Assembly: GCA_019454045.1 (NCBI GenBank)
Contig: SKCR01034774.1
Coordinates: 62,001-126,000, forward strand
Length of the DNA: 64,000 bases
Direction of reading: 5' to 3'
Source of the DNA: Zanthoxylum bungeanum
Taxonomy: Eukaryota > Streptophyta > Magnoliopsida > Sapindales > Rutaceae
Every line of letters begins with the position of its first letter. The first letter of the stretch is position 1. Shown here piece after piece: positions 1 through 64,000 of this stretch. The notes beneath the pieces are model-generated. The model had not been told where the DNA came from, searched no databases, and saw nothing but the letters and a program-made list of their open reading frames with translations. The position numbers and the translations under genes were made by a program.

Positions 1-570
1 TCAGTCACCGAGCTCTCAAAAGCCGGATTCCGCTTCTCCCCCACCAACGGGAACATCTCAGCCATTGATTTCGACGTCAAGACTGTCACATTTAATCTTC
101 CCACAGTTAGTTTAGACGTATACACAGAAGTGATTTTGAGAAACTTAGTTGCATATGAGGCATCAAATGCATCAGGACCGTTGGTTTTTACGCGTTACAC
201 AGAATTGATGAATGGGATCATTGATACTGAAGATGATGTGAGGCTGCTTAGAGAAAAGGGTGTGATTTTGAACAGATTAAAGAGTGATAAAGAGGCAGCA
301 AATCTTTGGAATGGGATGAGTAAGTCCATTAGATTGACAAAAGTTCCGTTTTTAGATAAAGTGATTGAAGATGTTAACAATTATTATGAGGGTCGATGGT
401 GTGTTAAAGTTGGGAAATTTATGAAGCGTTATGTGTTTGGTTCTTGGCAATTTCTAACGTTGCTGGCTGCCGTTTTGCTCTTGTTTTTGATGACATTACA
501 AGCGTTTTGTGCTTTTTACGGCTTCAGTCGCTCGTTTCATGTAATGAGTACTACTCAAAGACTATCTTGA
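1..570 (+). CDS. DUF247 (UPF0481) protein, 3' end of gene
   Basis: The frame is open from base 1 to the TGA at 568-570 (189 codons), so the start lies upstream of the window. The protein reads like the C-terminal third of plant DUF247 proteins: an early SKAGFRFSP segment, a YEASNASGP segment, DVRLLREKGVI, and near the end one strongly hydrophobic stretch at about residues 146-174 (WQFLTLLAAVLLLFLM) that fits the single C-terminal membrane helix of the family. Family members are plant-specific and mostly uncharacterised; some sit at self-incompatibility or defence loci, but nothing here indicates which role applies. No intron or lesion is visible in this part. It is the only host gene I can support. 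The internal GTG at 130 is not a start, because homologous sequence continues upstream. Confidence 0.88.
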   Translation, partial: SVTELSKAGFRFSPTNGNISAIDFDVKTVTFNLPTVSLDVYTEVILRNLVAYEASNASGPLVFTRYTELMNGIIDTEDDVRLLREKGVILNRLKSDKEAANLWNGMSKSIRLTKVPFLDKVIEDVNNYYEGRWCVKVGKFMKRYVFGSWQFLTLLAAVLLLFLMTLQAFCAFYGFSRSFHVMSTTQRLS

Positions 571-1198
571 GAATGTTGTTGTTGACCATTGTTAGGGTTT
601 TCAAGAGATCCATTTCTCTAAAAAATATTGTTATTACCAAATTACATGAGAAAAAATGAATAAAAATGCAATTTATACAAACTCTTTTAAGAAATGATTT
701 CTCTAAATACAATTTGATGTCATAAACATCTAGTCAAATGAAATAGTTAGAATTCAACAAAAGAGGATATTTTTCTAATTCCAAATAGAATCGAAACCTA
801 TTTTAGAAAAAAATTAATTCTTAAATTTCAAAATTGAAACTTACCTTTTATAAATTTTGGTTCCAATTCGGTTCCAATACATGATTTTTAGGAAAGTATG
901 ATAACACAGCTATTAAGAGCATCATCCAATGCTCTAACAGCAGCAACTACCAACAACAGTTTTATATATAAATTCTGATCTTTTCATATTTTGACAACGG
1001 TTACAAGTTTAAATTCATAATTTTATTTCATCATCTCTCACATATATAGCTCCAAAGGATATTGTAATTCAGTAAAATGGTCTTTCACAATAATTAAAAT
1101 TAAAATTTATAATTTCATATCATATATTGCGAGGATACAGAAGACATGTTTTAAGATGTTTTTCATTGAGAAAATACCCTATGGTGATTTTTTTATCC
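571..1198. other. AT-rich sequence downstream of the DUF247 gene
   Basis: No coding, repeat or element signal is seen. It should contain the 3' UTR and polyadenylation site of the DUF247 gene, but no single site stands out. Confidence 0.5.
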
Positions 1199-2260
1199 TG
1201 AGGAAGACTCAAATGCTAAGGAGGGGCATAATTGGTAGTTTACTTAGCCAAAAATAGATAACAGGGGCCTAAGGGCTCGGATAGACAAACATAATTCGAC
1301 AAAAGGAATAGAACCCATTATAAGGAGGGGTTCATGCAAGGAGTGAGTGCTGATGACGAAACAAGTTAGGATAACAACCCGACCTAAAGAAGAAGTACTG
1401 AATTTAGGTTTGTTTGAGTATTTGTGAAAATCGACCCAGATGGTCTATGGTTAGCAACCTGACCTGGTTGAAGAGGTTAGAGTGAGTTTTGATCAGTATC
1501 ATCCACCTCGGTATGCTGACTCGAGGAGCGAGATGGGACACAGACCAATTTACGCTAGAGTCAAGTGACGTATGCCCTAAAGTGAGAAGATACCCTTCTA
1601 GAAGACTATGATGGCTATGGGAAAGCAGTGGGTCACCGTGAAAGTAGCCCCTGCCAGCCATTATAGGGCAGTGCAATGTTAGAGAAGTGGCTGAGCAGAG
1701 CCGCCATAGGCCAGTGCAGTGACATGGCAAATGACTGAATTGATTAGCCGAATTATGAGTAGTTGAGGAGAGTTGTTACTGTAATGATGATAATATGACA
1801 TGAGTTGATGTCATGAGTGGTAGTGGATTTGGCAGCCTATATAAAGGGGTTGAATTCTTAGGTTTATGTGTGAGCAAATTTTACATCTCAACACTTAGAG
1901 AGAAGACAAGAGCAAAAAATCTAGTGATAAAAAGAGAAAGCAGGTCAGCACCCGACCACTTGAGAGAATTGTAACGGGCTAGTGTAAGACCTAAGGAGTT
2001 GTAAACTCTTTGTAAGTTCATTTTCTCACTTGTAGCTCGGGTCGGACTTGACCCCGAGGAAGAAATAAAATACACCTAATTTCTATGTGGACGTAGGTTG
2101 GAGCCACTCTCCGCCGAACCACGTAAACTCTATGTTTTCTTATATGCTTGCTAAATTTCCTTTTGGTTCAGTGCTAATCAAACAAATTCACTACTGATGG
2201 AGGTTTATTTTAGGAGTTAATTTATCATTTTTCCCTTTAAATGAGAAATAAATGTCAACA
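1199..2260 (+). mobile_element. LTR of a degenerate Ty3/gypsy element
   Basis: The segment has the anatomy of a plus-strand LTR. A TATA-like cctatataaagg lies near 1837-1848, followed by a purine-rich transcribed part and an AATAAA-like stretch near 2063. It ends in CA at 2260, directly before a primer-binding-site-like sequence. The 5' boundary (TG at 1199) is a guess, because no second copy exists in the window to fix it. The 108-codon antisense frame inside it does not resemble a protein I know. Confidence 0.55.
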
Positions 2261-2280
2261 GTCGGCGCTGTCTATGAGGA
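2261..2280 (+). promoter_or_regulatory. Primer-binding-site-like sequence
   Basis: gtcggcgctgtctatgagga resembles the TGGCGCCGTCTGTGGGAA-type primer sites that follow LTRs of plant gypsy elements, with several mismatches. It directly follows the CA that ends the LTR. Confidence 0.5.
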
Positions 2281-2995
2281 AAACACAAGAAGCAGGAAAC
2301 ACACTAAGACGATGACAGGAGATGAAAACCATAGAGCTTTGGAGATTTCAATGGCGGAATGGATAGACAAGATGAAAGAGAATTTGCAATTGGAAATGGA
2401 GAAAGCACTAAAAGAAAGAGAGATAACTGATGCCTTCATGAAAACCATGACAGAGAATTGAGAAGTTGGAAAGGAAAACATGAGAACGCGCACAAGCGGG
2501 GCCCAGTAGAAGAACATAAGAGATTGTTAGTGGGAAGAGGACAGCCGATGTAGAAGGGGATCGAGAATCCAGGAGAAAGAACACTCACAAGGTGATGTCA
2601 GTGGTTGTGGCTAGTGTTGCACCATTAGAGGAGTCTTGGGAGGAAGATGATGATAGACAAACCCTATATTCGCCAAGTAACAACCTTTTTTATTTGGGAA
2701 AATTATTTATGGTGGTATCCAAAACGGGGGCGTAAAACTCATAGTGGTAGGAGATACCATGCCCGGAGAAGCGTGTATTAGGAAGCCCACGGTTGAGGGC
2801 AGTAGAGCACCGAGAGCCTCTTGAGGAATTGATTTTAGAAGGAGATGAAGAAGTTGGAGAAGAGCACGCGAGGAGGTGCTCGGGATGACCAAAATATAGA
2901 GACAATATCTCTTTTTACTAAGGATGTGCTGGAGGTGGAGTTTCCGATGAAGTTTTCATTCCAGCTCTCTGGAATGAAAGCTGATACTTAAAGGG
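2281..2995 (+). pseudogene. Gypsy gag remnant, 5' part only
   Basis: From the ATG near 2312 a frame of about 50 codons encodes a charged, probably helical peptide (ALEISMAEWIDKMKEN and on) and stops at 2458-2460. Further on, near 2920-2985, a stretch reads LEVEFPMKFSFQLSGM, weakly like the segment that opens the gag domain of Tat-type elements. Nothing recognisable as gag core, protease or polymerase follows, so the element is cut off near 2995. The LTR-PBS-gag order supports the call; the peptide alone would not. Confidence 0.4.
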
Positions 2996-3039
2996 AAAAA
3001 AATTCAGAACTGTCCATACATGCAGTGCACTATTCAAGC

Positions 3040-3400
3040 GCACTATAGCATGACATGCATAAAAATTTTCTATACAGTCAAATGGCACTCATCATCAGAA
3101 ATGAAATGTAATACCGAGTCTTTTCACACAAATACATACGTTATCAGAAATTGAAGTACATAACAAGATCCATACTGTCAACTTCATTCATAATCAGAAA
3201 CAAAAATCATAATGCGAATTCCTTACAGACAAACGTACATATTATAAAAAAGGAAGAACATATTACAAATTCTTTACAGGCAATCACATCTATTACCATA
3301 AATAGAATTTATACTACAGACTCCATATAGTCAACTCCTACATCATCAGAAGTCACAATACACGATAATCATCTTTTTAAGACATAATTATTCAAAAATG
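3040..3400. repeat. Degenerate tandem repeat, period about 50 bp
   Basis: The anchor atcagaa recurs at 3094, 3143 and 3193, with decayed versions at about 3243, 3294 and 3355. Between anchors each unit has a tacagtcaactac-like block (for example tatacagtca at 3071 and catatagtca at 3325). Spacing is 49-51 bp for most units. Individual units differ strongly, so the array is old. Confidence 0.55.
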
Positions 3401-4355
3401 GATATTTCTAAAATCAAAAGCTTTTAAAATCCAAAATCACCAAAACTATTCCGGCATCCATTGTCAGAGTTACGTGCAAGAATCGAACAATGTCCGAATA
3501 AGACCATGTCCACAGAGGGTAGTGGGCCGTCATTTTTTGATGGTCAGAATCCTATATCAGAATCAAGCGCCACGAAGGGTTAAAACTAAAGCCATCATAT
3601 GGCTTCGTGACAGAAATATTTTATCAAGTGTCTCGACAGAAACATAGTTCAAAACATAAAACAAACGCTGAAACGGAAACTTATCATATCATATCAAATC
3701 CCAAAACAGAGTTATCGGAAATCCATTTTCTTCTAAAATCACATTACAACGTAATAGAATTATCGATAAAACATAAAACAAAAAACAATAGTATCATAGA
3801 AAAGAAGTACCGACTTACATATTTTTCATATGACAGAATTCGAAAACTAACGCCAGGACTTAAGAAAAAGTCAACAGGAACTGACATCAGAAAACTTCAA
3901 CGGAAATTAGAATCAAAAGAATGTCAGAAATTGAGGACACGTAGATAAAATCGTATATCATCATTTGAAAATATATCACATAATCTGAAATGATATTTTA
4001 AAAACAGGTATCGTCAAAAACCATACAGGACGTCCATGATGGGGTTATTTTCTGCGGAAGCATAGTTCGGGTGAAATCATAAATTTAAAATTTTTAAACT
4101 TATCGAATAAATTATTCGATATCTTATATCTATAATTTATTTGTATTTCACCTAAACATATTATTCGATATCAAATAATGACATAATTAATAATGAAAAC
4201 ACTATGAAATTTTTAGGAATACGTTTTTCCGGAAAATAGCATAAAATGCGTTTTCGAATGAACCAACCAACTGAGACAACAATAGTGACAGTATTGGATT
4301 AAGACATATTCCAGGTGTATACTTATCAATGTGCACTAATAAGCTTCGTATGTAC

Positions 4356-4468
4356 ACCCTCACAATAATGACGGTATTGGGTAACTGCGTTAACTCATCA
4401 CGCTACATCTAATGTTTTACCGGAGCTACCTAAGTTCCGAGAACTTATACCCTCACAATAATGACGAT
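4356..4468. repeat. Pair of ~20-bp direct repeats
   Basis: accctcacaataatgacg occurs at 4356-4373 and again at 4449-4466, each followed by a similar TTGG-containing stretch. A third, weaker relative (caatagtgacagtattgg) lies near 4279. Function unknown. Confidence 0.5.
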
Positions 4469-4750
4469 CTTGGATATAAGTAGTAAGAACTCATTCATCT
4501 CCGTATTGACAAGACAGACCATCCAATAATGTTACAACATTACTAATACTTTTACTTAAATAAAGTAATCACCTAATCACGAGAGATTTATGACAATCAA
4601 GTCATTAATTAAATTAGGTCAAAATTTTAATTTAAAACATGCAATACATATCCAATATTACTTATGCATAATTAAATTAAAATTACTATGACATATATTC
4701 AAATATATGTCTAACATGCAACATGTGTTGTATGGTTAAGCCTTACTACT

Positions 4751-4852
4751 GATACCATTATGTTGGGACAGTTATGGAACCCATAGGGTCGGATCGGTGC
4801 CCTGTATAGCAGAAATGGGTCTAACCCATAGATATTGACCGGTGCTTTCACA
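4751..4852 (-). mobile_element. Possible LTR end and primer site of a minus-strand copia relic
   Basis: Read on the minus strand, the segment ends in cccaaca followed by taatggtatcag, which matches the first bases of the methionine-tRNA primer site (TGGTATCAGAGC) used by many copia elements. About 92 bp of possible LTR remain before the E1 LTR starts at 4853. With so little sequence this could be chance. Confidence 0.3.
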
Positions 4853-6555
4853 TGCGTATAACACAAGCGCACGTATCGTTCAAGTAGTATAAAAAGTATC
4901 GATCCCACGAGGACTTAAAACCTAAGCTATTAATTTTTATGAGGCCAAATGATTACTAGTATCTAACAGATTGATTGATTGATTGATTGGGTGATGACTT
5001 TAAATTTAAAAACAAGTGAATAAAATTGCGCAAAATTAGGTTGAGGAAAATTCAAATTTATAAAACTATCCAGGGTTGTGATTTCTTCCAATATCATTTT
5101 AAAGATGAAGTGGTTATTTAATGTTTGTGTAATGTATCGATTTACTAACCTGGAACATGAAATTATGCAAAAGCCTCTGTCGATGGTCAGATGCAAATAC
5201 CCAGTATAACCCAATTGAACCATATGTCTATGTCAACCAAATTACCTGGATTCATTAATTTTAAGTTCCAATTATGGCTACCCCCGCCCGACAGGTATAT
5301 GTCTATCCTGTAAGGAAATCTATTAAAGGGTTATCTATCCTCAAGGAAGATCGTGGGCTATTAAGTCTAAGGCTAAAACCTAAAATTCCTTTGTCAAGTT
5401 TATTTTAGATTTACCAGATCAATCTTATTAATGGCCAGTTAACAAGACGCATTAAACTTAAGACTTAATAAGTAGACCTTTAAATTACCCAAACTATAAA
5501 ATAACCCCTTATAAACCGGTGATATTAAAATTCATCACAACCCCAGATAACTAATTTAGCTACGACACATATCTAAGACTAGTAAAAACTTAAAAATAAA
5601 AGACATAAAGTAAAATGCTGAAAAGTAAATGCGGTAAAGTAAATACTGAAAAGTAAAATTACAATAAAATAAAATGCTAGGGTTAAAGGATCTACTTTTA
5701 CCACTACTATTTTAGATATCTCCCTTAATATAATATATTAACTTGTGATAACATTACCAACCACCCATATAGGTGGTAATCTGATTAAGTCAAATTAAGT
5801 CCGACCTGCCATAAAGACGGTATCAATATTTATCTATAAACCAGCCATATAAGTTGTAAATTACCAACCGACCAACCAGGCTGTATCCATGCTTAGTCAG
5901 ATTAAAACCAGTTTATAATTGATTACCAACCGACCAATATATCGGTATTCTTGTTAAGTCAAATTTTAAATAGTGAATATATTATAATTAAGGGAGATTA
6001 ATCTAAATAGCAGTAATAAAAGTTTTACCTTTCACCCTAGTAGGAGGGAAGTTACCTCCTCATGTTGAATAGTAAAAACTGAAAAAGTAAAGATAGTAAA
6101 TTATTATTACAGAACGTAAATAAAAATTAATTACAAAACTGAAATTAAAAGAAAACTAGATACAAACTCCTTATTTATTCAGAGGATTACAGAGAGGAAG
6201 GTACATCTAAAACTGAAATCTCGAGCTGAATTTATAGGCCTCGGTGGGCTGTTCGCGTCGCGACGCGATAACATTTCAGCGTCGCGATGTGACACATGTC
6301 ATGCTCTGGTTGGTCCGCCGAGATTCTTATCCGATGACGTGGTGATGTGGATGATTAACTCAATAATTGAACTGACGTGGCAGTGACGTGGCAATGATAT
6401 GGCGACACGTGGCGATAGTGATTGTCAGCACCGTTGGATTATGACATGTGGCATGCTGTGATTGGTTGATGATGACGTGGCACTGACTTGGCAATGTTGA
6501 CTCGGTCTTCTGCTGACGTGGTGATGACATGGAGTGACATGTGGCAACACGTGGC
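4853..6555 (-). repeat. E1 3' LTR, distal part
   Basis: In element orientation the LTR ends at 4853 with ...ttatacgca. Just before that end it has AGTCCTCGTGGGATCGATAC, a phrase common near the end of Athila/Tat LTRs. Joined to 51430-51841 the LTR is about 2.1 kb. The part at 5690-6000 holds several imperfect copies of a block with accaaccgacca and ttaagtcaaatt. The last five bases (GTGGC, 6551-6555) are one copy of the E2 target duplication. Confidence 0.7.
6337..6554. promoter_or_regulatory. Cluster of ACGTGG (ABRE/G-box-like) boxes in the E1 LTR
   Basis: ACGTGG occurs at 6337, 6375, 6386, 6407, 6475, 6516 and 6549, seven times in 218 bp. Several read TGACGTGGCA and two read ACACGTGGC, the textbook core of abscisic-acid response elements bound by bZIP factors. 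Two more copies lie on the other side of the E2 insertion (in gacacgtggcacg near 51489 and gcgacgtggcc near 51604). The cluster lies in an LTR, where promoters sit, but activity is inferred only. Confidence 0.55.
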
Positions 6556-8435
6556 TGTAGGACACAGAATTCGGTGACGCTATTCCAGGCTCCCGGCCCG
6601 GTAGGGAGTACGGAGTAGCCCGCGGGGGACTAAACCAGAGAAATAAAATGGAGTCGCCACCCAGTGTGAACTGGGAAATGATTTAAGGCCGCACTCACCC
6701 ATCGCAAGGGAAGACCTCAAACCGTTGGGTTCGGAATGGTCCCTTACTTATGCCACTTGTAATGAACGGATTTGTGCAATAATCTAACCAAGTCTACGCA
6801 ACATACATACGCAAGGATAACCTATATCTAAGTTTGCATACGACCTATATCTAAGTTTGCATATAACCTATATCTAAGTTTGCATGCATAAAAGTAAGTC
6901 GAAGTAACGGCAATCACACAATCTCATGGACACATTAAATTGATGAATACAGAAACATAAATAAACAATCTATTGTCTAAACATAAACATTGAAGAGATA
7001 TAATTAAACTCCTAGTGTGAAAGAAACAACTAAATCATGCATAAAAATAACATACTAAACAACTAAATCATGCATAAAAATAACATACTAAACAACTAAA
7101 TCATGCATAAAGATAACATGTTATTTCTAATAAATAACAAATAAACACAAGATTAGATGAAACGAAATATGTGCGTTTCTCAAGCGGTATGTGGAATTGT
7201 ATCACAAGTTCAGACCGCACTACCGTCCATTTGGATTCGGCTACAGAATTTACGTATGGGTTTCCATCTGATATACCACGAGAGATAGCACAAAATCAAT
7301 CATCCCATTGCCACAACATACATAAATCAATAATACGCATGCGAAGAAATACTAATAAATAATTAAAAAGATGAACGAGAATAAATAAAAGGGTGCCCTC
7401 AGGTCTTACCTTTTAAGTCGCCTCTTGGAAGTGCGTTACACGGCCGTCGGAAGGGTTAATGCTCTGCAACTCCTCCGGTTCACTAGTTTTCTGTTTTCCT
7501 TCAACGCTTCGCTGTTTTGGGCTGCTGTTTCCTCTGTTTTGGGCTGCTATTTTTGCTGTTATTTTTGGTGGTTTTAGGGGCAATTTCTGGACAGTATTTT
7601 CGGTGGTCACTGGGATAGTTTCTGGGTAGTATTTTCGGTAGTTACTGGGCAGTTTTTAGGCTATGACTTTCGGTGGTTGCAGGTCTGCTGGATGGGGATG
7701 ATTTGCGGTGAAAGAAAGTAGTTTTCTGGGGTTAAATGTTTCGGTGAAAGAATGTGAGTTTTATGGTGACTGATCACGGAAATTGGAGGGTGTTTTAGGC
7801 TATTGGTTTCGGCAATGGAGAGGGTTGGTTTCTGGGTGTGTTTGTATGTGAATGAGGGCTAATGGAGGCTGTTTCTTGTTGCTATTTAGCGTGAATGCTC
7901 TAGGGAGGGTTAAGGGTTTGGTTTTCGTCTCTTTTTATAGGAGAAGGTTGAGGTTATCCTTGTACGGGAAGGGAAATTATTATGCAATTATGGGGGGTAT
8001 CTCTAATTAGTGTGTCATAAGGAAAAATCTATTCACTTTAGGAAGGTAATTTGTGGGATTTGATTTGATTTTAGGCATGTGATTTAATTTAATTAGGAAT
8101 GTGATTTAAAAGATTTGATTTGATTTCTTTAATTAGGGAAGGTGATTTTATTTGATTTCAACATGTGTTTAATGTGTTAATTATTATTTTGGATGGGTTT
8201 GAATGGGCTTGGGCGTGTATTAGAAGGCTTGTGGGCGTGTGGTTTGTTCTTTTTGGTGGGCTTGGTGTGTGGTTTGGTGGTGTGTGGGCTTAGGTGTGTG
8301 GCTTAGTGTAGGTTGAAGGGGTTTTGGGCCAAGGATAAATTTCAAAATAGAGGTCTAACAAGCGAACCCGAAGCTAAGCAAACGAATTAAGTCCAACAAG
8401 GTATTGATTTCTGACTTTACCCTTTCGACGTCCGT
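6556..8435 (-). repeat. E2 3' LTR (outer ~80 bp missing)
   Basis: It is nearly identical to 49512-51350 along almost its whole length, including the agtcgccacccagtgtgaac stretch and three copies of cctatatctaagtttgcat near 6820-6880. Near 8435 the match stops. The remaining ~75 bp of the right LTR, down to CCTACA, are absent here, and the sequence passes into a 29-bp tandem repeat. The 64-codon frame at 7171-7362 also exists in the other LTR, is not a known protein, and is ignored. Confidence 0.85.
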
Positions 8436-8459
8436 TTCCCGCGATGTCCGTTTTCTGAA

Positions 8460-8616
8460 CCGTTACTGTGAGGTGGTCCATTCCCGAACCGTTACTGTGA
8501 GGTGGTCCATTCCCGAACCGTTACTTTGAGGTGGTCCATTCCTGAACCATTACTGTAAGGTGGTCCATTCCCGAACCGTTACTGTATGAGATGGTCCATT
8601 CCCGAACCATTACTTG
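8460..8616. repeat. 29-bp minisatellite, five units
   Basis: Units of the form ccgttactgtgaggtggtcc plus attcccgaa repeat head to tail: four of 29 bp and one of 31 bp, then a partial unit. Copies differ at one to four positions. The array lies in E2 just inside its 3' LTR. Confidence 0.85.
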
Positions 8617-9508
8617 TATCATATGTAGTAGGCTGGTCGCCCCCAGACTCAGCTTATCTCTTTGTTCTTCATGGCTTGCACTCGGCTAAAGTAGATCATT
8701 TGATGTGGCGTTCCGCACTGTCATACCATATTACTCTCTTTTAGGAGATAGTCCCAGTAGTTATACATATTTTCGTCCTCATAGGATGCCTAATGTCGAA
8801 ACCAGGGAACCTTCAAAATACTTGATACAACTCGAATCCGACCATTTGAATAAATGATTTGAAATAGACTCCAAGCGTGTGTGTGCCAAGGTTCTTTCAC
8901 AGCTTAATCCTTAAGCAAGCCAACTTGATGATTTTGTCTCGAAGAATGGGATCAATGGGTCTAACCAACCTGAATGTCTTGGTCATGCTCTGTGATTACT
9001 TCCTTGTACTCAATGTGTTATGGCTTTCCTCTTCTTTTCTTTTGTCTCTTCATCATTTTTCATTTTTTTTTCACACACCTACCCTTTAAGGTAGCATTTC
9101 TCCTCATGGTGGTCCTAATACTCGCCTATGGGTAGCTTCACGCTTATCGGTTATAGGTGGTTTATTTTTCCTCTTCATAGAATTTTCCTTCGTTTCCAGC
9201 CATATCACATATCGTAACAGAAGTAAACCAGGATGGACATCTAAGCAAACGGTCATTCACTGATCCGTCATATCTTCAACTAGTCATCTCGCCGACTACT
9301 CCGGCTTCTACTGATAAGATCCTGTAATTACGTGCCCGCGAGTCTAGCCAAGATCAACCACTCAAAATGCCGGATGAGAGCACATCTCGCACTTATCATT
9401 TCCAATGTCTCTCCATGCAGCAAATAATTTCATCACCGGACATATGTCTGACCATCAAGGAATTTTTTTTTCACTCGACTGGAATTCTTCCTTTCAACCG
9501 CTGATAAT
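8617..9508. other. E2 3' untranslated region, no gene seen
   Basis: The sequence lies between the integrase end and the 3' LTR of E2. It is mixed in composition, with short T-rich runs near 9050-9080. No frame resembles a protein. Confidence 0.5.
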
Positions 9509-9764
9509 GTGGGCCTCAACCCTCGGATCCATTCCCGAAACTGACACTGATGTGGGCCTCAACCCTGGGATTCATTTTCGACTAATACTGATGTGGGCCT
9601 CAACCCTGGGAACCATTCCCAAAACTGATACTGATATGGGCCTCAACCCTGGGATCCATTCCCAAAACTGATACTGATATGGGCCTCAACCCTGGGATCC
9701 ATTCCTGAAACTGATATTGATATGGGCCTCAACCCTGGGATCCATTCCTGAAACTGATACTGAT
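9509..9764. repeat. 43-bp minisatellite, six units
   Basis: Six units begin gtgggcctcaaccctgggat (or atgggcc...) and end actgatactgat. Five are 43 bp and one is 41 bp, 256 bp in total. Reading frames across it on both strands are repeat translations, not genes. It lies 190 bp downstream of the E2 integrase stop in element orientation. Confidence 0.9.
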
Positions 9765-9955
9765 GTGTTGCCGATTCTGGTTGGCTTACATTTGCAGCTT
9801 TCTCCTTCTTTTTGAAACCTGTAAATACAAAACAGAACAAACACAAAAAAAATACAAGTACGTTACGTGTATGCATGCATGCATGAATGAATTTCCTATT
9901 CCATTGGGTTAGGTCTTCCACCAGTCCTCCTGGTGATTGCTCGGTCTTCTCTCCC

Positions 9956-11852
9956 TCAGGCAAAATATTGTTTCAATCTATCCACGTTGATCGGCTCGGT
10001 GAACTCGTTCCCTTCTAAATTTGACAGTCTCACTGCCCCATTTCCCATGACCTTCTGGACTATGTAGGGTCCTTCCCAGTTGGGTCTGAACTTTCCTCTC
10101 GGGTCTGTCGTCGACGGATTTGACTGCTCAAATACCAGATCACCCTTTCTAATCTTAGTGGGACGCACCTTCTTGTTGAATGCTCGAGCCAACCTCTTCT
10201 GGTATAACTACATATGACACAAAGACTTCATTCTCTTTTCATCCAGTAATGCTAACTGTTCAAATCTCCTCGAGGCCCATTCTTGTTCAGGTAACTCTGC
10301 TTCTACTAATACCCGTATAGACTGTATCTCAACTTCCACTAGCAGTACTGCTTCCATGCCATAGATCAGAAAGTAAGGCGTGGCTCCCGTTACTGTTCTC
10401 ACAGAAGTTTTGTACCCCCACAGGGCGTATGTCAGCTTATCGGCCCAATCTTTGTAATTCTCCGTCATTTTGGCTAACATCTTCTTTATTATCTTATTGG
10501 CTGCCTTGACTGCCTCATTCGTTTGGCTAACATCTTCTTTATTATATTATCTTATGATGTCCTATCCCATACCTCTGTAGCATTGCCTTTGTTTCTCATT
10601 GAAACTGGACTATGTTGTCTGTTACTACGTGATGCGGCATCCCATATCGACAAATGATGTTCCGGACTATGAACGTTACCATCTACTTTGTTGTGACGTT
10701 GCGAAATGACTCGGCTTCCACCCATTTTGAAAAGTAGTCTATTGCCACTACTATGAAGCGATGTCCATTCGATGCGTGCGGTCGAATTTCTCCGATCATA
10801 TCAATTCCCCATGCTGAGAAAGGCCACGACTCTGACAGTCCGTGCAACTTTGTGAGAGGCAAATGGTTCATGTTACCGTGAGCTTGACAATCATGACAAT
10901 GTTTTACCAGCTTCGCACAATCAGCTTCCATGGTCGACCAGTAGAAACCTTGTCTCACTATCTTGCGGGACAAGTTCAATCCATTCATGTGCGGTCCACA
11001 TACTTCTGCGTGTACTTCTTCCATCGCTTTCTGAGCCTCTTCCTTCCTTAGAAACTTCAGCTGGATGCCATTTGCTTGTCTCTTGTATAGTTCTCCTTTC
11101 AAACTCACATACTGAGAAGCTAACTTCTGAATGGCTATCCTGTCCTTTCTGCTTAATTCTTCCGGAAGTTCCCCGCATTCTAAGTATTGCTGAATATCAT
11201 AGTACCAGGGTTTCCCATCGTCGACCTCTACTTCCAAGACCCTTTCTATCTCGTAAACATGTATGCTCACTGTTGTCAACACTAGAGGTCTCATCACCAA
11301 CTTCTCCAGATTTTCCCAAGTCACGGCTAGTATAGCTAACACGTCGACCATTTGGTTATCTTCTCGCGGCAAGTGCTGGAACTTGCAATTAAGGAGGGCC
11401 TGTGCCAGACTCATGAGGTGTAATAAGTAGGGTTTCAATCGTTCTTCCTTCAATTCCCATTCTCCTTGCATCTGTCGGACTACCAACATTGAGTCTCCGT
11501 AGATCTCCACATTCTTAGCCTTCAAGGTTATCAATGCAGTCAGTCCGAAGGCGCATGCTTTATATTCGGCCATGTTGTTGGTTACTCCAAACGTCAACCT
11601 CTTGGCCATAGGCAATGTTTCTCCTTCGGGGGTTACTATCACGATCCTTATTCCGGCTTCTTTGTAGTTCACTGCTCCGTCGAAGTACATCTTCCATCCT
11701 TGAACTGTTATTGGTTGGATTTCCTCGTCTGGGAATTCAAACTTGTATTGATCTCCTTCTATTGGTTGTAATGCTAAGAATTCCGCCATGGCTCGACCTT
11801 TGATTACTTTAGATGTGAGATACTCGACATCAAACTTTGTCAGCAACACCAA
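9956..11852 (-). pseudogene. E2 second RNase H domain and integrase
   Basis: The 390-codon frame 11852-10683 starts with a second, archaeal-type RNase H domain (WKMYFDGAVN, then TNNMAEYKACAFGL and EIYGDSMLV), typical of Tat elements. Next come the integrase zinc region (HCHDCQAHG) and the first part of the catalytic core (AWGIDMIGEI, first Asp). Past 10683 two in-frame stops follow, with the second Asp still present in VVTDN. The stretch that should hold the catalytic Glu (10494-10560) is lost and replaced by a short duplication of ttggctaacatcttctttat. Integrase then resumes (WADKLTYALWGYKTS, 10480-10208) and, after a CAG-to-TAG stop, ends with the C-terminal domain RGKFRPNWEGPYIVQK (10192-9956). 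Insertion of cDNA by this protein is no longer possible. Confidence 0.9.
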
Positions 11853-12087
11853 CTATATGCCTAACTTCCCGACTAGCGAAGGCACCGAATGCAGATACTT
11901 CAAGGGATTCTCCTTGGCTACTACCTGGATCTTGTACGATTGGAAGTAATGACGCAGTTTTCTATACGCCCATACTACTGCCAAACAAATCTTCTCCACT
12001 TCTTAGTAGCGGGCTTCGTACGGAAGCATCTTCTTACTGAGATAGTAGACTGCATGCTCTACTCCCGTCTCATCTGCTTGTACCATC
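11853..12087 (-). pseudogene. E2 first RNase H domain, distal part
   Basis: On the minus strand the sequence just inside the C1 insertion reads VQADETGVEHAVYYLS then KKMLPYEARY and a stop, the N-terminal half of the classical gypsy RNase H. It joins exactly to GAMM at 44773 once C1 and one copy of CCATC are removed, which proves that the two pieces were one gene. One nonsense codon and further decay follow before the second RNase H frame at 11852. Confidence 0.8.
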
Positions 12088-14069
12088 TGTTGGGTTTCTA
12101 TTAGGTCCCAAGGATCAAATCAAGCAATGAAACATATGTGAATACTCGTAAAAGCATGGCGAAATCATACTTACAACGATCGGATTTGGCGATGTGACGA
12201 ACATAAAAATTCTTTTCCTCCTCCATGAAGCTCTCGGTACTGAGCAGATTTTTGTCCTCCAAAATTTCGGCCATGGTGATCCACCAAGCTCTAAGCTTTG
12301 TGTTGTGATTCCATGCTCACGGGTGGGTTTCCTTATCATCTTCATACGACTTCTAAAGCGTGCTAGCACTTCGGAAGTTTTACCGCAAAACTTCCTATGC
12401 ATCTCCTACATCTCACGGCAATTGCAGTGAAAAAGAAGGAAAAACAGCCCCTTGGGCGTGAGAGAGGGAATAAGGAAGAATAGAGAGTGTGTTGTAAAAG
12501 GTGATTTCCAAAATTAAAATAAAATTGAATGATATACCAAATCCTTGATTTGGTAAAAGTCATTCAACATTTACACACTTGAGTGTTTTACACTCTTTCA
12601 CCAAATAACAACTTCAATCACTTTAAAGCAACCAAGTTGACTAGTTGATGTGACACTTGATGTGACTTATGGGCCGCACTTAAATTTGCAATGCGAGTGC
12701 GCCCGCAAACACTCCCGGGCTCGGGTTCGCTAATTCCCAATTAACGAATTTTTCGTTGCGACATAATTAAATAATTATGCATAGCAAAATCACTATTCAC
12801 GTCGCTAACGAATTAATTCTAAATTAACTCGTTCGCCCGAATTAAAATCTAATTTCAATTCCACGTCGAAATCTAATTTCGTATAATATATCGAATATAT
12901 TATTTTATCGATTAATTCCAAATTAATCATTTTCTCTCTTTAAAATTTTTTTTATTCCAGATAAAATATATCGGTAATTAATCGCAGATTAATTTTCTCT
13001 CTCCTCTAATTAATCCCAGATTAATAAAGTGCAAGTCATACGTCATCGGTGAATCTTCGGGAAGTGACCCATGAGATCCCCAGATATGTTGGCAATAAAT
13101 ACGGTCGTCGGACTATCCGAACACGTACATACCTAGTACTACATTTTTACCGATTTACAAGACATGGTTGGCTTCTAATAAAGCACCGTGCCTACCCAAT
13201 TCTCCAGAAATATTCTTACTGGAATATGTGATCTATATCAGGTGTAGTATACGTAGTATTGCGTATATCGATCCAGTATCGGATGTCACGTGCAAGACAT
13301 GGGGTTGGAAATGTGTCTGCCCCGTATGAAGCACATATCAGATCTTTGGTAACTAGTCTCTATATCGGATAATCATGACCTAGTCATATTATCCAGATGA
13401 CTGCAGTACATAAGAGAACCAGTTCTGTATCCTACGTGATCATCATCTCCACTATGACTGGATTGATACTTCCATCTCGACATCACACTCAATACACTAC
13501 GATTCTCAATATACCCAGAAGAGGCGTACACAGAATCGGTTAAAGCCCTGGACGACCAAAACCAAAGTATATTGATTGTCGCAAGAATTAGCGGTTCAAG
13601 TCTCAGGTTAAGACCAAATATACCTACCCTGATTCGGACTTCCATAAGCACATAGTCATACTACCAATAGAATTCCGAGGGGTCTATCCAGAGCGAAGCT
13701 GTTTCCGTACCATCGGTAAACACAACCTCCTATTACACTTTCATGAGTATCCTATACCCAAATATATGAGAACTATGCCATTATGCTCCCACAACGCTCA
13801 CAAGTGTTATACTAGTCTATTCCGCATTATCGATGTCCAGTCTCGATAATACTACGACTAGGGATATTTAATGATTAAACCTTTGTGGATTGATACTGTC
13901 TCATATCTTATCAATCTGGAACTAATCATATGGACCTTCTATCATTTATACATCTTGGTAATCTAATTACAAATGATAAAAGGGCAATTTCCTTTGTCAC
14001 ATAGTTAATTTGTACAACAACACCATGATCTGTACAAATAGTGATGCTATGGGTCATAACTGTCCAACA
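12088..14069 (-). repeat. C1 3' LTR
   Basis: 1982 bp, TG...CA, ending at ...gtccaaca and followed by tctcccactt, the complement of a polypurine tract (AAGTGGGAGA). It matches 42821-44772 closely and carries about 24 extra bases near 12420-12445 (around gtgaaaaagaaggaaaaac). The frames at 12115-12430 and 13049-13651 are LTR translations. Confidence 0.9.
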
Positions 14070-14568
14070 ATCTCCCACTTGGCCTATAGCCAATCACTCA
14101 AGTGTCCTACACCTGAACTATGTACGGTTCGCTCAAACGTCTGCTGAGAAAATGCTTTCGTCAGCGGATTTGCATAATTTTCATCTGATGCGATTTATTC
14201 GATTATCACATCGCCACGATGTATGATCTGAACGAATCAGATATATAATTGAAGTATATATCTGGATCGTTGATGAGACCATTAATTCTTTAGCCTGCGG
14301 TGTAGCCTAGCTCAGCTACTAACAGAACTACTCCTAATCTAATTAGGATTATTATCGATCAAAAGGCTTCTATTGCTGCCTCAGCTGCAGCAATAACCCG
14401 CTTGTGTTGTTTATTCGGCCACAGTATCTTGCTTGGAAGATTTCCAGCTTACTGTTCCGTTATTCAAACTGTATAGTACCGTTATTATGAATTATAGTCG
14501 TTTTATCGGTTAGGAAACTTACAACGGTGAACCCAGTCACTTCAAGTTCTCCTTCTCCAAAGTATAAG
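14070..14568 (-). pseudogene. C1 pol C-terminal remnant (RNase H end) and polypurine tract
   Basis: Next to the LTR is the polypurine tract aagtgggagat (minus strand). Beyond it the sequence parallels the RNase H end in the sister copies at 16560-17050, 23180-23677 and 37000-37497, including the gctgaggcagcaatagaagc block. Stops occur in all frames. C2 interrupts it at 14569. Confidence 0.7.
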
Positions 14569-16559
14569 TGTTGGAGTTTCTACGGTCCCGAGGATCGATT
14601 AAAGCGATGAAACATAAGTGCGAATACACGAGGAAGTTACGAAATACTTACATCGATCGGTTGAGGCGATGCGGTGAAGAAAAAAAATATTTTCTTCCCT
14701 CCTTGGTGGTCACAGCAGTGAGCTGAAATGGCTCTCCAAGATTCGGCCATGTGTGGTTCCATCAAGCTCCAAGCTTTAGTTGAAATTCCATACTCACATG
14801 TGCGGTTTCCCTATCACCTTCGCAAGACTCCATTTTGTGCTAGCACTCTTGATTTTTGCCACAAAAATCACTCTTTGCTTCTCCTTCATTTTCACGGTGA
14901 AACCAGAAAGTTGAAGGAAGAATTCTGCCCCTTGGGCGAGAGAGAGGGAGGAAGAAAGAGAAGAGAGAATGTATGGTGGTTGGCAAAAAGTGTATCTAAT
15001 ACACTTGATTTAATTTTCAAAAAATCAAATAAATATATACCATTTGCTTTTCCAAAAAGTCAAGGCAATTAAAGCCAACCACTTCCATCAATCAATCAAG
15101 TGACAAGTTGTCACATCACTCGTAGTGACATGTGATTTGACGCTTGATGTGACTAATGATTTGACGCTTGATGTGACTTGCGGGCCGCACTTGAATTCGA
15201 AATCTGAGTGCGCTCGTAAACACTCCCGGGCTCGGGTTCGCTAATTCCAAATTAACAAATTTTCCGTTGCGACGGAATTAAATAATTATGCCTAGCAAAA
15301 TCACTATTCATGTCGCTAACAAATCAATTCTAAATTAACTCGTTCGCCTGAATTAAAATCTAATTTCAATTCCCTGTCGAAATCCAATTTCGTATAATAT
15401 ATCAAATATATTATTTTATCGATTAATTCTAAATTAATCATTTTCTCTCTTTAATTAATATTTTATTCCAGATAAAATATCTCCGTAATTAATCCCTTAT
15501 TAATTTTCTCTCTCATTTAATTAATCCCAGATTAATAAAGTGCGAGTCATACGTCATCGGTGAATCTTCGGGAAGTGACCCATGAGATCCCCGGATATGT
15601 TGGCAGTAAATTCCGTCGTTGGACTATCCGAACACGTAAGTACCTAGTACTACGTTTGTACCGATTTACAAGACAAGGTTGGCTTCTAGCAAAGCGCCAT
15701 GCCTACCCAATTCTCCAGAAATATCCTTACAGGAATATGTGATCTATATCAGGCGTAGTATATGTAGTATTGCGTATCTCAATCCAGTATCTGATGTCAC
15801 GTACTAGGCCGAGGGCTGGAAATGTGTCTGCCCCGTACGAAGCACATATCAGATCTCTGGTAACTAGTCTCTATAATCGGATAAACATGACCTAGTCATA
15901 ATATATTGATAGCTGCAGCATATAAGAGACAAGTTCTGTATCCTACGTGATCATCTTCTTCACTATTACTGGAGTGATACTTCCGTCTTGACATCACACC
16001 CAACGCACTAGGATTCTCAATATACCTAGCAGAGGCATACACATAACCTGTTAATGCCCTGGATGACCTAAAACCAAAGTATATTGATTGTCGCAAGTAT
16101 TAGCGGTGCAAGTCTCAGGTTAAGACCAAATACACCTACCCTGATTCGGACTTCCATAGACAATAGTAATACTACCAATGGAATTCCGAGGGGTCTATCC
16201 AGAGCGAAGCTGTTTTCCGTACCATCGGTAAAACATAACCTCCTACTACACTTGCATGAGAACTATGCCGTTATGCCCTCTCAACGCGCAGAAGTGTAAT
16301 ACTAGTCTATTCCGCATTATCGATGTCCAATCTCGATAATACTACGACTAGGGATATTTAATGATTAAACCTTCGTGGATTGATACTGTCTCATATCTTA
16401 TCAATCTGGAACTAATCATATGGACCTTCTATCATTTATACATCTTGGTGATCTAATCACAAATGATAAAATAGCAATTTCCTTTGTCACATAGTTAATT
16501 TGTACAATAACACCATGATTTGTACAAATAGTGACGCTATGGGTCATAACTGTCCAACA
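14569..16559 (-). repeat. C2 3' LTR
   Basis: 1991 bp, starting tgttggagtttctacggtcc and ending gtccaaca, followed by the complement of the polypurine tract. It is clearly related to the C1 LTR but distinct in the outer 300 bp. It contains the same dyad series at about 15240-15540. Confidence 0.88.
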
Positions 16560-17847
16560 ATCTCCCACTTGGCCTATAGCCAGTCACTCGAGTGTCTTAC
16601 ACCCGAACTATGTATGGTTAGCTCAAATTACTGAGAAAAAGACTTTCGTCAGCGGATTTGCATGACTATCATATGATGTGATTTATTCGATCATCACATC
16701 GCCACGATGTATGATCCGAACGAATCAGATGAATATCGAAGTATATATCTGGATCGTTGATGAGACCATTAATTCTTTAGCCTGCGCTATAGCCTAGCTC
16801 AGCTGTTAACAGAACTTTATCTAATCTAATTAGATTTATTATCGACCCAAATGGCTTCTATTACTGCCTCAGCTACAGTAATGACCCGCTTTTGTTGTTT
16901 ATTCGGTAACAGTATCTTGCTTGGAAGATTTCCAGTTCACTGTTCTGTTATTCAAACTTTATAGTACCGTTGTACGACTTATAGTCATTTTATCGGTTAG
17001 GAAACTTGCAGCAGTGATCCCAGTCACTTCAAGTTCTCATTCTCCATAGATTAAGACAGCATCCTTAGTTCTCTAAGATACTGAAGGATGTTGTTAACAT
17101 CAATCTAGTGACTATCACATGGATTGGCCTGATCGTGAATCCATATGCTCAAAGCGTATGAGACACCAGGTCGCGTACATTTATTTCAATGTACGAGTTC
17201 TCGGAGAGTTTCAACAACTTTAAATCTATCCCAGTAGATCTTTATTCCAAGAATAAAGGTTGTTTCTCCCAAGAATTCTACAGAGAATTTTCTTGAAAGC
17301 CAAGCTTTCACCGATTATATTTATGGGAATATCATTTCCAAGAAATGACATATTATCATTACTTAGGACATTCACTGTCAGTGCGCTCCCACTAACCTTC
17401 TTATATACACAAGAATCATTTTCGTTTTGAATTAAATCATATACCATTATGATTACATCAAAACGATAATTCCAAGAACGCAATGCTTGCTTCAATCCAT
17501 TCATGGATCGAATAACTTGCAAACCTTGTTTGCTCATTATAGTACGACAAAACCGTCAGGATGTTGAAAAACATCCTCCAAAAGGTTTCCGTTAATGAAA
17601 GTGTTTTGGCATTCAGCTGCCATATTTCATAAATGAAACATACAGCATCAGAAAGCATTATCCAAATGGATTTACCATGGCAACATGTAAAATGTTTCAT
17701 CGTAATCGACACAATGTTGATAACGATACCTTTTCGCTACAAGCCTAGCTTAGTACGTTGGTATGTTGCCTTCCATGTACGTCTTCCTTGAAGACTTATA
17801 GTACCAATAGGCACAATGCCTTGCGGTACAACAACTAGTGTCCAAAC
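16560..17847 (-). pseudogene. C2 decayed pol: RNase H and reverse transcriptase
   Basis: The minus-strand frame 17537-17226 still reads as the centre of copia reverse transcriptase: SMNGLKQALRSWNYRF, then NENDSCVYKKVSGSALT. Where the catalytic YVDD belongs it has SNDN, followed by GNDIP. Upstream at 17712-17458 an overlapping frame covers the preceding part, and 16560-17200 is the RNase H region with stops. The ruined active site matches the state seen in C5. Confidence 0.75.
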
Positions 17848-19396
17848 TGTTGGATAATATGACCCATAGCGACACTATTTGCACAGATCATTGTGTTGCT
17901 GTGGCAAATTAACTATGTAACAAGGAAATTGCACTCTCGTCATTTGTGATTGGATCACCATAGATATATAAATGAATAGAGGTCCCTATGATTAGTTCCT
18001 GGATTGAGATGATATGAGACAGTATCAGTCCACGAAGGATTATTCATTAAATATCCCTAGCCGTAGTATTATCGAGACTGGACATCGATAATGCGGAATA
18101 GGCTAGTATTGCACTTGTGCGCGTTGTGAGGGCACAACGGCATAGTTCTCATATATATAAGTATTGGATACTTGTGCAAGTGCGATAGGAGGTCGTGTTT
18201 CACCGATGGTACGGGAAACAGCTTCGCTCTGGATAGACCCTTCGGAATCCCATTGGTATTATGACTAGGTGTCTATGGGAGGCCGAAATCAAGGTAGGTG
18301 TGTATATTCTTAACCTGAGACTTACATCGCTAATACTTACGACAATCGGTAAACTTTGGTTTTGGTGGTGGGGGATCTTAACTGGTTCTGTGTTCACCTC
18401 TTCTGGGTTTATCAGAGAATCGTAGTGTATTGGATGTGATGTCAAGATGGAAGTGTCACTCCAGTCATAATGGAGATGATGTCACGCAGGATACGGTATT
18501 AGTGCTCTTAAGTGATGCGCATCCAATCGTGATATTATGACCAGGTCATGAATATCCGATTATAGAGACTAGTTACCAGACATCCGATATGTGTTTCGGA
18601 CGGGGCAGACACTTATCCAGCCCCAGCCCTAGCACGTGATAATCCGATACTGGGCCGATATGCACAATACAATTGTACACTACGCTTGATACAGATCTTT
18701 GATATTCTTTGATGAATATGTCCGGAGAACTTGGGAAGACTTTGTGCTTTGCTAGGAGTCGACCTTGTCTCGTAAATCGGTAGAACGTAGTACTTGGTAC
18801 GTACGTGATTCGGATACTCCGACGACCGTATTTACTGCCTGATTATCCGGGGATCTCATGGGTCGCTTCCCGATAATCCACCGATGATGCACAACTCGCA
18901 CTCTTGAATAATCTGGGATTATAAAGAAGAGAGAGAGAAAATTAATCTAGGATTAATAACGGAGATATTTTATCCGGGATAAAATGTCGTCTAGAGAGAG
19001 ATAACGATTAATTTGGAATTAATCGGTAAATTAATATATTCGATATATTATACTTAATTAGATTTCGACGCGGAATTAAAATTAGATTTTCATTCTGGCA
19101 AACGAGTTAATTTAGAATTAATTCGTTAGCGAAGTAAATAATAATTTCGCCAGGCGCAATTATTTATTTAAATTCGATTGAATTAACGTCGCGACGTAAG
19201 CTCGGTATTTCGGAAATATCGAACCCGAACGCGTGAGTGCACGTGGGCCCACTTTCATTTGGAAACGTTGGGGGCCCACATGACACATGTCATTTTATGC
19301 ATTATTTTATTCTAATGCATTGCATGGTGATAGTGTACAATACACTCAATGGTCTTGCATGGAGTTTGAGTGTTTGACACTCTAAGCCATTAAATT
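17848..19396 (+). repeat. C3 5' LTR, 3' end deleted
   Basis: It matches 23678-25226 almost base for base. The match ends at ctctaagccatt, after which the sequence jumps to leader DNA (aaattggtagccaatttg) instead of LTR end, primer site and upstream leader. Confidence 0.9.
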
Positions 19397-20290
19397 GGTA
19401 GCCAATTTGCACGCGAAAATCCCTCAATCTATATTAAGCGATTATCCTTCCATTGAATGATTCTTGTTCAAGATCCGAAGTTGGCATTGGTTTGTTTTTG
19501 ACCAAAGTCAAGACCTTTGTCAATCAAGGATGTACTTGAATCATGAGAGTTTTGTTGCATATCGTTGTTTGTTGTCCAAATCGTGATTTTTATTGGCCAA
19601 AGTCAAGATCACTTTTGTCCAATGACATTGATTACGAAACTTTCCTCGTCAATGGGTCCCGCGCTTAACTGGAATCATTAGGTTTGTTTTGGCCAAAGCC
19701 AAGGCCTAGATGATTCGAAGGATATGGTTAGGAAAATGTATTGGATACATTGACATTATACATATGTTTCGGACTTGGATGTCCACCTAACCGGATCTAG
19801 GAATTGGATGAGATCCAATTGATCTGAGAGATCTACCTAGTTAAATAGCATACAGCTTTTTATTGGCCAAAGTCAGGGTTGTGTGTTATTTAATAGGATC
19901 CTAGCCCACTAGGAAACACGGTTTCCCGAGTACTCCACAGAGGGTTAGAGGCTCGACGAAAAATAGTGGGAGGCAAATATTGAATTTGCAACATTCGTTC
20001 AATTACTCGCTAAACACGCTCATTTATATTTTACTCGTCGTATTAATTAAAAGTATTAGTCGGACTAATATTTTATGTTGTTTTAAAAATATATATAGTT
20101 GGACTATATACAAACTTATTCAAATTATAGTTGATTTTATAATTGGATTATAGTAATCAATATAATTGAATTAAAATTATAGTTGATTTTATAATTGGAT
20201 TATAGTAATCAATATAATTGAATTAAAATGATAGTTGATTTTATAATTGGATTATAGTAATCAATATTAAAATTATAGTTGATTAAATAA
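19397..20290 (+). other. C3 leader remnant
   Basis: Untranslated leader homologous to 61885-62628 in C6. It holds ttggccaaagtcaag at 19593 and variants near 19498 and 19863. No coding frame is present. Confidence 0.7.
20118..20290. repeat. 52-bp tandem repeat just upstream of the gag position
   Basis: A unit starting attatagttgattttataat and ending aattgaattaaa is repeated about three times, then partially. The last copy is shortened. In C6 the same block occurs once, immediately before the gag ATG. Confidence 0.8.
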
Positions 20291-23200
20291 TTGGATTATT
20301 GTAATCATTATAATAAATAGTACCTTATTAAATTGATTAAATAGTTGGACTATTGAAATCAAGAAAGAATTGAAAAGTTGAATATTTAAAATATATAATC
20401 CTTGGATTAAATGTTTTAAATGATTTAATTTTCAATTGGGAATTAATAATAGGTTAATTTATTTGATAAAATAACTTATTATGACTAAGCCCAAAATTAA
20501 GCAAATAGTAGAGCATAAAGTCTTTGGAAGATTTATGTGATGATGACTTTAGTGCTTAATTAATATACTTATAATAAATCTATCTTTAGATTTAAAAGTA
20601 TTAAAATTGCAATTAATAATTCTTGGAGAATTAATTGACTATTCTAGTGGAGAAAAGTCAAAGTTTACAATTGGGCATGTAGCACAAGGTGCACATCGTT
20701 TCAATATTCCGAAACCCAAGGCTTGGCCAAAGGTTTGTGAAATATTGAAAAGATAATTGACATATCCCAATGTGACTACCATTTGGATATGGAAGACACG
20801 AAGGAATTAAAGAAAGGGCGAGGCTCTAACTTTAAAAATATTTGTCAAAGTTATGTTCACTACTAGTATTGAAATTGAATTTTAAATACTTAGTGTGGTA
20901 CATAAAATATATGTATTGATGTTCAGAATCCGCTATGAGCAGAATACTGACTTCAAGCCGAGATTTCTCTGCGAATCGGAAACGAGACGAAAGTCGCTGT
21001 TTCGACCGTAGATACCTAAGTTTAGGAACTGCCCTTTGGGTATGTACTTAAATTAGGAAATGTTATAATGTAACTAGTTTGACTAGAGACATTATCTCTA
21101 TATCAGTGTTTAATCCATTGCGGATAAAACCTTTAAATTCTAGAACACTAAAGTGTTTCATTATATAAATATGATACTGAGATAAATACATTGGATGTAA
21201 ATAACAGAATTTATATTTTGAATATAAAGAAAAATCTCAAACATATAAAATGACAAATAAATAGCTCAAATTGATTTGATCAATGGAGACTTATTTGTGG
21301 CATTGTTGTCTAGGACACAATTAAACAAGACTCGTATATCCACACTTTTTAAGAGTGGGTACTAGGACTGATTTGACTATTCAAATAAGGTCTACGAATC
21401 TAGTTTATTAGGTTAAATACCTAAAATACTATTTACTTGGTAATAGTAAAATGGCCACCGATCTGTTAGCCCTATTCATGGTGAAGTAAGTGGGCCCATA
21501 TCTAGCTAGGCTAGATGTTAACATGAATATTTCGTGACCTTAACGGATGTGACATCACGTTATGGTTATGTGTTTCTTTTGAAGAACACAGATCGGAAAC
21601 TTTTATAGTTTCGACACGAAGTAGATAAACAGATCGGCTATAGTGTTATTCCGCCACGGTAATACCGTAATGGAAAATACTTAAGCAGTAAGTTTCATAT
21701 GTACATGAAAGAGTACGGTATTCTTTCATATGAGGACTCCTTCGTGACACGTCAGTTTGACGGTGTGTCCGAACTAAAAACGAATTTTGTTGGACAATAT
21801 AAGGTTTATCACGAGTCGCTCTGAGCTATTATCTCCTTCAACCGGATGTGTATTAACAGTGCAAAACTTATTTAGAATAAGGTTCCATATATATCTGTTT
21901 GACAGATATCATATAGGATATGAACAAGGAAGAAACGAGGTTTCTCATTCCTGATAATTTGGGTATGCCAGGCATAGCGTTTGGATGATACCAAACTAAG
22001 GACCCAAATTGGATAAGTGCCAATATAGGTTATCCTAAGGGAAACCTTAAGTATAATACTTATAAATCCCACATGAGAACAATATAATTGTTGCTCACCA
22101 TGCGGTTTTCCTGAGAGGAATACCGATATGCAGTGGTCAGTGGGAGGATAGTGATACTCGATGAAAAATCGGAGTGATACTGTTCTAGGCACGAAGTCCT
22201 TAATGGAACACAAATAGTTCATCTATGATGAAACTATACCATTAATCTTCAAATACACAAGAACTTCGTAGATCAGATAGAGTCAGAAAACAACACTAGG
22301 GTATGGGTTTCTGATCTAACATCATAAATGATGTCAATCTTATGGAGGTGTACCATCCGACTACGTTATGAGGAAGTGATACGAAGTATCGACTCCCTGT
22401 TATGGCAAAGTGCCATGAGTCCGAAATGGATTCCATGTATAACAACTATGTTTGGATACTAGTTGTTGTACCACAAGGCAGTATGCCTATGGTACATTAA
22501 AAATCTTCAAGGAAGACATACATGGAAGGCAACATACCAACGTACAAAGCTAAGCTTTTGACGGAAAGGTATCGTTATCAACATTATGTTAATAACGGTT
22601 CAACCTTTTACCTGTTGCCATGGTAAATCCATTTTGAAGATGCTTGAAGATAACTGTGTATTTCATTTATGAAATATGTCAGTTATAGATCAAAATCGCT
22701 TTCCTGAAAAGAAAACCTTTTGGAGGATGTTTACAACATCCTGACGATTTTGTATAACCGACAAAGAAGGTTTGGGTTATTCGATCCATGTTTGGATTGA
22801 TGCAAGCATAAGGTTCTTGGAACTGTCGTTTTGAAATAATCATAAAGGTCTATGATTTGACTCAAAACGAAATAATTCTTGTGTATATAAGGAGGTTAGT
22901 GGGAGAGATGACAGTGAAATTCCCATAAAGCTATTGTTGAAAGCTTGGCTTTCAATAGAAATTCTCCGTAGAATTCTGGGAGATAACAACCTTTATTAGA
23001 GGAATAAAGATCTACTGGGATAGATTTGGAGTTGTTAACACTCTCTGGGAAATTGTACATTTAAAATGTACTTGATAGGGTGTCTCATACGCTTCGAGCA
23101 TATGGAGTCACGATCAGGTCAATCCAAGTGACAGTCACTGGATTAAAGATTAAGAACATCTGTTAGTATCTGAGAGAACTAAAGATGTTGTCTTAAACCT

Positions 23201-23677
23201 ATGGAGAAGGAGAACTTGAAGTGACTGGGATCACTGCTGCAAGTTTCCAAACAGTTAAATACTGCGGTACTATAAAGTTTGAATAACGGAACACTGAGCT
23301 GGAAATCTTCCAAGCAAGATATCTGTTGTCGAATAAACAACAAATGCGGATTATTGCTGCAGCTGAGGCAGCAATAGAAGTCTTTTGGGTCGAAAGTAAA
23401 TCTAATTAGATTAGATATAGTTCTGTTAGCAGCTGAGCTAGGCGTCAGCACAGGCTAAGGAATTAAAGGTCTCATCGACGATCCAGATATATACTTCTAT
23501 ATCATCTGATTCGTTCGGATCATACATCGTGGCGATGTGATGATCGTATAAATCGCGTCAAACGATAATCGAACAAATCCGCTGACGAAAACCTTTTTTT
23601 TTTCAGCAATTTGAGCGAACCTTACATAGTTCGGGTGTAGGACACTCGAGTGACTGGCTATGTGCCAAGTGGGAGAT
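20291..23677 (+). pseudogene. C3 decayed gag-pol
   Basis: The position of the gag ATG reads aatcattataataaatagta instead of the C6 sequence, so no start exists. Fragments align by eye to C6 gag (gtctttggaagatttatgtg), protease (cgctatgagcagaatactga), the pre-integrase region (tggcattgttgtctaggaca, ~21299) and integrase core (21455-21620). The reverse transcriptase follows near 22790-22990, where the bases around YVDD are deleted. RNase H and the polypurine tract (aagtgggagat, 23667-23677) end it. No frame survives beyond about 100 codons. Confidence 0.8.
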
Positions 23678-25712
23678 TGTTGGATAATATGACCCATAGC
23701 ATCACTATTTGCACAGATCATTGTGTTGCTGTGGCAAATTAACTATGTAACAAGGAAATTGCACTCTCGTCATTTGTGATTAGATCACCATAGATATATA
23801 AATGAATAGAGGTCCCTATGATTAGTTCCTGGATTGAGATGATATGAGACAGTATCAGTCCACGAAGGATTATTCATTAAATATCCCTAGCCGTAGTATT
23901 ATCGAGACTGGACATCGATAATGCGGAATAGGCTAGTATTGCACTTGTACGCGTTGTGAGGGCACAACGGCATAGTTCTCATATATATAAGTATTGGATA
24001 CTTGTGCAAGTGCGATAGGAGGTCGTGTTTCACCGATGGTACGGGAAACAGCTTCGCTCTGGATAGACCCTTCGGAATCCCATTGGTATTATGACTAGGT
24101 GTCTATGGGAGGCCGAAATCAAGGTAGGTGTGTATAGTCTTAACCTGAGACTTACATCGCTAATACTTACGACAATCGGTAAACTTTGGTTTTGGTGGTG
24201 GGGGATCTTAACTGGTTCTGTGTTCACCTCTTCTGGGTTTATCAGAGAATCGTAGTGTATTGGATGTGATGTCAAGATGGAAGTGTCACTCCAGTCATAA
24301 TGGAGATGATGTCACGCAGGATACGATATTAGTGCTCTTAAGTGATGCGCATCCAATCGTGATATTATGACCAGATCATGAATATCCGATTATAGAGACT
24401 AGTTACCAGACATTCGATATGTGTTTCGGACGGGGCAGACACTTATCCAGCCCCAGCCCTAGCGTGTAATCCGATACTGGGCCGATATGCACAATACAAT
24501 TGTGTACTACGCTTGATACAGATCTTTGATATTCTTTGATGAATATGTCCGGAGAACTTGGGAAGACTTGGTGCTTTGCTAGGAGTCGACCTTGTCTCGT
24601 AAATCGGTAGAACGTAGTACTTGGTACGTACGTGATTCGGATACTCCGACGACCGTATTTACTGCCAGATTATCCGGGGATCTCATGAGTCGCTTCCCGA
24701 TAATCCACCGATGACGCACAACTCGCACTCTTGAATAATCTGGGATTATAAAGAAGAGAGAGAGAAAATTAATCTAGGATTAATAACGGAGATATTTTAT
24801 CCGGGATAAAATGTCGTCTAGAGAGAGATAACGATTAATTTGGAATTAATCGGTAAATTAATATATTCGATATATTATACTTAATTAGATTTCGACGTGG
24901 AATTAAAATTAGATTTTAATTCGGGCAAACGAGTTAATTTAGAATTAATTCGTTAGCGAAGTAAATAATAATTTCGCCAGGCGCAATTATTTATTTAAAT
25001 TCGATTGAATAAACGTCGCGACGTAAGCTCGGTATTTCGGAAATATCGAACCCGAACGCGTGAGTGCACGTGGGCCCACTTTCATTTGGAAACGTGTGGG
25101 GCCCACATGACACAGGTCATTTTATGCATTATTTTATTCTAATGCATTGCATGGTGATAGTGTACAATACACTCAATGGTCTTGCATGGAGTTTGAGTGT
25201 TTGACACTCTAAGCCATTGCATGTTTTGTGTCATAAATTTATTATCAATTTAATAAATATTATGGCATAAATATAAATTGATTTTTGGTAAATCATTTTC
25301 AACTTAACACAAGATCTCTCTCATTTCTCTCTACTCTCTCACGCCCATAGAAGGGCAAAACTCACTGGTTTTTATCACAAAAAATGTGAGCAATAGGGAA
25401 GCAAGGGTTGGGTTTTCATGGTGAAAACCGCAAGTGCTAGCACACTACGAGTCTTGCGAAGGTGGTAGGGAGGTTCACCCATGAGGCGGGACTCATCCGA
25501 CGGAGTTTGGAGCTTCGTTTTGAGACCCGAAATTCTGTTTTGCAGGGACAGTGGACTGTTGCAGTTTGGCGTGAAGTGCAGTGCATTTTTGGCCTTCATT
25601 CATCTCCAAATCGACTCAACCGATCAATGTGAGTATTCCGCTACCTCCGTTGATGTATTCACACATTGTTTTCATGTCTTGTTTGATCTTGGGACCTTAG
25701 AATAAATCAACA
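23678..25712 (+). repeat. C3 3' LTR
   Basis: 2035 bp, tgttggataa...aaatcaaca. A TATA-like cataaatataaattg lies near 25268, followed by a CT-rich tract (ctctctcatttctctctact) near 25315, as expected around a copia transcription start. The dyad series is at about 24735-25045. Confidence 0.9.
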
Positions 25713-25717
25713 CAAAC

Positions 25718-27071
25718 ATAGTTGGTATACATGGGATCCATATCGGACTTTATGGTACTTTGCCATAATAGGGAGTCGATACCTTATATCACTTCCTCAT
25801 ACGTAGTCAGTTCGTATTCCTCAATAATATTGGCATCTTAATGAGGTGATATCAGAAACCCATACCCCACGATGTTTTCTGACTCTCTCTCGATCTACGC
25901 GGTTCTTGTGTATTCGAAGATTATGAGTATAGATTCATCCTTGATGAAATATCTGTGTTCCATTAAGGAATCGGTGCCTGGAACAGTATTACTCCGATTT
26001 TTCATCGAGTTTTACTTTCCTCCCACTTACCACTGCATATCGGTATTCCTCTTAGGAAAACCGCATGGTGAGCAACAATTACATTGTTCTCTTGTGAGTT
26101 GTATAAGTACTATACTTTGGTATCCCTAGGATAACCTACAATTAGGCACTTATCCAATTCGGGTTTTAGTTTGGTATCATCCAAACATATGCATAACATA
26201 CCCAAATATACAGGAATGAGAAAACCCAGTTTCTTTTCTGTTCATATCTAATATGAAATCTGTCAAACATATTTTATGGAACCTTATTCTAAATAAGTTC
26301 TGCACTGTTTATGCGTATCCGTTGAAGGAAATGGTAGCTCAGAGCGACTCATGATTAACCTTATCATGTCAACAAATTTTGATTTCTCAGTTCGGACACA
26401 CCGTCAAATTGACGTGTTCCGGGAGGAGTCCTCATTGAAAGAATACTATACTCTTTCAAGTATATGAGAAACTTATTGCTTAAGTATTTTCATCATGGTC
26501 TGACCGTGACGATTTAATACTATAGCCGATCTGTTTATCTACTTCGTGTCGAAACTTTAAAAGTTTCCGATTTGTGTTTCAAAAGAGACACATAACCATA
26601 ACGCGATGCCATATCCGTTAAGGTCACGAAATATTCATATCCACCTCTAGCCTAGCTATACATGGCTCACCTATGTCACTATGATCGAGGGCTAACAGAT
26701 CGGTGGCATTTACACTTTTACCAAGTAATAGTGTCTTAGGCACTTTGCCCAATAAACTATATTCGTAGACTTTATTTGAATAGAATCAAATATGTCCTAG
26801 TACCAACTTTTCAAAAGTGTGGATATACGATTCTTGTTTGATTGTGTCCCAGAAAACAATGCCACAATTAAGTTTCAACTGATCAACTCAGTTCGAGTTA
26901 TTAGTTTGTCATGTTATATGTTTGAGATTTATTTATATTCAAAATATAAATACTGTTATTTCACATCTAATGTGTTTATCTTTATATCATCTTTATATAA
27001 TAAAATACTTTAGTGTTCTAGAATATAAAGGTATACCCGTAACAGGTTAAACCCTGATATAGAGATAATGT
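25718..27071 (-). pseudogene. C2 decayed pol: integrase to protease side
   Basis: This continues C2 pol after C3. On the minus strand it parallels 35000-36300 of C5 (pre-integrase ...tggcattgttttctgggaca, integrase core, connection to reverse transcriptase). It is full of stops. It ends where C4 begins, with gataatgt before tgttgg. Confidence 0.7.
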
Positions 27072-29100
27072 TGTTGGATAGTTATGACCCATAGCGTCAC
27101 TATTTGTACAGATCATGGTGTTGTTGTACAAATTAACTATGTGACAAAGGAAATTGCTCTTTTATCATTTGTGATTAGATCACCAAGATGTATAAATGAT
27201 GAAAGGTCCATATGATTAGTTCCTGGATTGAGATGATATGAGACAATATCAATCCATAAAGGTTTAATCATTAAATATCCTATTCGTAGTATTATCGAGA
27301 TTAGACATCGATAATGCGGAATAGACTAGTATTACACTTGTGTGCGTTGTGAGGGCATAACGACATAGTTCTCATATATTTGTGTATAGGATACTCATGC
27401 AAGTGTAGTAGGAGGTTGTATTTTACCGATGGTACAGAAAACAGCCTCACTCTGGATAGACCCCTCGGAATTCCATTGGTAGTATTACTATGTGTCTATG
27501 GAAGTCCGAATCAGGGTAGGTGTATTTGGTCTTAACCTGAGACTTGCACCGCTAATACTTGCGACAATCAATATACTTTGGTTTTAGGTCGTCCAGGGAT
27601 TTAACAAGTTCTGTGTACGCCTCTGCTGGGTATATTGAGAATCGTAGTGTGTTGGGTGTGATGTCGAGACGGAAGTATCACTCCAGTAATAGTGGAGATG
27701 ATGATCACGTAGGATACAGAACTTGTCTCTTATATGCTGCAGCTATCAATATATCATGACTAGGTCATGTTTATCCGATTATAGAGACTAGTTACCAGAG
27801 ATCTGATATGTGCTTCGTACGGGGCAGACACATTTCCAGCCCTCGGCCTAGTATGTGACATCAGATACTGGATCAAGATACGCAATACTACATATACTAC
27901 ACCTGATATAGATCACATATTCCTGTAAGGATATTTCTGGAGAATTGGGTAGGCATGGTGCTTTGCTAGAAGCCAACCTTGTCTTGTAAATCGGTACAAA
28001 CGTAGTAAGCGGTACTTACGTCTTCAGATAGTCCGACGACCGCATTTACTGCCAACATATCCAGGGATCTCATTGGTCGCTTCCCAAAGATTCACCGATG
28101 ACGTATGACTCGCACTTTATTAATCTGGGATTAATTAAATGATAGAGAAAATTAATCTGGGATTAATTGCGGAGATATTTTATCTGGGATAAAATATCAT
28201 ATAAAGAGAGATAAAGATTAATTTGGAATTAATCGATAAAATAATACATTCGATATATTATACGAAATTGGATTTCGACGCGGAATTGAAATTAGATTTT
28301 AATTCGGGCGAACGAGTTAATTTAAAATTAATTCGTTAGCGACTTGAATAGTGATTTTGCTAGGCATAATTATTTAATTGCGTCGCAACGGAAAATTCGT
28401 TAATTTGGAATTAGCGAACCCGGGCCCGAGAGTATTTGTGAGCGCATTCGCATTTCGAATTCGAGTGCGGCACACAAGTCACATCAAGCGTCAAATTGCT
28501 AGTCGCATCAAGCGTCAAATCATTAGTCACTTTGAGTGATGTGACAACTTGTCACTTGATTGATTGATTAATGGGAGTTTTTGGGGAGCTTTTAAAGCTT
28601 GTACCTTGTTAACTTTTTGAAAGCTAACATTTGGTATATGTTTTGATTTTAGAAAATCAATTTCAACACAACACATTTACTCTTTCTCTCTCCATTTTAC
28701 ACAGTTTTGGAGCCAGAAACTCCTTCTTCTCTCACACGGTCTAGGACCAATTTCTTCATTCTGTTTTCTGGTTTACCGAGAATGAAGGGAAGAAAAGAGT
28801 GATTTTTGTGGCAAAAATCAAAAGTGCTAGCACACATCAGAGTTTTACGAAGGTGATAGGGAAACCCACCCGTGGGCTTGGAATACCATTTGAGAAGCTT
28901 GGAGCTTCATGGATCACCATGGCCGAATTTGGAGAAGTTGAAAAATAGTGGACTGCCGAGCATCAATGAGGCAGAAAAAGATTTTTGTTGTCCACCGCAT
29001 CGCTCAACCGCTCGATGTAACTACTCCGCAACTTCCTTGATGTATTCACATGTATGTTTTATGCTTGTTATTCGATCCTTGGGACCGTAGAACTCCAACA
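27072..29100 (+). repeat. C4 5' LTR
   Basis: 2029 bp, tgttggatagttatgaccc...gtagaactccaaca, followed by a perfect primer site. The dyad series is at about 28110-28420. Confidence 0.9.
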
Positions 29101-29101
29101 A

Positions 29102-29113
29102 TGGTATCAGAGC
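29102..29113 (+). promoter_or_regulatory. C4 primer-binding site
   Basis: TGGTATCAGAGC, complementary to the 3' end of initiator methionine tRNA, the usual primer of plant copia elements. It lies one base after the LTR. Confidence 0.9.
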
Positions 29114-29670
29114 GTTGTTAAAAGCATGAAACTTGATTTAGGGTTAAAATTGGGTAAAATGTGTTTGAGCATGATTTGATGAAATTGGATGATTAAGTAT
29201 GTTTAAATTATTTTTAATTGAAGTTTGATTGGATAAATTTCAAGAAAAATGGTTTGGAATAATTTTGCCCAAATATTTAGGCTTGGCCGAATACATGGGC
29301 CCTAATTTGTCTTGGAATTTTATTTGATTTTTGATTCATTGGATGAGTTAGAATCATTCGGGAAATGTTGATTGTGGATTTAATTTGATTGAAAGTGAAT
29401 CGATTTTGAAACCCCCACATTGCCGAGACATATATAGCATGTAATTGGGTTTGATTTTTGATAAAATATGTTGGACATGTTTTGTTGTTAATAAGCATAA
29501 TTAATTAGGCTAATTGATGTTTTGGAAAGGTTAATTTGGGTGATTAGTTATGGCAATACACTTTGTTTAATTAAATATGAAATTTGGAATTTTTGTAGTT
29601 TAATTAAATGGGCTTAAATTGGATTTGGGCTTGAAATGTTGTAAATGGGCTAATTGGGCTTGGTTGTACC
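29114..29670 (+). other. C4 leader, first part
   Basis: Untranslated leader parallel to 31781-32345 in C5. No coding signal. The last five bases, GTACC, are one copy of the C5 target duplication. Confidence 0.75.
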
Positions 29671-31767
29671 TGTTGGACAATTATGACCCATAGCGTCACT
29701 ATTTGTACAGATCATGGTGTTATTGTACAAATTAACTATGTGACAAAGGAGATTTCTCTCTTATCATTTGTGATTAGATCACCAAGATGTATAAATGATA
29801 GGAGGTCCCTATGATTTGTTCTGTGATTGAGAATGATATGAGACAGTATCAGTCCATGAAGGATAAATCATTAAATATCCATAGTCAGAGTATTATCGAG
29901 ATTGGACATCGATAAATGCGTAAAAGACTAGTATTACACTTGTGCGAGTTGTGAGGGCACAATAACATAGTTCTCATATATTTGGGTATTGGATACTCAT
30001 GCAAGTGTAATAGGAGGTTGTGTTTTACCGATGGTACGGAAAAAGCTTCGCACTGGATAGACCCCCTCGGAATTCCATTGGTAGTATGACTATGTGTCTA
30101 TGGAAGTCCGAAATCAGGGTAGGTGTATTTGGTCTTAACTTGAGATTTGCACCGCTAATACTTTCGACAATCAATATACTTTAGCTTTGGTCGTCCAGGG
30201 CTTTAACCGGTTCTGTGTACGGCTCTTCTGGGTATATTGAGAATCGTAGTATATTGGGTGTGATGTCAAGATGGTAGTATCACTCCAGTCATAGTGGAGA
30301 TGATGTCACGTAGGATACGGTACTAATACTCATAAGTATTACAGTCATCGGGATATTATGACTAGGTCATGTATATCCGATTATAGAGACTAGTTATCAG
30401 ACATCCGACATGTGCTTTATACGGGGCAGACACAATTCCAGCCCCAGGCCTAGCACGTGACATCTGATACTGGATCGAAATACGCAATACTACGTATACT
30501 ACGCCTGATATAGATCACTATATTCCTGTAAGGATATTTCTGGAGAATTGGGTAGGCATGGCGCTTTGCAAGAAGCCAACCTTGTCTTGTAAATCGGTAT
30601 AAACGTAGTATTAGGTACTTCCGTGTTCGGATAGTCCGACGACCGAATTTACTGCCAACATATACGGGGATCTCATAGGTCGCTTCCCGAAGAATCACCG
30701 ATGACGTATGACTCGCACCTTTAATTAATCTGGGATTAATTAGATGAGAGAGAAAATTAATCTGGGATTAATTACGGATATATTTTATCTGGGATAAAAT
30801 ATCAATTAAAGAGAGATAATGATTAATTTGAACTTAATCGATAAAATAATATATTCGATATATTATACGAAATTGGATTTCGACGCGGAATTAAAATTGG
30901 ATTTTAATTCGGGCGAACGAGTTAATTTAGAATTAATTCGTTAGCGACATGAATAGTGATTTCGCTAGGCATAATCATTTAATTGCGTCGCAACAGAAAA
31001 TTCATTAATTTGGAATTAGCGAACCCGAGCCCGAGATTGTTTGCGAGCACATTCGCATTTCGAATTCGACTGAGGCACGCAAGCCAAATCAAGCGTCAAA
31101 TCGCTAGTCGCATCTAGCTTCACATCATTTGTCAATCAAATGATAGATGTCTTTCACTTTGAGTGATTGACACCAGTCACTATTCATGAGTGATGTGAGT
31201 TGATGGAAAGCTTTTTGAAAGCTTGAATGACATTTATTGTTATTTTAATTATTTGTATATGTTTTATTTTGTTTTTTGAAATCAAAGGAAGAGTATTAGA
31301 TACACTTAACACATTACAACAAATATCATCCATCTCTCTCTCTCATTGGTTCACGAATTTGGAGCCAAAATTCCTATTATTCTCTCTCGGCCAACATGTC
31401 ATTTTTCTTCTCAAAAATTCACTGGTTTGACCGTGAAAATAGAGGAAAAATGGAAGCAAAGTGTGATGTTTTTGTGGCAAAAACATCAAGAGCTAGCACT
31501 TGAGAGACATGCGAAGGTGATAGGGAAGTCCACCCATGAGCTTGGAATCACCATGACAAAGCTTGGAGCTTGATGGAGGAAGATTGAAGCCGATTTTGAG
31601 GACTGTAAAAAGCCCACTGACGTGACTTCTTGGAGGAGGCAGAATGTTTTTTGTTCATCGCCGCGTCTCTCAACCGATCGATGTGAGTATTCCGCAACTT
31701 CGTTGATTGTATTCACATGTATTTTCAATGCTTGAAATGATCTTGGGATGCTTAGAGAATTCCAACA
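29671..31767 (+). repeat. C5 5' LTR
   Basis: 2097 bp, tgttggacaattatgaccc...agaattccaaca. The dyad series is at about 30720-31030. The CT-rich tract catctctctctctcattgg near 31330 probably lies just after the transcription start. Confidence 0.9.
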
Positions 31768-31768
31768 A

Positions 31769-31780
31769 TGGTATCAGAGC
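31769..31780 (+). promoter_or_regulatory. C5 primer-binding site
   Basis: TGGTATCAGAGC one base after the LTR end. Confidence 0.9.
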
Positions 31781-33960
31781 AAGGTTGAGCATGAAAATAT
31801 ATTAGGGTTAAAATTTGGGTAAAATGTGTTTGAGCATGATTTAATTAAATTGGATGTTTGAGTATGCTTAAAACATGTTTTATTGAGGATTGATTGGATC
31901 AATTTGATGAAATGTTGCTTGGAACAAATTTGCCTAATTTTTATGGCTTGGCCGAAAACTACAGAAGCCCTAATGTCTTGGAATTTTTGATTTTTTGATT
32001 CATTGGATGAGTTGGAAATCAATTGGGAATGTTGATTTATGTTTAATTGGATTTTATTGGATTGAATTGAATTGGACATAAAATCCCCTCCAACCGAGAC
32101 TTATATAACATGAATATAGGTTTGATTTTTGTTAAATTGTGTTGGACATGATTTAATGATGATAAGAATGATTAATTGGACTAATTTGGTGTTTTGGAAA
32201 TATTGATTTGGGTAATTAATTATGCTATACACTTTATGTAATTAAATTGTGAAATTGGATTTTTGTAATTTAATTGAATTGGGCTTAAATTGGATTTGGG
32301 CTTGAAATGTTGTAAATGGGCTAATTGGGCTTGGTTGTACCAAGTTGGGTTTAGGCTAAATTGGTTGGATCCAATTGGGCCCAAAACCGCTTCCATAAAT
32401 CCCAAATGCGACTAATGGACCTTAATAAATATAATTGGGCCTAATGGCCTAAATTGATTTCTAGGCTTATGGGGTTACTCATTGATTGGACTTTGGTTAT
32501 TGGGTTTGACCCGAGTTGACTAAAAGTCCACGCCTAAAGAAATAATCAAAAGCCTATTGGACTTTAATTAAATTAATATTGGATATTAATCGGGCTTTGA
32601 GACCCGTAACGATTAAATTTGGAATTTAAGTCGTAAAGGTTCGTTAATAAAGTGTAATATTTAATTTGAAATTAAATAGTGAATTAGTATTAAATACAAA
32701 TTGAATTGAATTTAATTATGTAGTTAATTTAATTCGAGAATTCGTACTTTGAGTACTTATTCGCAAAACGAGTTTGACTCGAGCAAATCAAATCGTTGTT
32801 TGAACATTGGATGGTCATTAATAATATCAGATTAATTAATTGATTAATTGATTGATAACATGCTTGTGTGAATACATGGTTGCGATGCATGAATAATGTA
32901 TATCGGATGGATATTAGATGGGTGGGTGGGTTTTTAGAAATTGTTGTAATAAATTTGGAATTTATTAATTGGACCTGCGTGTCCAGCCTTATTACCTCCA
33001 TACTCTTTGTATTTCTCTTCTCACCTATTCCCCTCAATATAAATGAGGTTTCTTAGAAGTGTAGTGTAACGGGTAGAAGTAAATACTTGTGCTAGCGGGA
33101 GAGAGGAAATGGAGAGATTTGATCTAGGATCAATGTGTTAAGTATCCATCCGCATATCATTATTATTTTATTATACGTGCTTTATTATGTATTTAGAATG
33201 CATGTTTAAGAGTGTATGATGATGAGACTCTAACAAAATAATAAATTGGTTGCCAATTTGCACGCGAAAAACCCTCGCAATCGCAAAATATTAAGCGCTT
33301 TCCTTCCATTGAGTGATTCTCACTCAAGATCCGAGACTGGCATTGGCTTGTTGGCCAAAGTCAAGGCCTTTGTCCATCGACGATGTGTTTGAATCACGAA
33401 GGCTTTGTTCCATATCAGTGTCTTGTCCAAGTTGTGGTTTGTTGGCCAAAGTCAAGACCACTTCTTGTCCATCGACATTGATTACGAAGCTTTCCATGGT
33501 CAATGGGTCGCGCTTAACTGGGATCACTAAGTTTGTTGTGCCAAAGCCAAGACTTAGTTGATTCAGAGGAAAAAGGTTAGGTAATACATTGGATGTATTG
33601 GCATATATTATATATATGTTTCGGACTTGGATGTCCCCCTACCAGATCTAGGAATTGGATTGGATCCAATCGATCTTAGAGATCTACCTAGTTAATTATC
33701 ATACAATTTGTTGGCCAAAGTCAAGATTGTGTGATATTTAACGGGATCCTAGCCGGCTAGGAAACACGGTTTCCCGAGTACTCGACAGAGGGTTAGAGGC
33801 TCGCCGAAAAATAGTGGGAGGCAAGAATTGAATTTGCAATATTCGTTTAATTACTTGCCATACGCGCTCAAAACAAATATCATTCGTCAAATATATTAAA
33901 TGTTAGTTGGACTAATATTTAAATGTTGTTTTAATTAAAAGTTTGACTGTATTCAACCTA
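31781..33960 (+). other. C5 leader, about 2.2 kb
   Basis: Long untranslated leader without a coding frame. ttggccaaagtcaag occurs at 33351, 33442 and 33711, with a variant near 33537. AT-rich dyads such as taaatttggaattta occur near 32620-32680. Confidence 0.75.
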
Positions 33961-36900
33961 TTAAATTAAATTGATTAAATAGTTGGACTATAGTAATCAT
34001 TATAATAAATAGTACCTAAATCGTTGATTAAATAGTTGGATTATTAAAATCAAGAATTGAAAGATTGACATTTAAAAAACATAATCCTAGGGAAAATGTA
34101 TTTAAATGGTTTAATTTTCAAAATTGGTAATAATTTCAGGATGGTCCTGGAAACTAATAAGTTACTTTATTTGATAAAATAACATATTAGGCCTAAGCCC
34201 GGAGTTAAGCAAATAGTAGAGCATAATCTTTGGAAGATTCATGTAATGATAACTTACTTAATCCATTAAGCTTGTCGCAGTAAAACTCATTAATTTCTTA
34301 ATCAGAACTAAGGATTAGATCTTTATAGTATGATATTGAAATTGAAGGATCTTCAAAGATCTATCTTTATTTTAGAAGTACCATATTGCAATAGTAAACT
34401 CTTGGAGAGTTAATGGCTATTCTCAAGGAGACAAAGTCAAAATTTGCAATAAGGCAAGTAGTGCAAGTGCATCTTACTTCGATATTCTAGAAACCCGAGT
34501 CTTGGCCAAAGCCTTCTGGGATATGGAAAAGGGCAAAGGCAAAATCATTATAATCTTCTGGGAAGATAAAGGACATATCCCAAAATGTCTGCCTAAATTG
34601 TCGCAAACGGGATCGCGGAAGCATGACTGCCGTTTGAACAAAGCAGACATGAAGGAATTGAAGACAAGCAAGGCTCTGACTTCAAATATGTTTGTCATAA
34701 ATATGTTCACTACTAGTATTAAAATTGGATTTTAAATACTTAGTGTGATACATAAATATATTCTGGTGTTCAGAATCTGCTATTAGCAGGACACTAACAT
34801 CAATTGAGATTTATCTGCGAATTGAAACGGGATGAAAGTCGCTATTTTAACCGTAGATACCTAAGTTTAAGAACTACCCTTCGGGTGTGTACCTAAATTT
34901 GGAAACTGTTATAATGTAACTAGTTTGACTAGAAACATTATCTCTATATCAGTGTATAATCCGTTCCGGATGTACCTTTATATTCTAGAACACTAAAATA
35001 TTTTTATTAATAAAGATGATATTGAGATAAACACATTAGATGTGAATAACAGAATTTATATTTTGAATATAAATAAAATCTCAAATATATTACATGACAA
35101 ACAAATAGCTCAAACTGATTTGATCAGAAGAAACATATTGTGGCATTGTTGTCTGGGATACTATTAAACAAGACTCGTATATCCGCACTTTTGAAGAGTG
35201 GGTACTAGGACTGATTTGGTCCTATTCAAATAAAGTATACGAATCTAGTTTATTGGGCAAAGTGCCAATAACACTATTTACTTTGTAAAAAGTGAAAATG
35301 CCACCCATCTGTTAGCCCTAGTTCATAGTGAAGCAATTGGGCCCATGTCTAGCTAGGCTAGAGGTGGATATGAATATTTCGTGACCTTTACGGATGTGGC
35401 ATCGCGTTATGGTTATGTGTTTCTTTTGAAACACAAATCGGAAACTTTTAAAGTTTCGACACGAAATAGACAAACAGATCGGCTAAAGTATTAAATCGTC
35501 ACGGTTAGACCATGATGAAAATACTTAAGCAATAAGTTTCTAATATACTTGAAAGAGTATAGTATTCTTTCAATGAGGACTCCTCCTGGAACACGTCAAT
35601 TTGACGGTGTGTCCGCACTGAGAAACCGAATTTTGTTGGACATGATAAGGTTAATCATGAGTCGCTCTGAGCTACCATTTCCTTCAACGGATACGCATTA
35701 AATAGTACAGAACTATTAGATAAGGTTCCATAAAAATCTGTTAGACTATTTCATATTAGATATGAACAGGAAAGAAACCGAGTTTCTCATTCCTAATGAT
35801 TTGGGTATGCTGGGCATATGTTTGGATGATACCAAACTAGAACCCAAGTCGGATACTTGCAATTGTTGGTTATCCAAGGGAAACCATAAGTATAGTACTT
35901 GTACAACTCACAAGAGAACAATTTTAATTGTTGCTCGCCATGCGGTTTTCCTAAAAGGAAAACTGATATGCAGTGGTAAGTGGGAGGATAGTAAAACTCG
36001 ATGAAAATCATAGTAATACTATTCCTGGCACCTATTTCTTAATGGAACACAAATAGTTCATCAAGGATGAAACTATACCATTAATCTTCGAATACACAAG
36101 AACCGCGTATGTTGGAGAGAGTCAGAAAACAATCTGGGGTATGGGTTTCTGATCTCACCTCATAAATATGTCAATTTTATTGAGGTATACCAACTGACTA
36201 CGTATGAGGAAGTGATACAAGGTATCGACTCCCTAATTATGGTAAAGTGCCATGATATCCGAAATGGATTCCATGTATACCAACCAAGTTTGGACACTGG
36301 TTGTTGTACCAGAAGGCATTGTGCCTATTGGTACTATATAAGTCTTCAAGGAAGACATACATGAATGGCAACATACCAACGTACTAAGCTAGGCTTGTAG
36401 CTAAAAGGTATCGTTATCAACATTGTGTCGATTACGACGAAACCATTTACTCGTTGCCATTGTTAAATCCATTTGGATAATGCTTGCTAATGATGCATGT
36501 TTCATTCATGAAATATGGCAACTGAACATGAAAATCGCCTTCCTGAAAAGGAAACCTTTTGGAGGATGTTTACAACATCCTGTCGGTTTTGTCGTACCAA
36601 AACTAGCAAAAAAGGTTTGCAGGTTATTCGATCCATGTTTGGATTGAACAAGCATTAGGTTCTTGGAATTATCATTTTGATGTAATCATAATAGTTTATG
36701 ATTTAATTCAAAACGTAAATGATTCTTGTGTATATAAGGAGGTTAGTGGGAGCGCACTGACAGTGAATGTCCTATAAAATAATGATATCTCATTTCTTGG
36801 AAATGATATTCCCATAATAAAATCGGTGAAACCTTGGCTTTCATAAAAACTCTCCGAGAAATCGTACATTGAAAAATGTACGCGACCTGGTGTCTCATAC

Positions 36901-37497
36901 GCTTTGAGCATATTGAGTCACAATCAGGCCAATCCTAGTGATTGTCACTGGATTGATATTAAGAACATCCATTAGTATCTTAGAGGACTAAGGATGCTGT
37001 CTTAATCTATGGAAAAGAAGAAACTTGAAGTGACTAGGATCACTACTGCAAGTTTCCTAACCGATAAAGACGACTATAAGTCACGAAACGGTACTATACA
37101 ATTTGAATAACGGAACAGTGAGCTGGAAATCTTCCAAGCAAGATACTGTTACCGAATAAACAATAAATGCGGGTTATTGCTGCAGCTGAGGCAGCAATAG
37201 AAGCCTTCTGGGTCGATACTAAATCTAATTTGATTAGATATAGTTCTTTTAGCAGCTGAGCTAGGCTACAGCGCAGGCTAAAGAATTAATGGTCTCATCA
37301 ACGATCCATATACATACTTCGATATTCATCTTATTCGTTCGGATCATACATCGTGGCGATGCGATGATCGAATAAATCGCATCAGATGATAATCACACAA
37401 ATCCGCTGATGAAAACACTTTCTCAGTATTTTGAGCCAACCGTACATAGTTCGGGTGTAAGACACTCGAGTGACTGGCTATAGGCCAAGTGGGAGAT
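33961..37497 (+). pseudogene. C5 decayed gag-pol and polypurine tract
   Basis: The gag start is destroyed in the same way as in C3 (aatcattataataaatagta near 33997). The zinc-knuckle region is still traceable near 34580-34640 (gtctgcctaaattgtcgcaa), as are protease (34770-34990), pre-integrase (35150), integrase core (35300-35460) and reverse transcriptase (36600-36850). The YVDD region reads gtcctataaaataatgat, without the catalytic aspartates. RNase H near 37160-37280 and aagtgggagat at 37487-37497 close it. The longest frames are about 80 codons. Confidence 0.8.
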
Positions 37498-39366
37498 TGT
37501 TGGACAGTTGTGAACAATAGCGTCACTATTTGTACAGATCATGGTGTTGTTGTATAAAATAACTATGTGACAAAGGAGATTGCTCTCTTATCATTTGTGA
37601 TTAGATCACCAAGATGTATAAATGATAGGAGGTCCCTATGATTTGTTCCTGGATTGAGAATGATATGAGACAGTATCAGTCCACGAAGGATAAATCATTA
37701 AATATCCATAGTCAGAGTATTATCGAGATTGGACATCGATAAATGCGTAAAAGACTAGTATTACACTTGTGCTAGTTGTGAGGGCACAATAACATAGTTC
37801 TCATATATTTGGGTATTGGATACTCATGCAAGTATAATAGGAGGTTGTGTTTTACCGATGGTACGGAAAATAGCTTTGCTCTGGATAGACCCCCTCGGAA
37901 TTTTATTGGTAGTATGACTATGTGTCTATGGAAGTCCGAAATCAGGGTATGTGTATTTGGTCTTAACCTGAGACTTGCACCGCTAATACTTGCGACAATC
38001 AATATACTTTGGTTTTGGTCGTCCAGGGCTTTAACCGGTTCTATGTACGCCTCTTCTGGGTATATTGAGAATTGTAGTGTACTGGATCGAAATAGGCAAT
38101 GCTACGTATACTACGCCTGATATAGATCACTATATTCCTGTAAGGATATTTCTGGAGAATTGGGTAGGCATGGAGCTTTGCTAGAAGCCAACCTTGTCTT
38201 GTAAATCGGTATAAACGTAGTACTAGGTACTTACGTGTTCGGATAGTCTGACGACCGAATTTACTGCCAACATATCCGGGGATCTCATTGGTCGCTTCCC
38301 GAAGAATCACCGATGACGTATGACTCGCACTTTTAATTAATCTGGGATTAATTAGATGAGAGAGAAAATTAATCTGTGATTAATTGCGGAGATATTTTAT
38401 CTGGGATAAAATATCAATTAAATAGAGATAACGATTAATTTGGAATTAATAGATAAAATAATATATTCGATATATTATACGAAATTGGATTTCGACGCGA
38501 ATTAAAATTGGATTTTAATTCGGGCGAACGAGTTAATTTAGAATTAATTCGTTAACAAAGTGAATAGTGATTTCGCTAGGCATAATCATTTAATTGCGTC
38601 GCAACAAAAAATTCTTTAATTTGGAATTAGCGAACCCGAGCCCGGGATTGTTTGTGAGCGCATTCGTATTTCGAATTCGAGTACGGCACGCAAGTCAAAT
38701 CAAACATCAAACTGCTAGTCGCATCTAGCATCACATTATTCCTCAATCAAGTGATAGATGTCTTTCACTTTGAGTGATTGACACCAGGCACTATTCATGA
38801 GTGATGCGAGTTGATGGAAAGCTTTTGAAAGCTTGAATGACATTTATTGTTATTTTAATTTTTTTTATATTTTTTATTTTCATTTTTGAAATCAAAGGAA
38901 GAGTATTAGATACACTTAACACATTACAACATATCATACATCTCTCTCTCTCATTGGTTCACGAATTTGGAGCCAAAATTCTTCTTCTTCTCTCTCGGCC
39001 AACATGCCATTTTTCTTCTAAAAAACTCACTGGTTTGACCGTGAAAATGGAGGAAAAAGGGAAGCAAAGTGTGATGTTTTTGTGGTAAAAACATCAAGAG
39101 CTAGCACTCCAAGAGACATACGAAGGTCATAGGGAAGTCCACCCATGACCTTGGAATCACCATGACAAAACTTGGAGCTTGATGGAGGAAGATTGAAGCC
39201 GATTTTGAGGACTGCAAAAAGCCAACTGCCGTGACTTCTTGGAGGAGGCAGAACGTTTTTTGTTCGTCGCCGAGCGATGATGTGAGTATTCCGCAACTTC
39301 GTTGATTGTATTCACATGTATTTGCAATGCTTGAAATGATCTTGAGATGCTTAGAGAATTCCAACA
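37498..39366 (+). repeat. C5 3' LTR with an internal deletion
   Basis: 1869 bp, about 228 bp shorter than its partner. The missing block corresponds to about 30253-30470 of the 5' LTR, and the join reads gtagtgtactggatcg near 38072-38090. Otherwise the two LTRs are very similar. Confidence 0.88.
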
Positions 39367-39371
39367 GTACC

Positions 39372-40920
39372 AAGTAAGGTTTAGGCTAAATTGGTTGGAT
39401 CCAATTGGGCCCAAAACCGTTTCCATAAAGTCCAAATGCGACTAATGGACCTAAATTATTTAATTGGGCCTAATTGGCCTAAATTGGTTTCTAGGCTTAT
39501 GGGGTTATTCCTTGATTGGGCTTTGGTTATTGGGTTTGACCCAAGTTTACCAAAAGTCCACGCCTTAAAGAAAATAATTGAAAGCCCATTGGACTTTAAT
39601 TAAATTAATGTTGGACGTTAATCGGGCTTTGAGACCCGTAACGATTAAATTTGGAATTTAAGTCGTAAAGTTTCGTCAAATAAAGTGTAGTACTTAATTT
39701 GGAATTAAATAGCGAATTAGTATTAAATAAATATTAAATTGTATTTAATGTTGTAGTTTAATTTAATTCAAGAATTCGTACTTTGAGTACTTATTCGCAA
39801 AACGAGTTGGACTCGCGAAAAATCAAATCGTTGTTTAAACATTGGATGGTCATTAATTATCAGATTAATAAATTGGATTAGATTGATTGATAACATGCTT
39901 GTGTGAATACATGGTTGCGATGCATGAATAATGTATATCGGATGTATATTAGATGGGTGGGGCAATTTTGGAAATTGTTGTAATAAATTTAGAATTTATT
40001 AATTGGACCTGCGTGTCCAGCCTATTACCTCCATACTCTTTGTATTTCTCTTCTCACCTATTCCCCTAAATGTAAATGAGGTTTCTTTAGAAGTGTTATG
40101 TAACGGGTAGAAGTAATACGTGTGCTAGCGGGAGAGAGGAAAGAGAGAGATTTGATCTAGGATCAATGTGTTAAGTATCCATCCACATATAATTATTATT
40201 TTATTTTACGCGCCTTATTATGTGTTTAGAATGCATGTTTAAGGGTGTGTGAAGATGAGACCTTAACAAAGATAATAAATTGGTTGCCAATTTGCACGCG
40301 AAAAACCCTCACAAAATATTAAGCGTTTTTCCTTCCATTGAGTGATTCTTACTCAAGATCTAAGACTGGCATTGGTTTGTTGGCCAAAGTCAAGACCTTT
40401 GTCCGTTGAGGATGTGTTTGAATCACCAAGGCTTTGTTCCATATCGGTGTCTTGTCCAAGTTGTGGTTTGTTGGCCAAAGTCAAGACCACTTCTTGTCTA
40501 TCGACATTGATTACGAAGCTTTCCTTGGTCAATGGGTTACGCTTAACTGGGATCACTAAGTTTGTTGTGTCAAAGCCAATGCTTAGTTGATTCAGAGGAA
40601 AAATGTTAGGTAATATATTGGATATATTGGCATATATAAGATATATGTTTCGGACTTGGATGTCCCCCTACTGGATCTAGGAATTGGATGGGATCCAATT
40701 GATCTTAGAGATCTACCTAGTTAATTATCATACAATTTGTTGGCCAAAGTCAAGATTGTGTGATATTTAACGGGATCCTAGCCCACTAGGAAACACGGTT
40801 TCCCGAGTACTCGACAGAGGGTTAGAGGCTCGCCGAAAAATAGTGGGAGGCAAGTATTAAATTTGCAATATTCGTTTAGTAACTTGCCATACGCGCTCAT
40901 TTCAAATTATTTCGTTGAAT
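39372..40920 (+). other. C4 leader, second part
   Basis: Resumes the C4 leader after C5. ttggccaaagtcaag is at 40380, 40471 and 40740. No coding frame. Confidence 0.75.
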
Positions 40921-41936
40921 AAATTATTTATTAGTTGTACTAATAATTAATGTTGTTTTAATAAACAGTTGGACTTATTCAAACTATTTCAATTAATAGT
41001 TGATTTTATAATTGGATTATAGTAATCAATATAATTGGACTATAATAATCATTATAATGAATAGTACCTAAAATCGTTGATTAAATAGTTGGACTATTAG
41101 AATCAAGATAAAATTGAAAGATTAGTGTTTAAAACATAATCCTGGGTGAAAAATGTTTAAACGATTTTAATTTTCAAATTGGGAATAAAATTTCAGGATG
41201 GTCCTGGAAACTAATAAGTTACTTTATTTGATAAAATAACATCTTAAGCCTAAGCCAGGAGTTAAGCAAATAAGTGGAACATGATCTTTGGAATATTCAT
41301 GTGATGATAACTTTAGTGCTTAATCCATTAAACTTGCCAAATGGACTCCTTAATTTCTTTGTCAGAACTAAGGATTAGATCCTTAAAGTATAATAATGAA
41401 ATTGAAGGATATTCATAAATCTATATTTAGATTTTAGAAGTACTAAAATTGCAATAGAAAACTCTTGGAGAGTTAATGGCTATTCTCAAGGAGACAAAGT
41501 CAAAGTTTGCAATAAGGCAAGTAGCGCAAGGCGTACCTTACTTTGACATTCCAGAAGGCCAAGGTTTGGCCAAAGGCTTCTGGGGTGTGTAAAGGGGCAA
41601 ATGTAAAATCATTATAATATTCTGGGAAGATAAAGGACATATCCCAAAATATCTGCCTAAATTGTGGCAAACGGGTTCGCGGAAGCGTGACTGCCATTTG
41701 AACAAAGCAGACATGAAGGAATTGAAGACGAGCAAGGCTTTGACTTCAAATATGTTTGTCATAAATATGTTCACTACTAGTATTAAAATTGGATTTTAAA
41801 TACTTAGTGTGATACATAAATATGTACTGATGTGCAGAATCTACTATGAGCAGGATACTGACATCAGTTGAGATTTATCTGCGAATCGGAAATGGGAGGA
41901 AAGTCGCTGTTTTAACCGTAGATACCTAACTTTAGA
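40921..41936 (+). pseudogene. C4 decayed gag and start of protease
   Basis: Parallels 33900-34870 of C5. It lacks the gag ATG (aatcattataatgaatagta, ~41047), carries a decayed zinc knuckle near 41655-41690 (tctgcctaaattgtggcaaa), and stops in early protease. Confidence 0.75.
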
Positions 41937-41971
41937 TACATAAATACTAGTATTAAAGTCGCTGTTCTAAA
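41937..41971. other. Templated filler at a deletion junction
   Basis: The segment is a patchwork of nearby bases: tacataaata (as at 41813), actagtattaaa (as at 41776) and aaagtcgctgtt (as at 41900). Plus-strand C4 lies to the left and minus-strand C1 leader to the right. Such filler is typical of end-joining repair with template switching. Confidence 0.75.
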
Positions 41972-42820
41972 TATAATCGTTATGGGTCTCAAAGCCCGAC
42001 TAACATCCAATGTCAATTTAATTTAAAGTCCAATGGGCTTTTAATTAATTTCTTAAGGCATGGACTTTTGGTCAATATGGGTCAAACCCAAATACCAAAG
42101 CCCATTTAAGGAATCACCCTTATTTGCCAAGAAACCAATTTTGGCCCATTAGGCCCAATTATAATATTAAAGGTCCATTAAGTCATAATTGGACTTTATG
42201 GATATGGTTTTGGGCCCAATTGGATCCAACCAATTTAGCCTAAACCAATCTTGGTACAACCAAGCCCATTAAGCCCAATTACAACTTTTCAAGCCCAATT
42301 TCCAAAATAGGCCCAATTAATTAAATTACCAAATTCCAAATTTCATAACTTAATTAACCTAAAGTGTATGCCATAATTAATTAACCAAATTAACATTTCC
42401 AAAATACTAATTCACTCAATTAATTATGCTTATTTACATCAATTCATGTACAACACAATTGAATCAAAAAATCAATCATCTTCATGGTTATCCATTGACG
42501 GCAATTTAGGGTTTTGTTATTCGATTCCTAATTCAATCCAATTAAATCCTAAATCAACATTACCTAATGTTTTCCAACTCATCCAATGATCAAAAAACAC
42601 AAAAATCACCATGAATTAGGGCAAGCTTATATTCGGCCAAGCCTCACATATTGGGGAAAATTTGTCCAATTCAAAATTCATCAAATTGACAATGCATAAC
42701 ACCATGTTATCATAATTTAATCATACTCAAACAATCAATTTCACTCAAACATGCTCAAATCAATTTTGTCCAAATTTTACCCTAATCAAGTTTCATGCTC
42801 AAAATGGCTCAAGATACCAT
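41972..42820 (-). other. C1 leader and primer-binding site
   Basis: Reverse complement of copia leader (for example the complement of gggctttgagacccgtaacg at its left end). Next to the LTR is aatggtatcttgagcc on the minus strand, a primer site with mismatches after TGGTATC. No coding frame. Confidence 0.75.
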
Positions 42821-44772
42821 TGTTGGGTTTCTATTAGGTCCCAATGATCAAATCAAGCAATGAAACATATGTGAATACTCGTAAAAGCATGGCGGAATCA
42901 TACTTACAACGATCAGATTTGGCGATGCGACGAACACAAAAATTCTTTTCCTCCTCCATGAAGCTCTCGACAGTGAGCAGATTTTTGTCCTCCAAAATTT
43001 CGGCCATGGTGATCCACCAAGCTCCAAGCTTTGTGTTGTGATTCCATGCTCATGGGTGGGTTTCCCTATCATCTTCATACTACTTCTAAAGGGTGCTAGC
43101 ACTTCGGAAATTTTGCTGCAAAACTTCCTATGCATCTCCTACATCTCACGGCCCCTTGGGCGTGAGAGAGGGAAGAAGGAAGAAGAGAGAGTGCGTTGTA
43201 AAAGGTGATTTCCAAATTCAAAATAAAATTGAATGATATACCAAATCCTTGATTTGGTAAAAGTCATTCAACATTTACACACTTGAGTGTTTTACACTCT
43301 TTCACCAAATAACAACTTCCATCACTTAAAAGCAACCAAGTTGACTAGTTGATGTGACGCTTGATGTGGCTTGTGGGCCGCACTTAAATTCGCAATATGA
43401 GTGCGCCCGCAAACACTCCCGGGCTCGGGTTCGCTAATTCCGAATTAACGAATTTTCCGTTGCGACGTAATTAAATAATTATGCATAGCAAAATCACTAT
43501 TCACATCGCTAACGAATTAATTCTAAATTAACTCGTTCGCCCGAATTAAAATCTATTTTCAATTCCGCGTCGAAATCTAATTTCGTATAATATATCGAAT
43601 ATATTATTTTATCGATTAATTCCAAATTAATCGTTTTCTCTCTTTAATAAATATTTTATCCCAGATAAAATATCTCCGTAATTAATCCCAGATTAATTTT
43701 CTCTCTCATCTAATTAATCCCAGATTAATAAAGTGCGAGTCATACGTCATCGGTGAATCTTCGGGAAGCGAACCATGAGATCCTCGGATATGTTGGCAGT
43801 AAATACGGTCGTCGGACTATCCGAACACGTACGTACCTAGTACTACGTTTTTACCGATTTAGAAGACATGGTTGGCTTCTAGCAAAGCACCGTGCCTACC
43901 CAATTCTCTAGAAATATTCTTACTGGAATATGTGATCTATATCAGGCGTATTATACGTAGTATTGCGTATATCGATCCAGTATCGGATGTCACGTGCAAG
44001 GCCTGGGGCTGGAAATGTGTCTGCCCCGTACGAATCACATATCGGATCTCTGGTAACTAGTCTCTATATCGGATAATCATGACCTAGTTATATTATCCGA
44101 TGACTGCAGTACATAAGAGAACTAGTTCCGTATCCTATGTGATCATCATCTCCACTATGACTGGAGTGATACTTCCATCTCGACATCACACCCAATACAC
44201 TACGATTCTCAATATACCCAGAAGAGGCGTACATAGAACCTGTTAAAGCCCTGGACGACCAAAACCAAAGTATATTGATTGTCGCAAGTATTAGCGGTGC
44301 AAGTCTCAGGTTAACACCAAATACACCTACCCTGATTTGGACTTCCATAGGCACATAGTCATACTACCAATGGAATTCTGAGGGGTCTATCCAGAGCGAA
44401 GCTGTTTCCGTACCATCGGTGAACACAACCTCCTATTACACTTGCATGAGTAACCTATACCCAAATATATGAGAACTATGTCGTTATGCTCCCACAACGC
44501 GCACAAGTGTAATACTAGTCTATTCCGCATTATCGATGTCCAGTCTCGATAATACTACGACTAGGGATATTTAATGATTAAACCTTTGTGGGTTGATACT
44601 GTCTCATATCTTATCAATCCAGAACTAATTATATGGACCTTCTATCATTTATACATCTTGGTAATCTAATTACAAATGATAAAAGGGCAATTTCCTTTGT
44701 CACATAGTTAATTTGTACAACAACACCATGATTTGTACAAATAGTGATGCTATGGGTCATAACTGTCCAACA
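42821..44772 (-). repeat. C1 5' LTR
   Basis: 1952 bp, partner of 12088-14069 with the same terminal sequences. It lacks the ~24-bp insertion found there. The dyad series is at about 43420-43735. Confidence 0.9.
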
Positions 44773-46056
44773 CCATCATCGCCCCTAGCGCTTCGGGTTC
44801 TATAGCCAAATAAAGTACTAAGGGTTTGCCTGGTCTTGGAGGCTTTAAGACAGGAGGTTTCACCAAGTATTCCCTGATCTTGTCGAAAGCTTTTTGGCAT
44901 TGCTCATTCCATTTCACTGGCCGGTCCTTCCTCAGTAATTTGAAGATAGGCTCGCATACTAACGTCAACTTGGCAATGAACCGACTGATGAACTGGATTT
45001 TCCCAAGGAATGCTCTAACTTCTTTCTCTGTCTTCGACGCGGGCATCTCAGTAATCGCTTTGATCTTCTCAGGGTCTACATCTATTTCTCCCATTCCCAC
45101 CGTATGTCCTAACAATTTTCCCGATGTTACTCTGAACACGCACTTCTAGAGATTCAGTCACAGATCATATTTGTCGACTCGTTCAAGGAACTTCTCCAAT
45201 GCTTCTCTGTGTCCGCTTCTTGTCTCCGATTTCACCATCATGTCGTCCACATATACTTCAATCTCCTTATGCATTAAGTCATGGAATAACGTGGTGGCCA
45301 TCCGTTAATAAGTAGCTCCTGTATTCTTAAGTCCAAATGGCATCACTTTGTAGCAATACTACCCCACTCCATGACAAAGGCAGTCTTATGCTTATCTTTT
45401 TCATCCATAAGAACTTGATTATATCCGGAAAACCCATATGCGAACAAGTACATGGCAGATAAAGCCGCACTATCAACTAGCACATCGATATGGGGTAAGG
45501 GAAAATCATCCTTTGGGAAAGCTTTGTTAAGGTCTCTATAATCCACGCACATTCTGACTTTCCTATCTTACTTCGGCACTGGCACAATGTTTGCCAACCA
45601 CTCGAAGTACTTCACTACTTCCAGAAATCCCACGTCTATCTGTTTCTTGACTTCTTCTCTAACCTTCTTAGCCCACTCAGGTCTCATCCTTCGGAGCTTC
45701 TGCTTTACCGGCCTCATGTTCGGATAAGTTGGTATCATGTGTTGGGCGATATTTCTATCCACTCCGGGCATGTCCTCGTAGGACCAGGCGAATACTTTGG
45801 CATATTTGACTAACATCTCCTCTAATTTCTCCCGCTCTTCAGAGGTAACCTCACTTGCATTTAAGACCTCATTGGGGCTTTCAGGCTTGCCAAAGTTAAA
45901 TGCGTTTTTTTTGGTTGAGTTGATGTCAAATATACTCAAGTCGTGCAAGTTGGAAGGAAAAGGCTCAGACAAGTAAGCAAAATGAATGTCTTTATTATTA
46001 GCCAATGCAGGAGTACACTCAAATAAATCAGGGAGATAAATATCTTCATCTTCCAC
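44773..46056 (-). pseudogene. E2 reverse transcriptase
   Basis: Three frames cover the domain: 46056-45568 (SEEREKLEEMLVKYAKVFAW, then the PVKQKLRRMRPEWAKKVREE entry segment), 45552-45343 (CVDYRDLNKAFPKDDFPLPH, then GFSGYNQVLM) and 45139-44773 (TEKEVRAFLGKIQFISRFIA, then CQKAFDKIREYLVKPP). The catalytic YVDD is intact near 45243-45254 (EVYVDDMMVKSE). A frameshift near 45350 and a stop in the GATYQR segment separate the pieces. The last residues, GAMM, join to the RNase H piece at 12087. Confidence 0.88.
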
Positions 46057-46260
46057 AGATGCTTAATCCTCCACAACCGGGTCTTCTTCAGTTTCCTTAC
46101 TTTCCTCGAGGGTCAGGCTCTACAGCTGCATCAGCTCTTATTCCCACTTGCCTTTTTCATTTACAACTTCTCCTATCATCGGTTTCTCGCCCATCACATC
46201 CTAGAAGATCTCAAATCCTGGTACCATGATCCCGTTGACTTCCACTAGTTCAGGCTCTCC
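46057..46260 (-). pseudogene. E2 linker between G-patch-like segment and reverse transcriptase
   Basis: Acidic linker sequence with stops. No domain is recognised. Confidence 0.4.
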
Positions 46261-46524
46261 TTAATTCCCCATTGCTTTCACGAAACATTTTGTCAGCTTC
46301 AACACTTTCTTCTTAGCCTTCGGCTTATCCTCGTCGGACTTGTATCTTAAACCTCTCCTGGTGGTCTGCCCCTTGAAGTCGGGCAATGCTCCTCTATCAC
46401 CTGAGCCTGTGCCTGGCTTGAATTTCATCTTCTCCATGATCCTAGCCACCTTAGGATCTACCCACTCCTCAAAGGTTGCCGACACTTGAAACCTCGTGAA
46501 AGGTTGTATCTCCAAAGCAGCCAC
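46261..46524 (-). pseudogene. E2 G-patch-like segment
   Basis: The frame reads KVARIMEKMKFKPGTGSGDR followed by KGQTTRRGLRYKSDED. It resembles the glycine-rich G-patch that many plant Tat polyproteins carry after the protease; the match is judged by eye. Flanked by stops. Confidence 0.6.
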
Positions 46525-46536
46525 ATCATTGTCTAC

Positions 46537-46983
46537 TTAAGCTCTGATAGTGACAATCTCTCCCCCATACGGAAACTTGATGACCTGAAGAAGAGTGGAG
46601 GGCACGCCCCCAAGCTTGTGAAACCATGGCCCCCCCAATAGCAAAGAAAAAATGGCCGAGATATCAAGCATTGTGAACTCGACCTCATCCTCCATTGGGC
46701 CTACTTTGACCACTGTAGCAAAAGTACCCTCAACTCCTCGCTTGCTATCATCATATGCCTTGATGGTCATATTGGAGGGACTCAGATCTGTTGTCTTCAT
46801 ACCCAACCTCGATAAGATCTTTAAAGGACACACATTGATAAATGAGCCATCATCCACCATTACACAAGACGTTTTCTTACCCATCACTCCAGCTCTTATA
46901 AATAATGGCTTATTATGATTCCTTCCCTCCACCGGGAGTTCTTCCTCAGAAAAGGTTATCACCTGCAAAGCTTCCTTCTGCAC
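46537..46983 (-). pseudogene. E2 aspartic protease
   Basis: 148 codons open. The active-site region reads CVMVDDGSFINVCPLKILSR; Tat proteases usually have DNGS or DSGS, so the second residue differs. The later flap and second hydrophobic-Gly motif (FSLLLGGPWFHKLGGVPSTL) are in place. The protease would cut the gag-pol polyprotein. It is separated from gag by a stop near 46985 and from the G-patch by one near 46537. Confidence 0.8.
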
Positions 46984-46986
46984 CGA

Positions 46987-48627
46987 TCATACAAACATCG
47001 TAGGGTTGGCATCCTCCAGTACTATTATCTTGCTCAAGGCCTCAACCATGGCACGCCTGTGCTCATACGATGCACACAACAACTCCCAAATGCTCAGTTG
47101 TGCTCGTGTCTTCTTCAACTGATGCAGCACTACATCTCCTTCAGCATTATCCCCGTTCTCCACCACTTCTCTACCTTTGGCCAACACCTCCTTGCCTTTC
47201 TCCGCTGTATCACTATAAAAACACCCACTACGTGTCATTCCTTTCACCACCTCTTCATCACTGCTTGAGAAGTCTAGCCAGAAATTCTTCCCCGGCTCCG
47301 TTTCATCCTCACTATTGCTATTCAAAATCCCCAGGCAAAAGGCTTGGTGGTCAAAGGTTCGGAGGACAAGGCTTTCAGGTAGGCCGGAGCTAATCATGTA
47401 GGTAGGTGGTGGGACAGAGTGATAGTTAGGTAGGGGGTTTCTGTGTGTATTGGGTTGTTTTTTTCTGGGTCAGGTATTTTGTGGGAGTCGATGAGGTCTT
47501 GGATTTCATGCCTGAGGCAGACGCAGTTATCGGTGTCATGGCCTTTCTGCTGGTGGTAATGGCAATACATGTTCATATTGAGGTGTGGTGGTAGAGGATT
47601 GGGAAGTGGTCTAGCTTCTAATGGTCTTAGGAGTCATTGTCTCGCCAACTTCTCAAGCACTTTAGATAAATGCCTACCCAGGTTAGAGAAATGCCGGTTT
47701 CTGATGGCGGTAACCTCAGCAAAAACGGGATTGGTACCTGATGGTCCTCCGACAGTCCTCATGTTCAGGCCATAAAACTTCATATTCTATACTTTTTCTT
47801 CCTCAATATCCATGACAGTCTCTCTCAACTGTCGAAAATCAGTAATCATAGAGGTCATCCTCCTCAGTTTTCCATAAATGGAGGGCTTGGTGCCCTTGAT
47901 AATCATCTTGATCTGGTCATTCTCCGAGGGCCGAGTCTGTATCTTCAGAAGCTGGCTTCTCCAGTGATCTACATAAACCTTGAAGCTCTCATCCGGCTTA
48001 TGTTTGGTATTCTCTAAGTCACGAAGTGACAAGTCGATCTCCAAATCCGTGACATATTGGTTCAGAAAGGCCTCTGCCAATGCCCTCCAATCATCATTGA
48101 CCTTCCTCTCAAGGCCATGATACCATACCACGGGTGCTCCCTCAAGCGACATCTCTAACATCTTCTGAACCTGACGCTGTGACAGGCCCACTGAACTCAT
48201 CACAGAAACATATTGTCAGAGATGGACCCTCGAATCCCCGTTCCCATTGAACTTGGCTATGTCAGACATCTTGAACTGAGCGGCAGCTGCTCCTCAAAAG
48301 TCATCACCTCATAGTCTAGCAAATCTTCATGTTTACCCCTCATCTTGCGGGTAACTGATTCTACATGATCTCGAAGTTTCTGCAATTCGGACTGGGACCC
48401 AGCTATCATTCCTGGGCATACTCAGCCACATCATCATCAAAAACAGGGATATCATCACTCAACCTATTCATAGGTTCTTCACGCCTCACATTCTCAGAGC
48501 TTCCCCCAGCGCGGGGCATATCCATATTAGCCATATCGGTGGTCAAAGCTTGCAACTGCTCGGTGACCTTGGTGAGACTAGTCTCCAGCTGATCCATGCG
48601 AGATACCTCGTTCTCTGATTCGCTCAT
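46987..48627 (-). pseudogene. E2 gag
   Basis: Starts at 48627 (MSESENEVSRMDQLETSLTK, a coiled-coil-like N-terminus). The retrotransposon gag domain is at 48203-47787 (GAPVVWYHGLERKVNDDWRA, then AEAFLNQYV and DESFKVYVDHWRSQLLKIQT). A knuckle-like motif follows at 47576-47500 (YCHYHQQKGHDTDNC). The last frame, 47397-46987, is the gag-protease linker. Stops and frameshifts separate the four frames. Gag would form the particle that packages element RNA. Confidence 0.82.
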
Positions 48628-49511
48628 GTTCGCTAATGGCCTTTTGATGAGTCTTCCCTATTCCCTAACCCAACATGTATCTATGGTGTCTTTTAAAGCC
48701 GCATGTCAGCATGTATACGTGCGATGCATGGAATATATAAGTGGGCCCATTATCATTTTAAAGCATTCAATAATACTATTGCGAGGTGCAAACTTGTCCC
48801 AGTTGAAAAAGGCCCAACAGGTTTATACTTTTGCGATAACATGGCTAAACAAATTCAAATGATGAAAGGCCTAAACACAAAATGGCCCATCGTCATTTGA
48901 AAAGCTTTTGGCCCAATTGTCAGAGGGCACGAACTCGCCCCCAAATGATGATGGTCCAGAATACAAGCGTAAAAAGGTATTTTCTATTGGCCCTACAACT
49001 ACAGTTCGCGTGTGGGTTTATAGGGGTATAGACAAAGGCTCCCGCTGGCGAAGGATTGCCCACAACTAGGACTCCCCACTCAAGGGTTCGAGCGACAAAG
49101 TGAGCGCACCTTTTTTATACGCTAAGGTACGTGCCAACGAGTGATGATATATGACTGACTGTCAAATGGATTTCTTATTGAAGATTCCCCAGATGGAGGG
49201 TGGAGCGGACTCTCTTAAATACCCAAACCTCTTAGGCTCTTATCGCCTTGGTGACAAGAATAAACAATAAGTCCTCCAAATTAGTCCATCACGGTAAGCT
49301 TCGGGTAAATGATTATCCAGGTGCCTTCACAGCGTTTCCTTATAAAAAGGTAGTGAATGAAGGAAGACACCAAACCATTACCTAGCTCTAATAGTACATT
49401 AGATTAAACCCCTTTAACCCATGGTAGACACGGTTAATTAAAGTACAAATCACAAACATTACAAGACATTATTTCGGGGCCGATTCTCTATCCCCATTGG
49501 AGTAGCCAGAC
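48628..49511 (-). other. E2 leader and primer-site region
   Basis: No coding frame. Next to the LTR the minus strand reads gtctggctactccaatggggat, similar to the TGGCGACTCC-type primer sites of Tat/Ogre elements, with a mismatch. It starts three bases after the LTR end. Confidence 0.6.
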
Positions 49512-51424
49512 TGTAGGACACTGAAATCGGTCACAGCTGTTCCCGGCTCGCGGTCCAGTTGGGAGTACGGAGTAGCCCATGGGGGACTAAACCGGAGAAA
49601 TAAAATGGAGTCGCCACCCAGTGTGAACTGGGAAATGATTTAAGGCCGCACTCACCCCTAGCAAGGGAAGACCTCAAACCGTTGGGTTCGGAATGGTCCC
49701 TTACTTATGCCACTTGTAATGAACGGATTTGTGCAATAATCTAACCAAGTCTACACAACATACATACGGAAGGATAACTTATATCTAAGTTTGCATACGA
49801 CCTATATCTAAGTTTGCATATAACCTATATCTAAGTTTGCATGCATAAAAGTAAGTCGAAGTAACGGCAAGCACACAATCTCATGGACACATTAAATTGA
49901 TGAATATAGAAACATAAATAAACAATCTATTGTCTAAACATAAACATTGAAGAGATATAATTAAACTCCTAGTGCGAAAGAAACAACTAAATCATGCATA
50001 AAAATAACATACTAAACAACTAAATCATGCATAAAAATAACATACTAAACAACTAAATCATGAATAAAGATAACATGTTATTTCTAATAAATAACAAATA
50101 AACACAAGATTAGATGAAACGAAATATATGTGTTTCTCAAGCGGTACGTGGAATTGTATCACAAGTTCAGACCGCACTACCGTCCATTCGGATTCGGCTA
50201 CGGAATTTACGTCTTGGTTTCCATCCGATATACCACGAGAGATAGCACAAAATCATTCTTCCCATGGCCACAACATACATAAATCAATAATAAGCATGCG
50301 AAGAAATACTAATAAATAATTAAAAAGATGAACGGGAATAAATAAAAGGGTGCCCTCTGGTCTTACCTTTTAAGTCACCTCTTGGAAGTGCGTTACACGG
50401 CCGTCGGAAGGGTTAATGCTCCGCAACTCCTCCGGTTCACTGGTTTTCTGTTTTCCTTCAACGCTTCGCTGTTTTGGGCTGCTGTTTCCTCTATTTTGGG
50501 CTGCTATTTTTGCTCTTATTTTTAGTGGTTTCAGGGGCAGTTTCTGGGTAGTATTTTCGGTGGTTACTGGGACAGTTTCTGGGCAGTTTTTAGGCTGCGA
50601 TTGTTGGTGGTTGCAGGTCTGCTGGATGGGGATGATTTACGGTAAAAGAAAGCAGTTTTCTAGGGTGAACTTTATCGGTGAAAGAATGTGAGTTTTATGG
50701 TGACTGGTCATGGAAATTGGAGGGTGTTTTAGGCTATTGGTTTCGGCAATGGAGAGGGTTGGTTTCTGGTTGTGTTTGTGCGTGAATGAGGGCTAATGGA
50801 GGCTGTTTCTTGTTGCTATTTGGCATGAATGCTCTAGGGAGGGTTAAGGGTTTGGTTTTCATCTATTTTTATAGGAGAAGGTTGAGGTTATCCTTGTACG
50901 GGAAAGGAAAGTATTATGCAATTATGGGGGGTATCTCTAATTAGTGTGTCATAAGGAAAAATCTATTTACTTTAGGAAGGTAATTTGTGGGATTTGATTT
51001 GATTTTAGGCATGTGATTTAATTTAATTAGGAATGTGATTTGATTTCTTTAATTAGGGAAGGTGATTTGATTTGATTTCAACATGTGTTTAATGTGTTAA
51101 TTATTATTTTGGATGGGTTTGAATGGGCTTGGGTGTGTATTAGAAGGCTTGTGGGCTTGTGGTTTGTTATTTTTGGTGGGCTTGGTGTGTGGTTTGGTGG
51201 TGTGTGGGCTTAGGTGTGTGGCTTAGTGTAGGTTGAAGGGGTTTTGGGCCAAGGATAAATTTCAAAACAGAGGTCTAACAAGCGACCCCGAAGCTAAGCA
51301 AATGAATTAATTCCAACAAGGTATTGATTTCCGACTTTTCCCTTCCGACTTCCGCAACTTAAATGGTAGTGCCTCTCTACGAGGCTCATCATCGAGACTT
51401 ATATGCAAAAATGCAGTGCCTACA
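49512..51424 (-). repeat. E2 5' LTR, complete
   Basis: 1913 bp with TGTAGG/CCTACA ends and one copy of GTGGC directly outside (51425-51429). The last ~75 bp (51350-51424) have no counterpart at the left LTR. Confidence 0.9.
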
Positions 51425-51429
51425 GTGGC

Positions 51430-51647
51430 TATGGTGATTGTCAGCACTGTAGGATGATGACACGTTAGCATGATCGGCTGTGATGTTGACACGTGGCACG
51501 ACGTACATTAGCAAAGTCGGCGCACGTTAGCAAAGTCAAACTTCTCAGATTCTGACATGTGTCCCCGATGCATGTTAGCATGAAGCGGTGCACGTTAGAC
51601 GTCGCGACGTGGCCAGCGCGTCGCGAGGTGCCAAATGACTATTTTGC

Positions 51648-51678
<31 letters not shown>

Positions 51679-51841
51679 CTGTGTTTCACTGTTTTGTCCC
51701 CAAATCACCTCCAGAATGTCCTGAAACTTTATTTATCTACAAAATAACACAAAACACATCAAAATATTCACAAAACTCAAGAAACTATACAAAATATTAT
51801 GTCAAATGAGTGAGAAATAGTGATACATTTACCTCTCATCA
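51430..51841 (-). repeat. E1 3' LTR, proximal part
   Basis: Continues the E1 LTR after E2. In element orientation it starts TGATGAGAGG at 51841, right after gctcgaggactagcaaaatg and gtttgtgcggg, the kind of tract that precedes the 3' LTR in Athila/Tat elements. It contains repeated cgttagca blocks, a gtcgcgacg palindrome and a run of 27 T at 51652-51678. Confidence 0.7.
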
Positions 51842-53174
51842 CCCGCACAAACCTAACATTTTGCTAGTCCTCGAGCAAAAAAATAAAATAAAATAATATA
51901 AACATCTTTAAAACTAAGCCACTTTCGTAGGGATCACGGTTGAATTTAGCGTATGCAACAAGCCTTTAAATCCCTAGGTGTCCCTAGTGGACGAGTTGTA
52001 GTCTCGTGAGGGTTTACAGCAATGATACCCACAAAAATTTTACAAAAGTAAAAATATAGTAAAACTAATGCACACAAAAGCAAAAAGACAAGAGAAAATA
52101 GAATAAAGAAGTTAATGATTAAGCAGGTGAAACTTCTACTTCAAGTTACTAGTTGTTTCTTTCTTTATAAATTACCGAATAAGTAAATTCTCCGTTTATT
52201 TTTACCATTCTTCATATACACAATCAACAAAATATTAATCAACTCATTTTGCCCACAATAGTCATAAGTGCAGTTTAGAAGAGAGTAATATTTTTGTCTT
52301 AATTTTTATCAGAATTCACACCTTTTAGCAGCAATGGAATAGTTTTTCTGATTTTTCTTTCTTTTTGATTTTTTTTTATTTATACACAATATCTTCCATC
52401 TATGTAGCGAGTGTTCGGTCGGTGGCTCCCAAACCAGTTGGCTTTAGGGCACCAGGTGTTAAGACACCCCTACGAACATATTACTTAGACTTCAGATATA
52501 TATATATATATATATAATAATATATTATATATATATATATATATCTATATATTTGCAACATCCTTGATCCATGTAGCGAGCTTTGGGCCAGTGACTCCCC
52601 AACCAGTTTGTTTTAGGGCACTAGGTGTTAAAACACCCCTACGGACTTAATAACTCGGATCTCATACTTTTTTTTTACTCCATTGCCTTTTAAGATGCTT
52701 CCTCCAATTAAACTAGAGCACTGAATATTACAAACTTTTGAAATAAAGCTTATGTCTGTATGTTACCATGCTTGTTGATAATACATGCCAACTGAGCATA
52801 TGAAGATCCATTTTAGTCAGTATTATGGAGAATTCACAAATTAAATAATTTAAAATGAAATAAACAAAAATTAACTTGTTCCGAAATAGGTTTGAGATAT
52901 GTCTCAGGAGTGGAAACTCCTTACACAGCTATCTCTTGCCAATTTCACCCGATTAATCAAATTAAAAACACAAAATATTTTTTTGATTTTTTTGTAAAAT
53001 TTTTTATTTTTTTTTTGAAAAATTTGGAATAAAAACAAAATACAAACAAGATACTAATCAACTATTCCCACCCCCAAACCTAAATGAGACATTGTCCCCA
53101 ATGTCTTAAAAAGTAGAAACTGAGTTTAGAAGATAATACCTGGTTAGCTGAAATTCTACATCTAAATGGGAAAT
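51842..53174 (-). other. E1 3' untranslated region
   Basis: Lies between the LOG-like gene and the 3' LTR. It contains, on the minus strand, gacattggggacaatgtctc followed by a G-rich tract (53066-53105), a phrase common downstream of pol in Athila/Tat elements. No coding frame. Confidence 0.65.
52388..52662. repeat. Direct duplication of ~105 bp flanking a TA microsatellite
   Basis: The block with atgtagcgag, ccagttggctttagggcac and aagacacccctacg at 52388-52495 recurs at 52556-52662 with about 20% differences. Between them, 52496-52552 is an almost pure TA tract with two small interruptions. Confidence 0.75.
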
Positions 53175-53826
53175 TTAAAGGTTAAGATCCAGATTTATCT
53201 GATGCTTCTTACCACGATCATTATCGGACCATTTTATCTTGGAAATGATAGGGTCAATTTGTGGTTCATAGGCTACGATTTGTTCAATTAAATCCTGGGC
53301 AGTTCTGGGAGTGAAGAGGAGTTCTTTTAAAGGTTTTGACACGAACCCATTTCTCCGGGCATCATCAAGAAATACACAAAGAAAATCATAAAATCCATCT
53401 ACGTTGAACAATCCAATTGGTTTCTGGTGTATTTTCAAGTTCGCCCAAGATAGTACTGTAAACATCCATCCAACGTGCCCAAACCACCTGGCAAAGGAAT
53501 AAAAGTATCAGCACGGTTAATCATTTCCACCAGTCATTCAGACATACCTGACACGATCAGTTCTTCTCCGTTTGATGATCCTATAAGATCCGCCTCTGCC
53601 AAGGGTTTTGGATGATTCCCAAAACATGACTGCCTTCATCTTGTACAGCCTTTGAAGCGATCCCCATTAGTCCAAGATTACCTCCGCCATATACCAGGTG
53701 CATATTCTTCTCAGCTATGACTCGTCCCAATTCATGTGCTGCTGCTACGTATTGTAGTTTAACACCAACACTAGTACCGTAAACACACACAGATGTTTTC
53801 AACTCGTCTTCTTAAAATGGCTTCCA
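53175..53826 (-). pseudogene. LOG-like cytokinin riboside 5'-monophosphate phosphoribohydrolase, captured by E1
   Basis: LOG enzymes release active cytokinin bases from nucleotide precursors in one step. Here the minus strand carries the family order without introns: a MEAILRRRVENICV start (53826), AAAHELGRVIAEKNMHLVYG then GGNLGLMGIASKAV (to 53640), PKPLAEADLIGSSNGEEL (~53625-53570), and the signature LPGGLGTLD (53494-53467), matching the family motif PGGxGTxxE. Then come FTVLSWANLKIHQKPIGLFN and VDGFYDFLCVFLDDARRNGF to the TAA near 53175. Total length is about 215 codons, close to the family norm. Lesions are a frameshift near 53795, another near 53620, a TGA at 53534-53536, and a one-base frameshift right after the signature, near 53465, costing its glutamate. 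Plant LOG genes normally have several introns, so this is probably a captured cDNA. It sits between integrase and 3' LTR. Confidence 0.82.
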
Positions 53827-54110
53827 TTTTTATTTGGATGCCTTCAAAAGTGCAATGATGAATTGAATTTATAACACCTGAAAAGGGTGAGTAAAAATTA
53901 TAGCACTAGTACTTGCCAAATGACAATTACTAGTTAAACAGTAAAATAAATCGTGATAGTAAAAAAGGTATGGATCTTGTCGAAGAAAATAAAAGAAAAT
54001 AACAAAACAAATCACAATTATTAGGAAAAGACAAAGAGATATAATATTTACAATAATTTACAGCTTGATTGACGTCTATGCGTCAGGGACAAGATTCCCA
54101 TCCAATTTTC
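53827..54110 (-). other. E1 spacer between accessory frame and LOG-like gene
   Basis: AT-rich sequence without a frame or recognised motif. Confidence 0.5.
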
Positions 54111-54623
54111 TTATAAATTGGCAAATAGGGTTTTGTGAGTCAGATTCCTGAGACTTAGCTGTTGTCTTTCTTTTCGGAATTGTGTATGTAATTTACGGAT
54201 GGCTATATGAACATATCCACTGGGATGCATCTCAAAAGTCGAAGATATATCATCTAAAGACTCTTTACTCAAGCCATCCCTAATAAATTTAATTTTATCT
54301 TCGCGATTATCAGACACCATTCCTAAAAAACGACAACGAGTATTGCAATTCCAGCGTGCACATTTGTAACAAACACCCATTTGCTTAGCTCTACGTTTCT
54401 TTGCATAGGTGATTCTTCCAAAACCAGGCAGATGTGAAATAAAAGAGTCAGAAGACTCACTTGCCAATCAGACCCGTGCTTCAATAATCCAACGAATGTT
54501 AGTTGGAATACCTTTGATTATCAGTAGTCTCATCCGTTTCAAGTGAGCTTTGTAGACTTTCATCAGAGATTTTTGAGGGAGAGAAGGAAATTGCTTGTGA
54601 AGATTTGCGAGAGCTTCTTCCAT
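54111..54623 (-). pseudogene. E1 accessory frame of unknown function with a Cys cluster
   Basis: From ATG at 54623 the frame runs 170 codons to 54111 with a single TGA at 54468-54470. It begins MEEALANLHKQFPSLPQKSL and is rich in basic residues. A cysteine cluster CYKCARWNCNTRC (CX2CX4CX3C) lies at about 54372-54334 and could bind zinc. A later part, RDGLSKESLDDISSTFEMHP, looks helical. I do not recognise the family. It follows the integrase in the same orientation, where some plant retrotransposons carry extra genes. The single stop over 170 codons suggests it was protein-coding until recently. Confidence 0.6.
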
Positions 54624-54759
54624 CGTGAAATGACTTTACCTGAAAATTAAACACACAAAAATAAAACACACCAGATCATAATATATACACAAATTGTATG
54701 GGTTGCCTCTCTGCGAGCGCTAATTTTAACATCGTCAGCAAGACGCGACTTCTCGAATG

Positions 54760-56002
54760 TTAGGCTGGATCTGAAAGTGTGACACTTTCTTTTTGTCGCC
54801 CAAATGATTCTCCCCAGTAGTGCTTGACACGCTGATTGTTAACTTTGAATGTGTTGTTGGTGTTGGGATCCAGTAACTCAACAACTCCATATGGTAAAAC
54901 CTGAGTGATCATAAAAGGACCTGACCTCCTTGATTTCAACTTTCCAGGGAAAAGTTTCAACCTTGAGTTGTACAAAAACACCTGATGCCTTGGTTCCAAC
55001 TATATGTGCAATATTTTTTGATCATGCCATTTCTTGGTATTTTCTTTGTTCAATCTGGCATTCTCATAAGCCTGTAGGAAAACTTCCTCCAATTCGTTGA
55101 GTTGGTGAAGTCTTTTCTCTCCTGCAGCTTGTGGATCAAGATTTAACTTATTCAGTGCCTAGTACGTCATGTGTTCAAGCTCAACTGGCAGATGGCATGC
55201 TTTCCCAAACACCATTCGATATAGGGACATACCAATGGGTGTCTTGTAAGCTGTTCGGTAGGCCCATAATGCGTCAACTAGTTTTATTGACCAGTCCCTC
55301 CTTGTTGATCCAACAGTTCTCTCCAAGATTCTTTTGATTTCTCTGTTTGAAACTTCAACCTATCCATTTGACTGTGGATGATAAGCAGTGGCAACCTTGT
55401 GAGTAACTCCGTATTTGGATAGGAGTGCATCAAAGTTTCTGTTGCAAAAATGTGAGCCACCATCACTGATAATTGCCCAATGTGTTCCGAAGTGAGTGAA
55501 AATATTCTTTTTAAGGAACTTGATCACCACTTTTGAATTGTTGGATGGCAGTACAATTGCTTTAACCCATTTGGAGACGTAGTCTTCAACAACCAGGATG
55601 TACAGGTTTCCGAATGATGGAACAAAGGGTCCCATGAAATCTATACCCCACACATCGAATATCTCCATTTTCCAGAATGTTTTGCAATGATCCTTCATTT
55701 ATCCTTGAAATATTCCCCGTTCTCTGGCACCTGTCACATTGAAGAGTAAAAAGATAAGCATATTTAAAAAGAGTGGGCCAGAATAAACCTGATTATAGGA
55801 CTTTGGCTGCAGTTTTATTCCTGCTGAAGTGTCCACCATATGGTGATGAATGACAGTGTTGCAAAACACCGTTGACCTTCTCATGTGGAACACAACGCCT
55901 CAGTAATTGATCAGCACAACGTTTGAACAGGTACGGCTCATCCCAAACATAGTGCTTGACTTCATTAAAGAACTTCTTTCGTTGCTGAGTTGTCCATTCC
56001 AA
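54760..56002 (-). pseudogene. E1 integrase
   Basis: The zinc-binding part is at 56002-55793 (VPHEKVNGVLQHCHSSPYGG). The catalytic core at 55698-55360 has the first two aspartates ([19 protein letters not shown]) and TAYHPQSNG just before the catalytic Glu segment, which is reached after a CAG-to-TAG stop ([13 protein letters not shown]). The C-terminal domain at 54999-54760 reads LKSRRSGPFMITQVLPYGVV. Stops near 55700, 55360, 55160 and 55000 break it. Sequence type is Athila. Confidence 0.87.
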
Positions 56003-57893
56003 CGGTCATTTTCCCGAAACTATGTAGTTGACATAGTCAGCATACCAATGGACATCATGATGTTTGATGGCAAACATCAGTTCATCTGGAAAAGGTTCTT
56101 TGATTGTTAGTTCTTTGCCAGCTGTTTCTCCATTCTCAAGCCTCGATAAATGATCTGCCACCTGATTTCTGTCCCTTTCATGTCTCTGATCTCCACATCA
56201 AATTCTTGCAGAAGAAGTATCCAATGGATCAATCAAGGTTTGTCATCTTTCTTCATGATCAAGTATTTGATTGCTGAATGATCTGTGTAGACCACCACTT
56301 TGGGACCCAATAGATAGGAGCGGAATTTGTCAAAAGCGTAGACAACTGTAAGCAACTCATTTTCAGTGGTTGTGTAGTTGAGTTGAGCTTCATTCAAAGT
56401 TCTGTTGGAGTAGTAAATGGTGTGGAAAATCATTGTTTTTCGTTATCCCAAAACTGCACCTACAGCAAAATCACTAGCGTCACACATTACCTCAAATGGA
56501 AGGGTCCAGTCTGGTGCTAAAATGATAGGTGCATAATAAGCTTCTGTTTTAAGATCTCAAAAGCTTCCTGACATTCTTTGGTAATGTTGAAAGGCACATC
56601 CTTCTCCAGAAGATTTCACAGAGGTTTAGCAATCTTGGAAAAGTCTTTGATAAATCTCCTATAAAAACCAGCATGTCCGAGAAAGCTCCGAATTCCTTTG
56701 ACTGATGTCGGTGGAGGTAGTTTTTCAATTGTTTCAATCTTTACTTTGTCTACCTTGATTCCCTTTTGTGAGATCCGGTGTTCAAGAACAATGCCTTCCT
56801 GCACCATGAAGTGGCTTTTCTCCCAGTTGAGTACCAGGTCTGTATCTTCGCATCTTTGTAATACATGTTCCAGATTTTGTAAGCAATGGTCAAAAGAGTC
56901 TCCAAACACAAAGAAGTCATCCATAAACACCTTCATACTCTGCTCCAGCATGTCTGAGAAGATAGCCATCATGCAACGTTGAAAGGTGGCAGAGGTATTA
57001 CATAATCCAAATGGCATCATGCGGAATGCAAAAGTACCATACGGACATGTAAAAGTGGTTTTCTCCTGATCTTTTAGGGCGATAACAATCTGATTGTACC
57101 CTGAATATCCATCCAGAAAACAATAGAACTCATGTCCTGCCAGTCTGTCTAGCAACTAATCAATGAATGGCAACGGAAAATGGTCTTTCCTTGTTGATTT
57201 GTTGAGCTTCCGATAGTCCATACAAACTCTCTATCCAGTCACAGTTCTTGTTGGAATCAGCTCGTTCTTTTCATTTGTCACTATATTTATTCCTCATTTC
57301 TTTGGTACACACTGCATAGGACTCACCCAAGTGTTGTCTGAGATGGGGTAAATGATGCCAGCATCCAACCATTTGATGATTTATTTCTTCACGACTTCCT
57401 TCATGATTGAATTGAGTCTCCATTCATGCTCCACTGTGGGTTTGTACTCATCATTCATCAGAATCTTGTGCATGCAAAATGATGGACTAATTACTCGAAT
57501 GTCTGTTATAGTCCTGCCAATGGCTCTTTTGTGTTCTCGTAATAATCTCAGTAACTTTTCTTCCTGCTCCAATGTTAGTGAAGAAGAAATAATAATAGGT
57601 AATTCAGAAGAGTTTCCAAGAAATACATACCTGAGATGGCTCGGAAGTAATTTCAGCTCCTGCTGTGGTGGTTCTTTAATCGAAGGCTTGATTCGATCTT
57701 TCTTTGGCAGTTCCAGGCTTTCTATTTCTGGTGTCACTTTGAAACGAAATAGCTTGTCAAAATAGTTGATACATTCCAGAATTTCAGCGTCTAGCTTACT
57801 GTCAGTCATATTGGTGATGCAAGCTGCAAGTTTGTCCGCGGGAGTTGTATCAGTATCCTGAACGATACTATCAACAACATCAATTCTGAACAC
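56003..57893 (-). pseudogene. E1 reverse transcriptase and RNase H
   Basis: 57893-57381 is the entry segment (KLLPSHLRYVFLGNSSELPI, then LLREHKRAIGRTI). The next ~200 bp carry the start of the polymerase fingers with at least three stops (YPISDNTWVSPMQCVPKK then a stop). 57155-56616 is the palm: FLDGYSGYNQIVIALKDQEK and the active site FMDDF (the family consensus has xxDD, so both aspartates are kept), then RSFLGHAGFYRRFIKDFSKI. RNase H is at 56433-56233 ([20 protein letters not shown] and [12 protein letters not shown]). Several nonsense codons inactivate the protein. Confidence 0.88.
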
Positions 57894-58306
57894 TTCTTTT
57901 TTTCATCACTCGGGAATATCATGTCTTTGTGAAACAATAAAGGTAACTTGTATTAGTCTTGAACTTTCATGGTTAGTTCTTCTTTTTGTTACATTCATAC
58001 TCAAACAGTGACCTGTCACCAAGAATGTCTCCTAATAATGATAGGCATAATCTTTGTCTTCCTCCATTTCAAGATGATAATGAAATCCGCGGGGAGAATG
58101 AGTTTTTCAACTTTTGACCAGCATATCTTCAAACAAACCTCTGAAATACGAGCGTTCGATCAGAAAATTGCAAGAGACTGAGGTAGGAATTGGACTCTCA
58201 ATTGGTAGTTTCCTATAAATAGAAAAAAGGCACAAATTAACCACTTGCACCTAAGTCACATCAAGCTTACCATGTAGTGTTCTCCAGGTGCATGGGACAG
58301 TGAAAC
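57894..58306 (-). pseudogene. E1 protease remnant
   Basis: On the minus strand, just upstream of reverse transcriptase, frameshifted fragments read like the end of an Athila protease (LQFSDRTLV, then an LILPADFII-like stretch in another frame). The segment ends at GAAAC, where C6 begins. Confidence 0.5.
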
Positions 58307-60258
58307 TGTTAGACATTATGTCCCATAGCGTCACTGTTTGTAAATGATATTGTATTATTGTACAAAATTAACTATGTGATAATGAATTGCCTTTTGCCGT
58401 TTTGTAATGTTATTTACTTTGATATATAAATGGCGAAAGTCCATATGATTAGTACCGGATTGAGATGATATGAGACAGTATCAATCCATAAAGGTTTAAT
58501 CATTAAATATCCCTAGTCGTAGTATTATCGAGATCGGACATCGATAATGCGGAATAGACTAGTATTGCGCTTGTGCACGTTGTGAGGGCACAACGGCATA
58601 GTTCTCATATATTTAAGTATTGGATACTTATGCAAGTGCGATAGGAGGTTGTGTTTTACCGATGGTACGGAAAACAGCTTCGCTCTGGATAGACCCCGCG
58701 GAATCCCATTGGTAGTATGTCTACGTGTCTATGGGAGGCCGCATCAAGGTAGGTGTATATGGTCTTAACCTGAGACTTACATCGCTAGTACTTGCGACAA
58801 TCGGTAAACTTTGGTTTTGGTGGTTGGGGACCTTAACCGGTTCTGTGTACACCTCTTCTGGGTTTATCGAGAATCGTAGTGTACTGGATGTAATGTCAAG
58901 ATGGAAGTATCGCTTCAGACATATGGAGGCGATGATCACGCAGGACACAGAACTAGTACTCTATAAAAGGTTGCAACCGTCGGGACAATATGACCAGGTC
59001 AGGATTGTCCGATTTAAAGAGACTAGTTGCTTGATGTCCGATATATGTTTCGTACGGGGCAGACACATCTCCAGCCCCAGGCCTAGCATGTGATCATCCG
59101 ATACTGGATCGATGTACGCAATACTACGGTATACTACGCTTGATACAGATCTTATATTCCTATAAGAATATTTCTGGAGAATTGGGTAGGCATGGCGCTT
59201 TGCTAGAAGCCAACCTTGTCTTGTGAATCGGTATAGACGTAGTACGAGGTACGTACGTGTTCGGATTATCCGACGACCGGATTTACTGCCAAAATATCCG
59301 GAGATCTCTTGGGTCGCTTCCTGAAGATTCACCTATGATATTTGATTCGGACTTAATTAATCTTGGATTAATTACGGAGAAACTTTATCTCGGATAAAGT
59401 GCCTAGTTTAGAGAGAGAACGATTAATTTGGAATTAATCGACAAAATTATTATATTCGATATAATAATCGAAATTCGATTTCGACGCGAAATTAAAATTA
59501 GATTTTAATTCGGGCAAACGAGTTAATTTAGAATTAATTCGTAAGCGACGTAAATAATAATTTCGCTAGGAGCGATTATTTATTTAAATCCGATTTAATT
59601 AACGTCGCGACGCTAGCTCGGTATTTCGGAAATATCGAACCCGAACGCGTGAGTGGACGTGGGCCCACTTTCATTGGGAAACGTGTGGGGCCCACATGAC
59701 ACTTGTCATTGATATGGCATTGCATGTTAATAGTGTACAAAACACTCTAAGGCATTGCATGGTGATAGTGTGCATTTCACTCAAAGGCTTTGCATGGAGT
59801 TTGAGTGTTTGACACTCTAAGCCATTGCATGGTTTATGTCATAGATATTATTAATTTAATAATAAATTATACATAAATATAAATTGATTTTTGGTAATAC
59901 AAGATAATTAATCAAGTCTTACACAAAAATTCTCTCTTCTCTCTCAAATTGCCGTGAACACCATTGTCAAGGGCAAGGAAGATTTGATCTTCCATTCTCC
60001 ATTTTGCTAGCACAAGCAAGGGATCAAAAGAGGTGATAGGGAAACCATCAAAGAGCTTGGAATAAAAAAGCTTGGAGCTTCAAGTCTTCTTCCTCCTCTT
60101 GGCCGAATCCTCCACCACTTGGAGCTTCTACCTTGATCTTCTATCTCATCACAAGGATTGTAAGTATGATTCCGCCATACTTCATGTTTAAATATATATT
60201 CTTTATAGTATTTCACATGCTTAATCTTTGTTTGGGACCTATATAATAGAAACCAACA
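58307..60258 (+). repeat. C6 5' LTR
   Basis: 1952 bp, tgttagacattatgtccc...aataga then aaccaaca. A series of seven dyads occupies 59351-59539. The antisense 123-codon frame at 58961-59332 is discussed under findings and not taken as a gene. Confidence 0.9.
59878..59960 (+). promoter_or_regulatory. Candidate C6 LTR promoter
   Basis: TATAAA at 59878-59883, followed about 50 bp later by a pyrimidine-rich tract (tctctcttctctctcaaatt, 59930). The same arrangement occurs in the C3 LTR near 25268 and 25315. No start site can be proven from sequence. Confidence 0.4.
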
Positions 60259-60259
60259 A

Positions 60260-60271
60260 TGGTATCAGAGC
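60260..60271 (+). promoter_or_regulatory. C6 primer-binding site
   Basis: TGGTATCAGAGC, perfect initiator-tRNA primer site one base after the LTR. Confidence 0.92.
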
Positions 60272-62628
60272 TAGGTTTAAGCATGAAATACTTTAGGTTA
60301 AAATTTGGGTAAAATTGATTGAAGCATGTTCTTGTGAAATTTGATGAATGAGTATGCTTATATGTATGTTAAATGACATTATATGAAATCAATTTTATGA
60401 AAAATGCATTGGATGATTTTTCCCCAAAATTTCTACCTTGGCCGAATGGGTGTGATAAATTGATTGAAGCATGTTCTTATGAAATTTGATGAATAAGTAT
60501 GCTTGCATGTGTATAGAATGATATTACATGGAATCAATTTTATGAAAAATGCATTGGATGATTTTTCCCCAATATATTCACCTTGGCCGAATGGCATGAT
60601 GAAATTGATATAAGCATGTTCTTATGAAATTTGATTAATAAGTATGCTTGCATGTGTATAACATGATGTTATATGGAATCAATTTCATGAAAAATGCATT
60701 GGATGATTTTTCCCCAAATCCATGCCTTGGCCGAATGTATTACTACTTGGAGTGGTTGATATTTTTTGTGTATAAGATCATTGGATGACTTAGAACGTAT
60801 AGGACGTAGATTAGTAATTCAATCGGATTGAAAAACAAATCGACACAAAAAACTCACCTTGGCCGAATCAACAAGGACATGAAATGGAGTTGATTTTTTG
60901 ATAAAATTAATGTTGGACATTTATTTTGCAAAATACATGATTAATAAATTAAATGGGTATTTTTGAAATATTTGATTTAATGTATTAATCTTGGTATTAC
61001 ACTTTAATTAATTGGACTTTAATGTTTGGAATATTAAAATTTAATTAATGGGCTTTAATAATTTAATTGGGCCTTATGGGCTTAAAATTGGTTTTATGGC
61101 ACTTAAGGGTGATTCCTTATTTGGGCTTGGTAATTGGGTTTGACCCACATTGACCAAAGCCCAAGCCTTAATAAATCAATTCTAAGTCCATTTGACTTGA
61201 ATTAAATTCAACATTGGATGTTAGTTGGGCTTTGAGGCCCAATAAGATTAGATTTAGAATCTAAGTCTTTAAAGCACATTAAAAGTGTAAACATTTAATT
61301 TGGAATTAAATGAATGAATTAGTATTGAATACGTATTAAATCAGATTTAATAAGTAGTTCGATATAATTCGCGAATTCGTACCTTATGTACTTATTCTCA
61401 ATAGAGTTGGACTCGCGCAAAAATCAAACCGTTGTTTGAACATTGGATGATCACTTAAACAAAGACTAATTAATTGGATTAGATTGGTTGTAAAAGCATG
61501 TCTTGTTTGAATATATATGTATGTGATGAATGAATAGTGTATATCGGATGGATATTAGAAGGGAAAGGGTAATTTTAGAAATTATTGTAAATTTGGAATT
61601 TATAAATTGGACCTGCGTGTCCAGCCTTATCTCTTTATCTCTTTGTATTCTCTTCTCACCTAATTCCCCTCAATGTAAATGAGGTTTCTCTTATTGTATT
61701 ATGTAATTGGGTAGTAGTAGAATAGTGCTAGCGGGGAGAGAGAAAGGGAGGAGTGATTTGTTCTAGGAACAAGTTGTTTATATATCCATCCGCATATCAC
61801 TATTAATTTACTTTACGCGCTTTATGATGTTTTAGAAGCATGCTTAAGGGTGTATGATGATGAGACCTAACAAAGATAAATAATTGGTTGCCAATTACGC
61901 GAAAATCCCTCAATTTATATTAAGCGAATATCCTTCCATTGAATGATTCTTGTTCAAGATCCGAAATTGGCATTGGTTTGTTTTTGACCAAAGTCAAGAC
62001 CTTTGTCAATCAAGGATGTACTTGAATCATGAGAGTTTTGTTGCATATCGGTGTCTTGTCCAAATCGTGATTTTTATTGGCCAAAGTCAAGGTCACTTTT
62101 TGTCCAATGACATTGATTACGAAACTTTCCTCGTCAATGGGTCCCGCTTAACTGGAATCATTAGGTTTGTTTTTGGCCAAAGCCATGGCCTAGATGATTC
62201 GGAGGATATGGTTAGGAAAATGTATTAGATACATTGACATATGTATTAGATATATATGTTTCGGACTTGGATGTCCACCTAACCGGATCTAGGAATTGGA
62301 TGAGATCCAATTGATCATAGAGATCTACCTAAGTTAAATAGCATGCAATTTTTATTGGCCAAAGTCAGGGTTGTATGTTATTTAACGGGATCCTAGCCCG
62401 CTAGGAAATGCGATTTCCCGAGTTCTCTACAGAGGGTTGGAGACTTGAAGAAAATAGTGGGAGGCTATTATTGAATTTGCAATTTCGTTCAGATAATTAG
62501 CCTTACACGTCTTTCAAAATTATTTCGTCAATATTTTTTAGTTGGACTAATATATTGTTATTTTACTTGTAACAGTTTGACTGTACCCATAACATCGTTG
62601 ACTTTATAGTTGGACTATAGTCGTCAAG
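60272..62628 (+). other. C6 leader, about 2.4 kb
   Basis: No coding frame of note. It contains a 145-bp triplication (listed next) and ttggccaaagtcaag-type motifs at 62078 (exact) and, as variants, near 61985, 62172 and 62355. Many copia elements have leaders of a few hundred bases, so this one is long. Confidence 0.75.
60316..60740. repeat. 145-bp tandem triplication in the C6 leader
   Basis: Units start at 60316, 60461 and 60606 with tgattgaagcatgttctt and end with ccttggccgaatg. C4 and C5 have only one copy of the corresponding block. Confidence 0.85.
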
Positions 62629-64000
62629 ATGACTGGCAAAGGTAATATCCGCGACATAATCATGGGCGATAATGTCTTCAAAGGGACAAACTTTGCCGAC
62701 TGGGAAATGAACCTCAAGATTGTGCTTGGGGCTGAGAGGGTACTGTATACTATTCAGAGGCCTCTCCCGCCTAAACCCACTGAGCCACTGGAGCTAGAGT
62801 TATGGAGAACTCATAGTGATGATTGTGACCAAGCTCAGTCAATTATGCTAGCTGCAATGACTCAGCATTTCAGACGCCAAAATAGGGACTTGGATCCCTA
62901 TAACATGATGGCAAGATTGCGTGATCTTCACCGCACTAACAAGCGGATGAAGAGGTACGAGCTAGTAAGGAAACTCTTCCGCTCCCGGATGACAGACGGC
63001 GCATCAGTTGAGGCCCACGGGACTCAAATGATCGCTGACATTGATGAGTTAGCCAATATGGGCATTGTCTTGGAGGCAGAGCTGACGATTGATATGATAT
63101 TACAATCGCTGCCCGATACTTGGAAACAAATCATCATCAACTACAAGTTGATGGATACTGACGACACTCTCGGAGAGTTGTTGTCCGTACTGAAGGAGTC
63201 CGAAAAGGAACTCCTAAAGGGGAGCAAGCGCGAGGCGCATTATGCATCGACCTCTCATGCGCCAAGGGCCGGGCCCAAGGCAATTGGAGGTGCGAGGAAG
63301 AAAAGTTTCAAGAAGAAGGGCAAAGGCAAGTTGACAGTGGCTTCTAGGAAGCCAAAGGACAAATCTCGCGACATCTGCCTAAACTGCGGCAAGAGGGGTC
63401 ACTGGAAACGTGACTGCCGAATGGGCATTGGGCAGAGGGAGGATATCAAGGCTAGCAAGGCTATCGCCTCTGGTATGTTTGTCATTGAGATAAATATGAA
63501 TACTTCTAGTTTTAAAAATTGGATTTTTGATTCTGGTTGTGGTGCTCATATTTGTACTGATGTGCAGGATCTGCATGATAGCAGGGTGCTGGCGTCAGGG
63601 GAGATGGATCTACGGGTCGGAAACGGAACACCTGTTGCTGTTTTGGCCGTAGGGACTTTTGTTTTAGAACTGCCCTCAGGGCATGTACTTAAACTTATGA
63701 ACTGTTATTTTGTACCTAGTTTAACTAGGAATATTATATCTGTATCCTTGTTAACCCAGCAGGGTTACACTTTTGTATTCAGAAACACTGGGTGTTATTT
63801 ATATCTGAATGATGCAGAAATTTGCACAGCTGTTGCAAATAACGGTCTTTATATTTTGAATATAAATGAATCTCCTAAAATGACAAACAAAAGGCTCAAA
63901 AGGAGTAATCTAAAAGATGAAGCTTATATATGGCATTGTCGTCTAGGACACATCAACAAGACTCGCATATCCACACTCTCGAAGAGTGGGTACTTGGACG
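62629..64000 (+). CDS. C6 gag-pol polyprotein, N-terminal 457 codons
   Basis: From ATG at 62629 the frame is open to the window edge; I found no stop when translating it. Residues 1-~230 are a copia gag (MTGKGNIRDIIMGDN, NFADWEMNLKIVLGAERVLY, LGELLSVLKESEKELLKG). A basic stretch is followed by the zinc knuckle CLNCGKRGHWKRDC (250-263), which binds element RNA. The protease active site is WIFDSGCGAHIC with Asp at about 301. A pre-integrase motif WHCRLGHINKTRI begins at about 435. Integrase, reverse transcriptase and RNase H are expected beyond 64000. The start is supported by the leader ending here and by alignment with the ATG-less sister copies. G/C-richer third positions contrast with the AT-rich decayed copies. 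Confidence 0.92.
   Translation, partial: MTGKGNIRDIIMGDNVFKGTNFADWEMNLKIVLGAERVLYTIQRPLPPKPTEPLELELWRTHSDDCDQAQSIMLAAMTQHFRRQNRDLDPYNMMARLRDLHRTNKRMKRYELVRKLFRSRMTDGASVEAHGTQMIADIDELANMGIVLEAELTIDMILQSLPDTWKQIIINYKLMDTDDTLGELLSVLKESEKELLKGSKREAHYASTSHAPRAGPKAIGGARKKSFKKKGKGKLTVASRKPKDKSRDICLNCGKRGHWKRDCRMGIGQREDIKASKAIASGMFVIEINMNTSSFKNWIFDSGCGAHICTDVQDLHDSRVLASGEMDLRVGNGTPVAVLAVGTFVLELPSGHVLKLMNCYFVPSLTRNIISVSLLTQQGYTFVFRNTGCYLYLNDAEICTAVANNGLYILNINESPKMTNKRLKRSNLKDEAYIWHCRLGHINKTRISTLSKSGYLD

Follow-up and report, generated by a model that had tools for sequence, protein, structure and literature searches.

The window, i.e., the entire stretch of 64,000 nucleotides of Zanthoxylum bungeanum DNA that was analyzed, harbors on its minus strand the remains of an LTR retrotransposon, and between the integrase and the 3' LTR of this element lies an intronless LOG-type sequence (Table 1). 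Both the sequence and its placement in pol orientation had been put forward in the original prediction and were borne out: PF03641 was matched on the minus strand, 217 codons could be aligned, and the order in this direction is protease-like region, RT, integrase core, integrase C-terminus, extra ORF, LOG and 3' LTR (~51841). The RT precedes the rve domain, as in a Ty3/gypsy LTR retrotransposon. The LOG match and the gene order are far beyond chance. The element is Athila-like; the PBS TGGCGCCGTTGC of the family and the 3' position of the extra ORF would presumably fit this lineage.

The blocks of the LOG sequence are distributed across three frames. Relative to an open copy elsewhere in the same genome, which it matches at 88% over all 217 codons, the remnant shows indels of +1, -1 and -1 and no introns, and a single piece of 110 amino acids on its own still matched PF03641 (E = 3.9e-11). 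A stop stands in place of the catalytic Arg and a frameshift strikes the catalytic Glu; the copy is dead, as had been proposed, and represents a dead member of its family that has RT and integrase. By the comparisons made within the window neither a 5' LTR nor a gag of this element was found, and positions 57384-57902 of the protease-to-RT region gave no Pfam hit.

Table 1. Features of the LOG-bearing element in the window.
Feature	Position	Strand	Remarks
3' LTR start (TGATGAG...)	51732..51841	-	only these 110 bp matched the LTR of copy C11755
Non-coding stretch, LOG to 3' LTR	51848..53160	-	homologous to its counterpart in C11755
LOG gene remnant	53178..53831	-	217 codons, broken by three 1-nt frameshifts and by a stop at codon 98
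Extra ORF, carlavirus-type nucleic-acid-binding (cysteine-rich) domain	54132..54635	-	one stop in this copy; PF01623
Integrase C-terminal part	54946..55203	-	downstream of the integrase core
Integrase core (rve)	55363..55698	-	PF00665, 3e-14
Reverse transcriptase	56619..57155	-	PF00078, 6.2e-21
Protease-to-RT region	57384..58241	-	57819-58241 resembles a related element's protease part (39%)

Copy Number and Structure of the Element Family

The genome searched comprised 3.96 Gb on 51,709 contigs. The degenerate active-site pattern PGG[LF]GT[LF]EE was detected at 18,366 places (9148 + 9218) and its reversed control at none. The pattern M-S-E-R-L-x-E-M, the degenerate codons of which also allow C/T/R/W in the second position, S instead of R and F instead of L, was detected at 23,700 places (11,852 + 11,848), with one match of the reversed control. 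In a six-frame search all 150 scored candidates, out of 47,331 first-look candidates, matched PF03641 without an intron, 149 of them along the entire domain and one along positions 1-130. The assembly probably holds several haplotypes, and the number of LOG-element copies per haplotype is therefore probably lower than the pattern counts; L005 and L006, located on two contigs, carry identical LOG-bearing ORFs, and the 30 host-type matches described below comprise 12 distinct strings by our own count.

In three copies examined (C11755, C18558 and C29888) LOG is located between both LTRs, which are 2.0-2.2 kb in length. Target duplications are GCTGT in C11755 and ATTAC in C18558, and in C29888 the duplication is unclear with 3/5 bases alike. 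The LTR-LTR distances (K2P) of 0.020, 0.046 and 0.039, respectively, date these elements to 0.8-1.8 My at an assumed substitution rate of 1.3e-8 per site per year. The insert is thus shared by other copies, a possibility raised in the original prediction. An independent retrocopy private to the window copy was rejected, because the patterns match at thousands of places and LOG is enclosed by the LTRs of a single element in each of these three copies.

Copies of type A are arranged as gag, protease, integrase C-terminus, extra ORF and LOG. In all seven type A copies examined the protease is joined directly to the integrase C-terminus, and no RT or integrase core was detected between them. In type B, LOG is preceded by different ORFs, none of which significantly matched a Pfam family, and between the LTRs of C11755, the copy of this type with both LTRs, there were no gag, RT or integrase matches. 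The LOGs of the two types are intermingled in the LOG tree, so that modules have been exchanged between the types; recombination with autonomous elements could thus explain why LOG is intact in defective ones.

One pair of the type B ORFs is located at L013:4842-5231 and 1520-2242 (-). One ORF of type B carries C-X2-C-X4-H-X4-C, which we take to resemble a gag zinc knuckle, and the other is acidic. Comparison of 137383-139000 with 146537-148144 in C18558 (L015/L016) revealed an old-type LOG of ~71% to the young one, downstream of which the LOG end, the non-coding part and the LTR start are 88% identical to those of a young element. This mosaic points to an exchange between subfamilies, by recombination or by template switching.

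Selection on the Captured LOG Gene

In plant LTR retrotransposons, captured genes are usually regarded as fleeting. The selection on the captured LOG can be followed in single-base codon variants of 48 copies, which were split by the number of copies carrying them; the duplicate L006 and copies with at most 100 mapped codons (at most 120 for the LOG tree) were left out. Singletons amounted to N163/S74, at a neutral N/S expectation of ~3.3, and variants present in six or more copies to N10/S31 (Fisher p = 1.2e-7). After correction for change type (context), the omega-like ratio was 0.78, 0.50, 0.49 and 0.15 for variants in 1, 2-3, 4-5 and 6+ copies. The non-coding flank read as codons exhibited no such fall (singletons N83/S20, six or more copies N16/S3). 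A LOG-blind sample, composed of the 20 nearest relatives of C11755 besides C11755 itself, chosen by non-coding sequence from 40 scored, yielded N100/S31 for singletons versus N26/S22 for shared variants (p = 0.0055). Transversions alone, a weaker test, gave p = 0.07 over all copies. Since the common variants are mostly synonymous and the singletons near-neutral, the data support purifying selection on the LOG frame during the spread of the family, and the kind of constraint for which a Ka/Ks check among copies had been suggested is seen.

Comparison of subfamilies gave dN/dS of 0.18-0.25 at dS 0.9-1.4 between old and young ones, 0.34 between two old copies, and 0.32 and 0.53 between the window copy and two young copies. 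For LOG, pairwise pN/pS pooled over 28 copies that had been selected mainly on their domain score was 0.26, and over 19 copies selected on non-coding sequence it was 0.61; when translated in codons, the same flank gave 1.2 and 3.3 in those two sets and is therefore a noisy control. Pooled over the seven type A copies, pN/pS amounted to 0.35 (gag), 0.44 (protease together with the integrase end), 0.39 (extra ORF) and 0.40 (LOG). A higher conservation of LOG than of its flanks in DNA, suggested by local BLAST, was not upheld by global comparison (87-89% versus 79-91%, no extra conservation overall), and the constraint is therefore visible only as N/S.

An alternative is that LOG was transduced once and has hitch-hiked ever since, the open frames reflecting recent amplification from a few masters. 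The young LTRs of the three dated elements would agree with such a passenger, as would the LOG-blind sample, in which 19/20 frames are broken, interrupted or truncated and the single open frame of 217 codons is without its usual stop. Amino-acid changes are, however, depleted among the common variants, dN/dS between old and young subfamilies is about 0.2, and in the listed active-site and M-S-E-R-L matches the same residues are written with many synonymous codons. Passenger cargo is therefore disfavored and appears very unlikely to us.

Active Site and Prenyl Pocket

The catalytic residues proposed for LOG are an Arg and a Glu, and the prenyl-group site described in the work on CgLOG consists of Met, His, Lys, Glu and Trp, which are identical in AtLOG3, OsLOG and CpLOG (PMC4979012). 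An open element copy matches PF03641 across the whole domain (1-131 of 131, E = 4.2e-37), and the closest solved structure is that of AtLOG3 (203-209 bits). In the readable copies the catalytic residues are widely retained (R98 in 43/47, E121 in 46/46), G114 is present in 47/47, and the motif PGGxGTxxE together with the catalytic Arg/Glu is found across the element copies and lost in the window copy. The pocket presents itself differently: Met (47/48) and Trp (46/48) are kept, and three of its five residues have been exchanged in virtually every copy read, namely H96 by S in 48/48, K99 by L in 46/47 and by Q in one, and E124 by I, T or N in 47/47, mostly by I/T in the young ones. Two old copies carry S, L or I, and T at the H/K/E sites, one of them with Gln replacing the catalytic Arg. 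The combination H-R-K and E-W was found in all seven host LOGs read, in both Arabidopsis LOGs, in the Pseudomonas LOG and in 78 of 80 bacterial LOGs, these being the best 80 of at least 576 confirmed matches and the remaining two unreadable by the search expression.

From the kept catalytic Arg/Glu and the changed pocket we infer that the element LOG would be a phosphoribohydrolase with changed specificity. An ordinary cytokinin-activating enzyme, which would supply more active cytokinin wherever the element is transcribed and thus lead to division and more element-bearing cells, could account for the match over the full domain, for the retained Arg/Glu and PGGxGTxxE and for the closeness to AtLOG3. 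Its pocket H/K/E, present in every readable plant and bacterial LOG considered here, is replaced in the element, which makes this explanation unlikely. The motif counts, the LTR-bounded copies and the selection signal thus support the proposal that the element spread a LOG gene, and did so to thousands of loci, whereas the altered pocket renders its cytokinin-activating role doubtful; a cytokinin-activating cargo is, as originally worded, unsupported.

The altered pocket could also mean that enzyme activity was lost and another role kept. The C-terminal tail GKRRRINLDLNL (L001-L066) consists of a basic stretch followed by LxLxL, which we take to be an EAR-like motif. At least 41 of the 57 tails read, one locus being counted twice, end in NLDLNL, and the two old copies end in KKRRLDTDLNR or KKRILDIDLNR. 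A nucleotide-binding or regulatory protein directed by its tail KRRRINLDLNL to the nucleus and to the recruitment of a co-repressor would be in line with these endings and with the loss of the prenyl pocket. Both catalytic residues are nevertheless retained, LxLxL motifs often arise by chance, and to read the tail as EAR-like and nuclear is an assumption of ours, so that we regard a LOG which is no longer an enzyme as improbable.

Host LOG Genes and Origin of the Capture

The host-type pattern M-H-[QE]-R-K-A-x-M was found at 30 places in the genome (control 0), and an earlier host-LOG pattern which spanned an intron had given no genome matches. Gene structure was read in nine of the 30 matches. 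Eight of these nine regions are LOG genes with introns, as predicted for plant LOG genes (L067 and L071 are nearly the same gene), and for the ninth, L073, a further LOG exon was not found. The element LOGs constitute one clade (UFBoot 100). They share 40-50% identity with the host LOGs that were read, and the latter share 61-90% with AtLOG3. In a tree to which bacterial LOGs were added, the LOGs of the element, of plants and of Caldilineaceae group together (UFBoot 100). Within this group the element LOG stands beside Caldilineaceae and not beside plants, with support of 86 when one Caldilineaceae sequence and 60 when three were used; trees in which it joins the plants or stands apart were not rejected (AU p 0.42-0.52).

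A recent bacterial donor was rejected: the best bacterial LOGs among the matches listed reach 48% identity and come no closer than plant LOGs. Either the capture is old or the gene has evolved rapidly. As to the suggestion that a host LOG mRNA was reverse transcribed into the element, the LOG tree is compatible with plant and with Caldilineaceae neighbors. A frame without introns agrees with a spliced mRNA but also with a bacterial gene; a host mRNA may plausibly have been the source.

The Neighboring Carlavirus-Type ORF

Part of the LOG-element family carries a carlavirus-type ORF. In one open copy it matched PF05515 with 29.8-29.9 bits (cut-off 23, E = 7e-7) and in another with 26.9 bits (cut-off 23, E 5.8e-6), and in one of these two copies PF01623 was above its cut-off as well. 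The piece 54114-54467 of the window scored 26.1 for PF01623, above the cut-off of 20.9 (8.7e-6), and 20.7 for PF05515, just below the cut-off of 23 (4.3e-4). The extra ORF contains the basic motif YAKKRRAK and, in addition, four cysteines that are arranged as a C-X2-C-X4-C-X3-C finger in all five aligned sequences, two of which are identical. Finger spacing varies among viruses.

The basic motif beside a four-cysteine finger and the PF05515 or PF01623 match above cut-off, depending on the copy, are shared with the cysteine-rich proteins of carlaviruses and betaflexiviruses, e.g., CVB p12. Unlike these proteins, the extra ORF resides in an LTR retrotransposon, is longer (~183 amino acids) and differs in spacing from the PVH finger, C-X2-C-X9-C-X4-C (PMC3689765). 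CVB p12 is described as being a transcription factor as well and as causing hyperplasia (PMC3689765, PMC12172455, PMC7588395). Scans of viral contigs detected no relatives of the CRP-type ORF or of LOG, and a scan of a phage collection none of the CRP-type ORF.

Proposed Role of the LOG Gene in the Element

Our preferred reading, to which we assign a probability of roughly 60%, is that an Athila-like lineage kept a captured LOG as a selected accessory gene with a re-specified pocket, which helps the element via the host cell. Long ago, the coding sequence of a LOG, spliced and devoid of introns, would have been taken in by an Athila-like Ty3/gypsy lineage, which retained this accessory gene between its integrase and 3' LTR. 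Part of the family also carries the ORF with the carlavirus nucleic-acid-binding/silencing-suppressor domain. The accessory LOG would have been selected during multiplication to thousands of loci, derivatives without RT and integrase included. As judged from the sequence, its product is probably a live nucleoside-5'-monophosphate phosphoribohydrolase, the base pocket of which may now favor something other than the usual isopentenyladenine-type nucleotides. This product would condition the host cell in the element's favor by a nucleotide or hormone signal, and the zinc-finger ORF may act alongside it, against silencing or on transcription.

A more far-reaching version, which we offer tentatively and hold to be unlikely, sees a host-manipulation cassette of two genes, in which LOG would have been re-tooled for a new nucleotide, e.g., an immune or stress signal, and would be joined by a carlavirus-type silencing-suppressor/transcription-factor protein, LOG being selected even without RT and integrase. 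LOG elements devoid of RT and integrase would then find an analog in replication-defective transforming retroviruses with captured growth genes.

Under the preferred reading of a selected accessory gene, an enzyme gene was captured, kept by selection at thousands of loci and changed consistently in its pocket, beside a gene of a viral silencing-suppressor type. Whether a transposon gains from altering the hormone or nucleotide signals of its host thereby becomes testable, and the element LOG provides a variant with what may be a natural re-design of the cytokinin pocket.

Relation to Known Elements and Enzymes

With the LONELY GUY enzymes AtLOG3 (2A33), AtLOG8 (1YDH) and CgLOG (5ITS) the element LOG has the domain, PGGxGTxxE, the Arg/Glu pair and the pocket Met and Trp in common; it differs from them in the replaced pocket His/Lys/Glu, the lack of introns and the tail KRRRINLDLNL. 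The abstract by Steinbauerova and colleagues is said to report two Athila-like elements with an extra ORF similar to LOGL4. For Citrus sinensis, C. clementina and Populus trichocarpa, consensus sequences of LTR retrotransposons were described that contain a YgdH domain, otherwise present in LONELY GUY proteins (PMC9289625), in agreement with Steinbauerova et al. (2011, Genetica 139:1543). Elements of this kind are therefore already known. As judged by their description, the Citrus and Populus elements resemble those reported here in carrying a LOG-type domain within a plant LTR retrotransposon; the section dealing with them contains neither copy numbers in the genomes nor an analysis of selection, and mentions no altered pocket or carlavirus-type ORF (PMC9289625). 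Within the largely non-subscription literature covered on LONELY GUY/LOGL4 or carlavirus CRP in connection with retrotransposons, scale, selection, pocket change and a CRP-type neighbor are undescribed. In this scope we found no report of the copy scale, of the selection, of the loss of pocket H/K/E with the catalytic pair kept or of the carlavirus-type neighbor. Gypsy elements of Phalaenopsis with an AlkB-type RNA demethylase represent another case of Ty3/gypsy elements fixing a host-like enzyme as extra ORF, with a different enzyme, element lineage and host (PMC9289625).

Further Repeats in the Window

Remains of a second, different retrotransposon are located at 44753-48215 (-) and comprise gag (PF03732) and RNase H (PF17919). 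The stretches 43468-44642 and 58435-59586 form an inverted repeat, 85-89% complementary and 14-16 kb apart, i.e., one repeat present twice in opposite orientation; the two copies are perhaps insertions that cut the gag of the LOG element. Direct repeats at 40060-41109 and 61663-62630, 75-94% identical at a constant spacing of ~21.6 kb, may represent a pair of LTRs or one LTR present twice, and the second of them is followed by an open frame of 466 amino acids at 62602-63999 (+). At 60312-60739 a stretch of 138 nt occurs three times in tandem with a spacing of 145 bp.
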